64,000 nt of DNA, taken from positions 28,290,001 to 28,354,000 of the forward strand of contig OX467086.1 in assembly GCA_950106755.1 (NCBI GenBank). The letters are read 5' to 3'. The DNA is from Climacium dendroides. Its lineage: Eukaryota; Streptophyta; Bryopsida; Hypnales; Climaciaceae. Below, piece by piece: positions 1 to 64,000 of this stretch. The notes beneath the pieces were generated by a model. It saw only the letters and a list, made by a program, of their open reading frames with translations, searched no databases and was not told where the DNA came from. Numbering within the stretch: the stretch's first letter is position 1; each line of letters opens with the position of its first letter. The translations under genes were made by a program, and so were the position numbers.

Positions 1-263
1 AGACAATATTCACGCACACAAACGTCTGTGCAGCACAATGATTGAGGAACAAGCATCTTGGGCGAAGCCTACCAATCTAAATTGAATGACTGAAGCCGCA
101 AACACACAAACATTTAAAAATAAAGAGCATGACTGTGATGGTTCATTCTTGAACCTCAAGGGAAAACCTCAACCTCTGAAGCTAAGACAATCCTCGAATG
201 CTTGAATCTTAATGAAGTAAAGAATGAAATGAAGCTTCAAATTATGAAAGTTATCTGGGATAG

Positions 264-1059
264 CTACAGATAGTGAGTTACGTGCTCAATGTACACCTTA
301 GGAGCGATCCACTTTCTAATGATGTCTTTGCGATTAGGAGAAACAGTGGTCTCCTCTTCCCACCACTTTGTAATAGTTTTCTTGTTTGAATCAAAAATTG
401 CACCCGACCGAACTCTTCTCAAATCCTGGAGCCAAAAAGCATCTTCTGAATTGTCGAGGAGAACTCTTCCAGCCAGTGCCTTCTTGATGTTCCTTCGATC
501 CACTCCGAGTAAGCCTGCCACCCCTTTCACTCCCCATTCCTGGTGCAACTGCTAGAGTGGTCACAATGTTTTTGGCCAGAAGTGATTTTGCTTTACGGAG
601 CCCCACTAGGTGAGCTTGTAAACCATCTTTGAAGCTACCCATAACCTCATGCCTTAGTTTCATAGCAGCAGGATTGGTCAAAAAAGGCGGAACAATGTGT
701 TTTAACACTGGCTGCCCTAAGAACTTCATGATAGTTAGATGCTGAACATCTGTGTCATGGTTCTTCAATTTCTTAACAGCGTACACGCCAATCTCTCGAG
801 CAAGAGTGGCATTGGTCCTCGCTATTTTTTTCGGGTCCAAACTAGAGAACTTTGGATCTACACTCTCGCTTCTCATGACACTAGATTCTACTGCAGCTCT
901 GGACTCATTCTTTTGTGCACGGCATCTACGGGTCCTCTCTCTATTGTCAACTTTGCGCTTCTCAACGTACCAAGCACGGTAATTGGAAGGTGACCCTGAA
1001 AAGTCTACCCTTTCTACTGTGGACTCGAAGTTCACAGATGTAGCAGTCGCCCCTTCCAT
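264..1059 (-). pseudogene. Broken coding remnant, probably TE-derived
   Basis: Two overlapping minus-strand frames join across a frameshift near 545-575. The first (1059 downward) is basic and Ser-rich near its N-terminus (residues about 35-60 contain VDNRERTRRCR), followed by a helical region. The second (548-264) contains GVDRRNIKKALAG and then WWEEETTVSPNRKDIIRKW. From memory, the VSPN-KD motif occurs near the N-terminus of a family of plant TE-associated proteins, but I cannot assign the family firmly. No catalytic domain is visible before the frame ends at 264. The frameshift and the lack of a downstream domain suggest a decayed copy. It could instead be a host gene with an intron that I misjudge. 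Confidence 0.4.
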
Positions 1060-1236
1060 TGGAACGACAGCAATTAGTTTTCAGTACTCCTAAACCTTAA
1101 ACCGTAGACCACCCTAAGAGAATTTGAAACCAACAGTTCAAGTCAAAGGCACTTAACCATGAAAGTTGATCCTAAGCCGTAATCCTAAAGGTTAATCTAC
1201 AAGTCCTACAGTTCAGATTCATGAGCCAGGCCTAAA

Positions 1237-1434
1237 CTATCGACGTTCACGTTTCGTTACGGGAGGATCGTTCACTGTAATCTCACGCCAGCGACACTTA
1301 TGCATTGGAAGTGGAGCTCTAGATGGAAGCATGGTCTGATCCCAAAGAAGCTGCTCGACAATTCTATCGTGTACAGTAAGAAGACGGATTGATTTCTGCA
1401 AGGACATGGACTTCTTGCATGAATCTACAGACAA
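1237..1434 (-). other. Possible upstream exon of the 0.26-1.06 kb remnant
   Basis: A short open frame of 65 codons lies on the same strand just upstream of the remnant ending at 1059. Its composition is protein-like (MSVDSCKKSMSLQKS near the start, WDQTMLPSRAPLPMHK later), but I recognise no motif. It could be a 5' exon of the same broken gene or chance. Confidence 0.15.
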
Positions 1435-1599
1435 TGCTACTGAACTTAAGTGTCGGGGGCTTTAAGGCGGTGTCCAAAAAATGTCCTCACCAACTGCTTC
1501 TTCTTCATGAAGAGAAATTCGCTTCAGAACATTCCACACTACCGTGCTCACTCGCTTCCATTTAGCATCCGGTTGCCTAGAATGAGGGTCACGGTAAGC

Positions 1600-2100
1600 A
1601 ACGGAGCTAGTGCTCTTCATCTCTCGCAATTCAACTCAAACTCCATTGAACTCAAACCGAAGCCGACTTAACTGAACCTTGCTAGTTGCAAAACAACAAA
1701 ATCCTAAATCATGCGCGGCTGACCTTGTGTGCAACATTCACCCTCAACTCAATTCAATCTCAACTTGGCTGAACTCAAGTTTGCTAGTTGCAAAACAAAG
1801 AAAGAGTAACCTTGCGCGGCTGACCCTTGCGCCAATGTATGTAGCGTTTACAACCAAGTGATGGAAATTCCAACGCTCAGAATTGAAAGCGCCAGCACGC
1901 AATCGGTGCAGAACGTTGCAACGTTCACCACATCTGTTGCACGCCGTTGGCTGATTTCCAAACCCTCCGCCCCAACTCGGCGGCAACTTTCAAAACACAA
2001 CGCCATGGCTGATTTTCAAACCCTACACCCCAACTCGGCGGCAACTTTCAAAACACAAGCAAAACAAAAACTTGGTGGTTGGATCCACTCTAAAGAGCTA
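1600..2100. repeat. Short imperfect tandem duplications
   Basis: Two pairs of near-copies are visible. GCTAGTTGCAAAACAA with a following CGCGGCTGACC recurs about 100 bp apart (about 1680 and 1783). CCCCAACTCGGCGGCAACTT recurs about 60 bp apart (about 1970 and 2028). No gene is recognised here or in 2100-2500. Confidence 0.55.
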
Positions 2101-2510
2101 TAATGACCGGATGTGCACATTCACTAGAATCGAGAAGACTCTGTCACGCTTTCTAATTCCCAATGTCACAGTACAGCGCTCATTCACTAGATGTCGCATC
2201 TTTCATCTAGTTTCATCCAATTCTTGGTAGCAACTAAGGGCCAAAAGGACTGGTTACACATTGTATTTTGTCCTTAATCCACTTAAGAAAATTCTTGAAT
2301 ACCACCATTTTTTAGAATAAGACCTATAGACTATATTTGCTTACATCTATTCAAAAAATTTGAGAGAATTCTAAAATGGCTCACTATAAAGTAGAAAAAA
2401 CCCCTCCAAAAAGGAGTGGTTACAGTCAACTTGGCTCCTATTAGCTTGCTTTCACCCACGTGCCCTCGCAAATTGTACATTACAAGCCACGCCCGACCCA
2501 TAGCTAGTTC

Positions 2511-2699
2511 TTAGCCATCAAACACACACAACGCCTTCAACACGTCTTCAGTCATGTGCATGTAGTTGACACATCGTTGCCAAAAAAACATATCTGAAAT
2601 GGTTACTGTCACATTATGTGAAGCAGTAGCTGGTCGCGATCCATTGGGTTCATTCCGTAGGGAAGCAAAGAAAATTAGTACACGTGGATGATCTTTCAA
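2511..2699 (-). pseudogene. hAT (DUF659-type) transposase fragment, central part
   Basis: The translated frame contains ISDMFFWQRCVNYMHMTED followed by a Leu-rich stretch ending VFDG. This matches the FW...LR..DG segment that follows the DUF659 domain in plant hAT transposases. A stop follows directly after DG. The upstream half of such a protein lies on the same strand at 6330-7440, so this is probably the downstream part of one hAT gene, separated from it by about 3.6 kb of inserted sequence that includes the CACTA element at 2978-5366. Confidence 0.4.
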
Positions 2700-3449
2700 T
2701 CACTCCAATACTCCTGTGAGTTTCACCAATCAATCCAACATGAGGAAATTACAAGCAAAGCGGGTTTTGTTAGTCACTATAAGTTGTCGGTGTCGGGTAG
2801 AGAGGCCTTGCCTTGGAAAATCGTGGGGAATCTAGCTGCAACTAGATTTGGCCCAGAATAATGAAAGAACTCCAATCAAATACTCTCATCATAAATATAT
2901 ACTCACAAATGCCCCATATAATGATATATAGGCCAAGTAGAGTAGCCTATTCTCATATAACTCCCATAATATGCTCACTACAACAATGGCAGTGTTTTAT
3001 GACTGCAGAATTATGACTAAGGATGACTGGTGACTACTTGCAGTCATATTCTTGAAGGCCAACACTTTGGGGAGAAATATGACTGCAAAATATGACTACT
3101 AGTCATTTTTACCCCTTGTACTTCATAAGTGTATACTATACGGCCATTAGGAATACCAAAGTACTTCATAGGGAACGTAGGGAACATGTTTGGGAACATT
3201 GAGTCATATTATCAATTATGTTTTCATAGTAGTGATTTTTGTTTTGTTTTGGGCAATTGAAGAAAAATACAGGCAATTCTAAAAAAAATATAAATAAGCC
3301 ATCATTTAAAATTTTGAAATCCTAGTCATCTACTTTTTCAAATTTTGAATCCTAATCACCACTTTTTTAGTGTTTTGAGACTCTAGCCATTATTTTTTTA
3401 GGGTTTTAGAACCCTAGCCACCACTTTTTAAGGTTTTGAAATCCTAACC

Positions 3450-3960
3450 GTCACTTCTTGTGGTTCTTCTTCCTTACCTTCTATTGTCTCTTAGCTCTCA
3501 TTTGTTGTTGCTTTTTGTTGCATTTCAACTCTTGTTTCTTGTTGCTCTTTACTTCATGTTTCTTGCTTCTTATTGTTGCATCTAAATTCTTTTTTTCTCT
3601 TGCATTGGAACTCTTTCTTCTTTTTAGTTCTTATTTTGTAATTCTTGCTTCTTATTTCTTCTTGTTGCATCTACACTCTCATTTCTTGTTGTTTCTTGTT
3701 ATGTCTTAATTGGTGCTTTTTGTTTCTTCTTGTGTCTTAGTTGTTGCTTCTTATTTCCTCTTGTGTCTTAACTGTTGCTTCTTATTTCCTCTTCTGTCTT
3801 AATTGTTACTTCATATTGTGTCTTAGTTGTTGTTTCTTGTTTTGTGTTTTTTCTTGCGTTTTAGTTGTTGTTTCTTATTTTTTGTTGTGTCTTAGTTGTT
3901 CCTTCTTATTTCTTGTTGCATCTTAACTTTTACTTCTTGTTATTTCTTAATACTTATCTT
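3450..3960. repeat. T/C-rich minisatellite inside the CACTA element
   Basis: A unit of about 31-33 bp resembling TTGTTGCTTCTTATTTCCTC plus TTGTGTCTTA repeats with drift for about 500 bp. The open frames across it are low-complexity (Leu/Cys/Phe) translations of the repeat and not genes. Confidence 0.75.
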
Positions 3961-4107
3961 TTTTTTCTTATTTCCTCCATCATCAATCTTATTCTTCCTA
4001 TCCTAAACTTGAGCTACATATTTTGTGTTGTTATAAGCCTTTGAAGGTTGAGCTTTGTTGTTCAATCACTAAAAATTAACCTCTCATTTCTTTAATTGTA
4101 TATGCAG

Positions 4108-4206
4108 GCACCAAAAGTTGAAACAAAGACATTGGAGGCTACTTACAACCCAATGAAGCCATCTTCACATTATTGTAAGGATTGTAGGCCTTATTGGATT
4201 GTGTGA
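4108..4206 (+). other. Exon-like fragment in the CACTA element
   Basis: After a pyrimidine-poor acceptor (TATGCAG) comes an open stretch that translates to a short peptide ending SHYCKDCRPYWIV and a TGA stop. An AATAAA signal lies about 40 bp further on. It looks like the last exon and 3' end of a small transcript, either a remnant of the parent element's gene or a captured host fragment. I do not recognise the protein. Confidence 0.25.
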
Positions 4207-4479
4207 ATGATTCATTGTGATATATATATTTTGTATTAGTGACTAATAAATGTCAATGAAGATAATTGTATTTGTTCTTGCATTCTCCTTCTTTAATATG
4301 ATTATCTCTCATACATCTCTAAAATCATATATTATGTATTCATTTTTAATTGCATGAGGTTTTTTATTCAATTGTCAAATCATTTTGATGTGTGATAGTT
4401 ATATATCATGTCCATTTAAAATGCATTAAAAATGTGATTGTAGTTAGTAATATGATTGACAAGAGTCGTATTCTACATC

Positions 4480-5085
4480 ATTCAAAAATATGATTCATGA
4501 GAATCATTTTTTACATTAACAAGAATATGACTCACCGCAGTCATATTCCACATTACTGCAAAATATGACTCACCCTAGTTATATTCCATATAACAAAAAA
4601 ATATGACTCATTGCAGTCATATTCCATGTTACTACAAAATATAACTGACCGCAGTCATATTCCGTATCACTGCAGAAAATGACTCACCGCAGTCATATTT
4701 CACGTCACTATAAAATATGACTCACCGCAAACATATTCCACATTACTGCAAAATATGATTCACCGCAGTCATATTCCACATCACTGCAAAATATGACTCA
4801 CCGCAGTCATATTCTACATTACTACAAAATATGACTCACCGCAGTCATATTTCACATCACTGCAAAATATGACTCACCGCAGTCATATTCCATGTTACTG
4901 CAAAATATGACTAATCACAGTCATATTCCATGTCATCAAAAAATATGATTCACTATAGTTATATTCCACGTCATCAAAAAATATGACTCATCGCAATCAT
5001 ATTCCACATCATCAAAAAATATGACTCATCGTAGTCATATTCCACGTCATCAAAAAATATAACGACACAGTAGTATTCCACGTAG
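4480..5085. repeat. 38-bp tandem array, each unit a small palindrome
   Basis: About 15 units of about 38 bp occur in tandem. The core of each is ATATGACT-CACCGC-AGTCATAT, an 8-bp inverted repeat around a 6-base loop, followed by a linker such as TCCACATCACTGCAAA. Later units have a shortened linker (TCCACGTCATCAAAAA). The same ATGACT/AGTCAT words appear at both ends of the host CACTA element. Confidence 0.88.
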
Positions 5086-6329
5086 GATTTTTTTATTTGC
5101 CCAGGCAACCCCCCAAAAAGTCACCCCCCCTTAGGATAGTCAAAGTATACGCCTAATTGGCATACTATGGCTAAAAATGGGTATTTATACCCTTCAACCC
5201 ATATGACTGCTAATATGTCTGATGTCTGAAGCGACTGCTTCTAAACGATTGGAGTCAGTCATATTCCGAGTCATCTACAGTGATTTCTGCGTGAGTCATA
5301 TTTTTTGATTTTATGACTCACTGCAGTCATATTTTGCAGTCATAAAACATTGCTTTTGTTGTAGTGGCTATAGAGTGTAAGAAAGTTTCACATGTTTGTA
5401 GAAAATGATAGAAGATACACCAAAACCTCTATAACTTCTCTTAAAAGAGTACCCGACACTAAAATGAGTGCCACAAAATCTTCACAACTCCAAGTCAAGA
5501 GTGTTATATCTCTCTGAAAAGCTAACAAGAATATCTACAAACCCTAAAAATCTCAAGTAAAACTAAGATACTTTCCAAATTCTACAGTCGTTCAAAGTTC
5601 ACTATTCACTATTCACAATTCAAAGGCAACTCCTCACTACTTTGTTTCCAAGTTCATAACTTCCTCATGCTAATTTCAAATTGAGCAAATGATATCTCTA
5701 TGAGAAGTTAACATTTCAATAAACAACTTCACCAAGTATCATGAGAAAATACTTCCTCACTATATAATTATGAGCCCTCGAAAGTTCAAACATCCCTCCC
5801 TCACTTCCTCAAGCATAACTTTTGTACAAAAACTCCAAATAGAGCGAGTGATAGGGTTTTGGAAAGACAAAAATATGAAGAACAACCTTCCAAAAATTTT
5901 ATAGCCAAAGTCTTCTTGTATAAAACACAATGACTCTCTAAAGTCACGATAGTTCCCAAGCAAACCTTGAGGAGGAGAAAGAAGACCTTCCACCTCATCC
6001 TCCACCTCACCCTCCATATCATCCACTTAAGCTAGTGGATTAAACCCGTACAAGTGCCATATGGACCACAATTTGTTCATTGGTTACTTCTTTTCTCCCA
6101 TAATCCTATCCTTATCTCCTACGTGGCCTTCTAATCTTCTAGAAGTCAATAGAAAAGTCAAACAAGCTTCACCTTTTCATTTAAACAACTTTAAATACAA
6201 ACTAAAAAATACCAAATGACTTCAAGTGTAAAAACAAACATTATAAACCCAAATAATTGTTTAATAGACGTAAAAAAGGTTGAGTCCAATCCGTATGGAT
6301 GGATTAGGCTCCCCAAAACCCCCCTCTAT

Positions 6330-7440
6330 TTCAACAAGAAGTATTTATTTCTACATAATGTACGTATAAACAACACAACACTGGTTTGGACTCAGCTCGC
6401 GAAAAGCAGACATGATTGCATGATGGTTCCGAACTTATTGGCACAATCTTTTTGCTCTTTCAATTAAATCTTTGAATTCCAAAATTTTAGTCCAATCTTC
6501 CAGTAGGAGATCCAATGCATGTGCCATGTAGCCTTGCTTGAAAATGTGCGGGTATGTTAAAATAATATTGTCCAGTGCCCCAAGCATGTTTGCTACATTA
6601 TCTGTACAAACTTGAGTCACATATTTGGGACCCACCTTCTCAATATAAACTTTCATTTGGTCCGCTATGTAGCACATGGTTTTTTTTGTGCGGTAGTGTC
6701 ATTGGATCCCAAGAATACATTATCTGTGGGGCATGACATCATTACATTCATGAGAGGCCTCCTGTTCACATCATCCCAACCATCGTTGTATATCAACACT
6801 TCGTAATGCTTGACTGCAAAACCAACCTTGGCTTCTCAATTTGCAACCTCTTTGGTTCAATTATATTAGTCTTGAACTGATGATAAGAAGGTGGACTGTA
6901 TTCAAAACTTGCCACAGAGGTTGCCCTAACCGCCTCGATGAAGGCTGCATTCCTTGCCACATTAAATGGTACATTTTCTTTAAAGAAAAAACTTACCCAC
7001 TTCTCATCCAACTCCTTCCTTTTTGCAATGTTGAATGCGTCTAACATGCGTTGCTGACGTAATGGCCCAGATCTTGTAGAATTTGATGCAGCAAGACTAT
7101 TGGACGTGCATAAAGGATCATTCCCTTCGGAGAGGTTTGCTCTTTCTTCCAATCCCCCAACCGTCGCTCCATTTTGGACAGATTGGCTTGAACTTGCAAC
7201 TGTTGGTACTGTAGATGGACCACTTGGAATTGATTGTTCTTCATACATGTCTTCAGGGTTCATTTGTAGCGGGACCAAATTTGCACAATTGGCAAACTTA
7301 AGTCGCACTAGTCAAGGCATGCTACGACATATCGACCTCTCCGTCTTTGTGCCATACCCAAAATGTGCAAAAGCGCGCTCACATTTGTAGTTGAATGTCC
7401 CATTGCAAAAAATACAAGTCACTTTAGTACCATTCTCTGT
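6330..7440 (-). pseudogene. hAT transposase remnant (BED-like finger and DUF659)
   Basis: Read on the minus strand, a BED-like zinc finger comes first (VTCIFCNGTFNYKCERAFAH, about 7430-7365). A TGA then interrupts the frame near 7310. Next comes a 171-residue stretch with FFFKENVPFNVARNAAFIEA and a YSPPSY motif, the usual start of DUF659. Further on, NDGWDDVNRRPLMNVMM and CTDNVANMLGALD plus HALDLLLED are the characteristic DUF659 motifs, in frames shifted relative to each other near 6680 and 6790. FVRNHHAIMSAFRE follows near 6410. The family are cut-and-paste hAT transposases acting in the nucleus. With two frameshifts and a stop this copy is dead. The C-terminal dimerisation region is missing here; a possible continuation is at 2511-2699. 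Confidence 0.7.
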
Positions 7441-7775
7441 GAAATTGTACCACGGTTCCCATTCTTTTGTTTGCTTTCGTTAAGTTCCCATTCGTACACA
7501 TATAATTTCAAATGCCTTGAAGTTCCTCCTTCTTCGTGTTTAGGGTTAAAAAACTATAATCCACAGGGCAAGGTAATGGTAACAACAGTTAGCACTAGTC
7601 CACTGCTTGAACTGATTTTGACATCACCTTAGCAGCAAACCAAGGCAATTTGCCACCCAAGTAGATTCACAAGGAGCTCAAAATGAATTGAGGTCCAAGA
7701 GACAGAGGCAAGGTGACAAATGTAGGGAATGCGGGACTATTTCGAACCATATATACTTACTGAACCACTTAGGCA

Positions 7776-8035
7776 TGGGCGTGGATGCCATCGTAGGCAG
7801 GGCGCGGACGTGGGGAGTGAAAATGCAAAGAACTTGGGGACGTCAGGGCGCGGACTCCAAGTCAGGGCGCGGACTTCAGGTCAGGGCGCGGACGTGTCTC
7901 CACACCAACATAGGCGGGCTTTTCAAGGCCTCTGACATGGATCCTTCCTTTTCATGGAAGAGGCGGAAGTCAACAATTAAATGTTGCCAACTCTTACTTT
8001 AGATTTGGACAAGGAATTCAAAGTCAAATTCCAAA
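7776..8035. repeat. GC-rich direct repeat, left copy
   Basis: The sequence contains GGGCGCGGACG followed by GGAGTGAAAATGCA, several units of TCAGGGCGCGGACTCCAAG, and then GGCTTTTCAA and a stretch ending GAGGAGTTCAACTACC. The same order recurs at about 9061-9450. The two copies flank about 1 kb of minisatellite DNA and may be the ends of a small non-autonomous element. Open frames here are translations of the GC repeat. Confidence 0.6.
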
Positions 8036-8039
8036 ATGA

Positions 8040-8800
8040 GGAGTTCAACTACCGAATATTTGCAAAAGACTACATGTCCCTTCTTGTGGCAAAACTTCTT
8101 GTCGTATACATCCTCAAATACTTCAAAATTGGTTCAAATCAATAAGCATTGAAGGATGGACACTTGAGATCCAAAATTCTTGGATGTTCATATTAAATTT
8201 TGTTTTCCTTTGCTAAAACAAATGATTCCTTTTGTAAAGGCTTTTTTAATAAAGTTTGGCTCATCTAGGATTTACGTTCAAAGAATTTTTTTTTTGAGAA
8301 TAATTGCTACAAGAGTACAAGGAATTGCTTTTCTAATTCAACCTACAAGTTCTATTTTTTGGGATTCATGTGGAAGGATCCATTTTTGTGAGTTCATGGT
8401 ACAAGGGGTTCTCATTTAATTCAACCTACAAGTTATATTTTTTTGGATTCAGGTGGAGGGATCCATTTTAGTGAGTTTTTGGTACAAGGGGTTCTTCTTT
8501 AATTCAACCTAAAATTTATATATTTTTGGATTCATGAGGAGGGATCCATTTTTGTGAGTTTTTGGTACAAGGGGTTCTTCTTTAATTCAACCTACAATTT
8601 ATATTTTTTTGGATTCATGTGGAGGGATCCCCATTTGTGTGAGTTCTTAGTACAAGGGATTCTTTTTTAATTCAACCTAAAAGTTAAATTTTTTTGGATT
8701 CATGTGGAGGGATCCTTTTTTGTGAATTCTTGATAAAATGGATTTTTTTTCTAAGGGACTTACAAGTTACATTTTTTTGGATTCATGTGGAAAGTTTCAT
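8040..8800. repeat. 83-bp minisatellite and its unique flank
   Basis: From about 8330 to 8790, five to six copies of a unit of about 83 bp carry AATTCAACCTACAAGTTA, GGATTCATGTGGAGGGATCC and GGTACAAGGGGTTCTT. The preceding 250 bp (CTTCTTGTGGCAAAACTTCT and AATACTTCAAAATTGGTTCA) and the minisatellite recur at 37625-38130, so this is a dispersed repeat family. No coding capacity is convincing. Confidence 0.75.
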
Positions 8801-9060
8801 TTCCATAAATCTTTCCTACCACTAATTCGTAGAAAATGCAAACTATAAGAGTACCATTTTTATATAGGTAGCTTCTGCAAGGGATTAATTAAATATCTTT
8901 GGGGCATAATTTTTAAAAGTTTATATTTTTTAATTCAAGTTTGAAATTGTATTGTTTTAGATGCCCGTGTGAAGTATTTTTTTTAGGTTCATCGTAAATG
9001 TTTGTTATTTATAGAGAGATACAAATGCTTCGTCCCAAACTTCTTTAGGCTGAATTGGGG

Positions 9061-9450
9061 GTGTAGGGGCGCGGTAGCCGGGCGCGGACGCAAGGAGTGA
9101 AAATGCACCAAGGACTAGGAACTTGGGATCGTGCATCTAAATCAAGGATGTCAAGGCGCGGACTCCAACTCAGGGCGTGGACACAAGATAGGGCGCGGAC
9201 TGCAGGTCAGGGCGCAGATTCTAGGTCAGGGCAAGGACTTCTTGGCGCGGACTCCAAGTCAGAGCGCGAACTCCAGGGCAAGGCGCGAACATGTTTGCAC
9301 ATCAACATGGGCGGCTTTTCAAATGCACTTGGGCCTCTGACATGGGATCCCTCCTTTTCATGGAAAGGGGGGAGTCAACCATTAAATGCTACCAATTCTT
9401 ACATTAGATTTCGACAAGTAATTGAAAGTCAAATGCCCAAATGAGGAGTT
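9061..9450. repeat. GC-rich direct repeat, right copy
   Basis: This is the counterpart of the block at 7776-8035. It has the same lead-in (GGAGTGAAAATGCA), a longer run of GGTCAGGGCGCGGACT-like units of about 20 bp, the same GGCGGCTTTTCAAATGC segment and the same ending (GAGGAGTTCAACTACC). The same GC-rich unit appears in degenerate, reverse-complement form at about 42275-42380. Confidence 0.6.
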
Positions 9451-9714
9451 CAACTACCCATAGAACGGGAAGATATTCATACTAATCAGTATTAATCCTT
9501 CATTTAATCATGGCTTTCGGCTCATGTACTAATACAACCAGCCCAAGCCTAATACCATAAATTGAAATCAGCCCATAGCCTTCAAATTGTAAAGCCATTC
9601 AGTTTAAATCCTTTCAATTTTAAAGAAACCGGTTATAAACTGTACAACAATAATTTCAATCAGCTAGAAATACTAAACTTTTAGTGTAATGTTGGTTTGA
9701 AATTAAATTGCTTA

Positions 9715-9766
9715 TCCTTAGCAGGATTCGAACCTAGTAACCCACCAACCATTTAGTGGCTAAGGA
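9715..9766 (-). other. tRNA-like sequence lacking an anticodon arm
   Basis: On the minus strand TCCTTAGC at one end can pair with GCTAAGGA at the other like an acceptor stem. The interior holds an A-box-like segment and a good B box (AGGTTCGAATCCT). Only about 52 bases separate the ends, too few for a full tRNA. It is most likely a SINE head or a decayed tRNA copy. Confidence 0.35.
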
Positions 9767-9867
9767 TTCACCCTTCCAACATATCAAATCCTAATAAAAA
9801 TAAAAGGAAATGGTATGTTGGAGGGGTTTCCTATCTACACAAACATTCAAACATATTGAAAAAACAT

Positions 9868-12142
9868 TTAGTCACTAGGTTGATCTATACCTTCATCATC
9901 TTCAATAGCATTGTTTGCAAGATATCGACTAGGGTTAGAAAACAAATATCGAAATTTTCTGGAGTTTTTCCACAAAGCAATAGCTTCCACCAAGAAAACA
10001 TCAACATCATTTGTTGGACCTTCAAGTGCAATACGCATTATAGACTCCAAACTCCTTGTTTGCAATCTATTACGAAATTTTGTTTTTATACAATTTTGGA
10101 CACTAAAAGCTCTTTCACATTGTGCTGTGCTAGCACATTGGATACGTGCAATATCAGCAATGGCAAGCAAATTAGAGTACTTCAGCTGTAAGGTGGGATT
10201 CCAACTCACCATTGTCCACAAGTCCCTAAATGGCTTGTCTTGCCACTCTGTAGTGGCTTGTAATTTGAATGCTAAAAACTCTCTCCTTACAGCTGAAGCA
10301 TCAATCATGGATGGAAATACTTTTGATCCAATAGCACGATCAACACCAAAATGAGACAAGATCGTCTCCAACTCTGTCACACCCCAAGATCTCAAACCCA
10401 CTTGCCTCACAGGCATGTTAGATGGACTTAAAATTTTGAAGCATCCAATCACACCATTATCTCCAAAACGAGTGTCCAATGCATCAATCACAGCTTCAGC
10501 AAAGAACTTTTGAAATGACCAAGCTTCTTCAAGATCTGCCCCTGTTCTATTCCATATCATTTCCATACTATGAAATCTTCCACCTCTAATTTCTGAAGAC
10601 AATCTCTTCAAGTAACCACCATGAGGACCAAAATCAAGAAGTATGTGAAACCCTGTTTCTTCATTAAAAGTGGAGGCATTCAGATCAGCAGTTTCATTGA
10701 CAAACAACATGCGCAATTGAGCAATTTCTGTAGTAATGATAGAACCAACAGCAGAGACATCCACAAATTTGTACTGAAACACTCGACTCAACATAGAAAG
10801 AGAGTGTAAAATATCAGTAAGGAAATAAAGACAATATATAAATTTAAAATTTAGTAATTTTGTGTACAAAGACAATGCAACATCGTCAACACATCCATCT
10901 TCATTGAGACTACGGAAATAAGTAAGCACTGATTCCAAAGAGTCACACAAAGTTGTAATTGCTTGCCAACGAGAAAGCCAACGTACCTTTTGATATCGTT
11001 TCATTGATTTCTCTGAGTCATTTAACTCCCTCTGAAGATTTTGTAATGCAGCCTTTCTCTTTGATGAAACCTTGAAAAACTTAGCTACACCATTCACCAC
11101 AGCATCAATCTTCTTGGACATATCTCTGCATTGTGGTTTCTTTGCCGCATCAAGAGCTGCAAGGTTAGTTCGATGAGCCACACAGTGAATAGAAGTAAGG
11201 AAGGGATTAACCTTCTCTTTCAATCGCGTTGCCACTCCATTCTTGCGTCCCAACATTGTAGCAGTACCACCAGATCCAAATGCCACACATTTATCTGTGT
11301 CTAATCCCCACTCTTTCAAACTTGTTAGTAAGGTCTCAAAAATTAAAGCAGCATCTTTTTTGCCATCAGTTATGTGCAATAAGCCAAGGAACACACAAAC
11401 AATATCACCATCTTCAACAAATGTAGCAAAAACAACCAAATGACCAGTAACTGAAATATCTGTACTTTCATCAATCATGAGTCCAAAATATTTTGCATTA
11501 CGAATTCTTTGCAAATTTTTTTTTTTGAATTACAGATGAGATGCAAAATACAAAATCTGAACATGACTTTTCATCATGATACATTGTTTCAGTGATACAA
11601 GCTTTAACAGAAACCAATAAGTGGCACAAATCAGGAAATCTTGCAAAAGGAATGAAAGATGTACCCATGTAATGGGCAACCCTAAATAATGCCAACAAAG
11701 CTTCATCAGAAGTTGCTGTAGCCTTTTTGATAACTTCAGCCATCTTCTTGCAACCATTGTGAAAAGCCCATGATAATCTCTTATGCTCCTCACTTCGTGC
11801 ATGATCTTGAAAAGCAGAAATCTTCACATTCACTGAACCAGCCTTTGCAAAAACTCCCTTTCCTCCCTTTTCACGACACACTTTGCAAAAAACTCGCCCA
11901 ATGTTAGAATTGAATTCAATCTAATCAAAATCAGTATAATATGAATCTTTCCAAGCTCTATTAGCATCCTCTACAGGATCAACAAGTTTGCTAGACCCTT
12001 CACTTCCCCTTTTTCCATTTGAAGTTGAACCACTTCCTTCAGCAACCTGCCTCTTGTCATTTTCAGAGAGCACTTCTTGAAATGATGATCTGAAGTATTC
12101 TTTTTGCAAGGTCCTTTGGCGCTTTTCCATTATCACCTTCAT
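9868..12142 (-). pseudogene. hAT transposase with zf-TTF finger, nearly complete
   Basis: A Lys/Arg-rich and Ser-rich leader (12142-11924) is followed by a TTF-type zinc finger (FCKVCREKGGKGVF, then a DHARSEEHKRL helix). Then comes the DUF4371/RNase-H-like core: KYFGLMIDESTDISV carries the first catalytic Asp, CVAFGSGGTATMLG the second Asp region and IHCVAHRTNLAALDAAKK the insertion domain. Near the C-terminus, YSNLLAIADIARIQCAS and STAQCERAFSVQNCIKTK form the hAT dimerisation motif. Total length is about 760 residues, close to full size. Two lesions are visible: an in-frame TAG at 11921-11923, where the context suggests Trp, and a frameshift in the A run at about 11514-11527. No intron is needed. 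The protein would act in the nucleus as a cut-and-paste transposase, but this copy cannot make it without repair or recoding. Confidence 0.85.
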
Positions 12143-12429
12143 AACAATAAAAATATAATGATCAGCCCCCTAAACCCTAAATACAGTTATAAAATAAAGT
12201 AGAAACAAATGAAACCAAAGAAATCATCTAAATCTTAAACCTCCAAGAACATTCATGAAATGAATTGAAAACAAATGAAACTCTCTAAACTATGCAGTCA
12301 GTCAAATGAACAAAAGTCATGCAGTGAGTCAAAAGGACCCAAGAATGTAATGTACTCAGAAATGAACAGTGGAACTGGAAAGGTTCATGTTTTCGGCTAG
12401 TGCATTCACGAGGGAGATGTGCTTTTCCA

Positions 12430-13010
12430 GATAGTACCTCAATGTCTGAAGCCGCGGAGCTGCGGAGGCGGACCGCAATGGAGTTGCAAAGCTGCGGAGT
12501 TGAACTGGAGCGGAGTTGCTGAGGCGGATCGGAGCGGAGCTGCGGAGCCTGGGACCTTCAGCTCTGCCACATCTCTCCAGAATTTCATTAGAATTGAACT
12601 TCATTGTTATGGTCGGAAGTTCTTTTTTAATGCTCTTTTGCCGTGAAACCAGATTTGAAAATGTAGTCTGCTCTTACTTCGACTACGATTCTTATGTGGA
12701 CAACATTAGATTCCACATAGTGAGATCGGCAGCCATACCTGGTTCAAAGCTCACAGTGCGGAGCTGCGGAGGCGGACGGTGGACCCGGAGGTTGCGGAGC
12801 GAAGGCGGCAGACCAGAGCAGAGCGGAGGCTGCGAAGCTGCAGAGGCGGATCGGAGCGGAGACCAAAGAGCGGGACTGCGGAGCGGAGGCCAAAGAGTGG
12901 AGACCAAAGAGCGGGACTGCGAGAGCGGAGGCCAAAGAGCGGAGACCAAAGAGCGGGACTGCGGAAGCGGAGGCCAAAGAGCGGGAGCGGAGGCCGGAGG
13001 CGTACACAGA
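12430..13010. repeat. GC-rich GCGGAGC minisatellite clusters
   Basis: Two clusters (about 12448-12550 and 12755-13005) consist of degenerate repeats built on GCGGAGCTGCGGAGGCGGA and GAGCGGAGACCAAAGAGCGG. They lie just beyond the 5' end of the zf-TTF hAT gene and may be its subterminal repeats. Long open frames on both strands here are repeat translations. Confidence 0.65.
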
Positions 13011-13137
13011 GAGACGTTGAGGAACTTGTGAGATTTCTTTTGACAAATGAGAGATTATTTTCAACCCCTCTCAATTCTCAGCCTGACTTACACGCTTGAG
13101 AACCGGCCCACCCAAATCATACACGGCCGAGAACCGG

Positions 13138-14828
13138 TGTGAGTGTAATTTGCCCTTGAGGCAAACAACGCCCACAAAGTTGGCCGAGGGGGAGTGTATG
13201 AAGCTCCTACTCTAATTTTCCTCCAAGCAATGGACTCCTAAACAATTTTTGGTAAGTTTTTCTTAAATGATATTTAGTTGGGAGGAGCAGCCCTTCTCAC
13301 CCTACTTAAATGACCTTTCTAGCCACTTTCATCATATAATTGGACCATGAAGTTGGTTAGGACCATACAAGGGACAAAATTCACTTCAAATGTGCAATTT
13401 GATGCCCAAAATGGCCCAAATTGGACCCTCCTAACTAATTTCAGCACATCTTTACATGATCCAATATTTCATTTAGTATGCATTGCCCTACATTTTTCCT
13501 TCTTAATTGTTGTTCTCAATTCAAGGTTAAAGATTTTTTCTTCTTTTGTAATCCTCAAAATGGTTCTTGCATTTTAGATACTTGATCCCTCTAAACCCTA
13601 ATCTTAGTCCAATTAGGGCAACACTTTTGCAATTGCCTTCACACCCCTAAATTCAACTCCCATGCACTCTTCATCATTCTCAAACATCCAATTCAAGTAT
13701 CCTTCCATGCAAGTCTTTTTTCATGTTCATGTGCAATGAAAATTGCAAGTAATCAACAACAATGGTGAAGAAATCCTATCAAAACCTCAATTCGGACTCC
13801 CTCAGTGGGGGCAGCAGACACCCTGTTGGAAAACTAGCTGTCATTCCTTCATCGTAGCTCCAAATGGAACACAATTTGTCTCATTTAGAAGCTAACTCCA
13901 CTTTGCATCATTCCCCAAAATTTGAGCTCCACATTCACTGTCGTTTTGCCGCAGTAGCCCTCCAAAGTTGTTGCTCTTGATCCACCGCGGCTGCAGACCC
14001 TCCTCCACCAAAACGGCCACCATTTCTTCAATTCTACTCCAAATCAGGCGAACCATATCTTCCTAAAAAACTGACTTCAAGGCGCTCCTTCTCTCCAATT
14101 TTCAGCCCATTTAGATTCTCCACGCTTCCACAGTGGCTCGTCAAAGTTGCTTCTCCTAATTGCAACGGCAGCGGACCTTCCTCCTAAACACCTTTTCCAT
14201 CTGACCCTGAAATCTTCACTTTTTACCCATCTTTTACCTCTTGAGGTGAAAACCTACTCGACAAATTGGCTATATTCTCAATCCACCTCTTGTGCTCATT
14301 GTTTTCTCCCAAAAAAAACATGCACCCTCAACACACACACAAGAGACAAGAGAGAGAGAGGAGGAAGAAGAAGAAAAACTCCTAACCCTAATTCGACCTT
14401 TACCTACTTTCCAACTAATTCACACTCTTAATTACCTTCATCCATCCTTAATTTACTGAAAAATACCTTTTAATTATTATTTTTACCTAAAATAGTACTC
14501 CTATCACTATGTTAGTGCCTTCCTAGTAGTTATATGTTTGATGGCTTCTTTTGTGCATTTCATATTTCTTCTTTTTTGTTGGTTTTCAATTTATATTTAG
14601 CTCTATTTTCAACTTCTAATCTTGGTTTTCAATTCCCTTTTTGTATTTCTTATCTTTTAAATATTTTTAGTTTGTAATTTTGAAATAGATTCCTATCTAA
14701 TGTATTAAAAGCCTTCTAACTAATGGTTATAGTTTAATCTAATGAACTAACACTTTTGAACTTGAAATCTCACACATAATTTTTATATTTTCCATCATCT
14801 TAGAGGTGAACCATTACAGTGGTTCATA
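13138..14828. repeat. LTR, left copy (3' LTR of a minus-strand element)
   Basis: 1691 bp. It is collinear with 35724-37414 at a constant offset of 22586, with no indel that I can see. The only difference I noticed is at the terminal TCATA (TCACA in the other copy). Two small open frames inside (13347-13577, 14147-14431) occur identically in both LTRs and have no recognisable product. Confidence 0.93.
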
Positions 14829-14991
14829 GATGTCGACCATTTGCGGGGCATTCGTGAGAATGCTACGGACCTAGAATCTCGAAGCTCGTAGGCAAGATGC
14901 CTTTCTATTGGGCCTACACAGTCATATCCAACAAAACTTGCTTGGTTGCAAGTTGTGGAAAAGGGAAACTAAGTCCTATTCAACATGGCCA

Positions 14992-16227
14992 CTAGAGTGG
15001 ATCATTTGAATAATCATCCATAATCTCGTAGCGTGGTATCGATGGTTGGACTACGTTCGGTGACATGCCTTTGTTGGATTCGTAAGACCATGCAAAAGCC
15101 TTTTGAGATTTTTGAGCTATTCTCATGCATTTAGCTACCTCTACCGGTGCTAGTTTAGTTTCCATCCTAATAGGTTGACACTTTTTGTCATCCAAGATCA
15201 CATCTTGATGATGGTGCTCATTAATTGGGGTTGTGGCCGGTGGTTTGGATTTATAACGCCCTTTATAAGGCGTCACAGAATAAGTTGGAAGGTCACTTTC
15301 GGCCTTCCATTTTGTGGAGTTTTTTCGGACATGAAGGATTGGCGGGAGATCATCTTCCTCGTCTATGAAACCCTCAATACCGTGGAGTTGTATACCATCT
15401 CCCTCAAGGACATACACGGCCTCATATTCTACCGCATTTAACGACATCATGGGACTCAAATATGAGTTTGGAGACTCATCTACTACACTTGTGGTAGTGG
15501 TAAAATTGACCGCATAGGTCTTCAAGGTCTCGGGATCTTCAGGGTGTTCCCAAAGCCATGCGGCAAATTCTCCATCATCCTCCCAATCATAAAGACCGGG
15601 GCCTAAATTCCTAATAGGCCCTAAATCGACGGAGGCTTTCTTGGGGACCAATGTAGGATGCAATGCTCCCACATTCTCCATCTTGGGGTCCATCACGACT
15701 TTGGATTTTGTCCTATCCGGTGAATCAGTAGGGGTGTTTTTAGACCCAATGGTAATCTCGGTTCAATTGTCCGATAGACCAAACTCTAGATAGGATTTGC
15801 CAATGGACCAACGCTCGGAGGCATTGTCCCTCCTCAACCAATCTCGACCTAACAGGAGGGGATAAGCGGTCTTGTTGGTCATCAACCTTAACACATGAAA
15901 GGTTAAGGTGTAGATTTCTCCTCCGGCCTCTACTTGACAATTTACGATTTGACTAAGAGGGGTGACAGGACGTTAGTCGGCCACATTCACCACATATGGT
16001 GATGGACCGGTGACTTTCAACCCTAGGCTCTCCATGGTAGAAAGTGGCATGATGTTGATGCCACTTCTGCCATCTATTAAGGTATGTGGAATGACTTTGT
16101 CTAAAATAGACACGTCAATTTCTAATGCCCCATCATCCATTAAGGCACTAGAGTAGATTCTAGCGGTCATCATAGTTTTCCGAGATTTTCGGGGAATGGT
16201 AGCTCTTTCTTTGAATTCTTTTCTCAA
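14992..16227 (-). pseudogene. Retropepsin-like protease region of the LTR element
   Basis: This is the continuation of gag in the same frame on the minus strand, separated only by a TAA (16240-16242). HTLIDGRSGINIMPLSTMES is the active-site block of plant gypsy proteases (usually D-G-G-S or D-T/S-G). About 90 residues on, PLLLGRDWLRRDNA is the second conserved protease motif. Further on, AFAWSYESNKGMSPNVVQP resembles the linker that normally precedes reverse transcriptase, but the sequence stops at 14992 and runs into the LTR instead. In-frame stops sit at 15973-15975 (TAA) and 15763-15765 (TGA). The enzyme would mature Gag in the virus-like particle. Confidence 0.75.
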
Positions 16228-16239
16228 GGATGGAGCTAC

Positions 16240-18047
16240 TTAGATAAGTTGGGCAATAGAAATATTAGCCCGTAGGGCACAAAGGTCCGCCCATAGATCA
16301 TAGTCCTCCGCCGGATTGCACACCCGGGAAGAAGAATTTTTAGCCACCCCATCATGTTGGTCACCAATATTCACGTCCTCTACAAAACGATAGAGGTCAT
16401 CTTCCTCATCACTTAAAGGATCATCCAATGGAACATCTTCCATTGGCTCATGGTGATTTGGAAGTGGCTCATGGATGTTTTCTTGGGTTTGTTTCCTCAA
16501 AAACTCCCTTGTGGCTTGAATGTCCGGATCTTCTTCCGAACTACTACTTCCCTCAGAAATTGGCTCTAACGGGGGATTGTCTAAGCGTTGTCGGCGAGTC
16601 ATCACCGCCACCGCATGTCTTAGGGTTGGTTGATTAGTGGATGCCTCAGTTTTCTCCTCATTCTCATGAATGATGAGATGGGAATTTTGGTTCGAGGGTC
16701 CATCGAGCTTGGGAAGGGATGGAGGATCCAATGGTTGAGATCCTCTGGGACAAAACACTCCATCATTTCGAGCATCTTGTGAAATTGCCAAAGGTGGATA
16801 GACGGTCGGTCGAGGCATTGAAGGTATAGAGGAATGAACCGTTTGCAATGGATGTAGGAGTGGTGCCACCGGTTGTATTGGTGGAGGATATGGGGGTTGT
16901 GCTACCGGTTGCGATGCAATTGGTAGTGCTCCATAAGGAGGATACCATTGTACGGGTTGTGGGCTCACGTAGTATCCTTGAGCTCCTTGAAGTGCTCCAT
17001 GGTAAAACAAGTTCGAGGGAGGTTGTTTGGTAGTGCTTGTATCTACTCCAAACCCCTTTTTAGGCCTCCTACACTTATCGGTGGGGTGGTTGCCTCCGCA
17101 TTCACCACAAACTACACCGGTCTCTACCCAACAAATTCCCGAACCTAAAGGATGCACCCAGCCACAAGTAGGACATGGAATGCCTTTTGGTTGGGATTGA
17201 CCACCTCCCGGTTGGATAGGTGGATGAGGACGGGGTTGGGGAGGGATGTATGGCCCATGATTCCTTGGAAGTGGGCAAAATTGGTCACTATGACTATATT
17301 GGTTGCAATTTCGACACCAAATGTTGGTGGGGAAGTTGCCGGTCTCATTTAGAGAGGGTGGCGCATGGGCTGATTTTGCACCAATGGCCATGGCAATTTG
17401 ATCTCCAAGGCCTTTGATTGACCTCATGACGTCTTCTTTGAGATCATCATTGGCCTTTTGAAATTTGGCCTCTAATTCCACTAACCGGGATGTTTCCGAT
17501 TGCGGTTGCCATGGAAGTGGAGGAGCCGGTGGCCTAGAATCTAAAGGTGCCGGATGACTTGGAATGAGAGGGTATGGATGTCCATGAGAAGGTGCCACCG
17601 ATGTGGATGGCACATAATGGGTGGGGATAAACGCCGGCACCGGTGCTACGGTCCGGTTCCACATCCTAGCGTTTTCCTTCTCGATCCGCTCTACGTGTCG
17701 AGCCGCTACTTGGGCTTCATCTAGCGTTCGGGGACTTGTGTTCAAGATCTCCCGCATTATGGTTTGTTGGTTGAATCCTTGGATGAAATAAAACCTAATG
17801 GTTTCATCGGTGAGGTGGTTTCCTACAAACCGGGTGATTACCGTGTTAAAACGGCGAATGTACTCCGAGATTTCCTCGGTGGGACCTTGGCGCATTCCCG
17901 TGAGAGCTACCAAGGCACTTTGTTGCCCAGTCTCGGGCCGAAATTGCCGTAAGAAGGCCGTTTGCAATTGTGGCCATGTAGCAAAGGTATTCGGGGCATG
18001 CGATCGATACCACTCATATGCTTGCCCCTCGAGTGTGGTGGAAAACT
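16240..18047 (-). pseudogene. gag, C-terminal two thirds (capsid and nucleocapsid)
   Basis: The frame opens at the boundary with the nested insertion (18047) with TTLEGQAYEWYRSHAP, then FLRQFRPETGQQSALVALTG and IRFYFIQGFNQQTIMREIL, the standard Retrotrans_gag capsid motifs. A Pro-rich stretch follows, then two or three zinc-knuckle-like clusters (CRNCNQYSHSDQFCPL; GIPCPTCGWVHPLG; GVVCGECGGNHPTDKC), a second Pro/Gln-rich region and an acidic tail. The N-terminal third lies at 33397-33867, beyond the Mutator-like insertion. Gag would build the cytoplasmic particle that packages element RNA. The frame ends at a TAA (16240) and continues into protease. Confidence 0.85.
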
Positions 18048-18145
18048 CAGGGTTGCTAGCAGGCGAGCTTGTGAGCGTGAGCCCATGAGCCTATGAGTGG
18101 GAAAGATTTTTTATTAAAAAAATGTGGGGGACCTATGACCGTGGA
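18048..18145 (+). repeat. Left terminal inverted repeat of the Mutator-like element
   Basis: It begins CAGGGTTGCTAGCAGGCGAG, continues with GCTTGTGAGCGTGAGCCC and reaches GGGGGACCTATGACCGTG. The same words appear in inverted orientation at 33180-33388, with small gaps and repeats between them. Confidence 0.75.
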
Positions 18146-18619
18146 TGTAAGTGTATTTTTTTTGTGAAGATTTGAGCTCATTCTTCTGAAATTTTACTTA
18201 CTTACAAACTTAAATGAAATAAAAAATTGCAACAACCAATTGTGTTCAACCCAAAAAGGCCATACAAGACGTCAAATGTCTAATGAATGACAAAATAATC
18301 TCATATGTAGGACGTAACTGCAACTATTCATCGACATAATTAAAGGTGGAAAAGAGAGATTTTCTACAATACTTTGACTCCCAATAATTATTTTTGGTAT
18401 TGTTAAAGTAAATGATGTCACACGGTTCCAGAATCATTGATTTCTACGGGATCCTATCCGACGTTCAAGAGTTAATTTTGACAGAAAACATAAAATGCAA
18501 AATGTTGAAGGGGAATGAATCATACTAAAGATGTAGCCATAAAATACACAATCAAATCAAATCATACTGTAAATGAATACATAATAATTTGACTCATGAG
18601 ATATATCAATCTCATAAAT

Positions 18620-21600
18620 CTAGGTTGTAGTGGACTGAGTTGCAGATGCCAAGCTACTCTCAGACTCTGAAGTCTCTTTCCCCTCTGCTGCCGATTCATC
18701 TATAAATTGCAGAGCATTAAGAGCATAGGTATCTTTTCTACGTTTTGGTTCTAAGCTACCAAAGTTTGCAAATGCTGATGCTAATTGCTCAGCATAAACT
18801 GGGAGATCAAAAGGCTTCTCTGGACTTAGTACTAGTTTGCGTCTCTTCCTCAATGCATCTGTGGACATCAGTTTCTTACGCCTACAAAAAAAACATATAG
18901 AATATTAAAGTCACGAAATAGAAGAAGTAGGATGTCAAATAGCACTTGAAAAATATGAAAAACTTACTTACTAGGTTTAGTTCGGCGAGGAAATTTCCGA
19001 GGAACCACTATCATTGCGTCCGGATCTTGTGAAGATGCAGCCGGCAGTGGCAGTTGCGTTTCAGTTATTATCACATCTTCTTTAGTGTTCCTTTTCATAG
19101 GTTCAAGGACGCCGTGAAAAACAGTGTCGTCTTCCTCTAAAGCCACTATGTGTCGTCCCGTGCCGCGACATGCTGTAATTGATGCACCTACAAATTACAA
19201 AATGCAATTCATATCAATGAATCATTATATGAACACATATATGAAAATCCAGTTACTAAAATGAAAACTAACCAGTGGATGCTGTGCAGTCGAAAACCAA
19301 GTCGCCTTCTTCAGTTGTCCCCTCTATAAGGAATTGGAAGAACCTAGCATCCTTTTCGCGAGGCCCTCGCCATGGAATTTTGGTTAGTGGATTGACCAAC
19401 ATGCTCTCTTCAGTTGTGTAGTTAATTAATGTATCATCCTTGCGTAGGTCTACTTTCGCCTTCTGCATTGCTTGTGATCGCTTCAAAGAGAACCCTGAGT
19501 TATCTTTATCACCGAGGTCCTTTACCAAGAGAGTGATTCCAAACTTCAAAGTCTACAGTCACAAAAAAATTATGTATTAGAAAAGAATACAACCATCTGT
19601 CAATGCCAGTTTCCATTAAAATTATGAAAATATTTGAAAAACACTAACCGTTTCCGAGTCCTCCACAGCTGAAGTTAAATGCATACGATTGATACCCAAC
19701 CATTCCTTCTTCATTACCAGTGAAGGATAAGACTCGCACAATCTTGCAATAATGCCCTTTGAATCGGCACACCACGACTGAAATACTATCATGCAACCAT
19801 GGTCTTGTAAGTGCATATCTGTAAAGAAGAAGGCCGATTGAATGGCTTCATACTCTGGATTTGAATTCCATGAAGGTATTGCTTTCTCTAGAGAAGATAC
19901 ATCTGGGACAGGTAAATTCTCTTGGCAGTCAAAGAAGATGAGGTCCACTAAAGGTGCTTGGCTCACTTTACCTCCATACATACGAGACTTCCCTGGTGCC
20001 AACTGCAAAAACGAATTTATGCAAACAATCAATTATTTATACAACTTTTTTTCAAAGGACCACAAAAAAAAGGATTCATAGTTCTAGACAAAGCATCATG
20101 GTTACCTTCTTCAAAAAGGTCGTCACTTCAGTATAGCACTTGGGCACCTCGGACTCCATGTTATCCATCACGTCCACTATAGAGACGTTCAAGATCAATT
20201 CCTCTAAAGTGACGTCTGCATCATCACCAAGAACTATGGCTTGAGTACCTTGTGTTACGATGTCCTCTGTGAAATCTGGAAGTATCGCCTTCCTCTTCAA
20301 CCCACTTTGGGATCCACTTTGCATGTGCGAGTTCTGATCAACTGTTGAAGACGCCGGTACTTGTTTATTGCCTTCTTCTTTCTTCTTGCCTTTGCCTTTC
20401 CCCTTGCCCTCTTCTTTCTCCTTCTCCTTCTCTGCTAACTTCATAAGACGCTCCGCTTCTTTCTTCTCCTTGTTCTCACGAATCTCTTGCTCTTTGTTCT
20501 CTTTCTTCTTGTCAGCAACCATTCTCCTTGCAATTGCTTCTTCTTCTGTTGATCAGTGTAGTTGTTGAATTCAGGAACCTCCAAGTCAATGACGCCAAGA
20601 CCATCTAGTGATTTCCGAAGTTCTACTTCCGATGGATGAGTAAATGTCAACGGACAATCTAGATACCACACACCACCACTCAGATGAGCCGTTGTGAATG
20701 TCTTCAATTGGCTTGACGTGAACATGCACTCTTCAGAACTCCAGTCCAACCATGTGGTTAGAAATGGAGGAAGATCCTCCCTAGGTATGGCGTTCTTTCC
20801 TAAAAGCTCGTACTTGAAATACCTACATTAAGAACATTCAAAAAATTAGTAACAATCACATAGCCGAATTCCTTGTTACAAATAACACAAATTCACTGAA
20901 CAAATAACTACGTATGCTCATCCTTCGAAGAAAGTAAGGAAACATAAAATTCATATTTACATAAACATACCGGAAAAGAACTGTACGAACAACATCATTT
21001 GATCCATCAAAATTTGAGAAGGTCTCCGACTTCTTAAAAGGGTTTGATCCCTTCAAAGCCGGGCCAAAACCTTGATCCCAAATCTTCCTTCTCCATCCTT
21101 CTATATACTCTGGAAGATACTCCGGTTGAAGTGGGGATGCCATATTGATTTTTAGGCCATCTTTATTGACTACATTGTCAAAGTACTCTACCGCACTATC
21201 CTCAATCTGCATTATATTCTTATCAGTACAACTCCATTATCGTTTCGTATACATGAAAAAACAAAACTGCAAAATGTAGTACTTCATGATTTTGTCATTA
21301 TATACATGAAAAATCATTTACATAAATACAAACACTTACCCCTGCCCACCAAACACATTTATTGAGGAAAGGCCCCAATTTATCTTCAGAAACTGGCTTT
21401 GGAGGGAAACGTCTGGCATCCCGTGAAGGCATGGACGAGTTCCACCACTTCAACAACTTTGTCTTCTATGCTGCAGAGGTATTGCAAGTGGCTATCATTT
21501 GTAGCTTTTCCAATGTCATTTCAAGAACTTCATTTGTGGTCCAATGCTTTTCAACCTTCACAAGGAAATAAAAAAATTTCAGCATTAAATAAATCACAAT

Positions 21601-23610
21601 AATAAAAAATAAGACAACCGTTTTTTACATCATAAATCTTCATCACCTCTTCCATAAATCCTGGACCGTGAGTAGGATTTGCCACCGCAAGCAATTTTCC
21701 CATTTTCACGTACAATTTTGCCGCCTTCTCCTTAGCTCCAACCCTCATGGCATTAGCCACCCCTTGATCACTTTTATCTTCAGATGCTGTCACTTCATTG
21801 TACTTCCGTACTGCGGCATCCACTCCTTGAGCTATCTCTTGCTAAAAAATAACATCAACACAATTTCAATTATACCAAATTTGCACATTCTTCAGCCCTT
21901 CCTATATTGTAATGACCTAAAATGAAAGATATATAAAATAGTTAGAACATTCTCACTCTTACCCGAAAAACAAAAGCCGTGAAGACCTCCATTGACATTG
22001 AGTACCATGTTTTTCTCACTGATTGCGTACCACAACGTTTCCTCTCAGAAGGTCTCAACATTTCATTGAACTTCTCCATGGGAAGAAGCCCATACTTTTG
22101 AACACGATAAAGAGTATGAACTAGATTGGTCTTCACATGGGAATCCTCTGTTGACCTACAATTCACATTAGGCTATAAAATCATTTCATACATATGAATA
22201 AATTGAATAACAAAATAATAAAAGTCAAAGATTAAGTTCAATCAAACAACATCATATGATACACGCTTACTTATTGATGTCATGCATAATCTGCATGATA
22301 AGCTCTATTCTCCCTTTCGTGTCCAAAATGATGCTGTCTACTGAAATGTGCCAAGCTCGATCCGCCACATGCAGCCTCGAGATATGATTCATCCACGCCA
22401 AGCGACGGTGATTTCCATCACAGATAAAAAACTTCGAGTTCTTCAAGTACCTCAACTCTGGTAATGAATCTAAGTACTCATTGAAGATGTCATTCTCTGA
22501 TTTCCACAAAGGACCCCAAGCATCCATTTCATCTCTCGAGAATTCAGAAGACTCCCCCGCTTCATTAGTTGTGGAAACATAAAAAACTGCGGCTCCATCC
22601 CGATATCCATGAACAAACTCTTGTTCAAGCTTTACAAGATCACAAGAGAGGGTGGGCCTAACCATTAGCATGGGTACCAATCTGCACAAAGGTATGTGCA
22701 TTCAAGAGTGTTTCTGAGGCCTCATCCTCAAACTCTCGATGGTGGCCACAGAGTCTACCTTCTGCAACCGTCGGAGTTCATCTTCCAACAACTCCTTCTC
22801 CTCCTCCTCATCAACATCATTCACCTCAACATCTCCTTCTTCCTCAGTGCCAATTTCTGGTTGACCTCTTTCACTGGTAGGTGGAGTTGAATGAACTTCC
22901 TCTGCTTGTGACAGATTAATTGGTGACTCCTCCATTTGCAAGATCATATACATTTTTTAGAGCAATTACGAAATACACGGAAGTCCTCCAGAAGTTCCAA
23001 GTTCAACTTGCAAAACAAATCTTTACTATGATGGTAAGAAAATTCTCAATACAAAGGATTGTACAAGTAATACATAATCGCCCGTATCATAATAACACCA
23101 ATGACTAAGTAATACAAATGCTGCAACACTGCAACTGCCTCTATTCCTTTCAAACTCAATCAATTTCTACACTAGCATCTGAATCAGAACTCAAGTGGAT
23201 GAGGACAATATCGTGCCTGCCCAATCCGGAGCTGCCAGCAGTATCTCTAATATCCTCAATTGGTGGACTAGAAATGGAGATTGATGTTTGACAATTAGAG
23301 CTACTATACTCAGTCTTAGAACTCTCAGAAGAGAACACTGGTTGTTTTCGTTTTCGTTTTTTGGAATCACTGAACCTACTGCAACAAGGTTCATCTAATT
23401 GATCAGCTGCTCGGTCACAAGCATCAAGAATGTCTCCAAGGCTTACCAAGTCAGTGTCTTCATGAGGCAATGACTGGTTAGTAATGTTGATGTTTCTATC
23501 TTTTGGAGTCCTAGGTTCCAAAGTTCCTGCAACATCTGCAATATGGATTGCCATATTAGAAGGTATTGGTAAAAGGGCATGGTCGTTCAGACTCTCAGGT
23601 GTATTCATCT
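18620..23610 (-). pseudogene. ParB-like/beta-class DNA methyltransferase-like accessory gene
   Basis: Exons inferred from GT-AG sites: 23610-23160, 22950-22271, 22155-21963, 21841-21629, 21555-21340, 21206-20971, 20822-20106, 20002-19649, 19552-19273, 19187-18972 and 18881-18620. In order the protein shows a Ser-rich region with a basic nuclear-localisation-like KKRKRKQ; an acidic stretch; a ParB/sulfiredoxin-like domain (MVRPTLSCDLVKLEQEFV, then FFICDGNHRRLAWMNHI); a helical middle; a Lys/Glu-rich linker; a motif-IV-like strand VDLIFFDCQE with QDHGCMIVFQSW after it; and last a motif-I-like block (RFFQFLIEGTTEEGD, LVFDCTASTG, RHIVALEEDDTVFHGV). Motif IV before motif I is the beta-class (N6_N4_Mtase) order. 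DPPY is replaced by DCQE and FxGxG by CTASTG, so methyl transfer is doubtful. Lesions: TGA at 22702-22704, TAG at 21466-21468, and a frameshift near 20555-20570. It is read towards the left end of the Mutator-like element, away from the transposase. Family calls are mine from motifs; exon edges, especially 5', are approximate. Confidence 0.65.
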
Positions 23611-24057
23611 GCAAAACCATTTTAATAATAAGGTAGGCCAATGTTAGTTACAATCGAATAAATTTTTTAAAAATAATACTAAGAGTACATCAATAAAAAG
23701 TAAGAAGAAAAAATCAATATTAAAAACAGAAACTGACATCTCAAACTTACTTGACTTCCATTTCAGCATTCCCATAGTTGGAATACCAAATATTTATAAA
23801 TTCTGTAATTTGCACGAAAATAGGGAAAGCCCTCTTATGACATATGCCCACCCCTTCCTTATAATCATACAGGGAGGAAACTCAAGGAATCGAAACAATT
23901 AAAAAAATAGAACTCATGCACTTGAACATAAAACAAAATCACGTGGACATCACTTGAGGTCATTCCCGGTCAATGCATCCAAACATGGCTGCTGAAACGT
24001 ACTGTAAACCCACTACTGACGTGCATATTGAGCGTCCCTCACCATGGAGACTAGGTT

Positions 24058-24161
24058 AGCAAGACGAGAAATAGGAGTACCGTGAGGTACCCCAAGGAAC
24101 CCTGTCGGGTCCGATAGGGTTCCTTGGTGTAGTTCACGCTACCCCTGGTTTTGGTCTTGCT
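24058..24161. repeat. Foldback hairpin A
   Basis: The arms AGTACCGTGAGGTACCCCAA and TTGGTGTAGTTCACGCTACC, with AGGAACCCT opposite AGGGTTCCT, form a long imperfect hairpin around GTCGGGTCCGATA. Outer flanks AGCAAGAC and GTCTTGCT also pair. The loop half is the reverse complement of hairpin B. Confidence 0.8.
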
Positions 24162-24651
24162 TTTTCATGGCGTGTGCGTTTTGGTCCACGGCGTTTGCAT
24201 TGACCATGAATTTCTCAATGAACTTAAAGTCACGTCAACTACACTAATGATGGTATTTAGTGTTATGTTACTAATAGTTTTACTTGAATTTCTACCACAC
24301 CCACTCAAAATTTCAATTGGTTTGCATTTAGTGTTTTGTTCACCATTTCTTAATTCATATTTTTAGGTTTTTATTTTTTTCATTGTAATTTGATGAAATA
24401 ATATGTAACACTAAATGTAATTTTGTAAAATAATTTTGTCCAATAGTTGACTTCTTTAAATCAATTAGTATACGTAACACTATTTATCATCATTACTGTA
24501 TTGCTACCGAAGCGTACTGTACCTAACTGCAATACCCAATCGAACCATACAGACAAGATTGGATGAATGGAAAAAGAAAACCACGATGGCGGAGTAGCTC
24601 TGTAGCTCTGTTGAATCTGTTGAAGGACCTTGTTGAATCCTTACAACGACA

Positions 24652-24778
24652 CCAAAATGACCAATAAGACACGAATTGGGGGTAGCGTGAGCTACCCCAG
24701 GGAACCCTATCGGACCCGACAGGGTTCCTTGGGGTAGCTCACGCTACCCCCAATTCGTGTCTTGCTGGTCACTTTGGC
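24652..24778. repeat. Foldback hairpin B, about 126 bp
   Basis: A nearly perfect palindrome. The outer arms CCAAAATGACC and GGTCACTTTGG pair. Next inward AAGACACGAATTGGGGGTAG pairs with CTACCCCCAATTCGTGTCTT, then CGTGAGCTACCCCAGGGAAC pairs with GTTCCTTGGGGTAGCTCACG, around a short centre. It is a strong hairpin in DNA or RNA and is related to hairpin A in opposite orientation. Confidence 0.88.
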
Positions 24779-25315
24779 CTTCCCAGTCCCAGCATGTTCC
24801 GGAACTTCCGAACCTCCTCATCGCGAACCTCCTCATGCACGTACCTCTTCCACGATCGCAGTGATGGGAGAATACTTCAGAGTCTATAACAGAACCTCTA
24901 TTTCACATTGCTGATCTAGTTGTGGAAGACGCCCCAACTGCTGAACTAGCGGTTCATGAAATTCAACTACATTCTAATGATCAATTTGTTATGACCGATC
25001 GAAGGCATTCGTCTACCAAACAGAGACTGGGCGATCTTCAATTCAAGGTCAATCAAAAATGGAAAAGCAGCTATGCCTGGCATAGATGCTCACTGATCGT
25101 CACTGCTCAGACAAACTGTATACCCAAATGAACAGGAAAACTGCTGTAAATATTAGAATCTTCAGAGTAGAAAAAAGTTCAAATCTTTCGCAATGAGAGC
25201 CAGACATCTCGATTGGAGGACGATGCTATCTTGGTTGTTGTGCAGGTCATTTAAAGTCGGTGCCGGCTCCACCTCTTCCGACTGCAGCCGCTTCTGTCTC
25301 CTAGTGTTCCGCATT

Positions 25316-25751
25316 CTTGGAGGATGGAGCGTACCGCCGAAGTTCGAAGCCACCTGCATGACGACAGAAGTTCAGCTAGAATACAAGAGCAAGTCAATGA
25401 AGCTTAAACGAACAGGAAATATTAACTGGAAACTACAGTAAGAGGAGAGAGGACACTTACCGAAGGGGACTTCAGGGATACTACGGGAAACTCGTGGACC
25501 GTCTAGAGACTCGAACAAGAGAACGTCAAGTACTCGGAGGATGGAGCGTACCGCCGAAGTTCGAAGCCACCTGCATGACGACAGAAGTTTAGCTAGAATA
25601 CAAGAGCAAGTCAATGAAGCTTAAACGAACGGGAAATATTAACTGGAAACTACAGTAAGAAGAGAGAGGACACTTACCAAAGGGGACTTCAGGGATACTA
25701 CGGGAAACTCGTGGACCGTCCAGAGACTCAAACAAGAGAACGTCAAGTACT
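25316..25751. repeat. 217-bp tandem duplication carrying minus-strand splice donors
   Basis: Two head-to-tail copies start at about 25316 and 25535 (GGAGGATGGAGCGTACCGCC in each) and end with GAACGTCAAGTACT. Each copy contains, on the minus strand, a good 5' splice site (CTTCGGTAAGTGTCC in one, CTTTGGTAAGTGTCC in the other). This suggests a duplicated leader exon for the leftward gene. Confidence 0.7.
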
Positions 25752-28049
25752 AAGCAAGCAGTTGCGAACGTCAAGCACGAAGCAAGCAGTTGAGGATGTC
25801 TGAGAGACCCTGCAATTCTATACTGCAGTCATTCGAAGCTGGAGGAAGGAAGTTCTTACGGAAGATTCCCAGGAAGAACCTCGGGAGACGCTTTTCAAAT
25901 TCAAAACATTCCTTCCCTCGATGTCAGTATGGCCACATGCGGTCCGTCATTCCAGTATGGCAGGAGATTCCAAACTCATAATGATGCACATGGAGTACAG
26001 GTAGTTCAGTCGGAAAAGGATTTTCGGTGGCCTTCAGTTTTAGCGAATTCAGATCCTGAGATGGCACGTCATGCATGCGACGTTGTCAGGTGCTGTAGTT
26101 TTTGACGTTTGTCCAGATTTGCCGAATTAGCTCTGTATTTTTCATCATGTAATTATCAGCTAATGGCACGCCTTGCTCGCGATGGATTCGAAAACGAAGC
26201 CTTAAAAGGCTCTGCTTGCGCAAGCAGTGGAGGGCATTTTGGTGTGGGAACGTTAGTGCCCGGACAAAGCTGGGGAGCGCCGTGCGCAAAGCTAAAAGCT
26301 CTTCCGGAATTCAGAATATGCTGATTTAAAGTAAATGCTCATTTGCATGCGCAAGCTCGGTTGTTCACGGAAGAATCTCAATCAAATTTGGTTTGTGGTT
26401 ATGAATTCGATGCATGCATTTGGATGAGCTCAGCTGTTTACGGAAGAATCCCAGTCAAAATCTACCAACCGCAAAAAGGCTGCACCGTAAAACCTGCTTG
26501 ATTTCCATGAAACTAGCTTGCTCAGTAGAAGAGTATTGAGAGAGAAGGTTAAATATCTCGATAAACAGGCTGACAGTAATAATTTAACCCCTGAACGGCC
26601 CTCGGGCTCTTCCTCTACAGCACCGTATCCAATGAATACGGTGACCCACGAATTTCAAGAAGTTCGTTCTCGATGGTGAGTTGGGATTCCAGCCGTTCCG
26701 ATTGCTTTTGTGGTGTCGTGAGGTCACGTAGAAATTTTCACGAGACTATAGACTGAAGCGATGCATAGAATTTTGGGACAATTCATCGAACTTCACACTG
26801 CGCTGTCTCATGCATGAACTTCAGGATTTATGTGAAATTCTCTTCTCGGGCGTTGGGCAATCGTTCCAGTGCATGGGCTTACAATGCTGCAAGGACCGTC
26901 AACAAAAAATTTAGAGTCGAAATTGCAAGTGGATTCAAATTCCACAAAGGTCCACAGAATATGAAACGACTGGGATTAGATGTCAATTCAATTTTTTTTT
27001 CTACGCCAATTCACTGAAAATTGTTTCGAGCTGTTTAGCTTTCCCAAAAATGCAATGACCTCTTTAAGGGTCGGTTTAAGAGCCACCTACCTTATATCAT
27101 GAGAATACTGGAGTGCACTGTGCCATTGCCACAACTCAAAACATATTTAGAAATCAATCAATTTTCTAATGTAGGTCCAAACTTCATGAAACCAAAAACT
27201 TTAAGTGCATTTTGTTGAATACAAAATGGAAGAGTACTCATTATGACTATTGTCGAATATGGAATAGAAAGATTAATTCTTAATTTCACAAAATGTTCAG
27301 AAATGCTATGCTAAATTAGTTCTCTTCTGACTATTATCTTCAATTTCTACTCTATACGAATAATTACATTTCCGCTACAGTGAATAGAAAAATTAAGTTT
27401 TACGATACCACTATACTCTCTTCACATTCTACACTAGATAAATATTTTCATTTCCTGTCCAAGGATGCAACTATGTGGGTTATGTGGATTTGTGTAAGGT
27501 TAATGGCTTGGGCTTATAAAATGGTGTGTGCCACCATATGCCGAAGCCAATGAATGATAAAGGAACTTGCCATGATGAAGGAACCTAATTAAAGAGGCAG
27601 GCTGATTGGCTTATTTCATTGTTTATTGTACTATATCCATAACATTGGGCATGATTTATAGTTACCAGAAACTATGAAAGTTAAATAGGATTAAAAATAA
27701 AGTTTAGCCAAGAACTCACAATCAGAAGTTAGTTTCATATTCATCACAATTGTAATGAATGTAGACATTTGGGCCATCCATGAGGGAATTTGAAGGAATA
27801 TATATGCAATCCCCATGAGGCAATCCGAGGGAATATATAAACCATCTTCTTTCTTTAGGAAGTGCTTTGAAAGCAGTTCTAATTACTGAAGCATAGACAG
27901 TACAAATGGATGTGTTCATTTATGTACATAAAATTGCAATGCAATCCCTTTTTATTGTATGTGGAAAATAGGTTATTCTATTATATTTTTGTACTGTATA
28001 CCTCAGTGGTAGTCATGTTATCAACTTTCAAATAATTGGTGCAGAAAGA

Positions 28050-28205
28050 ATTCTATTGTAGACAATCTGAGCCTACTAGAGTATTAGGCTTAGTTGCCAA
28101 TTATTCTATTTTTTGAAATTGTTGCGCAAATAATTCTATTGTAGACAATCTGAGCCTACTAGAGTACTAGGCTTAGTTGCCAATTATTCTATTTTTTAAA
28201 TTGGT
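28050..28205. repeat. 83-bp tandem duplication
   Basis: TTCTATTGTAGACAATCTGA, GCCTACTAGAGTA and TAGGCTTAGTTGCCAATTAT recur 83 bp apart (from 28051 and 28134) with few changes. It lies about 300 bp upstream of the transposase start. Confidence 0.8.
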
Positions 28206-28501
28206 GCGCAAGTACTTCTTCTATACGTAGTGTAAGTGTGTCAGGTATACCCGCGAACATCAATAAATGTTTAACTGTGGGGCCCTATTATGAGAATGTT
28301 GTAGAAGTTGCAAGACAGTTGTTAATGTCCGGTAAATTTGAAGTTTAACTACTTCCTAATATCCTATTCAGTTTTCACTAGTTGTATAGTAAAATCAATA
28401 TGCATGAAAATGCACTATAAGAGAGTGAGTATTCATACTCAAAACACCAAAGACAAATTTGTAGTTGATCTTCACTATTGTTTTCAAGTGAAGATTGTAT
28501 C

Positions 28502-31500
28502 ATGGCTTGCATTCGTGTAGATGGCCATGACATTCCCCTAGTGTTTCCAGTTGATGAGGGTGGACACGCTAGAGTTCTGAGCCATCTCTTGCACGTCCGT
28601 TTTAGATTTGTGGAGTCGTCCATCTATGTAGAAGAAGAGAGAATGTCTAAATCAGGAGAAGTACAGCAGTCAATTCCAATATTGAAGTCTATAGAGGAAG
28701 GAAGTCAGTGTTGGCATCTTCCTATTGGAAACTATAGAGCTTATGGGCTACCATTGTCTATGGTAAATGCATCAACCGAAATTCGAAGTAGGCAGTCAGA
28801 TAACTCTTCTGTAGATATGCCATATGTTGCTCATATGGTTTCATGCAGTCCTAGTCGTCAAGCTTTGCCAGTCCTTTTTGATAACTCAGGTCTTCGCCCA
28901 GTTAAAATTGAGAAGTTAGATACCATCATAGAGTTGTCTAGTGAATCCGAAGGAGAGTCCCCTGACTTAACAGTCCGGAGAACTGCATGCAAAATTGAAG
29001 TTGTATGGCAGGGAAATGCTTCAGTGAAGCCAGTGTCAAGCAACCCATCAGATAGTGGAGGTCAAACTAAACTGTCCCGTCCTCCATTGCCACCAAATAT
29101 AGAGAACCGAGTCAGTATAATGGAGTCTTTGAGGGGATTAGGTAGAATGCATCGTTCACGAAATGAGTTGTCAACGACGGACTTGAACAGCATGAAGCAC
29201 CATTGCGTACAGTTTCTTCCACCCATGTTCAATGGAAATGTCATATTTGAGTTGCCTCCATGTCGTTCATCTTCTTCTTCATCAGCGGCGAAGAACTTGG
29301 AAGGAATGGACAAGAGATATGATGGACACCCATGGTGCAAGTTGGTGACTACAAACATCCACAACTCCGACAAGTTGAAGTTCCGTAAGTCATATTGCGC
29401 TGGTCATCTTGTTTGTCTAAATGTAGAGTGTGACTATCTGAAGAGGGCTTCAAAGCACAACGAAACTGAGTGGACTGGTGCGACAACCTTCGCTTTCACA
29501 GTAGGGGATACTCCTCCTAAAGACTGTACTCTGGTTTGCAAACTCTGTAGAAAAACTCCTACATGTCTAAGCACCTGTGATGCTAGGATGTACTACTGCT
29601 ATAGTAAGAATCCAAAAATGACTAGGGCCACTATTCATTTTGGACATCATGCTCACCCTACTGCCAAAGGCATGTACAGAGATTCTGCAGAGAAGATTAG
29701 TGAATTGATTGCAGAGCAAGTGGCCAAAACACCAACGGCCACGAACTCCGCCATTGCTCTATCAGCAAGCAAAGACTTCCTTACAAACTATCTATTCCAC
29801 AACGGAAATGGAGAGAAGATGTTGCAAGGGGAGGAATTGGAAGAAGTGATGGATCGTTTCCAGTATTTGAGCAGTCCAAACATTCGGAATGTGATTTCTT
29901 CATTTCGCTCAAACAATAGAGGAGGAGTCATAGACAATATTATGACCATGAAGAGAGACTCAAAGTTTGAGTTCATTCATGATAGCGTTTTTCCTGGTCA
30001 AGGAAAGGAGAAGGTATACCTTTTCAAGATGTTGACCAAAGAACCTGGTAGTGGAGTAGACTTGGTGAAGCGCATGCAGCTAGGGGGGAATCTGCAGAAT
30101 GCATGGATGATGTTTGACCACGTGAAGCGTGTGAAGGACTGGACTACAATGGCTTGCCACGTGTACGATTCCGAGTACAAAAAGGTAATGACCATTGCAA
30201 CATGCGATATGCAGTCAGAAGATACGGAAATTCAAGTGCAATTCTAGAGGTCATTGAATGTTGTCATGTCAAGACATGGACTAGATCACCCAAACTTCAA
30301 AGGGTTCATGGCAGATAGTGCTATGGCCAATTGGAATGCAGTTCGAATTGTCTACGAAAGTGGATGTGCCAATGAGAAAATGGAGAATAGGGAGAGGACA
30401 TGCTTACTACATTGGAGTACTTCTCTCCAAAAACATACTCAGAAACATATTAAGGAAGTATTTCAACAACAGCACAATACACTCTGCAAACAATATAAAG
30501 ATGCTAAAACTATGGAGGAGGCAGAGACACGTTACCTAGCAATTCGTTCATGGTGGTTATCATCAGGTGCTGCCACGGAAGATGCACTTCATCACTTGGA
30601 GCATTGGTTGGCATTTTGGCATTTCAGATACCGATAGTGGGGGGGGTTCATGCAAATGGTAAGAGAATATTCACTTTTCTATATGTAAATTTGTTACCGT
30701 ACAAGCAAGTTTTAGTCATATTCGACATAAAAAGTGAATTGTATATTGATGATGTATTATTTTGTTTCAGCATAAATAGTATGTGTTTTCTAATTAATTA
30801 TTTAGGAATGCCTTTTATGCCATTTGAACTATACATGCACATAATTAATGGTCTTCAATATTTTCTATAGGTGGAATGAATGAAAGTAATTATGAGAAGT
30901 AATTTTGGTTATTGGATGCATGTCTAGGATTTGAATCTGGAAGAGATGGCAGATATACCTTCGTGCAATCTATTAGAGACAGTTCATAATAAATGGCTTC
31001 AAATGTCTGGCAACCGAGGAAACAATTTGTTTGATGCCACATGTGATGATAGCATCTGTGCGTGGATGCAAATGACAAACTACCGTGCATATTTGAGAGG
31101 CCATGCCTTTGGATCCGGTCCGTCAAAGGGGGAGTTGAAGTTGAGAGCTGCAAGACAAAGTGGAGACCCTAAGAAAATGGCAGAAGCATTGAATTCCCTA
31201 CCTGGGTTTGAAGGAATTGGAAGTCGTATACCACATTTGGAAGGAAAAGAGATATTTGGGAACACGAAGAGGAAATTGGACGTTCCAATTGGCGATGCAG
31301 GAGACTCACATCGACCAGACAAAGTAAATTTCTCTCAACCTCGTGTCCGAACAAGGTCCACTATTCCTCCTATAAACTCTTCGGAAGGCAAAGGAAAAGA
31401 ACCAGAGTCAAATAGGTATAACCATGTCACAATTGCATTTGAAAGTGACTGTGACACATCAAAGTGGCACATTGCAAGGATCAGTCACAAATCTAATGCT

Positions 31501-32316
31501 AAGTGTCAAGCTCAGCAGCGAGGGTCAAATATAAAGTGCACTGCTCGAATTGCAAGAAGACAAAAGGGAACAGTAGCTCCAACTTATCGTGGTAGAAAAG
31601 AAGATTACGGAACAAAACGAGAGGTATTTGCAGACTTTTGGTTCTGTGCAGATGATATTGAACGATGTGTGAAGGGTACGAAGCGTAAGTGGGTAATAGA
31701 TTGGCCGGATGTGCCAGAAATTTGGCCTATTTTGACAGGAACAAACCTCAGTCGAGACGAGACTTTATTGTTGCAACATGCTGGTTTCCGGTTGCAAGAA
31801 CAACCTACATTGTCACCACGTTGTTTGTTCAGCATGTCAAAGATTTTTGAAAGTGTTGTGTATGATGAAGTCCCGCCAACAAATGCAGATGTGTATCCTA
31901 CAGTGAGGAACAATCGAACCATACGGTGAATAGCAAATGCACCAACTGCAGAACAACACAATAAGTGGGAGAGTGCAGGCAATGTTAGAGGTCAAATTTT
32001 GGGAGTGACCTTGCTTCCTTTCCCGGGACTAGGAGCAATCATATCTCTGGAGACTGGGATAGATCAGAACAAAAATGTGTATCGAGTAACCGTGGGTATG
32101 TTCCCTTCCTGCACATGCCTAGACTTTGTGAACATGTCTACTTCAGCTATTGGAGGACATCAACAGTATGTGAATTGCAAGCACCTATATTACTTGTATC
32201 GATATTTCTGCAAGATGGACATCCATGACGACAAATTCATTCATGCACCGAGTTATAGTTTCAATGAGTTGAAACTTCTTTTACTTCGAGCAGGAATAAT
32301 CACTATGCCACAGTAG
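28502..32316 (+). pseudogene. Mutator-like transposase with SWIM finger
   Basis: Two exons: 28502-30658 (donor GTAAGA) and 30928-32316 (acceptor TGTCTAG). I start at the ATG at 28502. Residues about 280-400 form a Cys/His-rich region (SYCAGHLVCLNVECDYLKRA; CKLCRKTPTC; ARMYYCYS, then HFGHHAHP), like GCM/FLYWCH-type DNA-binding fingers of Mutator transposases. The DDE core follows: MFDHVKRVKDWTTMACHVYD and ATCDMQSEDTE around the first Asp, GFMADSAMANWNAVRIVYE around the second, and PSCNLLETVHNKWLQMSG around the Glu. A basic linker leads to the C-terminal SWIM finger, FPSCTCLDFVNM with YVNCKHLYYLYRYFC (C-x-C...C-x-H). In-frame stops at 30245-30247 (TAG), 30635-30637 (TAG) and 31927-31929 (TGA) break the frame, each with conserved sequence on both sides. 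It would cut and join the ends of the surrounding 15.3-kb element in the nucleus. Confidence 0.82.
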
Positions 32317-32854
32317 GCACGTATTAAACTTCATATGTATTTGAATGGTATTTTTTTAATATATTCAAAATACCATTGAATTGATGGAAAGTAAAGAAAA
32401 ATGGAAGCTTGAAAACTACAATTGAAAGAGGTAATGTAGTTATGAAAATATGAATATGAATGACATTTTCTTTTCCTTCTTCTTTCTTTTTCTCTTCTTG
32501 AATTGTATTTCACATGTCTTTCCCCTTTTTTTACCTTGGCTTTCCATTAGTATTTCCATTCTTCTTGATATTGACTTTCATTTGTTTCGTCATGCAATTG
32601 TATGTTTTTTTATTTTTTTCCTATCCTAAGTCCATACTATTTTTTTTCCTCCACTGTTACTTGTATTTCATTTTATTTTTCTATTTTGTATAATTTAGTA
32701 CCCTCCTTTTCACATTTTACTTCCCATTTATTTCTTTTGTTTTCCTTTTGTCTTTCATGTCATTTATCTTTTATGGTTGCTTACCCATTTTCTAGGAAGA
32801 CGTCTTCTATGCTTTATATTTATTTTTTTCAATTGAGTAATCACTCCATTAAGT

Positions 32855-32925
32855 TGGAGTATATTAGCAAGAGGTCCATGAGACTGAAATGTGATGGCCC
32901 GGGTTCGAATCCCGTGAGGCCCCAA
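32855..32925 (+). other. tRNA-like promoter remnant (SINE-like)
   Basis: An A-box-like TTAGCAAGAGG is followed 34 bases later by a strong B box (CGGGTTCGAATCCCG). The flanks do not fold into an acceptor stem that I can recognise. It is most likely the head of a SINE or a decayed tRNA. It lies inside the Mutator-like element, beyond the transposase. Confidence 0.35.
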
Positions 32926-33179
32926 ATTATGCCATTGGGCGCAATCCCCATATTGAGCTAAGTCTTAAGAGTTCTTCTAGAGCAGCTATAGTGGAGGCTA
33001 GGTAATGTCCATCAAATATTTTTTATAGTGTTCTTTGCTAAACTAATTATATCTTTTCCTATAAATGATTGGTGATTGCATACATAGTTGCATTATAGAG
33101 TTGGAAGTACATGCCTAACTGTATACTAATGTTGAAGAAAATTTTCACATTTCAAATGGTAATTATTGAAATAATTTTT

Positions 33180-33388
33180 TTTTAAAATTCACGGTCATAG
33201 GTGGCTTGGTCATAGGTCCCAAATTTTACTAAAAATAGTAAGTACAAGTCTTTTTTAGAACAAAAATTTTTAACTTTTTTTTTGGAGGGGGGGGGGGGTG
33301 GTTTATAATTTTTGGGGCTCCACGCTCACAAGGCTTACGCTCGCAACTCACAAGCTCGCCGCTCAAGGCTCGCACGCTAGCGTCGTTG
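33180..33388 (-). repeat. Right terminal inverted repeat of the Mutator-like element
   Basis: Read inward from the right end it begins CAACGACGCTAGCGTGCGAG and repeats GCGAGC/GTGAGCG words. It has a run of about 12 Cs (Gs on the plus strand near 33287) and then GGGACCTATGACC and CACCTATGACCGTG. It is longer than the left terminus because the GCGAGC and CTATGACC words are duplicated. Confidence 0.7.
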
Positions 33389-33396
33389 GTGGAAAA

Positions 33397-33867
33397 CTAT
33401 ACCAATCTATAAGTCTCCTCAGGGATCACATTAGTCACAAGGGTTTCGATGTACCGCTCAATGTGTCCTGAGGGATCTTCATGGGCTAATCCCGAAAATT
33501 TTGGGAAATGGGTAGGCATGGCCCGAGGTGCCATACCTTGAGGCATTACTATGGGTAATCCCCGAGGTGCCATCATGGCATCCACCGGATCTAAGTTTGC
33601 CATGATTGGAGGTACTTCCGCCTCCTCTATCCTATCCAACTCGTCTTCTACTTCAACTCCAAATGTAGAGTTGTTGTCTCCAAGTCCTTCTACTATCACT
33701 TGCGGTTCTTCAACCACCGGTGGTTCCTCTACTCTAATTTCTTCTTCTATCGGTCAGGGTTCTACGATTGGTGGAGGTGTTGGTGGTCTTCCTCTACCTC
33801 TAGTAGTTCTTTCTTCTCCACTAGTGGAAGATTGGCGGCCATGGGATTTTGATCGGGTAGTCACCAT
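33397..33867 (-). pseudogene. gag, N-terminal third, interrupted by the Mutator-like element
   Basis: The frame starts with MVTTRSKSHGRQSS, continues with an Arg/Pro/Glu-rich N-terminus, and has a TGA at 33754-33756 (sequence on both sides stays in frame and acidic). After MPTHFPKFSGLAHEDPSGHI, the classic start of the plant Retrotrans_gag domain, it reaches ETYRLV, a TAG (33397-33399) and the insertion point. On the other side of the insertion, TTLEGQAYEWYR at 18.04 kb is the expected next motif. Confidence 0.8.
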
Positions 33868-34049
33868 TTGAGGCGTACTCCACGTGTCATCCTTGGGGTG
33901 CGATTTTTGCTACCCTCAAGATTAGCAATAAAGTCCGTTCTAGGTATGGCTAGCCAATCTCTCCATCTTTGAGATGAAGACGTTCTAATAAGGCATATGG
34001 ATTCCTACCCTAACTCCAATTGTTGTAATTCTTGGATGGAGACCATTAT

Positions 34050-35010
34050 CTATAGAAAAGTCGATTTCTTTGGTAGTTTTGGACGGTTTAGAAGTGTCCA
34101 AGGGCCTATTTTGAGGTAAAGAAGTAGAAAACAGCACACAAGTTGCTGAATTTCTCATGTAGGAAGTCCTAAGAAGAGAAAACTCATTTTTGGGGGCTAA
34201 TTTGGATGATTTGGGTACTCCTAAGAGTCCATTTTGGGTTCAGGAATGAAAAATCAGCACACAAGGTTGCTGAATTTCTCAAGTAGGAAGTCCTAAAAAG
34301 AAAAAACTAATTTTTTGGGTAATTTGGATGATTTGGGTACTCTTAAGAGCCCATTTTGATTCAAAAATGAAAAATCAGCACACAAAGGTGCTGAATTTCT
34401 CATGTAGGAAGTCCTAAGAAGAGGAAACTAATTTTTTGGATGATTTTGAGGATTTGGGTACTCCTAAGAGTCCATTTTGGGTTTAGGAATGGAAAATCAG
34501 CACACAAAGTTGCTGAAAATCTCAGTTGATAGGTACGAGGTGAAGTAAAACTATTTTTTGGGGTGATTTTGGTGATTTGGATAAGTCTAAGGGTCTGTTT
34601 TTAGGTAAAGAAGTCGGAAACAGCCCACAAAGTTGCTAAAATTCCAATGTAGGAAGTACTAAGTACCACAACACAAGTTTTTTGAGTGGTTTTGAGGAAC
34701 CGGAGGGTTCCACGAGTGTAATCTAAGGTAGAGAAGAAGAAAACAGCACCCAAGGTTGCTGAATTTTTCTAAGTGGAAGTACTTAACTCACCCAAAAGTC
34801 ATTTTTTTGGGTGAATTGGAGGTTTAGATGCATCCTAAGGGCCTAAACCGAGATGGGAAGGAATAAAACAGCACATAGAGGTGCAAAATTTTCCAGGTGG
34901 AAAGTCCACAATGATGAAATCTTGATTTTTAAATCTTTTTTTTAGGTTTTGAAGAGGTCTAAGGCTCTAAAAGAAGGAAGAAAGCAAGAAAACAGCACAC
35001 GAAGTCAAGA
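34050..35010 (-). repeat. Tandem repeats in the untranslated leader of the LTR element
   Basis: Roughly eight units of about 110-125 bp share AAATCAGCACACAA, TTGCTGAATTTCTCA, GTAGGAAGTCCTAAGAAGAG and GATTTGGGTACTCCTAAGAG. They lie between the primer-binding side of the right LTR and the gag start. No open frame is convincing. Confidence 0.75.
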
Positions 35011-35699
35011 AAAACAATTTTTTTTTTTTTTTGTGAGTGAGGAAATTACAAACTACTAAGTTACTACATGTGAACACAATGGCCATCCACCCCTTACCGT
35101 CCGGTGCACGTCTTGGAAGTGAAATATCACCTAGAAAACCCCGTGCCGATTTCTAGATGGGCGGCATCACCCGTTCACTTCCAATTTCCCTTGAGTTTCC
35201 GGCCAACGAGAGTCAACGAAGTTCTTTGTTAAGAATTTTTAATGGTTAAACACATGGTTTGGACCACAAAAGCCGGGTTTGATGAGGGAATGACGGGCAA
35301 CCTGTAGTTCAACCTGCAAACACAAGCTCTCGGGGCTTTGGGGCATCAATCCCGCCGCGCCCGATTTCAAATGACATACATGGTCCCGCCGGTCATTACT
35401 CCGTGATACAAAAACGTCTAATAAAGAATGCAACTAAACAACACTCAAGAGGGTCCCACCCAACAACGGGGGATAATCCACTTGGCGTTCATGTACACGT
35501 GAATACATGAACTACACACAAGGGCAAACAACACCCACACAACACCCGCCCACGAGTGCAATAAAACAAAGAAATGAAAATGAAAAAAAAGATAAAAACA
35601 CACAAACTCCAAGCTCCAACTCCAAGCTCCAAGCTCCAAGTCGCTAACAAATCTCCAAAAGACAGCAAGACAACTTGTACCACATGTTAGAACCACACT

Positions 35700-35723
35700 C
35701 CCTCCCGGCAGACGCACCAAAAA
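35700..35723 (-). promoter_or_regulatory. Candidate primer-binding site
   Basis: Directly inside the right LTR on the minus strand is TTTTTGGTGCGTCTGCCGGG. It partly matches the TGGCGCCGTTGCCGGGGA site (tRNA-Asp type) used by several plant gypsy elements, with several mismatches. Its position next to the LTR supports minus-strand orientation of the element. Confidence 0.5.
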
Positions 35724-37414
35724 TGTGAGTGTAATTTGCCCTTGAGGCAAACAACGCCCACAAAGTTGGCCGAGGGGGAGTGTATGAAGCTCCTACTCTA
35801 ATTTTCCTCCAAGCAATGGACTCCTAAACAATTTTTGGTAAGTTTTTCTTAAATGATATTTAGTTGGGAGGAGCAGCCCTTCTCACCCTACTTAAATGAC
35901 CTTTCTAGCCACTTTCATCATATAATTGGACCATGAAGTTGGTTAGGACCATACAAGGGACAAAATTCACTTCAAATGTGCAATTTGATGCCCAAAATGG
36001 CCCAAATTGGACCCTCCTAACTAATTTCAGCACATCTTTACATGATCCAATATTTCATTTAGTATGCATTGCCCTACATTTTTCCTTCTTAATTGTTGTT
36101 CTCAATTCAAGGTTAAAGATTTTTTCTTCTTTTGTAATCCTCAAAATGGTTCTTGCATTTTAGATACTTGATCCCTCTAAACCCTAATCTTAGTCCAATT
36201 AGGGCAACACTTTTGCAATTGCCTTCACACCCCTAAATTCAACTCCCATGCACTCTTCATCATTCTCAAACATCCAATTCAAGTATCCTTCCATGCAAGT
36301 CTTTTTTCATGTTCATGTGCAATGAAAATTGCAAGTAATCAACAACAATGGTGAAGAAATCCTATCAAAACCTCAATTCGGACTCCCTCAGTGGGGGCAG
36401 CAGACACCCTGTTGGAAAACTAGCTGTCATTCCTTCATCGTAGCTCCAAATGGAACACAATTTGTCTCATTTAGAAGCTAACTCCACTTTGCATCATTCC
36501 CCAAAATTTGAGCTCCACATTCACTGTCGTTTTGCCGCAGTAGCCCTCCAAAGTTGTTGCTCTTGATCCACCGCGGCTGCAGACCCTCCTCCACCAAAAC
36601 GGCCACCATTTCTTCAATTCTACTCCAAATCAGGCGAACCATATCTTCCTAAAAAACTGACTTCAAGGCGCTCCTTCTCTCCAATTTTCAGCCCATTTAG
36701 ATTCTCCACGCTTCCACAGTGGCTCGTCAAAGTTGCTTCTCCTAATTGCAACGGCAGCGGACCTTCCTCCTAAACACCTTTTCCATCTGACCCTGAAATC
36801 TTCACTTTTTACCCATCTTTTACCTCTTGAGGTGAAAACCTACTCGACAAATTGGCTATATTCTCAATCCACCTCTTGTGCTCATTGTTTTCTCCCAAAA
36901 AAAACATGCACCCTCAACACACACACAAGAGACAAGAGAGAGAGAGGAGGAAGAAGAAGAAAAACTCCTAACCCTAATTCGACCTTTACCTACTTTCCAA
37001 CTAATTCACACTCTTAATTACCTTCATCCATCCTTAATTTACTGAAAAATACCTTTTAATTATTATTTTTACCTAAAATAGTACTCCTATCACTATGTTA
37101 GTGCCTTCCTAGTAGTTATATGTTTGATGGCTTCTTTTGTGCATTTCATATTTCTTCTTTTTTGTTGGTTTTCAATTTATATTTAGCTCTATTTTCAACT
37201 TCTAATCTTGGTTTTCAATTCCCTTTTTGTATTTCTTATCTTTTAAATATTTTTAGTTTGTAATTTTGAAATAGATTCCTATCTAATGTATTAAAAGCCT
37301 TCTAACTAATGGTTATAGTTTAATCTAATGAACTAACACTTTTGAACTTGAAATCTCACACATAATTTTTATATTTTCCATCATCTTAGAGGTGAACCAT
37401 TACAGTGGTTCACA
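35724..37414. repeat. LTR, right copy (5' LTR of a minus-strand element)
   Basis: 1691 bp, starting TGTGAGTG and ending GGTTCACA, followed by the 5-bp duplication ACCGG. Apparently identical to 13138-14828 apart from the terminal base noted there. Confidence 0.93.
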
Positions 37415-37624
37415 ACCGGCCATACCCTCGGGTCAACAAATCAAAATCCGCCTTTCTAATATTTTGAGCAGCTAAAAATCCGGAACTCCAAGATCATTAA
37501 CAGTTAAAATCCTATTTAAATGATTTTTCGTTGGTTCTCTGGCCTGTAATTAAGTATTTTAATCGGCTTTTTCAAAAAATCAATCGGCTCAGTTTACACT
37601 AGCTGCCGGTTCTTCCCGTTCATT

Positions 37625-38130
37625 GCAACTACCTATGAATTGCAAAAGACTTCATAGCCTCATGGGAGAACACATCTACCTTCTTGTGGCAAAGCTTGTC
37701 CTCAAATACTTCAAAATTGGTTCAAATCAACAAGCGTTGAAGGATGGACACTTGAGATCCAATATTCGTGGATGTTTATATTATATTTTTTTTCCTTTGC
37801 TAAAACAAATGTTTTCTTTTGTGAAGGCTTTTTAATAAAGTTTGGTTCATCTAGGATTTACGTTCAAATGATTTATTTTCGAGAATATTTGCTACAACAA
37901 AACAAGGAATTGCTTCTCTAATTCAACCTACAAGTTAAAATTTTGGGGATTCACGTGGAGGGATCTATTTTTGTGAGTACTTGGTACAAGAGATTTTTTT
38001 TTATTCAATCTACAAGTTAAATTTTTTTGGATTCATGTGGAGGGATCCATTTTTTTGAATTCTTGATAACATTGATTCTTTTTTCTAAGTGAATTTTTCT
38101 AATTGAATTCTTGATGAAATGGATTCTTTT
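37625..38130. repeat. Second copy of the dispersed 83-bp-minisatellite family
   Basis: It shares GCAAAAGACT, CTTCTTGTGGCAAA, AATACTTCAAAATTGGTTCA and GAAGGATGGACACTTGAGAT with 8060-8170, and then two to three units of the 83-bp repeat (AATTCAACCTACAAGTTA; GGATTCATGTGGAGGGATC). Confidence 0.75.
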
Positions 38131-39950
38131 TTCAAATTTATATTTTTAGAAATTTTAAGGATACAAAATTCAATTATTCAATGCAATATGATTAAAAATA
38201 CAAAAGTAATTTGGATGATTTCAACAAGTCCGTAAATGTTTCAAACAATATGCCAATCATAATATCATATCAATTGTTAAATACTTTAATTTCAAAAAAT
38301 GATGCATATATATAAATAAAATTTAAGTTTGTAGGATAAAGTTTGGTCAATTTTGGTTTCCAGCTCATTTTTTGGAAAATCTATACAAATTTGTGAGAGT
38401 TTAGGATATCTTTATTTTTTATGAAAAAAATCCTATATTTGCTTTAGATTCTAATCCATTCTTTGAGAAGGGCAGGAAAGCATTATTCAATCTTTTATAA
38501 TTTTCTTCTTTTAAAATTGTATTTTTTGCCGACAGAGTTGATCATCTAAAATTGAAAATTGTTATAATCTAAAATTTCAATGGTCACTATTTTCACAAAT
38601 AATTCCACGCATAGTCCACAAATTTTTCTACGCTGATGTATGGTTTCAAACTAAAACTTAAAACTCAATTAACCTCTAAAGGTCCAAGTCTCCCCTCGGG
38701 GGACAATTTGGAATTTGGGCAAGTTCCGGTGATCTCATTTTTTAACAAAATTTTTTGAAACTTTCTCATAAGATAGGGTTACTAATAAGCTTCGTGGTAA
38801 TAAAAAATTTATTTCAATCGGTGCCCGAATGTAAAAGTTATACCACAAAAAGCCCAAATTTTAACTTGGCGAGCCGAAAAATAAATCCACAAAAAAAATT
38901 AAATTAAATTTTTTATTTTTTATCCTTGTAGATAATATTTTTGTTTACATGTGAAGCTTTGATTCATTCCATTTGGATTAGTAATGTGAAAGTTATGAAT
39001 AATCTTATTGTTTGGGCAATCGGAGGATCTTTTTGAAAAAATAACTTATAAAATTCATTTGTGGATGCCATTTTCACAATTTTTCACAATTTTTTTTGCA
39101 AAGATTAGGTTTGCTAGCTAGAACAATCTCACCATTGGAATTTCTGTATTTCAATCCCATCTAAGAGCTATTAACGATCTTGTTATTTTTTCAATCTTGG
39201 ATCTACTTGTACTTAAGAATTTCTTAAAGTATGAAAATCAAATTTTTGTTTTTTGAAATTTTTTTCCTAAACTCCCAACTCAATTCTCCAATATAATAAT
39301 TTTTTTTTTGAAAGTCTGTATTGCAAATATTTTCCACAAATGACGGTCGAAGTCATTTGAAATTGTAGGCTAGTGTTAAAAAAAACTTTATTTTTCAACT
39401 TTGAATGCTCGTATCTCTCAATATGTATAGTCAAACTTCATGAAATTTTTACCAAATGATCTCAAGCAAGTAAAGTACAAGATCCTATGATTAAGTTCCA
39501 AAAAAAAATGTTTTTGGTCTTTTTGGACAAACGCAATAGAAATGGCAGTTTTCAATGTTTTGGGTCAAAAATATGGCCTTGGACCTTTAGGGGTTAAGTG
39601 GAAAAAAATATGAAAGTGGGGCAACTCAATGAAAACCTCCATTGTGAAAACATTGCGAGGCCTTCAGGGCTTAAGCCTTAAAGATCAAATTGAAATACAA
39701 TAATCCCAATGGTGAAATTATTTGATAGTAGGAATTGAACTTTTGAAGATGAAAATTGCAAATATTTTGAATTTGCATTCTAGAAGTTCCGAAGAAGTTA
39801 TATTGTATCATCAAACCTCAACTCAAAAGGCCCTGGGAAGTGGAAGGAAGCTTGTCCATAACTTTCTCATAACAAATCCAAATGAATTGAATCAAAATTT
39901 CACAAAAATTTATAAAAAAAATTTTAAAAAAAATTAAAAAAATTAAAAAA

Positions 39951-39952
<2 letters not shown>

Positions 39953-40001
<49 letters not shown>
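39953..40001. repeat. (AT)n microsatellite
   Basis: About 24 uninterrupted AT dinucleotides directly follow an A-rich run. Confidence 0.95.
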
Positions 40002-40004
<3 letters not shown>

Positions 40005-40444
40005 AAAATAGTACAAACAATTTATGCATGTACAAAAAAAATTAATGTGTAAAAAGAAGAGTACGTAAAAATTTATGCATGTACAAACAAATATAATGTA
40101 ATTATAAGAAAAATGGCTACAAAACAATTCATACATGCATAGAAAAATTGAATGTATAAGAAATTACATGGAATGAATACATCCATGAAATAAAACAAGT
40201 AATTTTGGGCAAAAAAATTCACAAAGTGAATATGTATTTTATATGCGTTATAGAATACAAAGTAGGAAAAATACATGACGTGGTGACCATGACACCATCA
40301 AAAATTGTATGTGCCAATGTCTAATATAGTGAACACTTTATACTGCCGACAAGAAAAATTTATAAGCCTCTACAAATTACAATGCCTTATATTTAAGTCC
40401 TTCAGAAAAATTTACTTTTCTAATTGCAATTTTTGAAAATACAC

Positions 40445-40674
40445 TTAGTTGATATTCATCAGACTATCTACGATGCCACTTGACCCTGTCTCGTTGTCAT
40501 GTGATTCCATAACGATGGGGAGGTCTTCATCAAAGCCTAAACGAAGTCTACGAACCGCGGCCCGAGTTCTCCTTGCTGGTCCATCTTCCTCCAATACAAC
40601 CTTCAAAATTTGCGATTGTTTTGAGGCTCTCCAGAGCTTGGGGTCCGCGCTCTCACCCCTTAGTGACTAAGAGG
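40445..40674 (-). other. Possible C-terminal exon, product unknown
   Basis: On the minus strand an open frame runs through ESADPKLWRASKQSQILKVV, then ARRTRAAVRRLRLGFDEDLP, and ends at a TAA after SLMNIN. Its base composition is less AT-rich than its surroundings and the peptide has the charged pattern of real protein. I recognise no family. It may be the tail of a decayed transposase. Confidence 0.3.
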
Positions 40675-42799
40675 ACACAATGTGTTCTCTTTGAAGTTTT
40701 CAATGGCAATTTCTTGGAGGGGTGAAACAAATCTCAATATTTTGTAAACTAAAAAAAGAATTTACATATTTTTTATATTTTCCGATTTTCTAATTTTGAA
40801 TGTGATAAGTAGTTCAAAATTCATTTAGGACATGTAGTAAAAAATGAACCCTAATAGAAAAAGGGAGCAAGTATAAATAACTTCCATTAAAAGAGTAGTA
40901 AAGATGAAAAAATAACAATTCTTTTATTAGAGAATTTTGAGTCTTTAATCCATGCAAACAAAAAATATTTGAGCAGAAAAATTCAAATTTATATTTTTAA
41001 CAAATTTAAAAATAAAACTTATAAAAGGTTCAATCTAGTGTAATTAACAATACAAAATAATTAAAATGATTTCCAAATTTTTTAAAATATTCCAAATAAT
41101 ATGATAAAAATATTAGTTGTTTCATTTCAACAATTAATGAATATGTAAATTTTTAAGAATTCTATAGGATCTAATTTGGTTAGTTTTGACTTTTGAATTT
41201 GTAGTGTTAATGTTTGAAAATGTGTACAAATTTGAGAGAATTTTTTTTTTTTAGATTTTCAAATGAAAAAATACAAAATTTATTCTAGATTCCAAAAATA
41301 AATTCTAGGGGGGTAGAAAACCTTTATCCATCTTTTTATAAATTTTTGCTCCAACAACTACATTTTTGGCCTATGAAGTTGATTATCCAAAATTGTTAAA
41401 ATCTAAAAATCCAACGGTCCAAATTTTCTACAATTAATTCCATGCATAGAAGATAGAGTAGTCTTTACTTTTGTACGGTTAGAATTAAAAATTTTAACCA
41501 CATTTATGTGCAAAAAAATATCAAAAGTGAAAGCCTCCTTTGTCAAAACCGTGTTAGGCCTTGAGGGGCTAACCCTTAAATGTGTAGGCATCTAGAAAGT
41601 AGATGCACCTAGGTCAACCTCACTTAAAATAAATATTTTTAGAATTTCATTTCAACTAAGAAAATGAAGTTTAATAAGTTTTTTTCGACTCCATTTGAAG
41701 ATTTTGGAAAATATTTAAAATTGAAACAATTATTGCAAATGAAAGGTCCATGTGTTAGAATCCAAAAAAAGTAATATGATGTGTTTTACATTTATATTCT
41801 TTATTCTTAAAATGGATTTGAAATTTAAACTACAAAATTATGTTTCTCATTTTATTTTTAATTTATACTAAAAATTATAAATTATTTTCATATATTATAT
41901 AATTGGTATAATTTTATTTCCACCTTTAGTTTTTTAAAATCACAATAATTTGATTTTTTCATCAATATTATTGAAAAAATACATCATAAATTGGAAATTT
42001 AAATTTTTTCCTCTAGCAGAAAATATCAAAATCTTACTTATCAATAAAATGAAACAATAATTTAGTTTAATAGACAAATTTGACATGAAGGCCTTTATTG
42101 TGGTTGTTTTGGGTGTAAAAAAAATTAAAATTAAAATTTTTTCACACTAATTAATTTTGATACTTGTAACTCTTGAAAAAATTTCAAATAATTTGGGATT
42201 GTCTTTTCTATTCTAACTCATTTATGTTCATTTTTGGCAACAAAAATTAGAACAATTACAAAACAAAGCCTCTCCACAGTGCGTCAGCCCCTGACTATTG
42301 CGCCTTAACTATTGCATCCACGCCCTGACTATTGCGTCCGCGCCTTGACGACCACGTCCGTGTCTTGACAACCACGTGGCAGCCACGTGGAGTTTTTTCC
42401 ACTTATACGAAGGTCAACTATGTGTTGACTCTATCGGATGGGCGGGACCTCTACCGAATGGGCAAATTGAACAGACGGGCGAACCGGACGTCCGCCCACT
42501 ATAAAAATCCTACCACAGAGGCAAAAAATGATACATAAACAGGACTATAAATTAGACTTTATAATTTAATTTTAAAAAGTTAAACTTTATAATTTATTTA
42601 AAAGAAAGAAGATCAATTTCTCATAACTTTAAGATTGGTGATAAAAGAGAAGTGACTTTGGTGAAAGAAGACAAAGAAGATAAGCTCTTTATACCAATGG
42701 GGTGGTAGAAGGTAGAACATACCATATAGGATATGTGAATTAAGACTATGAGTGATTCACATATCCCATATGGTTTGTTTGAGTTTTTATTGCCATTTT

Positions 42800-43505
42800 T
42801 TCTCATCTGGTTGAATTCTCTGAGCGTGTCATTTTGGCTGTGCAAAATGATGATGCTCAAGAAATCAATCGGAAAATCATCGATCGCATGCTCGATGATG
42901 TGCATCAATATTTTAGTGTTGATTTTGTATATGAAAATGATGAATATGCCCATCATTATCCGGTAGAGTTTTTAAATTCATTACAACTTAGCAGTTTGCC
43001 TCTTCACCAATTAAATTTAAAATGTGGTCAATATATTATGTTGCTAAGGAACTTGAATCCGACTGGTTTATGCAATGGTAGTTGCTTGCATGTTTTGCAA
43101 GCGTCTCCCACTGTATTATTGTATGAAATTGTGGAAGGGCGCCATCGTGATCAAGAAATGTTGATTCCAAAAATCACACATCATTGTAACGATAGCCACT
43201 TACCATTTACACTTTGTCGGAGATAATTTCCTATTATTGGGGCTTTTGCTATGACAATCAATAAATCGCAGGGCCAGTCATATGACCGAGTTGGCATTTA
43301 TCTTCGAAATGAAGTATTTAGCCATGGTCAGTTATATATGGCTATGTCTCGTGGTAGACATCCTGCAAACATTAAAGTTACTAATGACAATTTATATTCC
43401 GTGGGAATAGTAAAAAAAATGTGGTTTAACGTGAGGTTTTGCATGACATTGTTATGGAAATTCCTACATATAATTACACCTGAATTAGGTGGATGGAAAA
43501 GTTAA
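42800..43505 (+). pseudogene. Helitron Pif1-type helicase, C-terminal fragment
   Basis: The frame contains SERVILAVQNDDAQEINRKI, PVEFLNSLQLSSLPLHQLNL, a MLLRNLNPTGLCNGS motif and, after a TAA at 43224-43226, FAMTINKSQGQSYDRVGIYL and VFSHGQLYMAMSRGRHPANI. These are helicase motifs V and VI at the very end of the Rep-Hel protein of plant Helitrons. Sequence on both sides of the TAA stays in the same frame, so it is a premature stop, probably in place of Gln. Only about 230 of roughly 1400 residues remain. The Rep nuclease and the first helicase motifs are missing. Confidence 0.85.
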
Positions 43506-43787
43506 GAGTTTGTTTCAAACTCTACATGTTTAGGGTTCATGCACGCTTCGACGATGTCCTTTTCCATCCAACTACATTCTTTTGGTGTTTATTTCATTGT
43601 CTCAATTGAGACAGCCTATCATATCAATAAAAATGGTAGGATGATATTTGTAGCCATTTTGCTACATTCTTTTATAGCCTATGGAAGGATATTATATTGT
43701 ATCTTTGGATGCAATCCATTTATAAAATTTATCACTTTCTTTGAAAATATGCAAATATGCAAAAATACTAATGTATAAAATTTAACT

Positions 43788-43789
<2 letters not shown>

Positions 43790-43829
<40 letters not shown>
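43790..43829. repeat. (AT)n microsatellite
   Basis: About 19 AT dinucleotides downstream of the helicase fragment. Confidence 0.95.
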
Positions 43830-43834
<5 letters not shown>

Positions 43835-44344
43835 CTAGATTGCAATATATTCAAATGATTATGAAGATTTATATATTTTTTTATTTGAATCTTTTATTGA
43901 AATTGGAATCGTTATTGTTATTCTACATTTTAATAGGTGAAAATTTTGCATGCTCTTTAATTGTAAAGACTTTGATTTGAAAAATACTAGAATTATTCTA
44001 CATTTTATTGAAGTATATTTATAAATTATTATATGAAGGTTAATAATTTCTTAATTGAAAATTTTCTTGAAATTGAAACTATTGCTCTACATATTCAAAT
44101 GTGAAGATTCTATTACATTTTTCATTTGATTAATTTTTCTTATTGTACTTTTTTCATTTTTGCAAATATTTATTTTGTGAAAATTATGATATAAAGATTT
44201 TCTTTAATTACTTTTTATTGCACAATATATGTATTTCCAAAGATTATTATATGAAGATGTCAATATTTTCATTTAAATATTATGCATACTTGATTAATCT
44301 GCATTTTATCACATAAGAAATTGATGAAAATAATATAGTTAATG

Positions 44345-44371
44345 TGTAGCAAAGCAAGCGCCAACCGCTAG
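44345..44371 (+). other. Candidate Helitron 3' terminus
   Basis: About 870 bp beyond the helicase frame, a short GC-rich hairpin (AGCG-CCAAC-CGCT) leads directly to CTAG followed by T. Helitrons end in a short hairpin and CTRR, inserted before T. The stem is only four base pairs and the 5' end was not found. Confidence 0.3.
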
Positions 44372-44374
44372 TAA

Positions 44375-47300
44375 TCTAATGAAAAAATGATATAGAATGA
44401 GAAAATTGCGAAATTTAGATGTGTAGAATTGACTTCAAATGAAGAGCAAAATTGAAGGCCAAAATTGACCTCAATTGTGATATTGGAGTTGAATTGTTGC
44501 AGCTGCAGACGCTAGTGACCCAATCTTGTAGTGTGAAGCTCCAAGGAAGTACTCAAATCGAATAAAATTGACAGCAATTTGGAGCACGAGCGCTAGTCGG
44601 GACCTTCACAGCGAAGCGGAGACGGATTAGAAGAATTGCCAGTGAATGCAAAGAAGAGTGATCAGAATTGAACCATAATGTTTGCCACTCCAAGAGGGCC
44701 TACTGTGCACAATAGGGTGTAGGAATAGGGCGCCGGAGGTGGATGTTTGAGATGGGAGCTTAGGGCTAGAAATCAAAAAATTGTGTAGTTGCAAGGAACA
44801 GGAGACAAGAATTCGTAAATGAAATAGACCTTATTGTACAATGAAAAATACACCCTCAATGTGGAAAGTACATGCTCTATAAGAAAAGCACTTGACATAG
44901 GTGTACAAAATCTTCTATTGGAAAAAGAAACAAGTGCTTCTTTTGCGACTTGTCAACATTTATATAGGGGTAGTTGTTTTTTGGCTAATGAATCATTAGA
45001 AGAAAATTATTTTTTTAATGTCCAATCCAAAATATGATAGAGCATATAGATGTTTGTGGAAACATGAATGTCATATATCAAAAAAGTACCCTACCATTGC
45101 AATTGTATTGTTGCAATACTATTTCTATGGTTGAATAGTAGAATATTGAAAGCAAATTGTTGTTGCAACAATATTGCAACAATATACTTTCAATGAATAA
45201 AGTATATTCTTATTGAAATTATATTGTTGTAGTTTTATAGCAATATTGCAACAATATGCTTTCAATACTCTACTATTCAATCATTGAAACAGGGTTGTTA
45301 TAATGGGGGGCTTTTCCTAATGTAGGTGTAGATTGTAGTGTAGAGTAGGTTTCGATGTATATTGCACATGACAATGGCAATTCACACTGAAACCAAGTTG
45401 GTGTAATGATTAATGTTGAAATTTTTATTCACATAGTTGAGGACATATTGATGTTTTCAAGATCATCTAAAAAAACATTAATTGCCACATTAGCTTTGTT
45501 GACCTTTTTCACTATAGATAAGTTTGTAGAAATTACATCAATCTTAGATAAAATTATTGCCTGAGTTTAGAAAAAAAAGATGCACAACCACAAAACAAGC
45601 TTTAGAGGAAAAATATTATGCGGTAGTTGACGTAGAAATTAAGTAATATGGCATTGAATAATGCTAATGTGGCATGTTGCATTCACATAGTAGGTCAATG
45701 CTTTATGTATTCAATGATTTTTTTTGGGAGATGTCAAGATGTTTCCAAAGATGTGAATAGAGATGTTAGGACATTTTGGGAGATGTACACTAAGACATTA
45801 GAAAGGTTCAAATAAGGTCGGTAGTACATTACTTAAAGAGAAACATTGCAATAAATTGTCTTTGCAATATTAATAAAAAAAGTTTTAAAGAAGGCAAGAC
45901 TTAGGGTAATTGAGGAAATCATGTATGGATTTCATGTAAGCATCCCTAAATATGATAGTAATGTCAACACACATCATACTCAATATCAAGTACTACTACC
46001 TTTGTCCCCTAATGAATGTTTGGAAGACATTGGTACTCCTTGAAGAGAAATAGAAGTAGACAATTCACATGGTTTATCTTACCTCCTACCACTCCACTTG
46101 TATATATAGCTTGTCTTTTCAACCCTACTTACGCACAATAAGTGGCTTTGGAAGTCATGTGACATATTTGTCAAATATTGTATATGGCATATTGTATTCG
46201 ACATTATATTTGTACTAGAACTAAATCATAGTGGATGTTTTAAGAGGTGTGTATGATGAAATGTATACTTCTAAGTGGTCATCACAAAACGACCAAACGT
46301 CAAAGTTGATGTTTCAAAAATTGTCTCAAGAAACATCTGAATGTCTATGTAGATATTCCAAAAAACATTTAAGAAAATGTCTAGATGTTTGAATTGAGAA
46401 ACTCTCCAAATGTCTTAGTTGACGTCTCTAAAAACAATACTTAAATTCTCAAATGATTGAAAACTATGTTGATTAGGCATGCCATGTCATTATAATTGGA
46501 TGCCATGTCATTTTTTCCGCTACCACATCAAGTGCTACATTAGATCCCACATCATGGATGGGATGGATGAAAAAATCCTATGTGACTTCTTACATCCACA
46601 TGGTGCTCATGTAGCAACCACATGTCAAATTTGTAGTGTCTCGCTGATCCATGTTTTTTTGGATGTTTAGGTAAAAACATTTAGATGTTTGGCAAGATTT
46701 TTGACATTTTTTGTTTGTCTTTAGCAACGCAAAATTTTGGACATCTTTATTAGAGTCATAGACATTTGAAGACATCACACATAATGTCCTAATGCAGAAT
46801 CCTCTCATTCAAAAAAATACAATTTTTTTTTGTGAATGACAAAGAATCTTCCCATGTAAGATAGAAGTGCTCTCATATTCCAAATTTTGTATGAAAAGGA
46901 GAAGTCTTCTATAATAATTTGACTTCCAATGAGTTCTTTTAGATTTTTTTAAACCAATTATTTATTTACATTAGGAAAATATTGAGGTCAAGAAAAGGTT
47001 GTATCCCTTTGATATTAATGAGAAGTGATTATCTTGAAAAAACAAGTTGGGATTGCCCAAGCAATGGAGATCTTCTGCATTTGATGGATGTGAATTTCCT
47101 AGTCATGAATTGTTGCTTGAATTCCACAATTCCATGATTGGATTGTAGTTTTTTACTTGCCACAATACTCTTTCACCTACTAAGTTGTTATTCTTACCTC
47201 TACTAGTCTACCAAGTTTTGATGCTCCTACTAAGTTGTTTGTATGCTTGCCAGGATGCTTGTTCTTCTTGGCTTGTTCTTCTTGGGCACTCCATATCTTG

Positions 47301-49090
47301 GAGGGTGCACTTAGTTCTACTACAACAAACCACGTGCAAACAAGTGGTTTCTAATAAACAACAATTTCAACTTCAAATTTGAGCATTGGTTTACTAATGA
47401 ATATAGGATTCTACTCCTGAAATTTCAAACTCAAATAAAATATGAAATGATTTCTAGAAGGGGTTAAAAATACATTAAAATGACATGTTTTTTAACTCAA
47501 ATATTTTTAGAGAACACATTTAGATGACCATTGCATCAATATCAACTCAAAATGAGCTTTCAATAGAGAGTTATTTTTAAGAATTTTTTGTTCATTTTTT
47601 AGACAAATTTTTCTTATATAATATAGGGGTGTGAAAGTTATTTTCCAGTTCTACAATGTATCTTTTTACTTCAAAAATTTGTAACTAATTATTATTAACA
47701 AAAAATTATCAATAATTCAAAACATAAAATTTCAAAGTAGAAAAATCTATTCATATTTATTTCATTTTATTGTAAAATTCAAAAAGTATATAGGGGTCCA
47801 AAGTTTTGTTCACACGCTAACATCAAAAAGAGGAGGAGTGCACCCCCTAGGCTCTACATTGTAGCAATTTTTGATACTCTTGTAGCATCCTATTTTGGGG
47901 TAGATGCATAGTTTGATGTCTCAATAACCATGGCACAAGGATGATTTTAGGTATTCAAAAATGTATATTCTAAAATGAATATTACACAAACTTATTTATT
48001 ATAGTTCTTCATGATATTTTTGGACTAAAATATAAAAAACTTGATTAACAATACATATGTGTATTTTTTTGACAACCAATGTCTATCAATACTGATTTTA
48101 TAGATTCTTAAAGATAAATCATGGATTGTCACAACAACTAATTTTTATGCATATGACATTTTTTAAAACATAAGCACATAAAAATGATTTATAGTGACTA
48201 ATGAAAATATTATTTATTTAAAATTGAATTATTTGGTGCCAACATCATTGTATTTCATATAATTATAGACTTTTGTAGAGTAAAAATTAGGTTTAGTCTT
48301 CAGAAGTCATTTTTTATTGATTTAATTTTTTTCAAATATTTTTCTTTCTTTTGCATATTATATTTGAAGTTCTAAGTGGGCATGTTTTGATATTTTTCCA
48401 AAAAAAGGAAAACCATTTATAAAGGCCTAAATACTTATGAAGGCTCTCAGTAGATGGTTGACTAGTGAATCAACTAGTGAGAATATTGAGACACCAAACC
48501 ATGCATCTAACCTTTGTCAAAGTGTTCTAAAGCATCTTGTTTTCGTTTGCATTTTACTATGTTATATTTAAGCATGTTAATTTTAGACATGGTATACATG
48601 ATTGTTGCAAAATCTGCATCGTTGATTAATCAAGGGTGTTTGATTTATGAACAAACCCCAAAGTCCCCATTCCCTACTCTATGTGAAAGTAGAGGTGGAT
48701 TGAACAACATTTGATGTCAATCTTTTCTAGAGTATGTTCCAAAGGCTAGAGGGAACACTTTCATTGGTTGTGAAACATGTGATAGGTATAAGCAACTAAG
48801 AAATGCTTGCACTCCATGTTTGTAGGTACAAGAAGTGTGGTCCAAGAAATTGAAGGTATTTAAGGCTAGGTGTACTAATGCATTCTATGATGACTAATTC
48901 TTGATTTTTCTACCTAAGAATATGCCACTACTCTTACTTCAATGTTTTAGGTAAGCATTTATTATGAATGGTTCAAGTTTGAATCCTAAATTCATCCTTT
49001 TAATTTCTTTTATTATGATGATTGTCTTTACTATTTTCTTCTCCTCCGTGATTAGTTGGTTTTTTACATTCATTTATATCTATTGGTAGA
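44375..49090. other. AT-rich DNA, mostly without recognisable genes
   Basis: Apart from the foldback element at 45100-45300 I see only low-complexity and degenerate repeats (for example recurring ATGTCTAGATGTTT-like words at 46230-46760). Open frames here are short and have no family motif. Confidence 0.4.
45100..45300. mobile_element. Foldback (MITE-like) element
   Basis: TTGAATAGTAGAATATTGAA on the left is matched by the reverse complement of TTCAATACTCTACTATTCAA on the right. The arms extend with TTGCAACAATATTGC-type words. The whole is about 200 bp of AT-rich inverted repeat without coding capacity. I could not define a target duplication. Confidence 0.6.
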
Positions 49091-49440
49091 AATTGCAATC
49101 TTTTCATCTCTTTTATAGCTACCTCTGCTATCTTGTACATATCCACTGAATTGAAGTTTTCAAATGTCGAATATGCTTAATTTTGAGCCTCTTCTTGAGC
49201 CTTTTTTGCCCAATCCATGGCAAATGCATTCCTATGCACTATAGACAAATTATATAGGCAAATACATGCAGTAACTATATTATAAGTAAATTACAAAGGT
49301 ACATCTAATCTTTTTAATAATATGCACCACCTTGCCTTTAGAATTACAAATGTCCCTTCTACAACCATACAAGTGCTAGTCTAGATAAAATTCCAATGTT
49401 GTTTATATCTTGGTAGACCATCTAACCCATATTTAACTAA
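49090..49440 (-). pseudogene. PIF/Harbinger transposase, C-terminal fragment
   Basis: On the minus strand, LPRYKQHWNFI is followed by a TAG, then TSTCMVVEGTFVILKARWCI, LLKRLDVPL, a TAA, FTYNIVTACICLYNLSIVHR, NAFAMDWAKKAQEEAQN and another stop. VVEGTF-LK-RW and the later VTACI-L-N pattern are the conserved end of DDE_Tnp_4 (Harbinger) transposases. Three in-frame stops within about 350 bp show it is dead. The catalytic core should lie upstream on the minus strand (49440-49900), but I do not see it there. Confidence 0.7.
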
Positions 49441-49623
49441 TTATGGACAATTGTACAAATTATGGACAAATTCATAGGCCCTAATCACCTAAAGAAAGAG
49501 AAGAACATGCTTAAAATGATGGGAAAGTGTCGGCAGTCCACCCACACATTGTTGAATAAAAGTACTTGACTGTGTAACAAACTGTTTTCATGGACATTTT
49601 GCTTACAAAAGAAAAAAAAAGTA

Positions 49624-49926
49624 GTGGATTCGTTTATTTGCAGACGTGACAATGAGAAACCAGAAGGAATGCCTAAAACCGTGCACCCAAAACTAAGGCG
49701 GATTCCAATCCAACTCGATTCCGTCCCTTTAGATTTCGAAATCCTAAGCAGAAGACAACGTGATTCCCATGACATGTATAGGCTGGCAGTCGATAAGAGC
49801 AAAATAACGTGCGTATTCAAAAGAAAAGAATACAACAATAGAGAATTGAGTTGGAAAATCACCCCCACAGGAGCTTTATATAAAATAGGAATGAAAATAC
49901 ACGAATTCGATTCAACTCAAACCTGA
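49624..49926 (+). other. Unassigned open frame of 100 codons
   Basis: It begins MDSFICRRDNEKPEGMPK and has a mixed, protein-like composition, but I recognise no domain. An open frame of similar length exists on the other strand. It may be chance or an exon of an unknown gene. Confidence 0.2.
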
Positions 49927-50298
49927 AGAGAGCATAATTCCGACGGCCATGACTACAAATATTGTCTGAGCAGATCATCTACTTCCATACGTTACTTATG
50001 TCGGCGAGCAACCGATACACAAATTAAATGTTCAGAGAATAAATTGCACACTTGAAGCTATTCCCAACTTGAACCAAAACCAGAAAAAGTAATGTCAACA
50101 TTCGTTTACCCATTCCAAGAGGAGACTATCTTATTGAACGAGTAGTTCATTCAATATGTAGCAGTCCAACGTATCAGTTGGCAGCCGACACCTGCAACCA
50201 AGCATTGGATCGAATGAGTGGCGTCTTGGTGTAACAACTCCATAGACCAAAAGTGTGTTATCGGCTGGCAGCCAACAGGCCATAAAATCCTGTTGTTG

Positions 50299-53200
50299 TT
50301 AATCATCTCCCTCGTCGTCCGCATCTCTGTCCAAAGCAACGCCCGCTGCCTCTAGATTGGCAATTGCAGCAGCAACTGAGGTCTCCAGGATAACATGAGA
50401 CGTGGGAGGTCCCTTCTTTGCATGCAAGGGCATTCTGTGAGAATACAAGACAATGTTGATATGAACCATCTGCGGAAGACAGAGTTCCTTGTGCCATCTC
50501 CGTGTCTAGCACTCCCTTACCACCAGTGCTTTTCCCTCCCTCTTGGCTTTCATTAGAGTCCACCACTCTATCTTAAAATTCCCGAACGTCGGGCCAGGAG
50601 TCATGTCCACACGCTCCAGTACCCGCCCGAGCCAAACATGCAAGTAATTGTTGTGACATGGTCGACACAAAACAAAGTCTCCCAGTAGAACATCTCTGAA
50701 TGGATTGAAAGCCAACCTCGGCCTATCCTTGGCAGGTCCGCAATATGAAGTGGAATCTGCTTCGTCCTCCGGAGTACTGTCCATTGGATTATTTGGATCC
50801 CCGTTGTCCTCCGTAGAAGCGGCTGCATGATCTTTTTTCCAGTCCGAGAGCGGCCATAATCCTTCTTGAAGCAATATTGGATTTCGGGGCAGTGGCGAAT
50901 TCATCTCCGACTGAATTCTTTCCCAGCAAGCCACACACCCTGCCATTTCCTGTGCATATCGCTTGTCTCTAGCCATTCCCGATTTCCAGAACTCAATGTA
51001 CTTTGCTATTCCATTCTTGATGAATGTTTGTTTCTCACTACATTCGGTAGCCCTTGCGACTTCCTTCTCTACGTTTCGCCTTCTCGAATTTATGTCCACA
51101 TTCCCCCAGATTGGCTTGAAAGGCACCGGTCTTGGATCCCCTTGTGGAATTTTGGGTCTCCCATCCTCGTGCGCCGTCCACATTTTGACAGGTGGCCTAG
51201 GAGGCAGCCACGAGGAACCCGTCGCCCTAATCTTGTACCTCATGACCGGCCATCCATGATCATATCCGGCGTCGATGACATAGAATTTAAAGAGGTGCTT
51301 ATCCCCGAGCCCGACTATTTTGTTGACCCCATCATGATGGAAGCCCTTGAAATATGACTTGAAGTCGGCCACCTTCTGCACAAACTCCGGAATGAAGGCT
51401 ACAGTCTTCTGTGAATCTATGAACGCCTTCATGAGATCTACAAGTACGTATGTGTTTTTTCTTTTGATGAGTTTCGAGAGATAGCTGAAGTACGCATCAA
51501 TATCTTCGTGCATATGCCCGACAATGAGAAAGCCAACAGTGACTTTTTTGAATATGCGCCTGGCGGTGAGTAATGAGCAGAATGCCATGAGGAACCTATT
51601 TTTATTGTCCTTCGCTGAGTTATCGAGCTGCAAGAATAGTTTTTTTGGAAGTGGCACATGAGGTCGTCCTAATGTTGGAGTGTTTGCGAGTATTCCCGAT
51701 GCCTCCGGAATGGATGAGTTGCATCTTGATTTTCCATGAAGCAGGGCCTTGAAGAAGCTATTTTGCAGTGGAGTCTCAAAGAGAATCTTCGATTCTTGGA
51801 CGGGTGGCTTTTCGAGAGCTCTAAGTACCCTACATAGCAAGGATATTGTGAAATTTGAATCCCCAGGCCAGAGTGAAGTGGAGTAATGAGCATACGCGTT
51901 GTCTCCATGTCCATGAGTGAGCATGCCTGTACATGAGATTGGTATCTGCCCAAGCTCGGTGGTTGCCTTCGTGATGCGCTGCATCCTTGGAATAGCTGTC
52001 TTTGTGGCGTCCATTTTGTCGTGAATAATGTAGAGGAACTCTGATGGCTTTTGCACGGATTGCGCAGTCCATCCGTTGTAGACATTTCTACAAGTGTGTT
52101 GGTAATTGAGATGTCTCTCTTTGTCGTCGACGAGGGCCTGCCATTCATCACATCCTCTGGGATACTTTGCAATGAACTCTACCAGGAAGTCACATTCTGT
52201 GCATTTTGAGAAATTGCTCCCAACGACTTTGACCTCCACGTTTTTGAAATGAGCTTTCCGAAGGCGGCTGATTGCAGACTGCGACACCGGCTTCATATTG
52301 CATATTCCATTGACCTAATGGACAAACCTCGATGGATGAGACTCCGAGAGAGAAGAAACAATTGTATCAGACGGCAGCCGACATAACAGCAAATGAGGAT
52401 CTTCAATTGTCTAAGAACTACAGAGCGCATGGCTACGGAATCCCACATGTTGGGTTGATTGTATCGGCTGGCAGCCGACAGAAGTGCAAATTAGAATCTA
52501 TAGAAGGCAGAGAACTCTAATGCGCATGGCTACGGAATCCGACATTTGAAGTTATTTATATCGGTTGGCAGCCAACAGCAGGCACTGTGAACAGTGAGAG
52601 TAGATAAAGGCAATGGATACTTACATAATTAACTTGTTCGCGCATGTGATCCCAATTCATTGCCAAAGGGACAACCTTGAGATTGTCGACGCGTTTGTTC
52701 TCAACCAGTCTAAACTCATTGGGCATGTGGTCTGCATTTTCGTTGATGATCATCATGAGAGTTGCTTGAGCTTGTATTGTTTGGGGACGAGGTCGCCTTT
52801 CCCCTGCATTTCCATGCAACCCGCTAATAGAACCTCCGACAGCTGCAGCCTTGTAGACATGATAGGCTGATCTTGAGACCTCGTGAATGATATACCATGC
52901 GTTCTCGCAGACATCTGTATTTGCAAGTGTAATGAATTTTTTACCTGAAATAACCCCTGCATGAAGTTGACTCTGTACCACATATGCCATCTCTGTCCTA
53001 GTCTCGAATGTACAAGTGAAGAACTTTCGTCGAAGACTTTTTGTGTCCTCCCAAGGAAACGTCTGGCAGCACCTGAGCTTGCAGCACTTTTGGGAGCTGA
53101 CCTTGCGTATCTCCATCTCTAAAGTCTTCATCTGCAACTTGGATTGGCTCTCTCTATCCTTGGAAGTCACCTTTCTACGCACGGACCGATATGGATTCTT

Positions 53201-54002
53201 TGGTACCTCTTGCATTCCATCATCGTCCGACTTATTCATTAGGGCAACCTCCGAATAGAGCGTGACAATCTCTGAGAGTAGCCTTCCGCCCTCCAATCTT
53301 GCGTGTGACAGCCTCCAGCGCATGGTCGTCATTTGCAGTGTGTCATTGTCTGAAACAAACATGACCCCGACATCCGAATCTCCGAGGACGCCATTCATTT
53401 GGAAGGCAGACTTGGATCATTGCTCTTCCAAAGAACGAGAAATCGTCGTTGAGAAGTTCACAATATTGATTTCTCCAGAGAGGTCTATCCGGGTATGGCA
53501 GATCTGACTACATTCTATTTGAGTTACCGTTTGTGTCTCCACTTCTCGTATTTACTCTAATCGCGTCTACATGATCGAAGCTGTCAATAGCGCTGGATTC
53601 AGACGCACCATCGCCAGATGTACTGCGACCTTGAACATTGAAAAGATCATCATCCGACCCGCCACTGTCATCGTCGGATGAGTAGTGCCTATCATCTCGA
53701 TCGTCTTCGTATGATACATTGGTCGGGATCTGTCCTTGCTCCTATTCAACAAATTCCTCCCGCATGTCGTTCGAGCTACCTCCACTTTCATAGTTTCCAA
53801 CCGCTTGTGGTTGCATCAAATTGGTCCCCCGTGAACCTGTCGGTTGGCAGCCGATATTCCTCGCCGACGGACCAGAGGACTCAATTGGTCTGACCTTATA
53901 CCCACTCCAGAGTATTCTGTATCCAACATAACGCATGAGTGTCATGAACTCTGGAATCTCACAAAAGGCATTTTGGTCCTTGAAGTCATCGACGACATGC
54001 AA
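50299..54002 (-). pseudogene. DUF7869-domain protein, DDE-transposase-like
   Basis: The exons run on the minus strand. 54002-53515 is acidic and Ser/Asp-rich (RHYSSDDDSGGSDDD) with a TAG at 53742-53744. 53398-52620 carries a Cys cluster (SQKCCKLRCCQTFPWED) and a DNA-binding-like helix region (TDVCENAWYIIHEVSRSAYH). 52296-50299 is the core. The core contains SKCTECDFLVEF, then LYIIHDKMDATKTAIPRM (Asp), CTGMLTHGHGD, LQLDNSAKDNKNRFLMAF (Asp) and FLIVGHMHEDIDAYFSYL (Glu/Asp): the DUF7869 signature, whose acidic residues are spaced like a DDE/RNase-H fold. The C-terminus has a chromo/BAH-like strand region (HVWLGRVLERVD; FKIEWWTLMK). An in-frame TAG at 50506-50508 precedes about 65 more conserved-looking codons ending at TAA 50299. 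The family is abundant in non-angiosperm plants and animals and is probably transposon-derived. Exon edges are approximate. Confidence 0.7.
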
Positions 54003-54229
54003 ACACTAGAAGAAAAAGCAGGGTTTTGCGACTGATTTGCAGTCGTATCAGACGTTTGTGACTTGGTGATATTCTGGAGTCCGCAGTCGCAGTGGACAAG
54101 TCGCATGAGTTGCACTGCAGTCGCGAGGATGTTTGTCATTCGATAGGCAATGGAGAACTTCGTCGATGAACTGCTGTGACGTGGTTGCTGATGTGGTATT
54201 CACTGCCACGTAACTATATTTCACTCACT

Positions 54230-55670
54230 TGTGACTTGTTTTCAACTTGTATGCGACTTGATTGTAATTCGTCTATAACTTCAATGCCACTGCTATGCAA
54301 CTTCATTTGAAGTTCTGGTAGACTTCATGCAACTTCTGTGCAACTAGAATGCAACTTGTTTGAAACTTTAGTGCAACTGAAATACAAGTTCTTTGCAACT
54401 GGAATACAACTAGAATGCAACTGGAATGTAATTATTTGCACTCCTATGTTCCAACTCTTGTGCAACTGCAATGCAACTTATTCCTACCTTTCGGAGAACT
54501 GGATTGCAACTCACTTGCAACTCCTGTGCAACTAACATGCGACTAGTTTGCAACTCCCGTGGAAGTAGAATGCAACTTCAATGCAACTTATTTGCAACTC
54601 TTGTTCAACTAGAATGCAACTGCAGTGCAACTAGGAAGCAACTCATTTGTAACTCCTTTTCAACTATTATGCGATTCGTTTGCAACCTCTGGGCCACTTA
54701 TTTCCAACTGAAATGCGACTTATTTCTAACTTCTGTGTTACTAAAATGCAACTCATTTGCAACTCCTATTCAACTATAATGGTATTCATTTGCCACTTTT
54801 GGGCAACTAATTTTCAACTTCAACGCGACTTATTTTCCAGCTTCTGTGCAACTGAAGTGCAACTAATTTGCAACTCTTGTACAACTACAATGCAACTTAT
54901 GTCCAACTTTCATTGCAACTCCTGTACGACTAGAATGTAACTTCTTCCCAACTTTGTTTGCAACTCCTGTACAACTAACTAGAATGCAACTTCTTTCTTA
55001 CTTTTATGCAACTCCTGTACAACTTGAATGCAACTGATTTCCAACTTTTGTGCAACTAGGATGCAACTTACTAGAATGCAATTGAATTCCAACTTGTATG
55101 CAACTGCATGCAACGTCTTTCCAACTTTTGTGCAATTAGAATGCAACTTATTTCCAACTTCTATGCCACTGGAATGCAACTTCTCTGCAACTCTTATTGA
55201 ATTGGATTGGAACTTGCTTGCAACTGATTTGCAACTCTTATCAAACTAGAATGCAACTTATTTGCAAGGTTTTTGCAACTGGAATGCAACTTCTGCGCTA
55301 CTGGATTGCAACTTCGATGCAACTGGAATGCAACTTGTGTACTACTGCATTGCAACTTCTGAACAACTGAAATGCAACTTCTTTGCTACTGGAATGTAAC
55401 TTCTGTGCAACTAGAATGCAACTTCTCTACAACTAGAATGCAACTTCTGTGCAACGAGAATGCAACTTCTGTGCAACTATAATGCTACTTCTGTGCAACT
55501 AGAATGCAACTTCTGTGCAACTAGAATGCAACTTCTTTGCAACTTCCGTACAATTGGAAAGCAACTTGTGTGCAACTATTATTTGTGACTACATTGTAAC
55601 TTACTTGCGACTACATTGTTACTTACTTGCGACTACATTGTCACTAACTTGCAACTTCTATCTATGGTAG
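54230..55670. repeat. TGCAACT minisatellite
   Basis: About 1.4 kb is built from variants of GCAACTAGAATGCAACTTCT and GCAACTTATTTGCAACTCCT (unit about 20-22 bp), with the heptamer TGCAACT occurring dozens of times. Translations give long QLECNLFATLVQLECN-type frames that are not genes. It separates the DUF7869 gene from the Transposase_24/DUF8039 gene. Diluted copies of the same word occur in introns of the latter (57225-57390, 58740-58970). Confidence 0.9.
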
Positions 55671-55957
55671 TCTTCTCAAAATCTCTGCAACGCAACAACA
55701 GCCTTACACTTCTTCTATAGAACTCAAATATTACCCTTCTACATCTTATTTTAATTTGTTTACAAGTCTTGCAACACTCATGTAACTGACTATAACAATG
55801 CTAAAAATTCGATGTGGCTTACAATACTGCCATTTTTTACAAAACAAAACAACTACATGAAATAGTTATAAACCATCGGCACACACAGTGTGCACATGCT
55901 GCAAACAACATTCGTAAATGGTTCAATGTCTTTCAAATACATCATTGATCATGATCC

Positions 55958-58681
55958 CTATTTGCCGCCAACCTTCCCTTTGCAGTCTAAAGGAATTAAA
56001 CCAGCAACACTAGCAATGACTGCTATATACTGTTCTTCCCAGATTGTATTTGCACCCACCACATCTTTCAATTTATATTCATCTCCATTAGGATTAGGAT
56101 GCATTAGATCAACAAAAAACCCTGGTGCATGAGCAACGTCAAGCCTATACCACCTATCCGGAATAGGTTGTCCATGGTACATTTGAGGGCCTGCACCACC
56201 ACCTACACTCGTGATAGTTCCTGATGCTACTATTTGCTGTGGGGCTGAAGGATTCAGAAGTGAGACTCGTTGTCCTATTACAAATTGTACCACATAAGAA
56301 GAAATCAAAAATATTCTTAAGAAAAAGTACAGAAAAAAATTTGTAATGATAGAAAAAAACCATCTACAAAAGGACATTGTGAAAGTTCTATACATGTGTT
56401 ACTCACTTTGTGTTTGTTTGGAGATTCCACATTTCGACGTCGTGCAGGTTGCATCTTCATCCTTAAGATTTCCTTCTTCGCTGCAGGCTTCTGCAACTAC
56501 ATACCACAATCACAGTCAATGCATCTACAAAAATTACAAGCACAAAAGAATTCATAGTAGTCTTTTCAAATTCAAATCACTTGTCTTATGCTTTTCTCTC
56601 TCACCTCTCGATCCTTCCCTCTTCTTAGCCGTGAAGAGATGGAACCTTCATTGACAAGATTCTGCGGGACTTCATTAATGGCGGTATTACTATTCAGTAC
56701 CACTAAGTCAACTTGAGCATCAGTGGTGCCTTCAACATCTCTTACTTTTCGTTGTGGACTATCGTGTTCTTCCATTTCAACAATCTCTTTAGTGGTCTGT
56801 TCACCTTCTCCAGGCTCCAAGGTAGAGTTCACTATTAACTCATCTGGATCAGTACTCGCATTTATCTCTTCTCCTGTTGGGTGAGTAGGCTATATACAAG
56901 CAAAGTCATATGGATCAACAACGTTGATCTCTCTAGTAGCTACAATAGGGTCTACTGGGTTGGCAGCTACAACAGGATCCACTGAATTGGCAATGACAAC
57001 AGGATCTGATGTTGTCTGCTTTAAAAATTTCAACAACGCTAACTGCATCCCTTCAACAGCCTTGGTATTTCGATCTGTACTTGCCAACACATCAACTCGA
57101 AAGTCTTGAAATTCATCAAGTCTTTGTTCCAAAGCCATCACTTTTGCATGGAGTGAAGAAGATACCACCTGTGTTTCACACACAAACACAAAAAAATAAT
57201 TTAACATGTTCATATAAGGTAAGATTATTATGCGACTTCTATGCAAGTGCTACTGAACTTCAAGTACTACACTGAACACTTAACTATTGTTTACAACTTT
57301 TATGACTTGTGCATGACTACGATAACATATTTTTAGATTGTAACTTATGAACAACATTTTAATGAGTAATCTACAACTTCTATGAGATTCCTACTCACAA
57401 AAAAAAACGAACTCAAATGATGAAGCCTACTTACCGATGACCCTGAAGCTTGCAATCCTTCTGCAATGTCAGTGAGGCTAGGACTTCCTTCACTCCCTTT
57501 TGTCTGATAGAAGGCCAACATTTCTTTATTTTGTTAAAATGATTTGGAAAGATGATACAAAACATTCACAAATTCAATTGCACAAACACTATGAAAGTCA
57601 ACAATTTGCATGAAAAATGGCTGACCACATCATATTCTTCCCCTGCCTTCCCTCGCCGCCCACGTTTAGAAACATTCTGCACTTTCCTCCGGGCATTGGT
57701 CATCATCTCAGATTTCTTCACTTGATCACCTCCACTCCAGTATTCCTTCAACTGCTTCCACTGGCTAGGGTGAATACGCACTAGACAATCGTCATCTTTT
57801 CCTGGAACACATAATTTCTTCAACTTATGCCTCTCATTCTTCAAAAACCTTTGCACTGCGTTCCGAAAACCCATGTTGCTAAGGGGATTTCCCAAATATT
57901 CGAACTCATTATCCATGGTGTCCCTCAACTTCTGTAAAGTGTGGGGCTTGTGTTCACTCCAGTCAATGACGCTCACATCAAGGATCAAAGGGGCAAAGGC
58001 CCTCATACTTTGATCCCAAGCACTCTTCCCGGAAGAAGATGTATCAATCTCTCCATTCAAATTCACATGCACTACACTTGGTTTCTTCCCAATGTCACTT
58101 CTAGCTTTTGATTTCTTCTCATACTGTTTCTGCAATTGGTGCCTAGTAGAACGCCCCATACTATCTGACTGCCCTTTGCATGCAGTTGATTGTGAAGGAA
58201 CCCTAGCAACTTCGGATTCAACCACAGCCCGCTCCGGTTGTGGCACTGGTTGTCTTGTACCCTGACCACAAGGAAGTGTAGGATTCACAAGTCTTGCACA
58301 TTTCTTCCTGTTACTCAAGGCTTCCTCACCATCATCTTTGCATTTGTTGGCTTTGTTCCCTGCAAGACAAGAGTATAATACCATTAGTATTGTTTGAATT
58401 TAGAATAAATATAGAAATCAAAGTCAATTTCCATATAACCTTGTATTTTCTTGAAAGGAAATTCATATCTATAAAATTCATCAAAACTCACCATCTTCAT
58501 TGATGGAAGAGTTAGATGTGTTGGTCTCCTCTGAAGTGGACATGTCATCTTCGTGGCTTGCACCTACATTGATAGCCTCTGTGGCTTTGTTGTCGACTCT
58601 TGTATTCTTACGAGTAGCCAACGGCTGAAGTTGAACTTCACGGTCCTTCGTACGCTTCCGCTTTGAAATAGAAGCTCCACT
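55958..58681 (-). pseudogene. Transposase_24/DUF8039-type gene (CACTA-associated)
   Basis: Exons from GT-AG sites on the minus strand: 58681-58494 (basic, Ser/Asp-rich), 58361-57650, 57506-57434, about 57173-56593, 56487-56410 and 56281-55958. The second exon carries LRDTMDNEFEYLGNPLSNMG, then LVRIHPSQWKQLKEYWSGG and ARRKVQNVSKRGRRG, the layout of plant Transposase_24 (Ptta/En/Spm) proteins. The fourth has a coiled coil (LHAKVMALEQRLDEFQDF). The last exon (GQRVSLLNPSAPQQIVASGT; DEYKLKDVVGANTIWEE) matches DUF8039, which usually accompanies CACTA transposases. The protein would bind element DNA and has no nuclease motifs of its own. A TAG at 56890-56892 interrupts exon four while the frame continues sensibly. 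The first exon and promoter are not identified. Confidence 0.72.
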
Positions 58682-58689
58682 ACAAATAA

Positions 58690-61600
58690 ACTAGCAATTT
58701 CATTAGCAAAAAATGCAAAGCACAAATACACTTGTCAATGAAACTGCAGGAAATTTCCAATACTACAATAACACTTCAGCTGGAACACTAAGTTGCAACT
58801 ACTTTACAAAAACACTACAATTACATTGCAACTAGAATGGGCGTAATTTGTAATTGCATTGTCACTAATTTTCAACTTCATTACAACTATTTTGCATCTA
58901 CGAATTGGGACCTACATTGCAAGTACATGACAAGTACACTACAACTACTGTGTAATTTCAAGAACTTAACCACCTACTAATGCAGAGCATTATTTCATTC
59001 CTGTTAGTCCTTTCCAAACAAATGCAAAAAGTAATCAGGATCTGGACATTATGACCATTAATAGCAGCCGGATTACAACGTATATTGGGAAAGGTGTAGC
59101 TCGATCATTTTTTCCTAGTTCAAATACAGACGACGACCGAGTTTTGAGAATGCGTCGATTAACTTGATTCACAACAAAATTTCCACAGAGAGGATAGTCT
59201 CATAGGAGTACAAGAAGACTATAGCGAACTCCAAGTTCCAATTTCTAGAGAGTCTCTTACAATTCCTTTGCTGCTTCTTCAATTGGCTGTATGGCAACAG
59301 CTAGCTCCGCTATTCTGGCATCTCGACGCAATTCCATCTCTGTCTTCTGATAGTCACTAGAAGCCATGTCGTCCAAATTCTACTGACCTACATCCAAAGT
59401 CGCACAATCAATGTGAGGCCACGAAAGGGAATTCAATGCAGAATTAAAATTCATTGAACATCGAAGACGAGCACAACCTGCAACAAGCTGCAGATGAGAG
59501 GACCACAACTTGCAAGTGAAGGCAAGAAACGAAAGAAATTCAAAAGTATGCCGTTCGAGAGACGAACCTATGAAATCGTAATGCTTCTGTGCTCACGTCT
59601 GTACAAAGCTCAATTCTGCAACTCACGAAGGTGTGGAACGCAACTGCAGCCAAGAAAATCACCTCATGCCAACGTTGTCCTCCCCTATACACACAGAAAT
59701 GACGGAGTACCAAGATCAGACGTTCCTGAAGAGGTTAATGAGGTACCTCTGAAAGCACCGTAGCCTCATGCACAAAACACAGTCGGTATTACTCTCTCCG
59801 CAAACGAAATGCAATGAAGCTCCAGCATCACTCGTAAGCTGATTCCAATTCTTTCCACAGAACTTTCCAATTCCTCTAGGAGGTGTGATTCTGAACCCAG
59901 TACCTCGTACCCTCCAATTCCTCTGGGAGGTGTGATTCTAAACCTAGTACCTCATACCTTCGAATAGAACCCTGGAATTTGCGATTGAAAGTAAAATGAG
60001 ATCTCACAGTCACCACAGATGGCACGCAACTTCACGCAGAGCAGAAGCCGACTGCTCCACCCCAAATCTAGCGCATGAACCATACAATATTGTAGTCCAT
60101 GCCTGAGATGTTAGTAAATACCATGAATTAGAATTTAGCATGTGTAAGCTGCAGAAGTAAGGTTGTACTTTTTTTATTTCAGGAATCAATGCTGAAATGG
60201 TGTTGTCTCTCGAACGAAAGTATTATAGAGAACAGGGGAAGGCATTGAGGGTCAAGAGGCATGTTGTTGCAACTCACGACGAGACCTCCTTGTGCATGCA
60301 GCTTCAACATGCGACAACAACGGAGCATGGGCGTATCTACTCTTTTTTTTTGCTTTTCTGTGTTACTATCAATGTGTTACTATCAAACTCTTTCAGATGA
60401 GTACAAGATAGAGCGGATGATTGCAATAACTAATAAGAGAACAGAAGCGGCATCCTGTATGTCCCATCGGACGTTGCGGCTAAGATGCCAAACGAACTTG
60501 TGGAAGAGAGAGAGAGACGATTTCAGGGTGAATTCCAAACGGGTCTGATGCAAATGAAGCACAAGAGGACACCTCGTAACAATTCGTGGCTCCATAAAAA
60601 CGAAAACTGAAAACCATATCTCTGGCAATACAATTGCAAAGTATTCCACGTTACATTGCGGCAATAGAAGGTGAAGTTCGAATGAATGTGGTTAACTTAC
60701 CTGAACCACGGGACAAGAAGTCTCTTTCAACGATGCTCTCCAATACGGAGACGAGGGCGCTCACCGATCTGTAGCAGCAATCAAATACAAGCGGAAACCC
60801 TAGAAGATAGAGAACTCCCTGATATGCTGAGAAAGTAAGAACTGGACTTCACAAGCAAGAACTCCCTGAAGCTCTGGAAAGCGAGAACTCCCTGAAGTTT
60901 TGGACTATAGCGACCTCCTTGAAGCTTTGGAAACCGAGAACTCCCTGACGCTTTGGGAAAACAACACAGAACCCCAGCAAAAGCAGAGAACGATGCAATT
61001 GCAGCCCAAAGAAAGTAGCGGCAAAACGAGGGTTCCGAATCAAATTGCAGGCCTGGATCGTTGACACGTCACCTCCTACCTTTGACCGTGGCCGTGCTCG
61101 TAAGCCCGCGTTCTAGTTCATCCGTATCACCAGGTCGCACGCGTTCTAGTATCATCTCGTAAACTAGTAGCCTAGCTATCGCTCCACGTACATTCATTTC
61201 TGTTTATCACATAAAAGTACCTTATTAGGTGGTACTCTATTCAGGCAAACCAAAATGTTCAGGCAAGACCGAAGAATTTATAACTGGATAGCCTTGACTC
61301 CCTTGAGAGTATGCTTAGTACTCTTTAAGGAAAACACTTTGTAGTGGGATGAGGGCTCACCACCAACTGGGGATTGCAGTTGGGCAGGCACAAGAGTAGT
61401 AACAGTGGAGAACAAAAGCGTAGAATTAATGTCTGGACAGTGGAAGAAGCAGGTGCTGCGATTGGCAGCCATCAAGGGCAAGGAGGCTCACCATGGATCC
61501 AAATCTCACAGAGAGGATATGGTGCTCAACAGAAATGCACAAATCTTCATACTTCATTTGGGCGGTCGTAAAATTATATCTTCTCGGTCTCCTTCCATTT

Positions 61601-61700
61601 TGCGCAGCTCTTAATTCTGAAGGTGAAGGTGTCCAACTCTTAGCCTGACAATTGTGTAGTTTTGAATTAGTATTATTTTTTCAATGGAAGGGTGAACGTC
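58690..61700. other. Sequence between the TE genes and the LRR gene
   Basis: It contains a diluted TGCAACT repeat (58740-58970), a 47-bp direct duplication (CCAATTCCTCTAGGAGGTGT at about 59867 and 59914) and a run of about 34-bp units with GAGAACTCCCTGAAGCTTTG (60835-60960). A plus-strand open stretch at 60184-60330 (INAEMVLSLERKYYREQGKA) looks like a possible exon, but I recognise no family. Nothing else is supported. Confidence 0.4.
60184..60330 (+). other. Possible exon of unknown gene
   Basis: After a T-rich tract and TTTCAG the frame reads EMVLSLERKYYREQGKALRV and HVVATHDETSLCMQLQH. The amphipathic, charged composition is protein-like and the acceptor is good, but no domain is recognised and no partner exon was found. 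Confidence 0.25.
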
Positions 61701-61745
61701 ACTAGGATGAAATTTAACAACAATGTCGATGACGGACCTATGCAG

Positions 61746-63204
61746 GATTTGCGCTCGCCGACTTCCGAAATAATGTCCTAGATCCTGGCAGAGTGCTCCG
61801 CAGCTGGAATTATTCCGATGAATCACCTTGCAAGTGGAGAGGCATTGTTTGCGACAATGTCACGAACCATGTCATCAGAGTGTACCAAACCCGTCATACT
61901 TCTTGTATCCTGCTCGTCAGAAATATTAAATTGTTTATGAATATCAAATGAGGTTAGATGCATCTTGCTGAATTCAAATGTGTACCTGATTCTCTTTGTT
62001 GTGCGCAGAAACCTGCCAAGAGCTCGCTTGAGTGGTACGATCAGTCCTCAGCTCACAAAATTGCCCCAACTGCGTCGCTTGTAAGCCTAATCATCATATC
62101 ATGTTTGCAATGTAATGAAATTGGTGCAACGCCATTTCTTCAGAATAGCACTCCAGTTTTTTGGATTGTACTTTCTTGATGGCTGACCTTGGGAAGACAA
62201 CATTGTGACAGGGGCCTGCACTTCAACAATCTCACTGGCGTTATTCCGTCATCGATTGCAAATCTAAAATACTTGCGGGCCCTGTGAGCATTTACAATTC
62301 TAACCTCTAGGCACGGTTGAAACATTATTGAAAACAAAATGGCCATTGACTGTTGAGGTTCTTGCAAGCAGGATTCGTTAATCTGAATTGTCACGTGGAA
62401 GATAATTCTCCTATTACTATATTGCAGGTACTTGCACCAGAATAACCTGACGGGATCGTTACCTGGTGCATTAGGTGTCATGCCGGCTCTTCGAATATTG
62501 TGAGTTTCTACGTTCCCATGTATCTTGAGTGCTGCTGCTCCTTGTTTGCACTAACTCTTGTTTGCCATGGCAAGCTCTGAAGACACTGGCAAGTTCACAG
62601 TGAAGCATGACTTCATTTGTCTCGTTATTAATTGAATAAAAAACCTACAGCTCAGACGAAATGATAAGTCTAATTCAAGTTCCTTCCTAACTGCTTGCGT
62701 AACTCCCTAAACTTGCTAGAGATGTTTCGGGAAACGAGCTGGAGCATTCCATTCCAGCAAGCTTTGCTAGCATGACCCACCTCAAGTTCTTGTAAGCAGC
62801 ATCCCTCCATTTCCAAAATGCATATTTTTAGTTTGTGGATAATGTAGTTCATTTCCTTGTTTACATGCCAATGTTAAAGTGTTGAACATGAGCAATTTAA
62901 AATTGAGACTTACATATTTTGTTGAAGAAAACTTAAATTGGAGAGCTGCTTTGCTGACTTTACCAGGAACTTGTCTGACAACTTGCTCTCCGGAGAAGTT
63001 CCAGGTGGAGCTATGCTTCATTTCTCAGCATCCTCGTAAGAGTCTCAACCGTTATAGCACATTTTAGGATGACATCTTTCAAGATGCTGCTGGTGTGGAG
63101 ATTATAGTATGCTCATGTTACATTCTTGTGGTCACATTACAGCTTCGCAGGTAACAGTCTGCTTTGTGGGAGCTCCTTGTTGGGCTTGCCTGGGTGCGGA
63201 AAAG
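61746..63204 (+). CDS. LRR receptor-like kinase gene, ectodomain exons
   Basis: Seven consecutive exons are visible: 61746-61881, 62009-62080, 62212-62283, 62428-62499, 62720-62791, 62967-63035 and 63143-63204. The first is the LRR N-terminal cap (FALADFRNNVLDPGRVLRSW, then SPCKWRGIVCD). The next four are exactly 72 bp, each one 24-residue leucine-rich repeat, all split after the second base of a Leu or Val codon (for example LHFNNLTGVIPSSIANLKYL and LHQNNLTGSLPGALGVMPAL). The sixth is a partial repeat (NLSDNLLSGEVPGG). The seventh has the FAGNSLLCG motif that ends such ectodomains. This one-repeat-per-exon layout and five-repeat length fit FEI/SERK-type receptor kinases at the plasma membrane. 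The signal-peptide exon, transmembrane segment and kinase were not found; after 63204 no acceptor gives a convincing continuation before the window ends. It may be truncated or simply continue. Confidence 0.75.
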
Positions 63205-63664
63205 GTCAGTCCTCTTTCCTCTGCACAGGTTTGCGTTTGCCTTGGGTTTAGAATAAGCACAATCTTCTGTGTAGTACTGTTTGACAGCCCAGGCAGCAGA
63301 TCGCTGCAGCTCTGCCACTGCCTTTTGATGGATTTGGAGACGATTCACATTTGTCGTAAAAGTGACGGTGCCAGCACCAATGCTCCTATCACTGACACGT
63401 AGCTGTGTTCCAGCATATCTAGGAACGCCCGACCCATGGTGGCCCCAAATTCCCACAAATGGCCAAACATAGTATCGTCCCGAAGTACTTGGTCCAACTC
63501 ACACTGAAGCCAAACACCAGATCAACCTTGTTACTAAGACTGTAATTGCAGATTGGACGACTAACAATTTGGAAGTCATACATGCTTCGTGCAGGTTTAC
63601 ATAAGGCATTGCAGAAAACGATATCAGGGTTCCAAGGAAGATATAGCACAATTAGTCTCACCTG

Positions 63665-63999
63665 CGGAAACATTGAGAATACCAGAATAAAGTATACCAA
63701 ACCACCAATAACGTCAAAACGCCAGTTTTTCTTCCGAAACTTCAAGATGTTTCCCCATGCAATCTGTAGAAAAGGTTACAAAATCCATTCATAAGTTCCT
63801 GGCTCTTGGCAGATTATCTGATTGAACTTTATGTTTTGAATTTGCTGCTTTGGTGCACCATGTCGTGTATTGTGAAATATTGTTTATCTTCAAGATAGAC
63901 ACCGGAAAAATTTGACGGAGTAAGGCTGACGTACTTGTTCAGATTCTTTGAGGGAAGGGTATGCAAATTTTTTCTCATATACGCCATCCTGGAATTTAT
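63665..63999 (-). other. Possible exons of an unidentified membrane protein
   Basis: On the minus strand an open stretch at the window edge reads KFQDGVYEKKFAYPSLKESE then QVRQPYSVKFF. After a good acceptor (TTTTCTACAG, about 63771) comes WGNILKFRKKNWRFDVIGG and a hydrophobic LVYFILVFSMF segment, ending at CAG|GTGAGA (about 63665). The pieces look like exons of a membrane protein, but I cannot name the family or connect the frames with certainty. Confidence 0.3.
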
Positions 64000-64000
64000 T

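What the first reader, a model, noticed from the sequence alone, without database searches (positions are those of the whole stretch)
18048..33388. Mutator-like element carrying a ParB-methyltransferase-like second gene
Seen: a 15.3-kb insertion splits a gag gene, is flanked by a 10-12 bp repeat (TGGTGGAAAACT), has inverted ends (CAGGGTTGCTAGC and CAACGACGCTAGC, plus shared GGGACCTATGACCGTG) and holds two genes pointing outward. One is a DDE-SWIM transposase. The other joins a ParB/sulfiredoxin-like domain to a beta-class methyltransferase fold. Known: maize MuDR also has a second gene, mudrB, but of unrelated sequence and arranged convergently. Inferred: this is a distinct Mutator lineage whose accessory protein reads or modifies DNA, perhaps to protect donor copies, mark excised ends or counter host silencing. 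I know of no description of this pairing in plants.
Basis: partly seen in the sequence, partly recalled or inferred. Interest (0 to 1): 0.92.

Follow-up and report, generated by a model that had tools for sequence, protein, structure and literature searches.

The report
Jumping gene with methyltransferase-like companion gene
A large, recently moved but worn-out eukaryotic jumping gene carries, next to its own mover enzyme, a second gene that fuses a ParB-like fold to a DNA-methyltransferase-like domain; similar companions are known from algal jumping genes, so this extends a known but unexplained theme to another kind of element.

Summary
A 15.3-kb insertion (18048-33386) with imperfect inverted ends and a 10-12 bp target duplication splits the gag gene of an LTR retrotransposon whose 1,689-bp LTRs are identical, so the insertion is young. 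It holds two divergent genes, both broken in this copy. The rightward gene is a transposase whose predicted catalytic fold best matches ISCth4, with a GCM-like region and a SWIM-type CxC...CxH motif: Mutator-like. The leftward gene (10 exons, about 1,124 aa) joins a ParB-CTPase/sulfiredoxin-like fold (structure predicted from relatives of its first exon, 189 found) to a beta-class N6/N4 DNA-methyltransferase domain (PHROGs E 1e-7; profile alignment probability 97%). Its catalytic motif reads DCQE, without the usual proline and aromatic residues, so methylation is doubtful. The pairing is not without precedent: a 2025 paper describes a 1,104-aa opposite-strand ParB-methyltransferase gene in a brown-algal Sola1 element and cites green and red algal cases. 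New here: the Mutator-like carrier, the size of the ParB family, the possibly dead methyltransferase. Function (self-targeted anti-silencing or marking) is inferred. Host identity and fixed pairing in other copies could not be tested.

The parts
18036..18047 (.). left target-site duplication TGGTGGAAAACT (10-12 bp)
33387..33398 (.). right target-site duplication
18048..18160 (+). left terminal inverted repeat, imperfect
   Evidence: gapped alignment to the right end; 0 of 1000 shuffles as good
33188..33386 (-). right terminal inverted repeat, imperfect, with GCGAGC-type short repeats
18620..22953 (-). leftward accessory gene, 10 exons, about 1,124 aa if read through; two premature stops and one frameshift
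22271..22953 (-). exon 1: ParB-CTPase/sulfiredoxin-like domain with CDGNHRR box
   Evidence: 189 relatives; structure of relative P0060
18968..20002 (-). three exons (20002-19649, 19552-19273, 19187-18968) holding the beta-class N6/N4 methyltransferase-like domain; degenerate motif IV DCQE near 19930
23156..23647 (-). open frame upstream of the leftward gene; possible extra gene or exon
   Evidence: frame only; no Pfam match
23650..28500 (.). stretch between the genes with 2 x 217 bp and about 2 x 83 bp tandem repeats and two long palindromes
28502..32316 (+). transposase gene, exons 28502-30658 and 30928-32316; three premature stops
13138..14826 (-). LTR (3') of the retrotransposon into which the element jumped
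   Evidence: 1,689 bp, 0 mismatches to the other LTR
35724..37412 (-). LTR (5') of the same retrotransposon

Best explanation
This is one decayed copy of a large Mutator-like (MULE) DNA transposon with two divergent genes. One makes a DDE transposase of IS256/Mutator-like fold with a GCM-like region and a SWIM-type motif. The other makes a transposon accessory protein that joins a ParB-CTPase fold to a beta-class DNA-methyltransferase domain, the same architecture as accessory proteins reported from algal transposons. Shown: anatomy, domains, young insertion, broken genes. Inferred: the copy was moved in trans by an intact relative, because it is broken yet sits in a very young retrotransposon; it could also have broken after insertion. 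Inferred: the accessory protein binds its own element's DNA, the ParB fold acting as a nucleotide-gated loader or clamp, and keeps the element free of host silencing, as VANC proteins do for VANDAL elements; the methyltransferase domain serves mainly as a DNA-reading or DNA-holding module in this lineage, since its catalytic motif is degenerate.
Against: No test of function. The two genes were seen together in one copy only; two contig lengths (583271 and 185737) occur in both lists of relatives, but their ParB exons sit in one clade while their transposases are 49% and 75% identical to the window's, so at least one is probably not the same element. Pfam: no family for the read-through transposase at E up to 10; of 30 relatives none matched a MULE model at E up to 1, one matched zf-Tnp_2 at 0.76; no SWIM match in L127's second exon and only E 0.3 in the window's last piece. 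ParB exon: no Pfam or PHROGs ParB match, and no Foldseek row at E up to 0.001, best 0.013. Methyltransferase against PDB sequences: best E 0.8. The degenerate motif IV is known from a single decayed copy. The ParB fold was modelled on a relative, not on the window's own exon.
Confidence: 0.45

Rival explanations
1. The accessory protein is an active self-modification enzyme: it binds its own element through the ParB domain and writes 6mA or 4mC on it, marking the donor, the excised ends or the active state.
For: This is the reading offered for the algal proteins in PMC12477816 (passage). The domain is a beta-class relative of phage adenine methyltransferases.
Against: Motif IV reads DCQE where the phage sequences shown have D-[IP]-P-Y, and motif I reads DCTASTG where they have mostly DPxAGSG or DPFMGSG. 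At least five base changes within nine bases separate DCQE from any DPPY codons (my count on the codons printed), more than the scattered lesions of this copy suggest.
Confidence: 0.25
2. The leftward gene is a captured or separately inserted gene, a passenger of this copy, not a working part of the transposon family.
For: MULEs often carry extra frames and host gene fragments (PMC6446971, passages). Only one full copy was seen; genes of the contig-mates do not match cleanly.
Against: No repeat pair above shuffled background brackets the gene. The first exon has 189 relatives, some clusters with many members (48, 21, 17), which fits a repeated, mobile family. The same architecture and opposite orientation are reported in an algal transposon.
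Confidence: 0.2
3. The accessory protein helps transposition itself (end pairing, integration or segregation of donor copies) through ParB-like clamping, with no role in silencing.
For: mudrB of maize is described as apparently required for integration (PMC6446971, passage). ParB folds act as DNA clamps or as NTP-binding modules (PMC12704722, passages).
Against: No helix-turn-helix or dimer domain of a classical ParB was shown here; I know of no role of a methyltransferase-like domain in end pairing (recalled, not searched).
Confidence: 0.1

Closest known systems
ParB-methyltransferase accessory proteins of algal DNA transposons (Sola1-1_Ec32 of Ectocarpus; green and red algal cases cited there)
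VANDAL elements and VANC anti-silencing proteins (Arabidopsis)
   Same: A MULE with an accessory gene; VANC binds tandemly repeated motifs in non-coding parts of its own element and removes DNA methylation there (PMC5735166, passages). The present element also has tandem repeats between its genes.
   Different: No sequence or domain relation tested; the passages seen do not describe VANC as ParB or methyltransferase.
MuDR of maize (mudrA/mudrB)
   Same: Mutator-type transposase plus a second gene.
   Different: mudrB is a protein of unknown function (PMC6446971, passage); that its sequence is unrelated and its arrangement convergent is recalled.
Prokaryotic and phage ParB-N6_N4 methyltransferase fusions
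   Same: The same two folds fused, enriched in prophage regions (PMC12704722, passages).
   Different: The ParB relative P0060 had no tblastn match in 50,697 phage records at E up to 10; only the methyltransferase part shows phage relatives.
TET/JBP genes in fungal DNA transposons; DNMTs in retrotransposons
   Same: Transposons that carry DNA-modification enzymes (PMC12730594, PMC5890265: search listings with the start of the abstract).
   Different: Other enzyme families.

Membership tests
Mutator-like element (MULE) | DDE transposase of Mutator/IS256 type | tested here: met
Mutator-like element (MULE) | SWIM zinc finger CxCx(n)CxH after the catalytic domain | tested here: inconclusive
   Pattern present at residues 1114-1138 of the read-through protein, in P0001 and in L127, but Pfam SWIM only E 0.3, below its cut-off, in the window and no match in L127's second exon.
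Mutator-like element (MULE) | 8-11 bp target-site duplication | tested here: met
   10 bp if both ends start CA; 12 bases are shared in all. The 8-11 bp rule is from PMC6446971 (passage).
Mutator-like element (MULE) | terminal inverted repeats | tested here: met
   Imperfect, gapped; 0 of 1000 shuffles as good.
Mutator-like element (MULE) | place within the MULE transposase tree | not tested
   No named MULE sequences were fetched.
ParB-methyltransferase transposon accessory proteins | ParB-CTPase fold | tested here: met
   (model of relative P0060 from 41 rows; the window's exon is its homologue). HMM libraries did not see it.
ParB-methyltransferase transposon accessory proteins | beta-class N4C/N6A methyltransferase domain in the same protein | tested here: met
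   Pfam N6_N4_Mtase E 0.015, below its cut-off.
ParB-methyltransferase transposon accessory proteins | catalytic motif IV ([DNS]PP[YFW] type; the motif is recalled) | tested here: not met
   DCQE in this copy; relatives' methyltransferase exons not seen.
ParB-methyltransferase transposon accessory proteins | sequence kinship with the Ectocarpus, green or red algal proteins | not testable with these tools
VANC anti-silencing proteins | binds and demethylates its own element | not testable with these tools
   Needs an experiment.

The most novel reading that the evidence does not exclude
A lineage of Mutator-like transposons has made a ParB-CTPase fold plus a catalytically dead methyltransferase into a nucleotide-gated, self-targeting DNA clamp that protects the element from host silencing: a pseudo-methyltransferase that reads or shields DNA rather than marks it.
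Probability: 0.2. Interest if true: 0.78.

Novelty: new variant of a known kind. Interest (0 to 1): 0.52.

Why it matters
How transposons escape silencing is open outside a few systems such as VANC. Here a widespread protein family with two folds best known from bacteria and phages rides on a Mutator-like element, as a protein of the same make-up rides on a Sola1 element of a brown alga. The same odd pair next to two unrelated transposase types suggests a reusable accessory module whose task can be tested by binding and methylation assays on intact copies.

Tried and rejected
Separate insertion of the leftward gene: compared 18111-18640 with 22951-28480; best inverted score 27 against a maximum of 34 in 30 shuffles, direct 24 against 36. 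A Helitron-like or other repeat-free insertion is not excluded.

Tree comparison of the two genes: only two contig lengths occur in both lists, so not testable; what there is does not match (the tree used 46 of 120 listed ParB relatives plus the window). The first protein search with the whole leftward protein found nothing at E up to 0.001, probably because database proteins are single exons. Own-genome copy number could not be asked: the genome search did not complete.

Full report
What is there. Its body runs from 18048 to 33386 and is flanked by TGGTGGAAAACT at 18036-18047 and 33387-33398. Twelve bases are shared; if both ends begin with CA, the duplication is 10 bp. The ends align as an imperfect, gapped inverted repeat; none of 1000 dinucleotide-block shuffles reached the observed score (52.5 against at most 47.5). 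Joined flanks read as one gag frame across the junction, with a stop at the junction and another near the start of the upstream piece; the larger piece matches Retrotrans_gag.

Age. The gag belongs to an LTR retrotransposon on the minus strand, LTRs 13138-14826 and 35724-37412, 1,689 bp without one difference. The transposon must be younger than that insertion. Yet both of its genes are broken: leftward two stops and a frameshift, rightward three stops. The simplest reading is that an already worn copy was moved by the transposase of an intact relative; decay after insertion is the alternative, but six lesions in about 7 kb of coding sequence against no difference between the two 1.7-kb LTRs makes it less likely. 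This is inference, and assembly errors are not excluded. Relatives of the transposase without these breaks exist: P0002 and P0003 for the first exon, and L127, open in both exons but cut at its 5' end by the contig.

Methyltransferase domain. The 244 residues of exons 20002-19649, 19552-19273 and 19187-18968 match PHROGs methyltransferase families at 1e-7, 7.1e-6 and 2.5e-5, Pfam N6_N4_Mtase at 0.015 (below its cut-off), and phage genes by tblastn: best E 9e-3 over 89% of the query, 15 of 15 listed rows named methyltransferase or methylase (many near-copies), 290 rows not listed. PDB sequences gave nothing significant; the four methyltransferases among eight rows lie at E 0.8 to 1.1 beside unrelated proteins. 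Against a profile of 49 phage methyltransferases hhalign gives probability 97.0, E 1e-10, over 194 columns, while 50 shuffled versions reach at most 3.2 and a piece of the transposase 1.35. The profile was seeded from hits of this same query, so PHROGs is the independent test. The motif order (IV before I) is that of the beta class (recalled). Motif IV aligns as FFDCQENLP against IADIPYNLG, motif I as DCTASTG against DPxAGSG. The proline and aromatic residues of motif IV are missing. This argues against catalysis, at least in this copy; no relative's methyltransferase exon could be fetched.

Do the two genes belong together? In this copy, yes: one pair of ends, one duplication, no other bracket found. 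Beyond this copy I could not show it. Two contig lengths, 583271 and 185737, appear in both lists, which suggests but does not prove the same contigs. Their ParB exons (P0130, P0138) fall in one eight-row clade of a tree of 46 relatives plus the window, but their transposases are 49% and 75% identical to the window's, so co-inheritance is not shown. P0138 also lacks the CxGNH box.

What is known. [quoted passage not shown] The two works cited there (Iyer and others 2011; Petroll and others 2025) are not held. A 2019 survey of MULEs (PMC6446971; passages and parts of its table) does not contain the word methyltransferase, and I saw no ParB among the extra motifs in the parts shown. In the rows listed by my library searches (capped lists) I saw no land-plant or Mutator case. 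PMC12704722 (passages) reports ParB folds fused to N6_N4 methyltransferases, enriched in prophage regions, and that some ParB-fold fusions bind ATP.

How it may work. VANC proteins show that a MULE accessory protein can bind repeated motifs in its own non-coding DNA and remove DNA methylation (PMC5735166, passages). The present element has 2 x 217 bp and about 2 x 83 bp tandem repeats between the genes, which would suit such a role but prove nothing. I favour a self-targeting DNA-binding protein that counters silencing, with the ParB fold as a nucleotide-gated loader and the methyltransferase domain as a DNA-contacting module; an active 6mA/4mC writer is the main rival.

Verdict.

Noticed in passing
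13138-37412: Young LTR retrotransposon (minus strand) with 1,689-bp identical LTRs and a stretch next to the right LTR that looks to me like a primer-binding site.
   Followed up: partly
24058-24161 and 24652-24777: Two long, nearly perfect palindromes of related sequence, probably diverged fold-back repeats inside the element.
   Followed up: partly
23156-23647: 163-codon open frame upstream of the leftward gene with a KKRKRK stretch and an acidic end resembling a SUMO-interacting motif (name recalled); a similar acidic stretch lies in the transposase.
   Followed up: no
28502-28790 (transposase N-terminus): Predicted ubiquitin-like fold at residues 1-95 of transposase relative P0003.
   Followed up: no
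9868-11529: hAT-type transposase fragment (Dimer_Tnp_hAT, E 1.7e-5).
   Followed up: no
50506-52314: Frame with DUF7869 (E 7.4e-40), possibly another mobile element.
   Followed up: no
54230-55444 and perhaps beyond: Long array of 11-bp TGCAACT-type repeats (the list of copies was cut).
   Followed up: no
32890-32925: GGTTCGAATCCC, a tRNA B-box-like stretch near the right end (recalled motif), perhaps a SINE relic; no tRNA or Rfam match.
   Followed up: partly
L127: A eukaryote-like two-exon transposase of this family sits in a contig binned with an uncultured cyanobacterium MAG, likely contamination.
   Followed up: partly
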